Shown here: piece after piece, positions 1 to 30,514 of the stretch
Layout: every line of letters begins with the position of its first letter
Position numbering within the stretch: position 1 is the stretch's first letter
Origin: a virus
Direction: 5' to 3' (one strand)
IMG/VR virus record: IMGVR_UViG_3300035698_010304
Span: 1-30,514 of that record
DNA length: 30,514 nt
Program-made: the position numbers and the translations under genes
The notes under the pieces: generated by a model
Seen by the model: only the letters and a program-made list of their open reading frames with translations
What the model was told of the DNA's origin: nothing
Database searches by the model: none

Positions 1-132
1 GCCGGCAAACGTACCGTGGTTTTGTTGAGTGACGCCGAGCCCGAGCTTATGTATTTGATCGCCGATGATATCGTGACATCGCCGATGGAAATGCTCCAGG
101 CGCTCAGGCCAGCGCCCGCGATGACCGGATGA
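1..132 (+). CDS. 3' end of an unidentified protein (partial)
   Basis: Reading frame 1 is open from the left edge for 43 codons and stops at TGA 130-132. The visible tail contains a short hydrophobic strand (TVVLLSDAEPELMYLIADDI) and then a Pro/Ala-rich end. The start lies outside the window. A rho-independent terminator follows within 6 bases, which supports this being the true end of a plus-strand gene and of its transcription unit. No family is recognised. Confidence refers to its being coding. Confidence 0.6.
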   Translation, partial: AGKRTVVLLSDAEPELMYLIADDIVTSPMEMLQALRPAPAMTG

Positions 133-137
133 CCGAG

Positions 138-173
138 ACACCAGGCGGGAACAATTCCGGCTGGTGTTTTTTT
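138..173 (+). terminator. Rho-independent terminator
   Basis: The arms ACACCAG (138-144) and CTGGTGT (161-167) pair, and the stem extends almost without a break through the GCGGGAA/TTCCGG segments. It runs straight into seven T residues (167-173). It ends the gene at 1-132 and separates it from the integrase operon. Confidence 0.85.
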
Positions 174-175
174 GC

Positions 176-205
176 TTGAATAGGTGCAATGGCTGCACCA
201 TCTAT
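176..205 (+). promoter_or_regulatory. Candidate promoter with operator-like inverted repeat
   Basis: A TTGAAT hexamer (176-181) is followed after 18 bases by ATCTAT (200-205), a weak -35/-10 pair. The spacer holds a perfect inverted repeat, GGTGCA-N5-TGCACC (183-199), where a repressor could occlude RNA polymerase. It lies just after a terminator and 20 bases before the start of the first gene of the integrase operon, where a promoter is expected. The hexamers match consensus poorly. Confidence 0.35.
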
Positions 206-225
206 AGGGCGAAGGAGACTAACAA

Positions 226-822
226 ATGCGATTCACAATGGACCGAAGTTTTTACATTCCGAAGGGCGCCAGGAAGATCAGCGCCAAGGGCATCGCCGCC
301 GATGTCTACGTTTACGAACGGGAAAGCACCAACGGCCGGATCAGTCACCTCGCCCTGGCGTTTTTCGGGAAGGCCAAAAAACCAACCTTCAATTTCAGCT
401 TCAACAAGGCCGATCGGCGCGAGGAATATGTCCGCGGCCGTCTCGAGGATTACCGGGCAAGCCTGGCCTACAAAGCCGGGGAACGCGCCAAGCGCACCGC
501 CGCCGGCCGCGGCCTCGAGCTCGGCGACATCCTCCGCGCTTCCTGGGGCTACGACATGACCATTGTCGATTATTACGAGGTCACGAAACTGATCGGAAAA
601 ACAATGGTCGAGATCCGCAAGATCGGCGCCGACAAAACCGGCGGCGGATTCTCCGGCAAATCGTTTCCCTGCCCTGGCGAATACATCGGCGAGCCGGAAC
701 GGAAGATCGCCAAAGACGGCGCGATCAGTATGACATCTTACAGCTCGGCTTACCTGCTCGAGCCGGAGATCACGGCCGGCGCAAAGGTCTATGCCGGCAG
801 CTATTACAATTCACTCGACTGA
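226..822 (+). CDS. Conserved phage protein with SWGYDMT-type motif, unknown function
   Basis: 198 aa. The ATG at 226 is chosen because AAGGAGA lies 7 bases upstream. The middle has a short 'GDIL..SWGYDMTIVDYYEV' block followed by 'GKTMVEIRKIG'. I have seen this pattern in small phage proteins of unknown role, where an aromatic-rich strand follows a helix. The N-terminal half is basic and rich in Phe/Lys (KAKKPTFNFSFNKADRREEY). No membrane segment or catalytic motif is visible. It is the first gene after the candidate promoter and heads the unit leading to the HTH gene and integrase, so an early or lysogeny-phase role is likely but inferred. Confidence 0.8.
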   Translation: MRFTMDRSFYIPKGARKISAKGIAADVYVYERESTNGRISHLALAFFGKAKKPTFNFSFNKADRREEYVRGRLEDYRASLAYKAGERAKRTAAGRGLELGDILRASWGYDMTIVDYYEVTKLIGKTMVEIRKIGADKTGGGFSGKSFPCPGEYIGEPERKIAKDGAISMTSYSSAYLLEPEITAGAKVYAGSYYNSLD

Positions 823-871
823 ACAGGGGAATGCCTGGATCTGATCGACGCCAGGAGCCCTTAGCCTTGAC

Positions 872-887
872 GCGGGAGAAATCCCGC
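872..887 (+). promoter_or_regulatory. GAAA-tetraloop hairpin directly before the HTH gene's RBS
   Basis: GCGGGA (872-877), GAAA, TCCCGC (882-887) form a perfect 6-bp stem closed by a GNRA tetraloop. It ends right against the AGGAGA ribosome-binding site (888-893) of the gene at 902. It could modulate translation start or stabilise the processed mRNA. No T-run follows, so it is not a terminator. Confidence 0.4.
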
Positions 888-901
888 AGGAGAATGCCCG
901 C

Positions 902-1102
902 ATGACCCCCGAAGAATTGAAAACCTGGCGCGCCGATCACAGGCTCTCGCACGATCGCGCCGCCGTGGAACTCGGCAAATCGAAACGCATGATGATCTAT
1001 TACGAGGACGGAACCTATCCGATCCCGCGATATATCGAGCTCTCATGCGCCGCGATCGAGCGCGGGATCCGGAAATTCACCCGCAAGAAGGAAAGGAAAT
1101 AG
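902..1102 (+). CDS. Small XRE-type helix-turn-helix protein (cro/excisionase-like position)
   Basis: 66 aa. The pattern 'TPEELKTWRADHRLSHDRAAVELGKSKRMMIYYEDGTYPIPRYIELSCAAIE' is a compact XRE/Cro HTH: helix 2 about residues 16-23, recognition helix about 27-34, then the usual YE-G--PIPRYI segment. The protein is little longer than the domain and ends in a basic tail (TRKKERK). AGGAGA lies 8 bases before the ATG, and the stop is 2 bases before the integrase start, so the two are translationally coupled. A Cro-like regulator or recombination directionality factor fits the position. The sequence alone cannot separate these. Confidence 0.8.
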   Translation: MTPEELKTWRADHRLSHDRAAVELGKSKRMMIYYEDGTYPIPRYIELSCAAIERGIRKFTRKKERK

Positions 1103-1104
1103 GT

Positions 1105-2223
1105 ATGTCGAAACTCAAAATCCGATACCTGACGGAGAAAACCAGAGGCGGCCGGACGATGTTTTACTGGACGCCGAGCCCCGAGCTCCGCGCCGACGGC
1201 TGGAATTCACGATCGCTCGGCGGCGATCGCGCGGCCGCAATGGACATGGCCGAACGCCTTAACGCCGAGCTCGATGCCTGGCGCGAAGGTGACGGCGCCA
1301 CCGCCGACACGGCGGCCGGATCCGTCGCGGATATGATCCGGAAATATCGCACATCCCGATTTTTCACGGGCCTTAAACCGACCACGAAACGCGGCTACCT
1401 GCAGAATTTACAGGTGATTGAGAAATGGGCCGGTACCGAGCCCGTCCGGCGGATCACGCCGGCCGACGTTCAGAAACTTTATGAGGCCATGCGCGAAGGC
1501 ACCCCGGCGAAAGCGAATGCAGTGATCCGGACGCTCCGGCTCCTCTTTGAATACGGCCGCCGCTCCGACATGATCGAGATCAACCCGGCGGCACGGCCGG
1601 GCCTGGTCGCGACCGAGCCCCGCCTGGTGATCTGGACCAACGCGAAGCTGGCGGCAATGGTCGCGGCCGCCGACAAGATCGGGCGCCCCTCGATCGGTAC
1701 CGCGATAATGATCTCGGCATTCCTGGGCCAGCGCCAGGGCGACGTTATCCGCATGACCTGGGACAAATACCAGGGCGGCAGATTCGCCTTTCGCCAGGGC
1801 AAAACGAATGCCCCGATCGACATCCCGGCCATCCCCGAGCTCGAGGTCAGGATCGCCGATCGCGCGCTAACGCCGGCGATCGCGACAACCATCATATCGA
1901 GCGAGATCACGAAGCGGCCCTATATCGCCGCCGATTTCCGGCACCAGTTCGCCAAGGTCCGCGCCGCGGCCGCCAAGGCAAACCCCGAGCTCGGCCTCGA
2001 AAATATCTGGTACCTGGATCTACGCCGGACGGCCGTCGTATGGCTGGCGGAGGAGGGCGCCACCGACGAACAGATCTCCGCCGTCACGGGCCATAAATAC
2101 GATTCTACGAAACAGATCCTCGAGATCTATCTCCCCCGCCGCGGCGAGGTTGCGAAGCTGGCGACGGATCTCCTGGCGGGTAGGCGGGAAAGGCTCGCAT
2201 TATCTACAGGAACCCCCAACTAA
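1105..2223 (+). CDS. int: Tyrosine-family site-specific integrase
   Basis: 372 aa. The start at ATG 1105 is chosen because GGAAAGGAAA precedes it and it follows the HTH stop by 2 bases; a longer in-frame start at 1045 would overlap the HTH gene. An N-terminal SAM-like core-binding region (about 70-160, 'KYRTSRFFTGLKPTTKRGYL') is followed by the catalytic domain. Visible catalytic residues are R210 (GQRQGDV), R307 (LDLRRTA), H330 (TGH) and Y342 (EIYLPR). The usual His of the HxxR box is Leu304, a variant also seen in other alphaproteobacterial phage integrases with DLR-T motifs. It catalyses recombination between attP and a host tRNA-Lys gene; the tRNA-derived core lies 51 bases downstream. 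Confidence 0.95.
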   Translation: MSKLKIRYLTEKTRGGRTMFYWTPSPELRADGWNSRSLGGDRAAAMDMAERLNAELDAWREGDGATADTAAGSVADMIRKYRTSRFFTGLKPTTKRGYLQNLQVIEKWAGTEPVRRITPADVQKLYEAMREGTPAKANAVIRTLRLLFEYGRRSDMIEINPAARPGLVATEPRLVIWTNAKLAAMVAAADKIGRPSIGTAIMISAFLGQRQGDVIRMTWDKYQGGRFAFRQGKTNAPIDIPAIPELEVRIADRALTPAIATTIISSEITKRPYIAADFRHQFAKVRAAAAKANPELGLENIWYLDLRRTAVVWLAEEGATDEQISAVTGHKYDSTKQILEIYLPRRGEVAKLATDLLAGRRERLALSTGTPN

Positions 2224-2273
2224 TCCCGTGAAATTCTCGGACATGGCATTGATAATAAAGGATTATCAGCAGT

Positions 2274-2318
2274 CTCTTAATCAGCGGGTCGACAGTTCGA
2301 GCCTGTCATCGCCCACCA
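2274..2318 (+). other. attP core: 3' half of tRNA-Lys(CTT)
   Basis: The 45 bases match the 3' part of a tRNA-Lys. They contain the anticodon loop CTCTTAA (2274-2280, anticodon CTT at 2276-2278), the stem strand TCAGC, the variable loop, a T-arm with GACAG/CTGTC pairing around TTCGAGC, the 3' acceptor strand ATCGCCC and ACCA ending at 2318. Upstream of 2274 the match fails: the 5' anticodon stem is GCAGT rather than the complement of TCAGC, and there is no D-arm or 5' acceptor strand. So it is not a functional tRNA gene but the identity segment by which the phage restores the host tRNA on integration. The adjacent integrase supports this. Confidence 0.85.
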
Positions 2319-2322
2319 TTTA

Positions 2323-2362
2323 AACCCCTGATTTCATTCGTGAAATCAGGGGTTTTGCTTTT
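2323..2362 (+). terminator. Strong rho-independent terminator with TTCG loop
   Basis: A perfect 14-bp stem (2323-2336 with 2341-2354) closes on a TTCG tetraloop and is followed by TTTGCTTTTG. It ends integrase transcription just past the att core. On the minus strand the stem is preceded by A residues and followed by TTAAA, so it may weakly stop late transcription as well. Confidence 0.9.
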
Positions 2363-2470
2363 GTTCTTTTGTCGATGTCCGAGGTATGTCCGAGGATTTG
2401 TCCAAGTATTTGTTTTCACCCTGTTCTCACGGCCGCCAGGGCAAATATTAAACGCCGGCGAGAACGCGCT

Positions 2471-2498
2471 AGGGCGGCCGCTGGTGAGTGGCCGCCCT
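2471..2498 (-). terminator. GC-rich inverted repeat after the late operon
   Basis: AGGGCGGCC (2471-2479) pairs perfectly with GGCCGCCCT (2490-2498) around a 10-base loop. It sits 70 bases beyond the holin stop, at the end of the minus-strand late operon. No T-run follows on the minus strand, so it is a possible hairpin stop or transcript-end stabiliser rather than a canonical terminator. Confidence 0.4.
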
Positions 2499-2567
2499 AT
2501 TTACTCACGCCTATAGCCGTGGAAGGCGGGCCACCCCTGGCGCCTCACGCCTGGGCGGCTGGATCCA

Positions 2568-3041
2568 TCAACCGGCGCCCTGGCTAATCCGGTTCTCGAT
2601 CATCGTTTTAGCCTTCTCATATGTCCGCATCGTGCCGAGGCCCAACATTCCGAGCATGATCGGCAAGAGATCCGTCCACTCGAGCTCGGGCAGGAATTCC
2701 AGGGGAAACAAAACCGCCCCGGTAAAATGCGCGATCACCTGGACGAAAAGTATCAGGATCGGAAAGATTACAAATTTCAGCGCGAAGGCGGCGGCGCACG
2801 TCCAGCCAATCGCCGGGCGCCAGCCGCCCTTGAACCAACCGCCGTGTTGCGCCTCGACCTGGTTCGTTTGAATCTGCGCGAGCATCAGCTGCGTTTCGCT
2901 GCCGATGACGAGTTTAACCTCCTCATGCGACATCGCACGGAGATCGCCCAGGGCTTTCGCCTTGAGCGCCGGATCCGGAATGAACCGATCGATCAGCTTT
3001 TCGGCCAGGCCGAGCCCGGCTGTTATCGGATCAAAGGCCAT
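2568..3041 (-). CDS. Holin, GTA-type 3-TM family
   Basis: 157 aa from ATG 3041, chosen because GGAGGA lies 6 bases before it; the open frame extends to 3146 but that extension overlaps the endolysin. The N-terminal amphipathic half is followed by the diagnostic 'GGWRPAIGW' and a hydrophobic block at about residues 77-102, then a third segment at about 122-140 ending 'GLGTMRTYEKAK'. This arrangement matches the 3-TM holin family that includes gene-transfer-agent holins. It would form inner-membrane lesions that release the endolysin at the end of infection. It overlaps the endolysin by 11 bases and is the last gene of the late operon. Confidence 0.85.
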   Translation of the reverse strand: MAFDPITAGLGLAEKLIDRFIPDPALKAKALGDLRAMSHEEVKLVIGSETQLMLAQIQTNQVEAQHGGWFKGGWRPAIGWTCAAAFALKFVIFPILILFVQVIAHFTGAVLFPLEFLPELEWTDLLPIMLGMLGLGTMRTYEKAKTMIENRISQGAG

Positions 3042-3519
3042 GATATTCCTCCGGTTCTGACAGGTAGAATTCAAACTTCTTAACGAAACCCTCCGGCGTC
3101 CCCCTGCCGGCCGACGTGTTGTAATGCTTTTTCCAGTACCGGCCATATCCCTCTATGTCACCGATCTCCGGGAGCGGCTCCCGTCGCCGCGCATAGTGAA
3201 TCCGGCACATCATCGCCGCATATTGCAGGTCCCACACCAGGCGCCCCGGATCGGAGGGTGTGCCGCCGAGCTTCTTCGATATCTGCGGCCGGTACCGCAA
3301 CCAGGACTCCCAAATATCATCATGCGTCGCTGGCTCCATCTGGAAAATCCCGAGCGCCGGCCCGCTTGGATACTGTTTGAGAAACCGCAAGAGAGATTCC
3401 GCAACGGCCGTGCCGAGGACAAGGTCCTCCGCCGCCCGCGAGAGCATCCCTAGCCGTGCCAGCGCCGGCCGGATCACCAGCTCGCGCACCTGGCCCGGAT
3501 CCAACCCCGGCGAGCTCAT
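3031..3519 (-). CDS. Lysozyme/transglycosylase-like endolysin
   Basis: 162 aa. The ATG at 3519 overlaps the upstream stop as ATGA. A helix ending 'LGTAVAESL' carries the candidate catalytic Glu41, followed by 'GPALGIFQMEPATHDDIW' (about residues 53-70). That is the E...GxFQ arrangement typical of lysozyme-fold phage enzymes cutting peptidoglycan. The C-terminal half (YGRYWKKHYNTSAGRGTPEG) is like that of related endolysins. There is no signal peptide, so release would depend on the holin encoded just downstream. A virion-associated muramidase is a less likely alternative, given its place in the lysis cluster. Confidence 0.75.
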   Translation of the reverse strand: MSSPGLDPGQVRELVIRPALARLGMLSRAAEDLVLGTAVAESLLRFLKQYPSGPALGIFQMEPATHDDIWESWLRYRPQISKKLGGTPSDPGRLVWDLQYAAMMCRIHYARRREPLPEIGDIEGYGRYWKKHYNTSAGRGTPEGFVKKFEFYLSEPEEYHGL

Positions 3520-3770
3520 CCGATAACCTGCAGTTTCCAGATATAGCCGACCAGGGAGAGCACCACCGTCGCGAGGAAATACATCACCCGCCGCTGCCCC
3601 TTGTTGCGATCGACCCGGAGATCATCGATCGCGACCCAAATTTCCTTTCGAAAATCACCGATCAGATTGGTTATCTCACCCTGGCGTCTTTCCGTTTCCT
3701 GGTCGCGCCGCTCGCATAGTTTTTCGTGGCCGTCGATCCGTTCGTGCGCCAGATCATCCTTGGTGGTCAT
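3516..3770 (-). CDS. Small coiled-coil/membrane protein, XhlA-like lysis protein
   Basis: 84 aa. A charged coiled-coil region (residues about 8-55, rich in Glu/Arg/Asp) is followed by one C-terminal membrane segment (about 62-80, 'VMYFLATVVLSLVGYIW'). This is the layout of XhlA/haemolysin-type phage lysis accessory proteins. It lies 13 bases after the PP-loop gene and overlaps the endolysin start by 4 bases, so it belongs to the lysis cassette. It may be a second holin, a holin partner or an anti-holin; the sequence does not decide. Confidence 0.75.
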   Translation of the reverse strand: MTTKDDLAHERIDGHEKLCERRDQETERRQGEITNLIGDFRKEIWVAIDDLRVDRNKGQRRVMYFLATVVLSLVGYIWKLQVIG

Positions 3771-3783
3771 TTTCTATTTCCGG

Positions 3784-4581
3784 TTAGATGGTTGTGGGAT
3801 CGATTCCCATGAGCTCGAGCGCCGCACGTTGAGGTGTTCCCCGCCAACGATACGTCAGCGGATCCGCTTGGTCGCGCCAGGCGCCATAACAACCATGCTC
3901 CGCAAAATATTGATCGATCTCTACCGGCGTTCGATCGCTCACGTTCTCGAGCACGTCCTCATAGAGACATTTTGCGCAAAGAAACGCCGAGCTAATCGGG
4001 TGCCTCGGAGAATGCCCGCCAAGGAGATCGCTCAGATCTGCCGGCATCGCCGCGATCTGCTCAAACCGTCCGCTCATCGTCGCCGCGATCTCATCGAAAT
4101 CATAATCGACACCCGTCGCGATCGGCGTCTCCCATGCCGGCACTCCGATATAATATATATCGATCCCAGGCGCCTCGAGATCCGCGCGATACGTCGGCAG
4201 AATATCCGCGCTTGAGTTTTCCAGGGAGAAACCGAGCACCATGCCATCCGGCGCAACGTCCGCGATCATTTCCAGATAGGCGGCATATCGTGGCTCACAC
4301 AATCCGTAGTCCATTGTATTCGTGAAGCCCGGCCGCAGCGGCACCAGTTTCTCCACATAGGTATCCGGCCAGACCCCCGTCTGGTAATCGAAATCCCGGA
4401 CGTTTGCCTTTAACCAGGCGACGATCGCGCCCGCCGCCGCCTCCTCGGCATCGGCCTCGGCCGAACTCAAATAGCCCTCGCGCATAAACCGAGCGTGGAT
4501 CTCATGGCCGGTAAATTCCAGCCACCGCCAGAGGGCAAATGTGCTATTCACGCCACCCGAAAAAGGAATTAGAATTTTCAT
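3784..4581 (-). CDS. PP-loop ATP pyrophosphatase, QueC/PAPS-reductase-like
   Basis: 265 aa from ATG 4581, one base after the adhesin stop (TAATATG). A longer open frame to 4857 only overlaps the Gly-rich adhesin. Residues 1-18 form a beta strand plus PP-loop, 'MKILIPFSGGVNSTFALW'; the canonical SGGxDS has Asn12 for Asp. Further features are Cys95, a C-x2-C pair (Cys202, Cys205) and Cys231, which could hold zinc as in QueC-type enzymes. Such enzymes adenylate a carboxylate or carbonyl using ATP, for example in 7-deazaguanine synthesis, or act on sulfur donors. No partner gene (QueD, QueE, FolE, DpdA) is in the window. Nucleotide modification is possible but inferred. The superfamily is confident, the subfamily is not. 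Confidence 0.8.
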   Translation of the reverse strand: MKILIPFSGGVNSTFALWRWLEFTGHEIHARFMREGYLSSAEADAEEAAAGAIVAWLKANVRDFDYQTGVWPDTYVEKLVPLRPGFTNTMDYGLCEPRYAAYLEMIADVAPDGMVLGFSLENSSADILPTYRADLEAPGIDIYYIGVPAWETPIATGVDYDFDEIAATMSGRFEQIAAMPADLSDLLGGHSPRHPISSAFLCAKCLYEDVLENVSDRTPVEIDQYFAEHGCYGAWRDQADPLTYRWRGTPQRAALELMGIDPTTI

Positions 4582-4582
4582 A

Positions 4583-5224
4583 TTAGCCCACCGTCCCGTT
4601 GAATGTTCCGGATGTCCCGACGACGTTCCCGTTTTTCCGTACCGCATAACCCGCCGCACCGCCAGGGCCGGCACTGGTGGTCTGACAGGAGCCGCCGGGG
4701 CTGGTCCCGTTTGTGCCGGCAACACCGGCTGCGCCCTGGCTACCATTGCTTCCGTTGATATTAGGTGCGCCGCAATACGCACCGCCCTTGTCGCTGTACT
4801 CTGATTGGCTAACGCCGTGACCGCCGCCGCCGCCACCACCGCCGCCGAAGCTATCACCGCCCGCAGTTACATTTACCTCGCAACCACTATCGACCTCGAC
4901 ATAAAGCCCATCGCCGGCAGCACCGCCGGCGCCGCCGGCCGTGGTATTCGTCACGCCGAAAAACCCCTGCAGATCTCCAGCGATCGCATTGATCATCAGC
5001 GATGAATTGGCATTGATCGCCCCGGTTCGCATGGCATGGTTTGCCGCGCTCGATCCCGAGATATCCGCCCCGGTTAAAATATTCACAACGATAGAGCCGG
5101 GCTGCGCGTTGTTGAAACCGATCGCGACCGCCTCGGTCAGAATATTGTAATCCGATTCCGAGCCGCTGATATTCAGCACGGTTTGATTTTGTTTTCCGGA
5201 CATGCCGCCCAAGGGGATTAACAC
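4583..5224 (-). CDS. Glycine-rich tail-tip adhesin
   Basis: 213 aa from GTG 5224, which overlaps the fibre stop as TAGTG; ATG 5203 (206 aa, after GGGCGG) is an alternative start. The N-terminal 90 residues look like a beta-structured attachment domain. Then come clustered glycine runs (TTAGGAGGAAGDG; a nine-Gly run at about residues 130-138; GSNGSQGAAG; SAGPGGAAG) ending in 'GYAVRKNGN'. Glycine-rich loops separated by short conserved strands are the layout of receptor-binding tips such as T-even gp38. It directly follows the tail-fibre gene, so it probably forms or caps the distal fibre and sets host range. The homology is by architecture only. Confidence 0.75.
   Translation of the reverse strand: MLIPLGGMSGKQNQTVLNISGSESDYNILTEAVAIGFNNAQPGSIVVNILTGADISGSSAANHAMRTGAINANSSLMINAIAGDLQGFFGVTNTTAGGAGGAAGDGLYVEVDSGCEVNVTAGGDSFGGGGGGGGGHGVSQSEYSDKGGAYCGAPNINGSNGSQGAAGVAGTNGTSPGGSCQTTSAGPGGAAGYAVRKNGNVVGTSGTFNGTVG
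4820..4847. repeat. GCC/ACC trinucleotide run coding poly-Gly
   Basis: A run of nine near-identical trinucleotides (plus strand: four CCG-type units, two CCA-type, then CCG-type again) encodes the longest glycine run of the adhesin. Slippage here would change loop length by whole residues without a frameshift. Confidence 0.7.
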
Positions 5225-6189
5225 TACTGCAGCGCCTTAACTGTCAGGCTCGAGAAGCCATTGAGCTTGAGGATCTGCAGGAAAAAATCGTCGCCGCTTG
5301 TCGTGGTCAATGAGTCACCATCCACGATCGTAAACCCGCTAGTGGTGAGCGCGCCGGCGGATCCGTCATTTGTATACTGCAGGAGGATCGCACAATTCAA
5401 CGTCGGCGGCGCCAGGGTATGAGCTCCGCCATTAACACCGTACTGGAAATTACCCAGGGCCGGATCCGGCGTAAATGTCCCGGTTGTCTCGGTCCCGAAA
5501 TCGTAACCGTCCGCCGAATAGCCCACCTCGAGGGAATCCGTCGTGTCCGCCCGGAGTATATCAGCATCGATCGCCTCGACATCGGTCCCAGGCTCGAGAT
5601 CCAGGAGCGCCCGCACCGCGCCCGCCGTTGCGTTCACCCAATCGGCGCCGTCGTAATACAGGAAATCCCCGGTTGTCAGTGTCACCAGGGCGACATCGAG
5701 CGCGCTTGCCAGTTCCGCCAGGACGGCCGTCTCGAGCGCCGTATTACCGGCGTTCCAACGGATCACCCCGAGCGCCGACGGCTCCGGGAAAATGATATCC
5801 GAAAGCGCGCTTGTAACCGCCAGCTTGATCGTCCGCTCGAGGACCTCCTGCTGCTGCTGGATCACGATCACATTCCGATCGAGCCCGTTCTCATGGGCGC
5901 GCGACGGGAAATTTCCGCCCTCCGGATATTCTGTTGGCTGCTTGGCGACCACGCCCCGCACCATAACGATCGCGGCGCCATCGGCCGGCGCAGTTACGAA
6001 CGTGACATATCCGCCATCTTGATCGCCGGCGCCGGTCACTGTGTAATGCGTCGTGAGCGTCTGCAGCACGCCGGCGACATAGACCAGGAGCTCGGCGTCC
6101 GCGAAGATCTTACTGTCGAACGTGTAGGGCGTTTTCGTGGATCCGTCGCCGGTGAACGTCCAGCGCGAGGTTGAAAGTGCAACCGTCAT
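5224..6189 (-). CDS. Tail fibre protein, T7 gp17 N-terminal type
   Basis: 321 aa. The ATG at 6189 shares a base with the upstream stop (TAATG). Residues 1-150 match the T7 gp17-like attachment domain: 'W.FTGDGSTKTPYTFDSKIFADAELLVYVAGVLQT', then the 'YTV..AGDQDGGYVTFVTAPADGAAIVMVRG' strands and 'QPTEYPEGGNFPSRAHENGLDRNVIVIQQQQEVLERTIKL'. The QQ-rich helix probably starts the trimeric shaft. The remainder is a beta-rich shaft or tip with no recognised enzyme. It is shorter than T7 gp17 (553 aa), consistent with the distal tip being supplied by the glycine-rich protein encoded next. Confidence 0.9.
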   Translation of the reverse strand: MTVALSTSRWTFTGDGSTKTPYTFDSKIFADAELLVYVAGVLQTLTTHYTVTGAGDQDGGYVTFVTAPADGAAIVMVRGVVAKQPTEYPEGGNFPSRAHENGLDRNVIVIQQQQEVLERTIKLAVTSALSDIIFPEPSALGVIRWNAGNTALETAVLAELASALDVALVTLTTGDFLYYDGADWVNATAGAVRALLDLEPGTDVEAIDADILRADTTDSLEVGYSADGYDFGTETTGTFTPDPALGNFQYGVNGGAHTLAPPTLNCAILLQYTNDGSAGALTTSGFTIVDGDSLTTTSGDDFFLQILKLNGFSSLTVKALQ

Positions 6190-8744
6190 TATCTAATCCC
6201 TTCGAGTAATCGATCGCCGCCACCACGCGGAACCGCGGCCGACGGCCGAACCATAAATTTTTGTTTGTTCTGCTTTTCGACCGTGCGCTCAAACCGCTTG
6301 AGAAAGCCGGGCGATAACGCCTCCTGGATCTGATACAGAAACAGATAATCCAGGGCGATCCGCGAGTAGAACAGATTGACGAACGGCGCATTTGACAGGA
6401 TCGCGCGGAGCGCCGGCGCCGCGAGATCGTCGCCGCTCTTTACCCGGTTCCAGAGATCCGCGACCGTATCCACCTGGGAGAATGTCGGGCCGGCTATGGA
6501 CGCGAGGAGCGTCCGCCCGAACCTGGAATATTCACCCACGATGAAATCGCCATAGATGCCGGCGCCGCCGCCCTGGGTAAACGCGGCCGCCCACACTTTC
6601 GGATCCGTCGGATCCCGCGGCGATCGACCTTTCGCGAGATCCTTTGCCGTCAATGCCAGGTAGCCGAACACAGTGCCGGCAACCATCATATGCACCAGGC
6701 CGGCGACTTTCCCGAAACCGCCCTGGCCGCCGTAGATCTCTCGGCCCCATGCGCGAGAGATCACCGCGACGGGGAAAGATTTAAACTGCATGAGCATCCG
6801 GATCCCTTCACCCTCCGGCGTACCTGGTCGAGTGCCGAGCCTGGTGATAGCCCGCTCCCGCGCGCCCGGCTGCAGCACCGCATACTCGGAACGATCGGTA
6901 AAATACGCGTGAAGATCCAGAGCGAGATCCCGGCGCGCCTGGTCAACCCTGGCCGCCACGATCTCGGGCCGCGTGTCGGCTTTGATCTCGCCGCGCGATA
7001 CCAGGTAAGCCGCCATCTGATCATCGGGAATTTTCTGCGCCAGGTCCGGCGTGATGTAGCGCCGGCCGTTCGCCTGGTGATGATCCAGGCCGCGGAGCAT
7101 TTCCCACTTGCCGGCATCGATGCCGAACATATCCAGGAGCCGGCGCGAGGCATCGGGCAGATCCGCCATTGGCCGATCGGCCAGCTGCGCCAGGCTGCGC
7201 GACATCAACATTTCCATGCCGGCACGTTGCGAATCCGTCCAGTAATTAAGGCCGGACCAGCGAAAGAATGTGTTTTGAACCTTGGCGATTTTGCCAGGCG
7301 TCGTGTCGGCGCCGGTGAAACGATCGGCGAGGGATCCCGTCATGCCCTCGGTACCGGCCCGCAATAGATCCATGATCTCGCGTGTTTCGCTGCCCCTGGC
7401 GCCGCGGCCGCGCGCGATCGAGGCGAAACCGTCGGCATATCCCTCGAGAAGATTGCCTCCCTGGTAACGCACCTCCGCCGCCTTGAGCGGGATATCGCCG
7501 AGCGCGGAAAGAACAACCCCGCCGAGCTTGCTCATCGACTGCCAGGCGCGCCAGCCGGCGCCGATCCTGGCCGCCTGGCGATTGATCGGCATCATGGCCG
7601 TACCGTCGAGCTCATCCATCCGGTTGTGCAGCGCCTTCTCGCGGTTCCGGATCGCGAGCGAACGATCCGTGTCGCCGCGATGCCGCTCTGTCAGTGATCG
7701 GATATCGGCCTCGAGCTCGGCACGCGGGCTTGTCCCGAATTCCCGCATCAACGCGGTGTGCCTGGCGCCGTGATCGAGAGCGCGGAGCGTCAACTCCATT
7801 AAATTACCGGTACCGAAATCGTCGTTGTAATTCATCCAGGCATCGGAATCGCGGAAATGCAGTTTACGCCCCTGGCTCAAACGCTTCGCCAGGTTGCCAG
7901 GTCCGACAAATGCCGGATCCTTGATGCCGGTCATACCGTCCTGGGTCATGTGAACACCCGTTACCAGGCCGTCATAAACCGCATCGAGAAACGCCCCCGG
8001 ATCCTCGATGTCGGCAAACGTGCGCTCGGCATCGAGCTCGGCCAGGATCTTCGCTTTCCAGGCGTCACGCCCGACGCGCCGGATCCGATCGGGATCGTGC
8101 GATGTCCTGGCGATATACCCGTCATATTCGCCGATCCAGGCGCCCGCGCGGTTCAGACCATCAACCGATTGTTTCTGATATTTATGGATTATCCCGGCGA
8201 CCTGGCGCGCCCTGGCGTTACCCGTCACACCGGGCTCGGCATCGGGCTTGTTCGAATTGAGCTCGGCGAGCTCCTGGGCGATCGCGCGATCATCATCGCC
8301 GCGGCGCGCGTATTCGAATAGATCCAGCTTGTCCAGGTCGACCGCGAGCCCCTGCTGCAGTTCAGCATTCAGGCCGCGGTATTGAGCATCGACCGAAAGC
8401 CGGGATCCGCTGAATGGCGTGTTGACCCCGACCAGCTTCGCCTCGAGGCCGATGATCTGGCCCGGCGTTTTCCCCACGTCGGGCGCCTCCTCGTAAAAGC
8501 GCCGGCGAGAAACCCGCTTTTTCAGGTTCATAATCTTATTGCGGCGCTCGATCGCGGCCGCACGTTTGAGATCCGCCGAGATCTCTTTTGCCGCCGACTG
8601 CAGCTGCTCGGATTCCGATAGCCTGGGCGAATCCGATCGGCGCTTGAAACCAACAATCCTGGTCAGGATCGCCTCGAGCTCCGCATCGGAAAAATCAACG
8701 CCGGCGGCTTTGCGGATCTCGGTCAGGCATTTCTGATAGGCCAT
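6189..8744 (-). CDS. Large internal virion (ejection) protein, membrane-inserting type
   Basis: 851 aa. The start lies directly after the stop of the 1087-aa gene. The N-terminal third is highly charged and helical. The middle holds 'GWRAWQSMSKLGGVVLSALGDIPLKAAEV' and 'TFFRWSGLNYWTDSQRAGMEMLMSRSL', seen in large phage polyvalent/ejection proteins. The C-terminal quarter has 'MLMQFKSFPVAVISRAWGREIYG' followed by a hydrophobic segment near residues 680-700 ('GLVHMMVAGTVFGYLALTA') and glycine-rich hydrophobic stretches. In T7-like phages the last and largest core protein (gp16) is injected and spans the envelope to guide DNA; this gene has the same place and character. I see no clear lytic transglycosylase motif. 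No exact family name is claimed. Confidence 0.8.
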   Translation of the reverse strand: MAYQKCLTEIRKAAGVDFSDAELEAILTRIVGFKRRSDSPRLSESEQLQSAAKEISADLKRAAAIERRNKIMNLKKRVSRRRFYEEAPDVGKTPGQIIGLEAKLVGVNTPFSGSRLSVDAQYRGLNAELQQGLAVDLDKLDLFEYARRGDDDRAIAQELAELNSNKPDAEPGVTGNARARQVAGIIHKYQKQSVDGLNRAGAWIGEYDGYIARTSHDPDRIRRVGRDAWKAKILAELDAERTFADIEDPGAFLDAVYDGLVTGVHMTQDGMTGIKDPAFVGPGNLAKRLSQGRKLHFRDSDAWMNYNDDFGTGNLMELTLRALDHGARHTALMREFGTSPRAELEADIRSLTERHRGDTDRSLAIRNREKALHNRMDELDGTAMMPINRQAARIGAGWRAWQSMSKLGGVVLSALGDIPLKAAEVRYQGGNLLEGYADGFASIARGRGARGSETREIMDLLRAGTEGMTGSLADRFTGADTTPGKIAKVQNTFFRWSGLNYWTDSQRAGMEMLMSRSLAQLADRPMADLPDASRRLLDMFGIDAGKWEMLRGLDHHQANGRRYITPDLAQKIPDDQMAAYLVSRGEIKADTRPEIVAARVDQARRDLALDLHAYFTDRSEYAVLQPGARERAITRLGTRPGTPEGEGIRMLMQFKSFPVAVISRAWGREIYGGQGGFGKVAGLVHMMVAGTVFGYLALTAKDLAKGRSPRDPTDPKVWAAAFTQGGGAGIYGDFIVGEYSRFGRTLLASIAGPTFSQVDTVADLWNRVKSGDDLAAPALRAILSNAPFVNLFYSRIALDYLFLYQIQEALSPGFLKRFERTVEKQNKQKFMVRPSAAVPRGGGDRLLEGIR

Positions 8745-11700
8745 TTAACTTGTCCCCATGCAGCGGGCGCCGGCTTCGTATGCCGCCCCCAGGTTGTCAG
8801 CTTCGCGCGCCAGGGCTTCCGCCTCGAGGAGCTCGGGCTCGGTACCGTCGATCAGGCCGTCCGCTTTCATCTGCGCCAGGTCCGCCTCGGCATCCGCGAG
8901 CGCCAGATCCAGATCCAGGAGATCGCCCTGGCCGCGGCCGGCAACGTCGAATAATCCATCCTCGAGCGTGTCGTTTCGGCCGGCCAGGGGAGCATCGGCG
9001 GCCGCCTGGTTACGCTCGGCATCCGTCACCGGCTCCACAAACGAGGACTGTCCGTCACCGTCGGCATTGAAATCGGAATCGGCTCTGTCTATATCTAGGT
9101 CGGAGGTACGAGTTATGGAATCTACTGCAGGATTATCCGACGACGGCCGGGCATTCGTGGTTTCACGGACCGGCGTATTTGCCCGAGACGCGGCCGGCGT
9201 CTGGTCTAAGCCGGCATCATTCAACGCCGAAGCAACCGCGGCGGAGTTTTCCACCGTGTCGCCGGCCGAGGCTACCGCCCTGGCGAGCGAGGCGGAAACC
9301 GCGCTCTCATCGGACTGAACGCGCGCCAGGTACGCATCGAATGCGGCCTGGTAGCTCGCGGCGCTCGCTTCTCTGTCTGTAATAAATTCTAGGCGCTGCG
9401 CCTCGTCCAAGGCGACCAGATCCTCATTGCGCCACTTTTCAAAAAGTACATGGTTTGGCTTTTTAGCCGCCTCGATCTCGCGGATCGGTAGATAGAACTC
9501 GATCAGCTGGCCGTTAGGCATCTGCAGATCAAACGCGACAATCCGGAAACCCCATTCTCTCGGCGCGAGGAATTTTGCGACATCCGCCTTGACCACGCGC
9601 GCGCCGAGATTGGCGCGGAGATAATCCAGGATCGCCGGCAATTCGCCGATGTCCTCGAGGATGGTTTTAAACCGGAAACTATCGCGGATATGTTCGACCC
9701 CGTGCCAGGGCTTCGCCGCCAGGACCGACGGCCGGCCCGCTTTCTCGAGGATCTTCGCCGGGTCTTTGATCGATGATTTCGATGTCGTGCCGAACCTGGC
9801 ATCGAGATCCACCAGGAACGCATCAACAATCGGCCTGTTATCGGCCGTCATGGCCTCGAGGGCGGCGACCTTTTGCTCCGGCGCCAGGCTCGCGTCGATC
9901 GGGTTAACGATCTCCTCGATCGGCGTTCCGGGATCTAGCTTTCCAGTTCCCGCGCTATCGCCTGGCGGCTCTGCTGCAGCGCCCGCGATCGATCCGTTTT
10001 CATTCTGAGCATCCGCTTGGCGTCCTGCTCTGCTATCCAGTTCCCCTCCGCCATCGCTCGCCGCAGCTGCTCTTGCGTCGGCGGCGGCGGCGGCGGCGTT
10101 TTCGATGATGGCGGCGAGGTTTCCGTTACCGGATTCGGCTGTGACGGAATCGGCGACGGCTCGGGCGGCGCCGCGGATGTCTCCACCGCCGGCGACGGCT
10201 CGGGCGCCGGCGTTGAGACTGTCGGAGACGGCGCCGGCGCGGTTGGCGAGGATCTGGAGGATCTCGAGGGCTTGACTACTGGCATCCGATTTATCCTTGT
10301 TTGCGACCGTATCGAGGCGGTTTTTCCCGGCATCCTGGATCCGCTCGATATTGTCGGAAAGCGTCTTAAAGACCTGTTTATCACTTTTGAGCAATTTGAT
10401 CGCGCGCGCCAGCACCTTCGCGGGCGGGCCGAACAGGCTATCGGCGACCGTCTCCTCGCCAAACAACCCCGTTTGAACCTCGACCTTGACGCCCGCCGCG
10501 ATACCCTGGCGCACGATCGCCTCGGCCTCGATCACGCTCGCCGGATCCTCACTCGCCAGGAGCCGCAGCAAAGCGCCCTGCAATTGCTCATCTTTCGGCG
10601 CCAGGCGGCCGACCAGGGCGGCCATGTTCGCCGGCACAACCTCGTTAACGACCAGGAGAAACGCCTCATCCGAGAGCGCGACAAGATCCTTTGCCTGGCC
10701 GATCAGTTCCGATCGGCGCGGCATCGAGGGATCATTGATCATCGCGGGATCGACGCGGAGCACCTTTGCGGCATCGATCGCCGTTCCGGTTCCCTGGGCG
10801 ATGTTCACCATTGCGGCCGTCATGCGAACGCTCTCCGGCGAGCGCCCATCGATTGCCTTGTACAAATAGCCGTAGAGCTTGATGTCCTGGCTCGGATCCG
10901 CCTCCTGGATCCGCCTCGCCAGGCCGAGCCGTTGATGCCCGTCCGCGATGAAACGCTGCCCGTCGGCGCGCTCATATACCAGGATCGTCCCGGATTTGGC
11001 GGCATCCCACTGCGTCACGCCGGCCAGGCGATCCGTTACGCCGGCGGAATCGCCGCCGGCCTTGAATTGGAATGTCGCCGCATCGGCCTCGATCTTGGCC
11101 GGATTGAATTCGTATATGATGCCGTCCAGGTTATCCGGCCGCGTCATGTCCTCATCGCCCGAACGATCCTCGATCGGCGGGCTATTCTCCGTCGGCTGCG
11201 CGCGCGCTGTTGCGCGTACCTCGGCGCCGCCGGCACGGTTAACCTCGCCATCCTCGACCAGCTCCGCAACACCGGCCGCGATCTCGTCCCGGCGCACATC
11301 CACATCGCGCCCCGATCGCATCGTGCGGATCTTATCCAGGGCCGCCCCGCCGCCGGCATGAAGCCCGCCGCCGAGGATTGTGCCGAATGTCAGGTTGAGG
11401 AGTGAATCAACCGCCCCATAGTCCGCCTGTTCCTGCTGCGTGAGGCCGTAAACAATCGGCTCCACTAGGGCGGCGCCCGCCAGACCCTCAACGGCGCCCA
11501 CGCGCGCCCGTAGGCCCGCCCTGGCGAGGTTGCCAGAACGGCGCGCCAGGGCGATTCCGTACCTGGCAGGGCCGATTACCGGCACAAAGGCCGAGGCGAT
11601 ATTGATTGGATCGATCGCCGATACCACGAAACCCGCCGCCAGGTGCGCTGCAGCTGTGCCGAGCCCCTGGCCGCCACGGGCTAAAACCTCCTCGCGCCGG

Positions 11701-12008
11701 ATCTCGTCCCGCTTCAAATGAAAGAGCTCGCGCCCCGTTGTCGCATCCGTCGGGCCGTCGAATTTCAAATGTCCAGGGATCCCAAACTGATTATTGGCAT
11801 CCTCCTCGGACATAAGATTATAACCGTCATCCGCCTCCTCGCGCTCGCTCCGCGATCGCCATCGCTCGATAAGCGCCATCGGGTTTTTGTCGAGCCCGTC
11901 GCCGGCGACCGCGCCGATCGTCTCCCCGAGCGATGCAGGGATATTAGCCAGCCCCTCGGCTTTGGCGCGCCGGTTTGCAACAATCGGTTTTGTGATCAGG
12001 CCGACCAT
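8745..12008 (-). CDS. Polyvalent ejection protein with ParB/DdrB-like and RelA/SpoT-like regions
   Basis: 1087 aa; ATG 12008 shares a base with the previous stop (TAATG). Residues 1-240 are Ala/Gly-rich helices with a membrane-like segment (about 115-145). Residues about 297-540 look like a DdrB-like ParB domain: 'IIYEFNPAKIEADAATFQFK', 'ILVYERADGQRFIADGHQRLGLA', then helices. Residues about 600-690 are an Ala/Gly linker. Residues about 724-865 resemble the RelA/SpoT synthetase fold: 'SSIKDPAKILEKAGRP', 'IRDSFRFKTILED', 'EWGFRIVAFDL', 'LIEFYLPI'. The C-terminus is acidic and low-complexity. Gene order (after gp14/gp15-like genes) places it in the virion core, so these domains would be delivered into the cell with the DNA. 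The ParB-like call is firmer than the RelA-like one. Confidence 0.8.
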   Translation of the reverse strand: MVGLITKPIVANRRAKAEGLANIPASLGETIGAVAGDGLDKNPMALIERWRSRSEREEADDGYNLMSEEDANNQFGIPGHLKFDGPTDATTGRELFHLKRDEIRREEVLARGGQGLGTAAAHLAAGFVVSAIDPINIASAFVPVIGPARYGIALARRSGNLARAGLRARVGAVEGLAGAALVEPIVYGLTQQEQADYGAVDSLLNLTFGTILGGGLHAGGGAALDKIRTMRSGRDVDVRRDEIAAGVAELVEDGEVNRAGGAEVRATARAQPTENSPPIEDRSGDEDMTRPDNLDGIIYEFNPAKIEADAATFQFKAGGDSAGVTDRLAGVTQWDAAKSGTILVYERADGQRFIADGHQRLGLARRIQEADPSQDIKLYGYLYKAIDGRSPESVRMTAAMVNIAQGTGTAIDAAKVLRVDPAMINDPSMPRRSELIGQAKDLVALSDEAFLLVVNEVVPANMAALVGRLAPKDEQLQGALLRLLASEDPASVIEAEAIVRQGIAAGVKVEVQTGLFGEETVADSLFGPPAKVLARAIKLLKSDKQVFKTLSDNIERIQDAGKNRLDTVANKDKSDASSQALEILQILANRAGAVSDSLNAGARAVAGGGDIRGAARAVADSVTAESGNGNLAAIIENAAAAAADARAAAASDGGGELDSRAGRQADAQNENGSIAGAAAEPPGDSAGTGKLDPGTPIEEIVNPIDASLAPEQKVAALEAMTADNRPIVDAFLVDLDARFGTTSKSSIKDPAKILEKAGRPSVLAAKPWHGVEHIRDSFRFKTILEDIGELPAILDYLRANLGARVVKADVAKFLAPREWGFRIVAFDLQMPNGQLIEFYLPIREIEAAKKPNHVLFEKWRNEDLVALDEAQRLEFITDREASAASYQAAFDAYLARVQSDESAVSASLARAVASAGDTVENSAAVASALNDAGLDQTPAASRANTPVRETTNARPSSDNPAVDSITRTSDLDIDRADSDFNADGDGQSSFVEPVTDAERNQAAADAPLAGRNDTLEDGLFDVAGRGQGDLLDLDLALADAEADLAQMKADGLIDGTEPELLEAEALAREADNLGAAYEAGARCMGTS

Positions 12009-14416
12009 TAATTGCGCCCCGTCAAACCGTCGAGGCCGCGGCCCTGGCTATTGTTCCGGATCGGATCCAGGCGATTTTCCCGGCCGAGTTTGTCCGAGCG
12101 GCTTTTTGCCGCCTGGACCGCCGTCGGGATTGATTCGTGAGCCGGCAACGCCTCGCCAGTTTCCGGATCCACGCCGTCCGCGGCGGAGATCATTTCGATC
12201 GCGCGCTCCTGGTCGACCTGGATCCCATTAAACATTGTCGGGATATTTGTCGGCCGACCGTTATTGATCCGCTGATCCGTAACCGTCGCCGTCCGCTCGC
12301 TCGATTCTGTGCCGTCCGGATTCTTCACCAGGGACCGCCCATATCGAGACGTGCCGACCAGGACGGGGATCTCATCGAACTTGAATTCGACGTGATCGCC
12401 GTTTGCGAGCTCGACCGGGTTTTTCGCGGCATCGATCAGGAGCCAGCCATCATCGGCCGGGTTTGAAATCCATTTATGGCTTCCCCCCAGGGAATCGACA
12501 TAGGCCGATCGCGCCTCGTCCGGCGTCAATACATCGTCGGGGACATCGGCCAGCTGGTGCGCCTGGATATTTTTCACGACCAGGGCGGCATATTCTTCCG
12601 GATCCCGATCGAGATCCGCCGGCGACCTGGCGCCGTAATGCGATGAATTGTGAAACTTGTATTTGCCGATCATTACCTGGACGGCGCGCTGCGCGGCCGC
12701 GGCAGGTTCTTCGCCCTTCGATGTCGCATAGAAATAGGCCAGATTTTGCGCGGCCGTTTCCCATTCGAGCCCGATCGTCGCGCCGCCTGGCGCCTCTCGC
12801 AATGACACTTTCAAATCGAGCATCCCGGTACGGACCTCGCTATCGATCAGCGCCGCGTCCGTCGTTTTTTTACGGAGCTCCTCGCGGCCGGTTTTGATCG
12901 CTTCGGCCATATGCTGACGGCCGGCCGAGTGATCGATATTTGCGAGGATCTGCGTTGTCGGCGGGAGCCCCTCATCCACCATTTCACCATAAACTTTCGG
13001 CCAGTTATCGCCGTAGTGTTTTGTCATTTGCTCAATCGAATCCGCGACATCCTCGGCCGATGTGCGGCCCAACTGATCAACGCGCGCGACCGCTTCACGC
13101 TTTGAGATCGTCCGGCGCTTCGCCTCCGGAACGCCGAGCGCATCCTGGATGTTTTCCATGTATTGAATGAAACCGGCCGGATCCGCATTTTCGCCGTTCA
13201 GATCTCCCAGGCCGTCAAATCCGCCGGCGCCGGCGTTCAGATCGTTATAGATCGCGCGCGCTTCCGGCGACGTGGAAATGATGTAATCAATCGGATCTGC
13301 AGCGAGCGCCTTGTTATGTGCCTCGATTGCCCGCGCGATCGATAGCCGCTGTTTCGCGTCGCGCGCCACATGCTCATTTCCAGGATCATTCGCCACCAGG
13401 AGCTCGGCATTCTCGGCCGGCGTGTTCCCTGCAACGGTTTGCATATCGACATAGAACTGTTTTTGATCGTCGATCTCCTCCTGGATCACCGTCGCGCGCT
13501 TGACGCCGAGATCTTTCACCAGGCGCTCGAACGTCACGCCGGTTCCCTTGCCGTCGAGCCCGATCTTTGCAATGTGATCATTCAGATCAATTTTTAGCTT
13601 CGCCTCTACGCCGGCCTGGGCCTCGCGCGCCTGGCGCTTCGCTACCACATCACGACGCTTGATCTCTGATTTTGCCGATTTGATCAGCGCGCCCTTTTGC
13701 GCCGGCTCCAAGATTTTATTGAAAGTTCCGCCGTCCAGGAGCTCGAGCGCGCGCGCAGGGTTCCGCTCGGCCAAGCCAGACAGACCAGAGGCCGCGTGAG
13801 ACGCCGACGCCGACGCCTTGAAAGTCCGCTTTTTATCCTCGCTGATATTCGTCCCGTCGATCGCCGCGTGTGATTCTTTGGTGACGGCATCGAGGAGAGT
13901 AAAATCGGACATGACCGCGTTCGAATTTGCGCGGATCGTGCCGTTAATGTCCGCCACCCGTTTCGCTGCGCCGCGGGCGCCCTGTATCTCAAAAGCCTTC
14001 GCCGAGAGGGATCCGCGCAGCTCCAGAAGTTTACCCCGCAAATGTGGCCGTGTCAGAGCGTCAGCATCCGCCAGGCGCGATTCCATTTCCTCATCGAATT
14101 CGGCAATCACCGATTTACTGAAACCGGCGGCGCCCTCCGGCGCGTCCGTCGCCATTTCCTCGAGGCGCGTTGTCCAGGCGTTTCGCTCATCGGCAACAAC
14201 CCGCGTTGCATCGAGCGATGCCGTCCGCTCATCATCGGCCGCGAGCTCGCGCTCCGCCTGGGCCGATTCTGTTTTCTGATCCGCTTGCATTTGCCTGGCG
14301 AATTCATCCGCCATAGCGGCGATTCCCTCGAAGCCGCTGCCCTGGGTACCGCGCATCATGGAGGCGCCACCGCCGGCGGAGATCGATTGCGACCGCTTGC
14401 CCTGGGGAATTCTCAT
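12008..14416 (-). CDS. Internal virion protein, gp15-like position
   Basis: 802 aa, starting in an ATGA overlap with the gp14-like gene. It is strongly helical and rich in Ala, Glu, Asp and Arg, with long predicted coiled coils (for example residues about 30-130 and 240-280). The C-terminal 110 residues carry 'RTATVTDQRINNGRPTNIPTMFNGIQVDQERAIEMI', a block seen at the end of other phage internal proteins. Its length and position between gp14-like and gp16-like genes match T7 gp15 (747 aa), which forms the periplasmic part of the ejection tunnel. Direct sequence similarity to gp15 is not obvious, so the assignment is by context. Confidence 0.75.
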   Translation of the reverse strand: MRIPQGKRSQSISAGGGASMMRGTQGSGFEGIAAMADEFARQMQADQKTESAQAERELAADDERTASLDATRVVADERNAWTTRLEEMATDAPEGAAGFSKSVIAEFDEEMESRLADADALTRPHLRGKLLELRGSLSAKAFEIQGARGAAKRVADINGTIRANSNAVMSDFTLLDAVTKESHAAIDGTNISEDKKRTFKASASASHAASGLSGLAERNPARALELLDGGTFNKILEPAQKGALIKSAKSEIKRRDVVAKRQAREAQAGVEAKLKIDLNDHIAKIGLDGKGTGVTFERLVKDLGVKRATVIQEEIDDQKQFYVDMQTVAGNTPAENAELLVANDPGNEHVARDAKQRLSIARAIEAHNKALAADPIDYIISTSPEARAIYNDLNAGAGGFDGLGDLNGENADPAGFIQYMENIQDALGVPEAKRRTISKREAVARVDQLGRTSAEDVADSIEQMTKHYGDNWPKVYGEMVDEGLPPTTQILANIDHSAGRQHMAEAIKTGREELRKKTTDAALIDSEVRTGMLDLKVSLREAPGGATIGLEWETAAQNLAYFYATSKGEEPAAAAQRAVQVMIGKYKFHNSSHYGARSPADLDRDPEEYAALVVKNIQAHQLADVPDDVLTPDEARSAYVDSLGGSHKWISNPADDGWLLIDAAKNPVELANGDHVEFKFDEIPVLVGTSRYGRSLVKNPDGTESSERTATVTDQRINNGRPTNIPTMFNGIQVDQERAIEMISAADGVDPETGEALPAHESIPTAVQAAKSRSDKLGRENRLDPIRNNSQGRGLDGLTGRN

Positions 14417-14913
14417 AATGCGTTATCCGGATAAGAGGGTGTGCGGCCGAAAGTGCCGCCAGGATCAAAAGATCCTTCCTTGTTGAGCCCGACTCCGCCC
14501 TTCAAAACGGCGGCACCGGCGCCCATCAACGCGCGCGATTGCGCCTGGCGGCCCTGCAGCCGAGACATGCCGGCGGCCGACGCATGTTCGCTCGCCTCGA
14601 TCGATCCCGAATACCGGATCGCCAGGGCATCGAGCTCGGCGTCCTCGACCGTATCGAGAAGCACCTCCATAGAGCTCCCCTCGAGCAAGCCGCCCCCGCC
14701 GGCGGCCGCTGCCCGTTGCGAGGAGATCAGATCGCGCGCGGATTCGCGGAAACGGGATTCATCGAACGCCGCCTTTTTCTTCGCGTTCTCGGCGCGCCGA
14801 TCGGAAACGGCCGCGTTATATTTCGAGGTCGTCGATGCCTGGGCGCCAGCTGCCATCGCCGACGCCGCGCTGATCGCGACCGAGGCGATTAGCGCGATTT
14901 CAATGCCTGTCAT
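14413..14913 (-). CDS. Internal virion protein, gp14-like
   Basis: 166 aa, overlapping both neighbours by 4 bases. An N-terminal hydrophobic helix ('IEIALIASVAISAASAMAAGAQA', about residues 3-25) precedes a charged helical region ('KYNAAVSDRRAENAKKKAAF', 'RESARDLISSQRAAAAGGGGLLEGSSMEVL') and a second Ala/Gly segment ('RALMGAGAAVLKGG'). Small proteins with this plan encode the outer-membrane ejection pore in T7-like phages (gp14, 196 aa). Similarity is by architecture, length and gene order. Confidence 0.75.
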   Translation of the reverse strand: MTGIEIALIASVAISAASAMAAGAQASTTSKYNAAVSDRRAENAKKKAAFDESRFRESARDLISSQRAAAAGGGGLLEGSSMEVLLDTVEDAELDALAIRYSGSIEASEHASAAGMSRLQGRQAQSRALMGAGAAVLKGGVGLNKEGSFDPGGTFGRTPSYPDNAL

Positions 14914-15365
14914 CGCCGGACCCTTTTATATTGGATGAAATCCGAGCCATCCGGACCCCACGCCTCGCATGGCGCCTCGATGTCAAAGCCGAGGAGCTCC
15001 ATCCACTTGTGACCGGGCCAGAACGACGCGGCGACATGGGACTCGAGCCGGATATATCCGCCCGGCGCTTGCGCGCGATCGAGCGTTGAGCGAACAAACC
15101 GCGTGATCCCGAGCCAATCGGATGTCGGCACATCGACCCCGACCAGAGCCCAACACAGGCCGCGGCCTTGCCAGAATTTCGAAATCGCACCGCAGCCTAA
15201 AACCTTGTTTTCCGATCGAGAGATTGCCGACCAGGCAAAGCTCGGATCTGCGAAACGGCTCACGTCGGCGCCGCCGATCAATTCCATGTCGAGCGCCTGG
15301 GCCGCCTGGATATCGATCCGCCGGCAATGCGCCGGGATCCAGGGAATGAACTCTAAATCAGACAT
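14910..15365 (-). CDS. DUF2833 / gp13-like acetyltransferase-fold protein
   Basis: 151 aa. The ATG at 15365 lies inside the gp12-like gene (8-base overlap). Key pattern: 'IPWIPAHCRRIDIQAAQ' at the N-terminus, 'SRSENKVLGCGAISKFWQGRGLCWALVG' in the middle, and 'RIESHV'-like 'IRLESHVAASFWPGHKWMELLGFDIEAP' near the end. This is the compact GNAT-like fold of the phage gp13/DUF2833 family. In T7 gp13 is needed for virion morphogenesis and lies directly after gp12, exactly as here. Whether it acetylates anything is unknown. Confidence 0.8.
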   Translation of the reverse strand: MSDLEFIPWIPAHCRRIDIQAAQALDMELIGGADVSRFADPSFAWSAISRSENKVLGCGAISKFWQGRGLCWALVGVDVPTSDWLGITRFVRSTLDRAQAPGGYIRLESHVAASFWPGHKWMELLGFDIEAPCEAWGPDGSDFIQYKRVRR

Positions 15366-18021
15366 CGGAAACCGTGATGTTAGGCACCACGTTAACGACC
15401 GTCGCCGGGCCGGCGCCGTCGCCGATCAGGATAAAATCGCCGTCAGAACTCCAATCGCCATCGATCTCGATCCGCTTGTCACCAGAAAAGAGCGGCGGCG
15501 CGCTGTCCATTGCGTCCGCAGTTGTCCGGAAAGAGATCGGCTCGGCGAGCTCCTCGGTACGACCGACCTTGACGCCAGTTGTACGATAGAACCGGATATC
15601 GGCATCGATGATCCTGGACCGCTTGCCCTGGGCCGTACCGCGGCGGGATCCGCCCTCGGGCCGTTGCGGCTTGAGCTTCCACACATAGGGCAATCCTATC
15701 GCCCCGTAGCTGATCGGGTTTTCGAGCGTCACGATGCCGCCCGTTACGACGAACCGGCCCTGGTTCGCGCCGTCGCCCCAAACCTCAACCGTCTGGCCTT
15801 CCAGGTGATCATAGCCCGCGATCGCGACCGTCATTTCGCGCGCGATGCCCCCCGAGACATATGTCCCGAATCCGGATCCATCGATATCGACGCCCTCGCG
15901 ATTGGTCAGCGAGAAGCCGGCGCCGTCCGCGGCCGCGACTGTGTAAACCTCTTTATTGAGATCCGTGATGCCCTGGAATTCTGTCAGCCGGACACGATCG
16001 CCGTCGCTGTATGGATGCCCGCTCGCGGAGATTACAACCGGGTTCGCATTTGTGGCGCCTGTAATTGCCACCCGGGTATCGAATGCCAGGCCGGCATCGA
16101 CAAAAAACGCGGCATCCGCATCGGTTTCGTGGACAAACGGATCCGTGAGGATCTCGATATGCCGCACCGTCGCGCCGTCAACCGTCCGCTTGACCGAGAG
16201 CCAGAGCTCATCATATCCGTTGACTCCGGGGATCGACGCGACACTTTCGACAACGGCCAGGCCGCCCTCGAAATTCCCGCCGAGCGGGTGCCTGTGCCAG
16301 CCGAGCACGGACTCATCTGCCTGGTACGTCAGCGCCACCAGGGCGCCATCCGCGCGACATGCCCAAATCAGCGAATAAGGCTCCTGCTGATAGGCCATCT
16401 GCACAATCCCGGAGTTGAGAATGTGATCGGCGCGCACGGTCAGATCCCGCGCCTGGTAGCCGTCGCTCGAGAAATCATATTTAAGCTCGCGCAACTTGCG
16501 GCCCTGGCGCTGCACAAAAAGCCAGGCGCCGGCCACTGCGACCGGCGAAATATCGGCGCATCCATAACGGGTTTCGAAACGTGTCTGGACGTTGCTCGGC
16601 GTGATCACCGCATTGATGCTATCGGCCGACGCTTTCATTTCTCCGCCAGGTGTGCCGAACAGAAGAACGCGCGCGGAGACGCACCACAGGAGCGTTGTAT
16701 TTGAATCGGCCGCGACATTGATCGAGATCGCATCATCATCGGCCGAGCCTGGCGAGAACACATTGAAATCAGCGGTACGCGAAGCATCCCACCGACCAGG
16801 CGCCGCCAGGGCCGCGCCGGCGAAAACCGCCCGTTGTTCGTAAAAAGAACCATCGCGCGGCCATCCCGTAGTGTCGGAATAAAGCCCCAGGCGCCAGGCG
16901 CTTACGGCGGTACTGGCACCAAAGGCCGTGCGGATATCAATCAATACATTCGTCGTGTCGGTAACGACGGTAATAATGCCATAACCCCAGGTATCGGAAT
17001 GCTTCAACCGCACCAGGCGCCCGACATCCGTCGCCAGGAAGCCGCGGCCGTCATTGATGAAATTCGTACTACTCGCCGCCAGAGTGATGCCAAGCCCGGT
17101 TGTCGCGCCGGGGTTAAGCGTCGTGCCGGATTCGGTGTTCTCACTCAGATACGGGCCATCCTGAAAATCGAATTTCTCGATCGACCAGGACGCATGTCCG
17201 CGCCGGCTGATCTGGCGCGGATGATAGCTCGGATGATAGACATAGAGCCGATCGATCGATTGCTGCCAGGCGATCGCCAGGGCGCCGGCTTCATCAAACG
17301 GCGATGTGATCTCAAACGGTTCATTGTCCAGGAGCGCCACGTTATCGATGCCGACGGATTTCGCGGCCGTGTTAATAAACTGGACGAAAAACGGGCTAGA
17401 CGGCGGTGTAAAAGCGATCGCGTGATGCCCGACCCCGAGCTTTAGATCATCGATAATCTGCGCGCCGGTTGTCGCCGTACCGATCCGGAGCTCGATCGTA
17501 TCGCTCGCAACCCCGAGCACGTCAAACCGCAGCGTGTGCTCGACGCCCGTCGACGCTGTTGCAACCGACTGCTCGGCCCACCCGGCGCCGCTTGAATGCC
17601 CCGTAACATCCATCCAGCCGCCGGCGTTAAACGCGCGATCAGCCGTGCCGCCGATCGATTCATCCGTCCAGCTTGAAATATCAGACGCAAAATCGCCGTT
17701 CGCGATCACCGCATTTGTATCCAGGACAACGACCTGCGCGCGATCCTTGCAGACCCGCATATAACCGTTGCCTATTTCCAGGACGTAGGATTGCGAGGCA
17801 TCGAATTCGAAATCGACCAGGTTGACCCGCTCCGCGCTGTTCTTGTGCGCGACAACGTGCTTTGTCCCTGGTCGCCGCACCGCCGGCCCCTGGCTGATCC
17901 CGTGGATATTCTCCTGGATCCGCGAAGATTGATAAATGAATTCGAGATCATACCGCCCCTCGACCAGCGGCGAGACTTCGCCGGCATTAAATGCCTGGAC
18001 CGGCGGCGAGGCGTTCGTCAT
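15358..18021 (-). CDS. Tail tubular protein B / tail nozzle, gp12-like
   Basis: 887 aa; the ATG overlaps the gp11-like stop (ATGA). The N-terminus carries the signature 'FNAGEVSPLVEGRYDLEFIY', then 'NIHGISQGPAVRRPGTKHV', typical of T7 gp12-type nozzle proteins. Long beta-rich regions follow, including 'LTEFQGITDLNKEVYTV', seen in related phage proteins. T7 gp12 is 794 aa, so the size fits. It forms the distal tail tube through which DNA leaves the capsid. It is followed by the gp13-like gene, preserving T7 gene order. Confidence 0.92.
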   Translation of the reverse strand: MTNASPPVQAFNAGEVSPLVEGRYDLEFIYQSSRIQENIHGISQGPAVRRPGTKHVVAHKNSAERVNLVDFEFDASQSYVLEIGNGYMRVCKDRAQVVVLDTNAVIANGDFASDISSWTDESIGGTADRAFNAGGWMDVTGHSSGAGWAEQSVATASTGVEHTLRFDVLGVASDTIELRIGTATTGAQIIDDLKLGVGHHAIAFTPPSSPFFVQFINTAAKSVGIDNVALLDNEPFEITSPFDEAGALAIAWQQSIDRLYVYHPSYHPRQISRRGHASWSIEKFDFQDGPYLSENTESGTTLNPGATTGLGITLAASSTNFINDGRGFLATDVGRLVRLKHSDTWGYGIITVVTDTTNVLIDIRTAFGASTAVSAWRLGLYSDTTGWPRDGSFYEQRAVFAGAALAAPGRWDASRTADFNVFSPGSADDDAISINVAADSNTTLLWCVSARVLLFGTPGGEMKASADSINAVITPSNVQTRFETRYGCADISPVAVAGAWLFVQRQGRKLRELKYDFSSDGYQARDLTVRADHILNSGIVQMAYQQEPYSLIWACRADGALVALTYQADESVLGWHRHPLGGNFEGGLAVVESVASIPGVNGYDELWLSVKRTVDGATVRHIEILTDPFVHETDADAAFFVDAGLAFDTRVAITGATNANPVVISASGHPYSDGDRVRLTEFQGITDLNKEVYTVAAADGAGFSLTNREGVDIDGSGFGTYVSGGIAREMTVAIAGYDHLEGQTVEVWGDGANQGRFVVTGGIVTLENPISYGAIGLPYVWKLKPQRPEGGSRRGTAQGKRSRIIDADIRFYRTTGVKVGRTEELAEPISFRTTADAMDSAPPLFSGDKRIEIDGDWSSDGDFILIGDGAGPATVVNVVPNITVSDV

Positions 18022-18593
18022 TTGCTCAGACCGCGGCGGCGCGCCTTAACCAGCGTTCCGTTTTTCGCTTTAGCCGGCGAGCCCTGTTGAGCGTCGACCG
18101 AGCGCATTTCGCGGCGCAGCACCTTGAGCTCATCGTCTAATAATTTTTTGCGTTTGAGATCCTCGGTCACGCGCATACAGATCGCGACCGCGAGCTCTTT
18201 CGTCATTAACGCATAGAGAGCCGCGTCCATTTCATCGGGCTCGATCCGCTTCCGGAACGTGACCCGCAACGGCGCCGGCTCATCGGTATAGATAAACCGG
18301 CCGAAAATCTTGTGCGTGACATCATCCTCGACCGCATCGACATGCAGACAATATGGATTCGTCGGCCAGGCATAGGCATATAGCCAACCCCATGTCGGCG
18401 CGGCCCCGGAAACCGGGAGCGATTCCTGATGCAAAGCCGAATCCCAGGGATGGGATTTGAGCACCCGGTCGCGCACGCCCGGATACCTGGTGCGGCAAGC
18501 CTGGGCGATCGTGCCGGACTGTTCCGGATCCGTCACCTCAAAGCGCCCGCATTCAGCGAGAGCGTCGTTATATAGATCGGTGATTGAGCTCAT
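18018..18593 (-). CDS. Tail tubular protein A, gp11-like adaptor
   Basis: 191 aa, close to T7 gp11 (196 aa). ATG 18593 follows AAAGGTG by 5 bases. The pattern 'ITDLYNDALAECG', 'QACRTRYPGVRDRVLKSHPWDSAL', 'GWLYAYAWPTNPYCLHVDAV' and a helical C-terminus ('LVKARRRGLSK') are typical of gp11-type tail adaptors, which bind the portal and connect it to the nozzle. It overlaps the gp12-like gene by 4 bases. Confidence 0.92.
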   Translation of the reverse strand: MSSITDLYNDALAECGRFEVTDPEQSGTIAQACRTRYPGVRDRVLKSHPWDSALHQESLPVSGAAPTWGWLYAYAWPTNPYCLHVDAVEDDVTHKIFGRFIYTDEPAPLRVTFRKRIEPDEMDAALYALMTKELAVAICMRVTEDLKRKKLLDDELKVLRREMRSVDAQQGSPAKAKNGTLVKARRRGLSK

Positions 18594-18616
18594 GCGGCAC
18601 CTTTGGAAATGAGTGT

Positions 18617-18695
18617 GCCGCCGGCCGGCTTTTGTTCACAACGCCCCGAACACCCAGGAACGTAAGCCGGCCGGCGGCGACCCCCAGGAGGGGGT
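18617..18695 (-). terminator. Tandem hairpins between decoration-like and gp11-like genes
   Basis: Two inverted repeats fill the gap after the stop at 18695. A 6-bp ACCCCC/GGGGGT stem (18680-18695) is followed by a perfect 15-bp repeat, 18617-18631 with 18664-18678, around a 32-base loop. There is no T-run, so partial attenuation or RNA stabilisation is more likely than full termination. Such a block after the capsid genes would lower expression of the tail genes downstream. Confidence 0.45.
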
Positions 18696-19201
18696 TACGT
18701 GCCGTCGGAGTATCTGATTTTCATCGAGATAGTGCCGACGCCAGAACCGATCGTGTTCGCCAACATGCACATGTCGTATTCGAGATTCGGATCGACGGTG
18801 AGGCCGAGAAGCTCGAAGATCTGCTTTTCGACATTCTCAATGCCGGCCGTGCCGCTTTCGAGCGCCTGGTTTGTCCAGGCGGCCAGGCCGGACGAGATAT
18901 TGACCGCCGAGGCGAACAGATCAGAATCGACCACCGCGCCGGCGCCGACGCTGTAGAGCCCGATATCCCAGGACGTTGATCCCGTGAGCGCATCGCAAGC
19001 CAGGAGGATCTCGGAGATCCGCCAGGACGAGTGAACGCGCATGAAGCGGAACACGCTATCGTCATCATCGGCCGCCGCCGTTTCGAGCGTTCCGACGCTT
19101 TCGCGCAAGCGGCCGTGATTGATCCGGGCCGAGGAAAGTTTATTCCCCATCGGGCTCTCGGCCTTGGTGATGTTGGTAGAAAGTTTGTTTTCGACTGCCA
19201 T
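18695..19201 (-). CDS. Putative head decoration/cement protein
   Basis: 168 aa from ATG 19201, chosen because GGAAGGAAA lies just upstream; the frame opens slightly earlier. The N-terminal part has 'KLSTNITKAESPMGNKLSSARINHGRLRESVGTLE', then 'DSVFRFMRVHSSWRISEILLACDALTGSTSWDIGLY' and a beta-rich remainder. I recall similar proteins after capsid genes in alphaproteobacterial podophages but cannot name a family. It is flanked by hairpins on both sides, so its mRNA segment may be specially regulated. The role is inferred from position only. Confidence 0.7.
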   Translation of the reverse strand: MAVENKLSTNITKAESPMGNKLSSARINHGRLRESVGTLETAAADDDDSVFRFMRVHSSWRISEILLACDALTGSTSWDIGLYSVGAGAVVDSDLFASAVNISSGLAAWTNQALESGTAGIENVEKQIFELLGLTVDPNLEYDMCMLANTIGSGVGTISMKIRYSDGT

Positions 19202-19234
19202 GTGATTTCCTTCCAGCAAGTCATTTCAAAAAGA

Positions 19235-19270
19235 AGAATGTCGGATCTAGCGGGGGATCCCGCTAGATCC
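19235..19270 (-). terminator. Hairpin terminator after the capsid gene
   Basis: A perfect 12-bp stem (19243-19254 with 19259-19270) with a 4-base loop starts 7 bases past the capsid stop. On the minus strand it is followed by GACATTCTTCTTTTTG, a T-rich tail. This is a plausible rho-independent or leaky terminator inside the late operon, like the partial terminator after T7 gene 10. Confidence 0.7.
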
Positions 19271-19276
19271 TATGGA

Positions 19277-20155
19277 TCATTCCGTGCAAGCGATCTCGAC
19301 AACCAGCTCATCCTCGATCCGGGTTCCACCCATGATCAGGCAGACATAAACCTGCGTGTTGTAAGATTTATCGACCCGCTTATCGATTTCGATCGTTTCG
19401 GTTTCGCCGGTCGCCAGGCCCACCGCTTCCGGGCACCAGAGCGGCACCGACCGATTGCCGTTGGCGTCCGTCAGAAGCCGCTCGGAGTGGATCCAATCGA
19501 TGCCGAGCCAACGGCTGATTTTGCCCTCCTGCATCGCCTGTAGCGTCACGTAATCCGAGCTTGTGGCCTCGGTGATGTTCAGGAGATTTGTCAGCTGCTT
19601 GGCCGTATAGGCGCCATAGATCTGCTGATCTTCTTCGATATCGTGACCCTTGAGGATCTCGAGCCCGCCAAGGATTTTCGCCTTGGTCAGACCGGCGGAG
19701 CCATGCACGACTTTCTGAGAGGCGGGCAGGGCAACGGCCGTCGCGGCATCGTCCTCATCGATCGAATACGAATTGCCGAGCATCGCCGAAATAATGATGT
19801 CATCGATCTGGCGTTTGCGCGCCGAGGTCGCATTTTTGACATACTTGTTTTCCGGGTTTGCCAGGATCCGCGCGGCATCCGACGGATCGATCATGTCGGC
19901 CCATTCGAAATCCGACATCGTGACACGCCGGCGGGAATGCGGCGTGTGAACCAGCGGCGTATCGCCGTGTTTCGTGGTTTTCCGCACCATCGCCGTCGCG
20001 CCGATCAGATCGAAAAATGCCGATTTGGCATTCATATCCATCGTGTCGGGATCCTGGTTGACCGTATGCAGGAAACGGCTGTTGTGCTGCTGGACCCGGA
20101 GACGGTAATCGCTCCGGAATTTCTGCGCGTGCGCTACGTTTGCTTGATCGGACAT
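19277..20155 (-). CDS. Major capsid protein
   Basis: 292 aa from ATG 20155, chosen for the GGAGGGA site 4 bases upstream; the longer frame to 20167 uses the Shine-Dalgarno as codons. The pattern 'FLHTVNQ', 'FFDLIGATAMVRKTTKHGDTPLVHTPHSRRRVTMSDFEWAD', 'IDDIIISAMLG' and 'AYTAKQLTNLLNITEATSSDYVTLQAMQEGKI' fits the Phage_capsid_2-type HK97-fold family of podophages. 'TPHSRRRVT' is the most telling block. It lies after a scaffold-like gene and has its own leader and terminator, as expected for the most abundant protein. Confidence 0.9.
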   Translation of the reverse strand: MSDQANVAHAQKFRSDYRLRVQQHNSRFLHTVNQDPDTMDMNAKSAFFDLIGATAMVRKTTKHGDTPLVHTPHSRRRVTMSDFEWADMIDPSDAARILANPENKYVKNATSARKRQIDDIIISAMLGNSYSIDEDDAATAVALPASQKVVHGSAGLTKAKILGGLEILKGHDIEEDQQIYGAYTAKQLTNLLNITEATSSDYVTLQAMQEGKISRWLGIDWIHSERLLTDANGNRSVPLWCPEAVGLATGETETIEIDKRVDKSYNTQVYVCLIMGGTRIEDELVVEIACTE

Positions 20156-20167
20156 TTGTCCCTCCAA

Positions 20168-20345
20168 AAAATAGGTTTCAATTTCTATATTTCGGCAGGG
20201 GTGTCCGGATGATCCGGCCCTGGCTTGCTGATTACGTCAGCCATTCGGCGCTCTTTCTCGCCGTCACCGGCCCGCCCCAAAGGAGGCGCGGGGTACCCGG
20301 TATTTATTTAGTCGACGGCGGCGAAATTACCGCCGGCGGTAATAT
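20168..20345 (-). promoter_or_regulatory. Capsid leader with palindromes
   Basis: This 178-base gap before the capsid gene contains a perfect 18-bp palindrome (20326-20343) centred on CCGGCGG, and a smaller CCGGATGATCCGG palindrome (20205-20217). It ends in an AT-rich stretch ahead of the capsid Shine-Dalgarno. I see no convincing -35/-10 pair. A leader promoter for an unseen phage or host polymerase, or an RNA processing site, is possible. Confidence 0.4.
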
Positions 20346-20371
20346 TCAGTTGCCGGGATAGGCAACTGAAT
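20344..20371 (-). terminator. Perfect hairpin over the scaffold stop codon
   Basis: An 11-bp perfect stem (20344-20354 with 20361-20371) and 6-base loop overlap the last codons and TGA of the scaffold gene. It directly abuts the 18-bp palindrome at 20326-20343. No T-run follows, so it is more likely an RNA processing or stabilising structure ahead of the capsid cistron than a full terminator. Confidence 0.5.
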
Positions 20372-21263
20372 GAAGCTGCTGCAGCCGGGCGGCTGTTGCC
20401 TTGTGGTCCGGATGCTGCTTGTTCACATACGGATGTTTTTGGTCTTTATCCGCCGCGTCATAGACCTTCGCGATTTCGATTTTGGCCGCGGCCGGGTTCT
20501 TCATCGGATCACCCATGCCGAGGGGATCCTGGCCGCCGTCAACCGTTCCGACCCGGCCACCGAGCATCGTGCCGGCCTTCTGAAACATTTTCAGCATCCG
20601 CGCGGATCCGACCAGGCGCTCGAGCTCGCCGAGATCCTCGTCGCCAGGCGCCAGGGCGGCAAAGGCAGATTTCGCGAGAGCCTCGTTTGCCGGGTGATCG
20701 TCGCCCCATTCGATTTTGAGATCCGCGAGCTCGCGCTCGCCAGCCTCTACGAATGCTTCCTGGCGCCCGTTGAGAAACTCATTGTAAGAGCCCTCGATCC
20801 CGGTCAGCTGCGCCTGGTTCAAACCGGCTTTATGTGCCGCGCCGGCCATTGCTGTACGGAACTGCTGCAGATCCTCGGGGATCTCGACGCCTTCCGGCGT
20901 GAAATACTCGTATGCCTCGGCCGTTTCAGGCCGCCCGAGCTCGCCATAGAATTTTTCCCAGGCGGCCGGCTCGGCATCTTCGCCAGGGACCAGGAGCTTT
21001 TTGCCGTCGGCGTTGATGAATCTTTGCGCCTCGAGGTAGCCCTTCGCGAGATCCTGCTCCGATTTATATCCCTTGTGCGAGATCGCCTCGCGGGTTTCAT
21101 CATCGAGGTTCGCCAGCCAGGCCGGAGGCGCATCGCCCGCCGGCGCCGGATCTCCACCAGGAGGCGCGCCCCCAGGAGCGGCCTCTACCACCACGCCATC
21201 ATCCGGCGCCCAAAGCATCCCGGCGCGCCAGCCAGCCAGGGCGGCAATTGCAAGGATTCTCAT
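20346..21263 (-). CDS. Capsid assembly scaffolding protein
   Basis: 305 aa; ATG 21263 overlaps the upstream stop as ATGA. A Pro/Gly/Ala-rich acidic N-terminus is followed by 'WLANLDDETREAISHKGYKSEQDLAKGYLEAQRFI', 'LVPGEDAEPAAWEKFYGELGRPETAEAYEY' and a helical acidic C-terminal half. 'W..FY..LGRPE..E.YE' is a hallmark of phage head-assembly/scaffold proteins. It acts in procapsid assembly and leaves before or during packaging. It immediately precedes the capsid gene, as T7 gene 9 precedes gene 10. The first 15 residues look hydrophobic, and an internal start at residue 16 is possible. Confidence 0.88.
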   Translation of the reverse strand: MRILAIAALAGWRAGMLWAPDDGVVVEAAPGGAPPGGDPAPAGDAPPAWLANLDDETREAISHKGYKSEQDLAKGYLEAQRFINADGKKLLVPGEDAEPAAWEKFYGELGRPETAEAYEYFTPEGVEIPEDLQQFRTAMAGAAHKAGLNQAQLTGIEGSYNEFLNGRQEAFVEAGERELADLKIEWGDDHPANEALAKSAFAALAPGDEDLGELERLVGSARMLKMFQKAGTMLGGRVGTVDGGQDPLGMGDPMKNPAAAKIEIAKVYDAADKDQKHPYVNKQHPDHKATAARLQQLHSVAYPGN

Positions 21264-21484
21264 TTGGCGACCGCTTCGGCGATCGATACCACGGCGAGAT
21301 CCTGATATTCCGCCTGATCAGAAGTCAGAGGACCGAGCGACTCGATAAACCGCCCGATATTATTCAGCGCGAGCTCGAGGGCCGCCTGTTTTTTCTGTGC
21401 CTTTGTCGGGACGCTCAGGCGCGCTTTTTTCTGTGCCTTTGTCGGGACGCTCAGGCTCGCTGCCGGCTTTTTACTTGCTACCAT
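21260..21484 (-). CDS. Small Lys-repeat protein between Bbp19-like and scaffold genes
   Basis: 74 aa from ATG 21484 (GGAA 6 bases upstream); an in-frame ATG at 21496 is less well placed. It begins inside the Bbp19-like gene and ends in an ATGA overlap with the scaffold gene. The N-terminal half is a tandem duplication of 12 residues (LSVPTKAQKKAR, then LSVPTKAQKKQA), very basic. The C-terminal half is an ordinary helical segment ('LELALNNIGRFIESLGPL'). Function unknown; a basic tail on a small helical domain suggests nucleic-acid or capsid-interior binding, inferred only. Confidence 0.7.
   Translation of the reverse strand: MVASKKPAASLSVPTKAQKKARLSVPTKAQKKQAALELALNNIGRFIESLGPLTSDQAEYQDLAVVSIAEAVAK
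21389..21456 (-). repeat. 36-bp tandem duplication inside the Lys-repeat gene
   Basis: Thirty-two identical bases occur at 21389-21420 and 21425-21456, giving a period of exactly 36 bases (12 codons). The near-perfect DNA identity implies a recent in-frame duplication. Confidence 0.9.
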
Positions 21485-21728
21485 AGGGTGTTCCATCCTG
21501 GTTAAGTTTCTGGATTTCTTCGTCGGACATATTCAGTTTTTTGACGATTGACTGGCCGATGTCCTGGCGGCCGAGTTTGAAATTGGTAACGTCCGGTTGC
21601 CCGGCCGTGAACGCCGAGGCGCGATCGCCCGACCGCTGCAGAATATCGGCGAGCACACGCCGCCCGGCGGCGGATCCGAATGTCGCCTGGTAATCCAGGC
21701 GCCGGCGGCGAGCTTGCAGGAATTCCAT
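21471..21728 (-). CDS. Bbp19-like phage protein
   Basis: 85 aa; the ATG shares a base with the portal stop (TAATG). The pattern 'YQATFGSAAGRRVLADILQRSG' and 'DVTNFKLGRQDIGQSIVKKLNM' matches the Bbp19 family of small phage proteins found next to portal genes in podophages. Its role in head assembly is not established. The C-terminus overlaps the start of the Lys-repeat gene by 14 bases. Confidence 0.8.
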   Translation of the reverse strand: MEFLQARRRRLDYQATFGSAAGRRVLADILQRSGDRASAFTAGQPDVTNFKLGRQDIGQSIVKKLNMSDEEIQKLNQDGTPYGSK

Positions 21729-23353
21729 TATGCGCCCGCCGTCTGCTGCAGCTGCGCCAGGGCGGGCGCCATGCCGGCAAGCGCGCCGACGCCCTCGATC
21801 GCTTGCTCGCGTCCGGATTCGGCCTGGGCCGTTTCCTGGCGCGCCTGGCGCATTTTCTGCACCTGGCGCAGACCGCGCACGTTGGTTTTGCGTGTGCCGA
21901 GCATGTCGGCGACCCCGCGGGCCATATCGTCCAGGTCGAAGTTATCGACCACAGTCTCATCAAACTGCGCCATCGGTCCCACAAGCTCGAGCGTCTGCTG
22001 TGTTGCGCGAACCTCGGCGAGCTGCTGCGCCTTCGCCATCGGCGAAATATACTGCACATCGAGCGGCTGATTCCGCAGCGCCTCCGGTACCGGCAGGAAA
22101 GAGCCGCGGCGCATTTCGATCGCAAACACGCGATCCATCATCGGGCCGAGATCCTCGGATTGCATCCGCCCCATGAACGGGCCGAGAACCTGGCGCGTCT
22201 GCTCGGCGATCTCGAGCACCTGGGTAGCCGTCATTCGAGGATCCTGGGAGATCCGGATCAGGTGCGAAAAGAACGCGCTTTCGATCCGATCGCGGCCGCC
22301 CTTCATAAAGTTCTCGCCGAAATCCGGTTGCGCCCCGGTATTGATCGGGCGGATAGGCGTACTGTTGCCGACCATTGCCTCGGATCGGATGTAATTTATT
22401 GCGTTGTATGTGAGATCCGGCGCGCCGATCACGCCATCATCATCAACCATCAACGCTGGCGCGATCACCTGCTCGGCGCCGACCATCGTAATTTCCATTG
22501 TCGACTGCAGCGTTTGCACATCGGGGAGCGCCTTGTGACCAGGGCCGCGCCCGTAAACTTCGCGCGACCGCTTGCCCCACCTGGGCGTAACAAACGGATC
22601 CTCGGGATAGCCGCTTTCGTCCACGATCTTTTTCGCCTTCACATCAACATAGATCGATGCAAACGCCATATTGCGATCGTCGCTCGCGCCGTGATTCCGC
22701 TCCTCGCGCGGAAAAACCGAATGGATGAATTCGAACTCATCATCCATTTTTGCGGGATCACTGGCCGCGGCCATAACCTCCGCGCTCGGATCCTCGAATT
22801 CCTGGACCGCCTGGACGGCCGAGATCTTGAATCGGCGATCGAGCCCGTCGACCTTGCCCTTTCCGTTCTCGGTAAGCCAAAGCTCCTGCAGCGGATAGGA
22901 CCGGAATAGCGGGCCGGTACCTGGCACCTCATCGATGAACATGCCGCCGGTACCGTAATAAATCAGGTCGAGATATTTCTCGGTTTGCGCCGTCACAAAA
23001 CCGTGTTGCGGCCCCTCGAAAACGGCGTGCAGAACGTCGCTCGCATCGTCCAGCCACAACGCGACATCGCGATCCTGGGCCAGCCGCCGATCGCGGGTTC
23101 GCAGCTGCATCCACCTGGTCGCGGGATTCGAGAGCATCGAGTGCAATGCGGCCGCCAGCATTTCGCCGGCTTGCTCGCCGGTGTTATCCAGGACCGCGCC
23201 GCGATCGGATCCGCCGCGGGAATCGCTACCCTGGAATGAGGAGCTTTCCGGGTTCATCATTTCCCGGATCCGTTGCCAATCCGGTTCATGTTGCGCGCGT
23301 CGTGTCTTTTTGGCGTCGAACCGCTTGAGGATAAATTCCGCTGTTACCGGCAT
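21728..23353 (-). CDS. Portal (head-to-tail connector) protein, gp8-like
   Basis: 541 aa, similar to T7 gp8 (536 aa). Patterns: 'RFDAKKTRRAQHEPDWQRIREMMNPESSSF', 'LDNTGEQAGEMLAAALHSMLSNPATRWMQL', 'WGKRSREVYGRGPGHKALPDVQTLQS' and 'ISQDPRMTATQVLEIAEQTRQVLGP', all typical of podoviral connector proteins. The C-terminal 60 residues are helical and Gln/Ala-rich, as expected for the portal barrel. It forms the dodecameric DNA entry ring, the docking point for the terminase and the gp11-like adaptor. Confidence 0.95.
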   Translation of the reverse strand: MPVTAEFILKRFDAKKTRRAQHEPDWQRIREMMNPESSSFQGSDSRGGSDRGAVLDNTGEQAGEMLAAALHSMLSNPATRWMQLRTRDRRLAQDRDVALWLDDASDVLHAVFEGPQHGFVTAQTEKYLDLIYYGTGGMFIDEVPGTGPLFRSYPLQELWLTENGKGKVDGLDRRFKISAVQAVQEFEDPSAEVMAAASDPAKMDDEFEFIHSVFPREERNHGASDDRNMAFASIYVDVKAKKIVDESGYPEDPFVTPRWGKRSREVYGRGPGHKALPDVQTLQSTMEITMVGAEQVIAPALMVDDDGVIGAPDLTYNAINYIRSEAMVGNSTPIRPINTGAQPDFGENFMKGGRDRIESAFFSHLIRISQDPRMTATQVLEIAEQTRQVLGPFMGRMQSEDLGPMMDRVFAIEMRRGSFLPVPEALRNQPLDVQYISPMAKAQQLAEVRATQQTLELVGPMAQFDETVVDNFDLDDMARGVADMLGTRKTNVRGLRQVQKMRQARQETAQAESGREQAIEGVGALAGMAPALAQLQQTAGA

Positions 23354-23354
23354 A

Positions 23355-23747
23355 TCAGCCCCTCACCAACTGATCGATGAAATCCATATTTAGCCAGGCG
23401 GACGGGATCACGCTTTCGTCAGATTCATAGACGGGACTTTCAACCGTTCCTGTGTTCGTGATCCCGAGCATCGCGGCCGTGGCCTCGATGATGATCGTAA
23501 ATCCGGAATACAAAACCGCCGGCGTTGTCGGCACCAGGTCAGCCCCGAGCACCTCCGGCGTTTCGACAAAAGCATGATCGCCGCCATAAGCGATGTAATG
23601 CAGATCGTCGATGCCCCAAACGCTATCGAGCATATTCCCGTCATGGCCGACCAGGGCCGCCGGCAGAGCGCCGGCCTGGATCAAACCGCCAAGGTGAGCG
23701 AGAAAATCCTCGCGCGATGGCGCGTTAATTCCTACCCGAACAATCAT
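23355..23747 (-). CDS. Hypothetical phage structural-region protein
   Basis: 130 aa, overlapping the lectin-like gene by 4 bases (ATGA); its stop is one base before the portal ATG. Sequence begins 'MIVRVGINAPSREDFLAHLGGLIQAGAL', then 'DDLHYIAYGGDHAFVETPEVLGADLVPT' and ends in a helical tail. It looks like a compact alpha/beta protein without membrane segments. No family recognised. Its tight coupling to the preceding beta-rich protein suggests a partner or chaperone for it, which is inference. Confidence 0.75.
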   Translation of the reverse strand: MIVRVGINAPSREDFLAHLGGLIQAGALPAALVGHDGNMLDSVWGIDDLHYIAYGGDHAFVETPEVLGADLVPTTPAVLYSGFTIIIEATAAMLGITNTGTVESPVYESDESVIPSAWLNMDFIDQLVRG

Positions 23748-25489
23748 GCGGTTTCCTCGAGCAAGAACCGATCGGTTGGCGCCTCGCTATAGAGCGTGAG
23801 CGATTTCATGCTCACACCCTCGAGGCCGCCCTCAGACATAAGTTTGATCAATGTGTTCTCGCTGAACGGCAGATAGGTGCGCGCGGCCGAGTTATAATTC
23901 GAGGATCCGCGGAGCGTGACCTGGTAATCGCCATCGCTAAAACGCGCACCGAAACCCATATTGACATCATCGGTTGTGCCGACGGAATTCATTGACGTGT
24001 ACAGCTCATCCGATCCGCCGGCCCGGTATCGGTGCGACATCTTTTGAAATTGCTCGCGGTAATAATTGATATAATTATTGCCGTCGTTCGAGAACAGGAT
24101 CGCCGATCGATAGGTGTCTTGCGTGTATTCGTAATTCAGACCCTTGATCACAAATCCCATGATCGCGCCGACCGGCGACGCCAGCCGGTAATCCGTTGCA
24201 GCGATCGCGGCCGCGGCGCCGAACGTCGGAACAAAGACGCCGGAATCGTCGTGGAGCGTCGTCAGGCTCGGCCAGCCCGCATATGCATATGCGCTCGCCG
24301 AGATTGTGCCGGATCCATCCGAGCACGCATAGAAAATCGGCTGGAAATATGTCCCCGTGCTCGAAACCGTGAAGGTTTTAGAACGCAGCGTGAAGCCGTC
24401 GCCGAGATCAACATTGCGCGTACTGGCAACAACGACCGTGAAATCCGAAGCGGAATCGATGCAGTCGGCGCCCGTGCCGACTGTGCCATCCTTTGTGACG
24501 ACGCTAAACGTATAGGTTCCGGCCGTCGTGATACTCGAGCCCGTCCAGACCGTGCGGCCGCCGGTTGTTCCGTCGGATGTAAACCGCGACATCGATAAAA
24601 GTCCGTCAGGGCCGGCGAGGTTCCCGTCGAGCGTGCTGATCCCGCTCTGGTGCGTATAGCCGGCATCGTCCATGTCCTGCGATGCCGTCACCAGATTTGT
24701 AAACGGCGGCGGCGCGTATAGCCGGCGATTTGTGCCGTCAGGGTCGCACAACCACATCGGCGCGTAATAGGCGCCGCCGACGGCCTCGAGCCATCCGGAA
24801 TGATCCGGGCCGCGCTGGACCCGCGCCGCGTGTATTTTGAATGCCGGCAGATCCGCGCCGCTATACGTGTGCGAATTATCAACCGCCGCCGCGCCGACAT
24901 CGAAGGTTTTGGAGCCCGTCGATGTCGCTGTGACCACTATCTCGCAACGGTAAAGCCCGGCCGAAATCTCCGTGATCGAGCAACTGTCATGCGTGCCGCC
25001 CTTCGTGCCCAGGGTGCCGGCCGCGATGTTAAAATATGATCGCGATGTTGAGGCCGCGTTTGTCGTGAAATAGACAAAATCCCGATCGGCCGCCTCGATC
25101 AAGAATGAAAAATTGTATGTTTCGCCGGATACGGCCGCAAAAAACGCCTCGATCAAATGCGTGCTTGTCTCGGTATCATCCTCAACAAAAATCTGTGTTT
25201 GCTGGCCGCCCTCGAGCGCCGCGGCGCCCTTTGCTCCCCGGATCGCCGCCCATCCGGATTCCTGCGCGCTGCTATCCGTGACCAGGTTGTGATCCGACCA
25301 GACCAGAACGCCGGCCGAATTCCAGACCATCGCCGTTGACGCGGTAACATTTGTCAGAACATCCCGCAGAGCTTCCGGGCTCATCGTCGCGAAATCGAGA
25401 TCGAGCAAAGATCCGCCGGCCGAATCGATAACGCTGCGCGTTATGCCACCAACGGAATTACCGCAAATGATCGGCCGGATATTGCTCAC
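23744..25489 (-). CDS. Large beta-rich protein with carbohydrate-binding/lectin-like modules
   Basis: 581 aa from GTG 25489, which overlaps the upstream stop as GTGA. It appears to have two CBM-like jelly-roll modules (about residues 70-225, 'FFAAVSGETYNFSFLIEA', 'SAGLYRCEIVVTATSTG', and about 250-400, 'TNLVTASQDMDDAGY', 'TTAGTYTFSVVTKDG') and a concanavalin/LamG-like C-terminal domain (about 410-575, 'MGFVIKGLNYEYTQDTYRSAILF'). These recur in phage surface proteins and bind sugars. It sits between TerL and portal rather than with the tail fibre, so a head-surface fibre or decoration is likelier than a tail spike. The domain calls are by pattern. Confidence 0.75.
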   Translation of the reverse strand: MSNIRPIICGNSVGGITRSVIDSAGGSLLDLDFATMSPEALRDVLTNVTASTAMVWNSAGVLVWSDHNLVTDSSAQESGWAAIRGAKGAAALEGGQQTQIFVEDDTETSTHLIEAFFAAVSGETYNFSFLIEAADRDFVYFTTNAASTSRSYFNIAAGTLGTKGGTHDSCSITEISAGLYRCEIVVTATSTGSKTFDVGAAAVDNSHTYSGADLPAFKIHAARVQRGPDHSGWLEAVGGAYYAPMWLCDPDGTNRRLYAPPPFTNLVTASQDMDDAGYTHQSGISTLDGNLAGPDGLLSMSRFTSDGTTGGRTVWTGSSITTAGTYTFSVVTKDGTVGTGADCIDSASDFTVVVASTRNVDLGDGFTLRSKTFTVSSTGTYFQPIFYACSDGSGTISASAYAYAGWPSLTTLHDDSGVFVPTFGAAAAIAATDYRLASPVGAIMGFVIKGLNYEYTQDTYRSAILFSNDGNNYINYYREQFQKMSHRYRAGGSDELYTSMNSVGTTDDVNMGFGARFSDGDYQVTLRGSSNYNSAARTYLPFSENTLIKLMSEGGLEGVSMKSLTLYSEAPTDRFLLEETA

Positions 25490-25755
25490 TGCGAGAGGCG
25501 CCCCAGGATCGTTCCGCTCGAATACGCCGTGCAATTCAGGCGGTACAGGACATCGATCTCCGGCTCCTCGCCGGATTTCTGTACATCCGCCGCCCACGAA
25601 TCGACAAAGTACCAGGTCGTTCCGTCAAACGACCGCTCGAGCGCGACCGTGCCGGCACCGAAGCCGCTTAGACCGACGTTAAATTTTCCATGAAGCCGGA
25701 CGGGCTGACCCGTCGCAACGCCCGTGAATGTATCAGTATTTTTTGCCAGGCTCAC
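25486..25755 (-). CDS. Small beta-strand protein, possible head accessory protein
   Basis: 89 aa from GTG 25755, one base after the previous stop. The sequence is beta-rich: 'GQPVRLHGKFNVGLSGFGAGTVALERSFDGTTWYFV' and 'EEPEIDVLYRLNCTAYSSGTI'. The 'LERSFDGTTW' block occurs in small phage proteins near head genes. It may be a decoration or stabilising protein. It is coupled to the lectin-like gene through GTGA. Confidence 0.7.
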   Translation of the reverse strand: MSLAKNTDTFTGVATGQPVRLHGKFNVGLSGFGAGTVALERSFDGTTWYFVDSWAADVQKSGEEPEIDVLYRLNCTAYSSGTILGRLSQ

Positions 25756-25756
25756 G

Positions 25757-25963
25757 TCAGGCTCCCATCGCTGTTTTCAGATTGGTGTTCGCCGGCGCCG
25801 TGATCCCGGTTCCGCCGGTGAGAAGATTGCCGGCCGCGCCGCGGCTTTTGCGCTGTGCAATAACTTCTTTGCGCCTGGCTTCTTCGATCGCCGGATCTTC
25901 CCGTGTCGGGATCGGATCCTCCCTGGGGAGTGCTGGCGCCGCGCCGCCGAATATGCCGCTCAT
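25757..25963 (-). CDS. Small phage protein with LTGGTG motif
   Basis: 68 aa, starting in an ATGA overlap with the gene upstream. It has a Pro-rich N-terminus 'IFGGAAPALPREDP', a basic helix 'IEEARRKEVIAQRKSRG' and then 'NLLTGGTGITAPA'. This plan (Pro-rich start, charged helix, L-T-G-G) recurs in tiny proteins of podophage head regions. The function is unknown. Confidence 0.75.
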   Translation of the reverse strand: MSGIFGGAAPALPREDPIPTREDPAIEEARRKEVIAQRKSRGAAGNLLTGGTGITAPANTNLKTAMGA

Positions 25964-26223
25964 GCTTTAGACCCACCCAAAAGTTTCGCGCCGGCGCCGT
26001 CTGTCGATTTGGTCAGCAACCTAGCCACTGGCTCTGCCGTTCTCTTTTTCGCTTCCTGCTCGATCGCGTCCGGTTCCTTGAGAAGCGCCGCGGGATCCAG
26101 CAACTTTCCGACCGGGCCGCCGATTTTGCGCGAAAGTGCGCCGGCGGGATCAAGAAATTGACCGATCCCGGTTTTTGGCGCGAGAGCGCCGATCGGGTTA
26201 GCGATTACATCGAGGCCGGTCAT
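25960..26223 (-). CDS. Small hypothetical phage protein
   Basis: 87 aa. The hydrophobic/Pro N-terminal half has repeated 'DPxGAL'-like blocks ('ANPIGALAPKTGIG', 'LDPAGALSRKIGGPVGKLLDPAALL'), followed by an acidic helix. It is coupled to the next gene by ATGA. The Shine-Dalgarno is weak. Its place in the TerL-portal gap with other tiny genes suggests a head component, not proven. Confidence 0.65.
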   Translation of the reverse strand: MTGLDVIANPIGALAPKTGIGQFLDPAGALSRKIGGPVGKLLDPAALLKEPDAIEQEAKKRTAEPVARLLTKSTDGAGAKLLGGSKA

Positions 26224-26266
26224 AGCGGCAGACTATGCGGGAGATACGCCGGATCAGTTAGCGCCT

Positions 26267-26285
26267 AGATGTTCACTGAACATCT
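26267..26285. repeat. 19-bp perfect palindrome at a gene end
   Basis: AGATGTTCA-C-TGAACATCT spans the stop codon of the small gene ending at 26273. On the plus strand it is followed by TTTATTATTTGG, a T-rich tail. It could fold as a 7-bp stem with 5-base loop and act as a terminator for antisense transcription, or be a dimeric repressor site. Confidence 0.55.
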
Positions 26286-26527
26286 TTTATTATTTGGATC
26301 CGAATCTCGCGGTAATAAACTGCGGTTTCGCTCGCGCGGCCGTCGGCCCTGGGAGCGCCACCGGCGGCCCGCCAATACTTCGATAATTGCGTCCGGCCGA
26401 GCTCATAACGGACCTCGAGCACCTTCCAGGGGACCGGGACCGGCTCCGATCGCGCGACCAGGAGCTCAAGCCCCAGGCGCTCGACCTGGCGCGCGCTCAA
26501 CTTAACGCCCGCCACGGGCGCCCCCAT
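26273..26527 (-). CDS. Small protein with HTH-like segment, after TerL
   Basis: 84 aa from ATG 26527, preceded by AAGGCGG; it overlaps the TerL 3' end by 26 bases. The segment 'VPVPWKVLEVRYELGRTQLSKYWRAAGG' (about residues 28-55) has the spacing of a helix-turn-helix, but I do not recognise a family. The longer frame to 26698 only shadows TerL. The rest is basic (net positive). A DNA- or procapsid-associated role would fit, inferred from composition and position. Confidence 0.6.
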   Translation of the reverse strand: MGAPVAGVKLSARQVERLGLELLVARSEPVPVPWKVLEVRYELGRTQLSKYWRAAGGAPRADGRASETAVYYREIRIQIIKDVQ

Positions 26528-28016
26528 AAGCCGCCTTAGCGCGACCAGGACGGCCGCGGCGTTTATCCCGGTCAGTGCGCCCCTTGATGTCAGAATACGC
26601 ACCACCACCCAGGAGGCCATATTGCAGGGCATCTTGCGGGTGAGAATGAGGGTTCTTGTCCGGCGCCTCATGGAATCGCGCGATCCCGTCGCCGCCAACG
26701 GTACCGACTTTTTTATATTTGTATCCGCTGATAAATCCAGCGCGGAGCGTCTTGCAGCGCCGGCCCAGGATCAAGCCCGGCTGGCCGTCGATCAATTCCT
26801 GCAATGGCTGGCGCACGGCCTCGAGGCGCTCCGCCAGGGAGTTATTGCCTGGCGCCGGCCGGAAGCGGATCCCGCTCGAGCGGCTTACCTGGTCGATCCA
26901 GGAGAATTCATCGAGATCGCCAGCGTATTTCGCCGCCGGATCCGCCCATCCGATAAATTGCTCCTCCTCGGCCCGGCGCCGCCCGTCGGCATCGCGCGCA
27001 TCCTGGATCCGGTGATCGGGGAAACGCTCGGCCGCAAACCGGGCGATATCCTTTCCGAATTGCTTGCCGCCGACGCCCTCGCCGATCAGCTCATCCAGGA
27101 TATACCAGGTACCGTTCACCTGGCGTTGCATGAAGATTGCCGCCGGCGTTCTACCGGCATCGGCGCCGACGGTAATCGGCCGCATCGGATTCGGCTTGAG
27201 CTCCTGGTCGACATAGTGCAGCCGCGGATCGAATTGCGGAAAGACCGGCTTGCCCTCGCGGGAATACCCGATCTTGTTGTCGATCATGCGGCGCACATAC
27301 CAATCTTCGGCGCCGGCCGCGGCCTCCTCGTAATAGCCCTCGGGCAGATTATCGAGGTTCTCGGCTCCTGGATCCCGCCCGCCTGGCTGGATGTAGAGCT
27401 CGAAATTATCAGGCTTTTCCTCGAAAAACCGCCGGTAGATAAAATTGTCCTCATTCGGCGCGTTGAAATCCAGCCAGATCCCGCGCCAGTTATCTGGATG
27501 CCCGTGCGATTTGATATCGGGATACCGACCCAGGCGGCCATTCACGAAATCGAGCACGTCCGGCGAGAGCGTATCGGCCTCGTTCAGATAGGCGCCGGTA
27601 CCTTCCCACCCGCGCATGACCTCCTCAACCGCGTTATCCCCGATCCCTATGAATTCGATCAGAACCTCGATCACCTCGCCCTTCCAATCCAGGCGGATTT
27701 TGTGCTTTGCCGGCTCGCCATGCTTACCGCCGGTGAAGGATCCAACGCTCGGCGGCACCCACTTGTGCCAAGAGGGGATCGTGGTCCGTTCCAGGTTCCG
27801 GATCGTGTCCCGGATCACCGCGAATTTTCCCCGTTTGATCCCGTCGATCTTGCTCGGATGTTGCTGGATCGTGCGATAGATACATTGAAACAACGCGCAA
27901 ATAGTTTTTCCGGATCCGATAGGCCCCATGATCGCCCTCACGCGGGCGTTAGAGGTCATAAACCGGACCAGCGTCTCGCCCGAAGGCTCATAATTGAGAT
28001 TGATTCCCTGGCTCAT
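26502..28016 (-). CDS. terL: Terminase large subunit
   Basis: 504 aa from ATG 28016; GAGGGGGGT lies 5 bases upstream, favouring it over GTG 28022. The ATPase domain has Walker A 'GPIGSGKT' (31-38), a Walker B region 'YLNEAD' (143-148) and the 'RGWEGTGAYLNE' block. The nuclease domain carries Asp286 ('VGADAGRTPA') and Asp462 ('HPQDALQY'). It translocates DNA into procapsids through the portal and cuts the concatemer. The C-terminus is Arg/Gly-rich ('RGRPGRAKAAYGGARGGR'), overlapping the next gene. The size (504 aa) is slightly shorter than T7 gp19 (586 aa). Confidence 0.95.
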   Translation of the reverse strand: MSQGINLNYEPSGETLVRFMTSNARVRAIMGPIGSGKTICALFQCIYRTIQQHPSKIDGIKRGKFAVIRDTIRNLERTTIPSWHKWVPPSVGSFTGGKHGEPAKHKIRLDWKGEVIEVLIEFIGIGDNAVEEVMRGWEGTGAYLNEADTLSPDVLDFVNGRLGRYPDIKSHGHPDNWRGIWLDFNAPNEDNFIYRRFFEEKPDNFELYIQPGGRDPGAENLDNLPEGYYEEAAAGAEDWYVRRMIDNKIGYSREGKPVFPQFDPRLHYVDQELKPNPMRPITVGADAGRTPAAIFMQRQVNGTWYILDELIGEGVGGKQFGKDIARFAAERFPDHRIQDARDADGRRRAEEEQFIGWADPAAKYAGDLDEFSWIDQVSRSSGIRFRPAPGNNSLAERLEAVRQPLQELIDGQPGLILGRRCKTLRAGFISGYKYKKVGTVGGDGIARFHEAPDKNPHSHPQDALQYGLLGGGAYSDIKGRTDRDKRRGRPGRAKAAYGGARGGR

Positions 28017-28055
28017 AACCACCCCCCTCGCGCGCGCCGCTCGGCGCCCGGCCCC

Positions 28056-28250
28056 CTAGACATCCACCAGCTCATCAGTGCGGCACGTAGGGCAACGCGA
28101 CGGATGCACCTGCCACCCGGCATCGTGCATCGCACGGTGCACGGCATCGACCGTATCCCCTTCGAATTCTTGTCCCGTCAGACACCCATCCACATCGCAA
28201 TTCAGATATGAAACCCAGGTGCCGGCGCCCTCCGGCTTGATCGACATCAT
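28056..28250 (-). CDS. Small two-Cys-pair (zinc-ribbon-like) protein
   Basis: 64 aa from ATG 28250, which overlaps the stop of the previous gene (ATGATG) and follows GGAAAGGGGG. It contains C-x5-C ('CDVDGC' region) and C-x2-C ('CPTC') pairs that could bind one zinc ion, with a His-containing helix between ('AVHRAMHDAGW'). It may bind nucleic acid or protein. It lies 39 bases before TerL, between packaging genes. Confidence 0.7.
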   Translation of the reverse strand: MMSIKPEGAGTWVSYLNCDVDGCLTGQEFEGDTVDAVHRAMHDAGWQVHPSRCPTCRTDELVDV

Positions 28251-28762
28251 CGCGGCCCCCCTTTCCATTTGCCAGGGATCGAGCGATCACTCCACCAGGC
28301 GAACCGGCGCCGCCTGGCATCGAGCACCCGGTCCCCAAATCCCCGACCCTCACCCCGGCCCTTGCCGACGGGGAAAACTTTACGGATTTTTTTAGACCCT
28401 TTTCGAATTTTGCTGAAAACAATCCGCACCGCCCCCCATACGATTTCGGGCGCCGCGGCTTTTCGGGGTACCCCCCTCGCTTTTTTTCCTAGAGAGGCTC
28501 GCCGGATCCGAACATTGTTGATCGCGCCAGGCGCGAGGCTCATCGGCCCAAGCGGCTCGACCGTCACGCCGACCAGGCCACCATCCCGAACCAGGGCGCG
28601 ATCGAGCATCCGATCGGTCCGATCGATCTCGGCCTGGCGCTCTACCCGCTGATTGATGATCAGCTGCCAGGGGGCCGTCGCAACCGCAGAATTCCAACGG
28701 TTACGGGCATTTTGTCCGAGGCGGCGATGTCCGAGTTTCATCTTTCCAGTTCTACAAGTCAT
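28247..28762 (-). CDS. Basic hypothetical protein between TerS-like and zinc-ribbon genes
   Basis: 171 aa. Both ends overlap neighbours as ATGA, which is the best evidence that it is real. The N-terminal half ('NSAVATAPWQLIINQRVERQAEIDRTDRMLDRALVRDGGLVGVTVEPLGPMSLAPGAINNVRIRR') looks ordinary. The C-terminal half is extremely basic (K/R runs, 'KIRKGSKKIRKVF') and coincides with homopolymers (A7 and G6 runs near 28470-28490, A7 near 28386), so a frameshift or a shorter real product is possible. No family recognised. Confidence 0.55.
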   Translation of the reverse strand: MTCRTGKMKLGHRRLGQNARNRWNSAVATAPWQLIINQRVERQAEIDRTDRMLDRALVRDGGLVGVTVEPLGPMSLAPGAINNVRIRRASLGKKARGVPRKAAAPEIVWGAVRIVFSKIRKGSKKIRKVFPVGKGRGEGRGFGDRVLDARRRRFAWWSDRSIPGKWKGGPR

Positions 28763-29295
28763 TGATTTTCCTCATCATTTTCAATCTGTTCATGTGGCAC
28801 ATCGAGGATCCGGATCTCGCCCTCTCCCGCCTGGGAATCGATGGAATGCGCCAGGCTCGCCGGCACCGCCAGATTGAGAACCACCAGGCCATCCTTGCCG
28901 GCATCGATCGCGATCGGCTGTTTTTGATGCAGATACGGCGCGAGCTCTTTCCTCGCCCACTGCTGGCGCTCCCAGATATCCAGGGCTTTGCACCCGAGCT
29001 GGATGGCCAAATCCTTGCATTCCTCGATCGACATCACCGAGATCTCGGCGAGTCCCTCGAGCGGCGACGTGTACCTGGCCAAAAGGAATTCGGTCCATTC
29101 CTCGGTTCTTTTATTTTTAGATCCAGGCGGCCGGCCCTTTCCTGACGGAGCCGGGACTCCCCCGGGATTTGGACCCTGATCGGCCGCCTGGTGATCATCC
29201 AGGAGCGGCAGCTGCTCGGCATCATCACCAGGAGGCGCACCTGGACCGCCGAGATCATCGATCGCCGTCTGAATTCCGGCCTTTTGATCCTGCAT
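28759..29295 (-). CDS. GRPPGSKNK-motif protein, terminase small-subunit candidate
   Basis: 178 aa. ATG 29295 follows AAGGG at 10 bases. A disordered acidic/Pro N-terminus (1-50) leads to 'GKGRPPGSKNK' (about 52-62), a minor-groove (AT-hook-like) motif common at the front of phage DNA-binding proteins. A helical domain follows ('WTEFLLARYTSPLEGLAEI', 'KALDIWERQQWARKELAPYLHQKQP'), then a beta strand and acidic tail. As the first gene of the late operon, just before TerL, it may be the small terminase that recognises packaging sites. That role is inferred from position and the motif. Confidence 0.75.
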   Translation of the reverse strand: MQDQKAGIQTAIDDLGGPGAPPGDDAEQLPLLDDHQAADQGPNPGGVPAPSGKGRPPGSKNKRTEEWTEFLLARYTSPLEGLAEISVMSIEECKDLAIQLGCKALDIWERQQWARKELAPYLHQKQPIAIDAGKDGLVVLNLAVPASLAHSIDSQAGEGEIRILDVPHEQIENDEENQ

Positions 29296-29343
29296 CGGTG
29301 TTTAACCCTTATATTTTAATGACTTAGCGCTGAAATTGGGTGC

Positions 29344-29699
29344 TGCAACGGCCACTGATGCAGACCTGTTGCAGCAATACAACTCTATAACCCTTTGAAG
29401 TATAAAGGTAATTAGATGTGAAGGTGGTTGCTGCAACGCTGCAACGGTATACACACCTGTATACATGCGCGCACACACACACGCGCACATGTGTGAGCAA
29501 ATGGCCGTTGCAGCGTTGCAGCGTTGCAGCAACCCTCAAACCCGCAGCTTTCCGCCATCCCGCTGCAACAATCGCTGCAACAAACCTGCAACAATTGCCG
29601 TTGCAGCGGCCGTTCTGCGAAATCTGATTGAAATTTAGGGTCGGGGTAAAGGGCATGATTTGGCTTTCGAGAGAGATCAAAGGGCGCCGCTGCGTTGCA
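29344..29699. repeat. Twelve TGCAAC/GTTGCA motifs in clusters (iteron-like)
   Basis: TGCAAC starts at 29344, 29432, 29440, 29564, 29576 and 29587; GTTGCA starts at 29368, 29507, 29515, 29523, 29600 and 29694. Most are extended to GCTGCAAC/GTTGCAGC. Spacings are 8 bp in two clusters (three perfect tandem CGTTGCAG units at 29506-29529) and 11-12 bp in a third. This resembles iterons or a cooperative regulator's sites. Confidence 0.85.
29430..29522. repeat. 18-bp perfect inverted repeat with nested palindromes
   Basis: Arms 29430-29447 and 29505-29522 are perfectly complementary, 57 bases apart. Between them lie a TATACA/TGTATA pair and a TGCGCG/CGCGCA pair around a (CA)n tract. The segment could extrude as a branched cruciform, and the alternating purine-pyrimidine tract could take a Z-like form. 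Confidence 0.8.
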
Positions 29700-29721
29700 G
29701 CGCCGACGTTATTTTAAGAGA

Positions 29722-29940
29722 TCAGGTAGGTGCGGCAGACCGCTGCTTGAAGATTATTGCGTTCAATTCAGTGAGGCGCGCCTGGTACGCCTCCACCATC
29801 GCCCGGCCGCGATCGTCATCGCCGAGCCCCTGGGCATCGAGCTTGATGTCGAACGATGTCAGCGCGACCCGCACAGTCATTGCCTGGGCTATCGTGAGGA
29901 GTTCGCCGTTAATAATGATCCTCGGTTCGTCCTCGGTCAC
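29722..29940 (-). CDS. Small 72-aa phage protein, GTG start
   Basis: 72 aa starting at GTG 29940, which overlaps the upstream stop as GTGA; the upstream extension of the frame is Arg/Gly noise. The pattern 'RIIINGELLTIAQAMTVRVALTSF', then 'LGDDDRGRAMVEAYQARLTELNAI' is a short beta hairpin plus two helices. I believe similar small proteins exist in other alphaproteobacterial phages, but no function is known. It lies last before the TGCAAC array, so a role in binding it is a guess. Confidence 0.75.
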   Translation of the reverse strand: MTEDEPRIIINGELLTIAQAMTVRVALTSFDIKLDAQGLGDDDRGRAMVEAYQARLTELNAIIFKQRSAAPT

Positions 29941-30514
29941 AGGGGGCCACCAGTAAGCGCCACGTCGTCGCCAGGGTGCGTTTCGTCGCCTTCTTCCCCC
30001 AGGACCGCATCGATCGGCACCAGGAGGCACCGCATAGCGTATCCGTTCATTCGGATATTAGACGGCGCGACCATCGAGCCCTCGAGCCGGGCGAGGGATT
30101 GCCCCCAGCCGCCATCGGATCCGCCGCGGCCTTGCCACTGTGTTTCCTTGTAGATCCCGGCGAGCCCCTGGTGACGCTTCGCGATGCAGAGCCATTGAGA
30201 ACCATCCGGCCGCCTGGCGACCTTGAGCCCGATCGACATCAACATTTGATTGGCCTCGACCGCCTCGCTTTCGCCGGCGCCGTACCTGGTAGCCGCATCC
30301 GCCACCCAGGAGGACACCGGGCGCGCCACAGCGCCGCGGCCGGTAACGAGGGGTGTTGTCATAAGCTGATCGATGCACCGACCCGCGTCGGTCATGTCGC
30401 GCGACTGCGAGCCATAGCCGGCACTGACCAGGCGCTCGCACCAAATATCGATTTCATCGGTATGCGCCGGCGTGTCATGCAGGAGAAGATCCGCCACCGC
30501 GAACAATGTTCCGA
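29937..30514 (-). CDS. C-terminal part of a larger protein (partial at window edge)
   Basis: At least 191 codons are open to the right edge with no in-frame stop; the apparent first Met is a TTG at 30506, so the true start probably lies beyond the window. Features: 'DEIDIWCERLVSAGYGSQSRDMTDAGRCIDQL' near the visible start and 'MLMSIGLKVARRPDGSQWLCIAKRHQGLAGIYKETQW' further on, followed by a Gly-rich stretch. The second block could be a winged-helix-like tail of a replication protein (primase/helicase), but I cannot confirm it. Its stop overlaps the next gene's GTG. Confidence 0.75.
   Translation of the reverse strand, partial: GTLFAVADLLLHDTPAHTDEIDIWCERLVSAGYGSQSRDMTDAGRCIDQLMTTPLVTGRGAVARPVSSWVADAATRYGAGESEAVEANQMLMSIGLKVARRPDGSQWLCIAKRHQGLAGIYKETQWQGRGGSDGGWGQSLARLEGSMVAPSNIRMNGYAMRCLLVPIDAVLGEEGDETHPGDDVALTGGPL

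What the first reader, a model, noticed from the sequence alone, without database searches (positions are those of the whole stretch)
9414..9839. RelA/SpoT-like nucleotidyltransferase region inside an ejected virion protein
Residues about 724-865 of the 1087-aa protein have the order seen in (p)ppGpp synthetase folds: a basic/Ser segment before 'KILEK', 'IRDSFRF', a 'WGFRIV' block like GYRS, and 'IEFYLPI' in the place of EIQIRT. Delivered with the genome, it could alter nucleotide signalling or modify tRNA at the start of infection, as toxic small alarmone synthetases do. I am not aware of this being described for a T7-like ejection protein.
Basis: inference. Interest (0 to 1): 0.65.

Follow-up and report, generated by a model that had tools for sequence, protein, structure and literature searches.

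The report
Swappable enzyme in ejected phage protein
A protein that a short-tailed phage most likely packs in its particle and injects with its DNA carries a divergent enzyme domain related to bacterial "alarm signal" (alarmone) makers, and close relatives show that this domain is one of several effector domains swapped in and out of the same injected protein.

Summary
Residues ~697-895 of the 1087-aa protein fold like small alarmone synthetases (SAS): AlphaFold2 pLDDT 84, and the top 50 PDB Foldseek hits are all RSH/SAS (best E 3.6e-7). Catalytic Asp776 and Glu837 are invariant in 36 relatives. The family is divergent: no Pfam hit in the window protein, and the guanosine motif and adenine-clamp arginines are absent. 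RelA/SpoT domains in phage polyvalent proteins were already described (Iyer 2017), so the concept is not new.

New here is the genetic logic. The carrier's N-terminus is homologous to an internal virion protein of cultivated podoviruses; behind it sit a ParB-like part, the enzyme and a tail. Among 80 contigs with the same ParB part, the slot after ParB holds this domain (8), a second RelA/SpoT-like class (25), a Zeta-toxin-type kinase (35), other/no cargo (9), or is truncated (3). Flanking DNA can be 95-99% identical while the cargo is unrelated or absent, and no cargo-linked immunity gene is seen in the compared flanks. Best reading: an ejected, polymorphic-toxin-like carrier whose cargo here is a probable pyrophosphokinase of unknown acceptor. 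Delivery and activity are inferred.

The parts
8745..12008 (-). carrier ORF, 1087 aa, internal virion (ejection) protein-type polyvalent protein
   Evidence: same gene position as the internal virion proteins of cultivated podoviruses
11139..12008 (-). N-terminal chassis, aa 1-290: virion-protein part
   Evidence: phrog_3003 E 3.5e-34; phmmer E 2.5e-38 / 8.2e-37 / 5e-33 to the carrier-position proteins of Vibrio phage 1.182.O, Pseudomonas phage Tr60_Ab31 and Pelagibacter phage HTVC035P
10488..11123 (-). ParB/Noc-like (DdrB-like ParB) part, aa ~296-507
   Evidence: AF2 model pLDDT 72, Foldseek first 16 hits all ParB/Noc/Spo0J, best 8.9e-5; PF18763 ddrB-ParB best 4.2e-28 in 3 of 18 relatives. 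The window protein itself gives no PF18763 hit.
10089..10430 (-). helical part, aa ~527-640, conserved with ParB in the carriers
9324..9920 (-). RelA/SpoT-type (SAS-fold) cargo domain, aa 697-895 (class 'Rel1')
9765..9767 (-). K748, triphosphate-binding Lys position (FaRel2 K66); K756 and R759 follow
   Evidence: 36/36 conserved; residue roles from PMC11782079
9681..9683 (-). D776, catalytic/Mg Asp position in IRDSFRF
   Evidence: 36/36 conserved; aligned to the invariant Asp of RSH/SAS
9540..9557 (-). G-loop EWGFRI, aa 818-823, Trp/Phe in place of the base-stacking Tyr
   Evidence: W 33, F 3 of 36
9498..9500 (-). E837, Glu of the EIQIRT-equivalent motif
   Evidence: 36/36 conserved
8748..9038 (-). 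acidic C-terminal tail, aa ~991-1087, shared with carriers of other cargo
   Evidence: phmmer of the window tail: best hit is the tail of Zeta-type carrier L120, E 1.2e-11; residues 901-1087 have net charge -26
6189..8744 (-). phrog_684 virion structural/internal virion protein gene, starts directly after the carrier stop
   Evidence: E 2.1e-182; homologues annotated 'putative internal virion protein' in Pelagibacter phages
12008..14416 (-). gp15-position protein, 802 aa; its end overlaps the carrier start by one base
   Evidence: phmmer 1.2e-16 to the same-position protein of Vibrio phage 1.182.O
14413..14913 (-). internal virion protein (phrog_418, gp14 position)
   Evidence: E 8.5e-22
15358..18021 (-). 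tail tubular B-type protein (phrog_376)
   Evidence: E 1.2e-164
18018..18593 (-). tail tubular A-type protein (phrog_394)
   Evidence: E 3.2e-29

Best explanation
The protein is an internal virion (ejection) protein of a T7-like podovirus that works as a carrier with an exchangeable effector slot. An N-terminal virion part, a ParB-like part and an acidic tail form the chassis. Between the ParB/helical part and the tail sits a cassette of roughly 0.9 kb, here a divergent RelA/SpoT-type (SAS-fold) domain. The carrier is packaged, enters the cell with the DNA, and the domain transfers pyrophosphate (most likely from ATP) to the 3' OH of a nucleotide or of an RNA end. That alters host nucleotide pools or translation at the start of infection. 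Shown by computation: fold, conserved catalytic core, position, homology to virion proteins, cassette exchange with other toxin-like enzymes. Inferred: presence in the virion, entry into the cytoplasm, enzymatic activity, host-directed role. Not determined: donor and acceptor.
For: Fold and core. Strong constraint: Rel1 core 56% mean identity to relatives, against 15-19% for the N-terminus and tail; dN/dS 0.006-0.09 in six of the seven pairs with a computable ratio (the seventh, L013/L016, gives 0.51 on almost no changes). Carrier is virion-type: N-terminus homologous to internal virion proteins of cultivated phages; gene order tailA-tailB-acyltransferase-like-IVP-gp15-carrier-phrog_684 as in those phages. 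Exchangeable cargo: of 80 carriers found with the ParB part, 35 Zeta-type, 25 second RelA/SpoT-like class, 8 Rel1, 9 other/none, 3 truncated; Zeta_toxin Pfam best 1.2e-22 in 12 of 27 representatives. DNA flanks across a swap: L121 (Zeta)/L122 (Rel1) 99.2% over 1.2 kb before and 99.1% over 106 bp after the cassette; L149 (Rel1)/L174 (empty) 95.3% over 5.3 kb and 84.3% over 2.9 kb; L146 (Zeta)/L153 (Rel2) 98.3% over 6.2 kb and 95.9% over 3.4 kb. The second class links Rel1 to known synthetases: hhalign prob 94.5 to Rel1 and 94.0 to RSH/SAS, and E 1e-21 to exported-synthetase-like proteins L098/L099.
Against: No virion proteomics or enzyme assay is known to me for any member. Positions that bind the donor adenine in FaRel2 differ: R64 position is S/N/D, R95 is K, Q147 is Y; the guanosine SxH motif is absent. 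The compared flanks show no cargo-linked immunity gene, although characterised Apk1/Apk2 have one (PMC12691689). The cultivated phages found with this gene position or chassis gave no Rel1, Rel2 or Zeta hit; for Ruegeria phage 45A6 only part of the giant ORF was scanned. All swap examples are metagenomic contigs. The 80 carriers are the best-scoring sample under a cap, so counts are not frequencies.
Confidence: 0.62

Rival explanations
1. The cargo is made in the producing lysogen or late-infected cell and acts there (competitor exclusion, abortive or toxin-antitoxin-like role); packaging is incidental.
For: The window phage has an integrase-like ORF and looks temperate; SAS-fold proteins act as defence toxins in prophages (CapRel, PMC9712102); Zeta kinases are best known from toxin-antitoxin systems (own knowledge).
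Against: The cargo is fused into a late virion-protein gene, and no antitoxin is seen directly beside it or tied to the cargo in the compared flanks.
Confidence: 0.15
2. The domain is a pyrophosphokinase-fold protein that has lost catalysis and serves as a nucleotide- or nucleic-acid-binding structural module in the ejectosome.
For: Altered adenine-binding positions (R64 position to S/N, R95 to K, Q147 to Y) and missing SxH.
Against: Metal Asp, Glu and K/K/R phosphate-binding positions are 36/36 conserved; the slot is shared with Zeta-type kinases and can be empty, so it is dispensable for structure.
Confidence: 0.12
3. Sub-hypothesis on product: the domain makes (p)ppGpp or (p)ppApp, like Tas1/Apk1, Apk2 or exported alarmone synthetases.
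For: Arg at D+3 as in the Apk2 syn2 motif RYT (PMC12226406) and in L098/L099 and Tas1; the profile finds L098/L099, which resemble the exported synthetases of Vibrio/Shewanella.
Against: Acceptor-site residues differ from both G- and A-type enzymes; Arg at D+3 occurs in L098-type proteins too, and VpEAS makes only (p)ppGpp, so it does not fix the product.
Confidence: 0.4
4. Sub-hypothesis on product: the domain pyrophosphorylates the 3' end of tRNA or another RNA, as CapRel and FaRel2 do.
For: Structural similarity to CapRel Z 10.6 and FaRel2 Z 7.4; lack of the guanosine motif.
Against: Fold similarity does not discriminate among SAS types; the N-terminal tRNA anchor of FaRel2 was not looked for here.
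Confidence: 0.25

Closest known systems
Phage polyvalent proteins with RelA/SpoT and DdrB-like ParB domains (Iyer et al. 2017, PMC5512222)
   Same: RelA/SpoT-type domain plus DdrB-like ParB in one large late phage protein predicted to enter with the DNA; ART and Zeta-type kinases also occur in the class
   Different: Iyer et al. name Spirochaetes, epsilon-Proteobacteria and MuF fusions for RelA/SpoT; this sequence family has no Pfam hit in the window protein, sits in the podovirus ejection block, and shows clean cassette replacement including an empty slot
MuF-Apk2 prophage toxins, (p)ppApp synthetases (PMC12226406)
   Same: virion-associated phage protein carrying a SAS-fold cargo; Arg plus aromatic at the syn2 positions
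   Different: no MuF domain hit here, no adjacent immunity or hydrolase gene, different syn3/syn4 residues, cargo lies inside the protein before a conserved tail
Exported alarmone synthetases (EAS), SaEAS 8vx3 and VpEAS (PMC12691689)
   Same: the Rel1 profile finds Sec-type proteins L098/L099 at E 2.3e-8 and 4.7e-7; Foldseek ranks 8vx3 second; no immunity gene beside them
   Different: delivered by phage, not Sec; Rel1 has W/F in the G-loop and Y in place of the Gln of E-x-Q. That L098/L099 are VpEAS orthologues was not tested.
RelQ/RelP small alarmone synthetases (5ded, 6fgk)
   Same: fold and catalytic Asp/Glu; best Foldseek and hmmsearch matches
   Different: about 18-20% identity in the Foldseek alignments to RelQ; guanosine SxH and adenine-clamp Arg absent
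T7-like internal virion (ejection) proteins, e.g. Pelagibacter phage HTVC035P gp48
   Same: same gene position and homologous N-terminus (E 5e-33)
   Different: 489 aa; no Rel1, Rel2, Zeta or ParB match
Polymorphic toxins (general)
   Same: constant delivery chassis, exchanged toxin-like domains
   Different: cargo is followed by a conserved tail; no linked immunity gene seen

Membership tests
RelA/SpoT synthetase (SYNTH, SAS-fold) superfamily | SAS/RSH fold | tested here: met
RelA/SpoT synthetase (SYNTH, SAS-fold) superfamily | catalytic Mg Asp and the Glu of the EIQIRT motif | tested here: met
   D776 and E837, 36/36; alignment
RelA/SpoT synthetase (SYNTH, SAS-fold) superfamily | basic triphosphate-binding residues after strand 1 | tested here: met
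   K748, K756, R759, 36/36
RelA/SpoT synthetase (SYNTH, SAS-fold) superfamily | aromatic residue in the G-loop | tested here: met
   W 33, F 3 of 36, in place of Tyr
RelA/SpoT synthetase (SYNTH, SAS-fold) superfamily | pyrophosphokinase activity | not testable with these tools
   needs purified protein
Pfam PF04607 RelA_SpoT as curated | score over the gathering cut-off | tested here: not met
   No hit in the window protein; 5 of 36 relatives match weakly, best E 0.012
Guanosine-specific (p)ppGpp synthetase | SxH guanosine motif after the G-loop | tested here: not met
   I/F/V/M and A/G/V/P/S at the two positions; motif meaning from PMC12226406
Canonical SAS donor site | Arg pair and Gln that hold the donor adenine (FaRel2 R64, R95, Q147) | tested here: not met
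   N/S/D, K, Y; roles from PMC11782079
MuF-Apk2 toxins | N-terminal MuF domain | tested here: not met
   No Pfam MuF hit in the carrier or relatives; N-terminus matches a different internal virion protein
MuF-Apk2 toxins | adjacent immunity/hydrolase genes | tested here: not met
   By longest-ORF starts the next gene overlaps the carrier in 66 of 67 scored carriers, one gap of 290 nt
Podovirus internal virion (ejection) proteins | gene position and sequence homology | tested here: met
Podovirus internal virion (ejection) proteins | presence in the virion and ejection | not testable with these tools
   needs virion mass spectrometry and ejection assays
Phage polyvalent proteins (Iyer 2017) | several conflict-type domains in one late phage protein | tested here: met
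   ParB-like part plus Rel1; giant Rel1 carriers have LPD38, ART-PolyVal, ddrB-ParB, LPD39, LPD22
Polymorphic toxin-like systems | different toxin-like domains on one constant chassis | tested here: met
Polymorphic toxin-like systems | linked immunity gene | tested here: not met
   Not in the compared flanks; one elsewhere in the genome, or one shared by all, is not excluded

The most novel reading that the evidence does not exclude
Podoviruses of this lineage use an ejection protein as a polymorphic, immunity-free injection carrier whose payload (two RelA/SpoT-like classes, Zeta-type kinase, ART, or none) is exchanged by homologous recombination in the conserved flanks, and Rel1 is a new synthetase family with a rebuilt donor/acceptor pocket and possibly a new product.
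Probability: 0.4. Interest if true: 0.8.

Novelty: new variant of a known kind. Interest (0 to 1): 0.62.

Why it matters
If the payload is delivered and active, these phages would be a natural, comparable set of particles with nearly the same body and different injected enzymes, including empty ones, so the effect of each payload on the host could be tested directly. It would extend RelA/SpoT-type and Zeta-type chemistry to the first minutes of podovirus infection, and raise the question how a producer lives with such cargo without an evident immunity gene. For annotation, it shows a large environmental set of SAS-fold domains that the current Pfam model largely misses.

Tried and rejected
L006 (Kocuria) in the first homologue search is a chance match to a glycosyltransferase and was dropped. 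Pfam hits DSBA and DUF4465 to the window protein are weak and not shared. The thioredoxin and VPS4 chains in the PDB profile search fall at E 0.3 or worse. Substrate prediction from Arg at D+3 was given up, because L098-type proteins have it and VpEAS is reported to make only (p)ppGpp. Direct profile comparison with five SAS sequences alone was weak (E 0.029); the broader RSH set and the second cargo class carried the link. No Rel1 homologue was found in INPHARED phages (nothing better than E 0.3 with the window domain; none at E 0.01 with the domain of L040) or in PLSDB plasmids with the L004 domain. PADLOC and NCBIfam gave nothing for the carrier. A search of the phages with the second cargo class failed on a frame error and was not repeated. 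Literature searches found no description of this in T7-like ejection proteins in the held open-access library; subscription papers and preprints were not searched.

Full report
Observation. ORF 8745-12008 (minus) encodes 1087 aa and the stated coordinates are residues 724-865. A profile of six homologues has the small alarmone synthetases RelP (E 4.5e-4) and RelQ as its first PDB sequence matches. Profile-profile comparison with RSH/SAS sequences from unrelated genomes scores 31.9, against 14.4 reversed and at most 19.3 in 20 column shuffles. The AF2 model of residues 700-889 (pLDDT 83.6) finds only RSH/SAS enzymes in the 50 PDB rows shown, best E 3.6e-7; VIA-align Z is 11.8 to RelQ, 10.6 to CapRel and 10.2 to Tas1, with terminal nucleotidyltransferases near 7. 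The fold assignment is therefore firm, although the RMSDs are large (about 4-7 A).

Active site. In 36 homologues D776, E837, K748, K756 and R759 are invariant, and the G-loop aromatic is Trp or Phe. Measured against FaRel2 (PMC11782079) the positions that hold the donor adenine differ: R64 is N/S/D, R95 is K, Q147 is Y. The SxH guanosine motif is absent. Arg at D+3 is shared with Apk2 (RYT, PMC12226406), Tas1 and L098/L099. I conclude that catalysis is likely retained and that donor or acceptor recognition has been rebuilt; the product is not predictable. Purifying selection is strong (dN/dS 0.006-0.09 in six of seven pairs with a computable ratio; the remaining pair has almost no changes).

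Link to known synthetases. The Rel1 profile finds two Sec-signal proteins, L098 and L099, at E 2.3e-8 and 4.7e-7 per genome. They look like the exported alarmone synthetases of Vibrio and Shewanella (PMC12691689), though orthology was not tested. A second cargo class described below bridges Rel1 to RSH/SAS (hhalign prob 94.5 to Rel1 and 94.0 to RSH/SAS; score to Rel1 54.4 against at most 22.7 for shuffled Rel1) and matches L098/L099 at E 1e-21.

Carrier. The gene order is tail tubular A, tail tubular B, an acyltransferase-like protein, phrog_418 internal virion protein, a gp15-position protein, the carrier, phrog_684 (the acyltransferase likeness). The same order occurs in the cultivated Vibrio phage 1.182.O, Pelagibacter phage HTVC035P and Pseudomonas phage Tr60_Ab31. 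Their proteins at the carrier position (566, 489 and 579 aa) are homologous to residues 1-290 of the window carrier (E 2.5e-38, 5e-33, 8e-37), with no ParB, Rel1, Rel2 or Zeta match. So the window protein is an internal virion protein extended by a ParB-like part (Foldseek hits Noc/ParB, best 8.9e-5), Rel1 and a tail. Position and homology make virion packaging likely; it is not shown.

Cassette exchange. By HMMs made here, their slot after ParB holds a Zeta-type kinase (35), the second RelA/SpoT-like class (25), Rel1 (8), other or none (9), or is truncated (3). Pfam confirms Zeta_toxin in 12 of 27 representatives (best 1.2e-22) and ART-PolyVal/DUF3990 in one. All 80 show at least one of the expected neighbours (tail B, IVP and gp15 upstream, phrog_684 downstream) in the expected order, many show all; missing ones are at contig ends or below the phmmer threshold. 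Where the downstream phrog_684 gene is seen, its longest-ORF start overlaps the carrier stop in 66 of 67 cases. A tail HMM made from Zeta carriers hits Rel1 and Rel2 tails at 1e-27 to 1e-9 (it did not reach the window tail), and a direct search with the window tail has a Zeta carrier, L120, as best relative, E 1.2e-11. Near-identical DNA surrounds unrelated cargo: L121/L122 (Zeta/Rel1) 99.2% before and 99.1% after; L146/L153 (Zeta/Rel2) 98.3% over 6.2 kb and 95.9% over 3.4 kb; L149/L174 (Rel1/empty) 95.3% over 5.3 kb and 84.3% over 2.9 kb; L120/L160 (Zeta/Rel1) 91.4% and 87.1%. L160 is the same contig as L001, the window's closest Rel1 relative. The window's own N-terminus does not match those of the 80, so the chassis itself is modular too.

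What this says and does not say. The exchange pattern is that of a delivery chassis with interchangeable effectors, and it argues that Rel1 is an effector and not a structural need. In the compared flanks no gene changes together with the cargo, so a cargo-specific immunity gene close by is not seen; one elsewhere, or one common to all, is not excluded. The counts come from a capped, redundant sample and are not frequencies. Misassembly is unlikely to explain the swaps, since each cargo type occurs in many contigs from different samples, but single contigs were not checked against reads.

Wider distribution of Rel1. It also occurs in giant proteins of about 1800-3400 aa, among which LPD38, ART-PolyVal and ddrB-ParB domains are found, fused to a DUF7178 protein (L002), and as a free-standing 267-aa protein beside relaxase and T4SS coupling genes in an Obscuribacterales MAG. 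It was not found in cultivated phages or PLSDB plasmids.

Known versus new. RelA/SpoT domains with DdrB-like ParB in phage polyvalent proteins, and Zeta-type kinases fused to MuF, were described in 2017 (PMC5512222); MuF-Apk2 toxins make (p)ppApp (PMC12226406). What I did not find described in the held literature is this divergent family in the podovirus ejection protein and its clean replacement by other effectors on one chassis. I file it as a new variant of a known kind.

Noticed in passing
window 3784-4857 (-): ORF containing MKILIPFSGGVNSTFALW, a PP-loop ATPase-like start with a Cys-containing C-terminal part, between tail-fibre and lysis genes; no Pfam or NCBIfam hit. Possibly QueC/ExsB-like, by eye only.
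   Followed up: partly
window 2568-3146 (-): GTA_holin_3TM, E 7.9e-18, a holin type named for gene transfer agents.
   Followed up: no
window 21260-21496 (-): 78-aa ORF with a duplicated LSVPTKAQKK stretch.
   Followed up: no
window 1045-2223 (+): Phage integrase-like ORF on the opposite strand (sub-cut-off Pfam scores), suggesting a temperate phage.
   Followed up: partly
L004 7968-8771 and L003 2417-3214: Free-standing Rel1-type proteins in an Obscuribacterales MAG; in L004 near a relaxase, a T4SS coupling protein and an RHS protein with Ntox44.
   Followed up: partly
L108 and like carriers, after the first ParB part: An apparent second ParB-like domain lies before the Rel2 cargo (by eye).
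   Followed up: no
L002 6402-8639: Rel1 at the C-terminus of a DUF7178 protein.
   Followed up: no
L184 5597-13312 (Prochlorococcus phage P-SCSP1c): A 2571-aa protein with a ParB match follows a 953-aa protein in the gp15 position of an Autographiviridae phage; its cargo, if any, matched none of the HMMs made here.
   Followed up: partly
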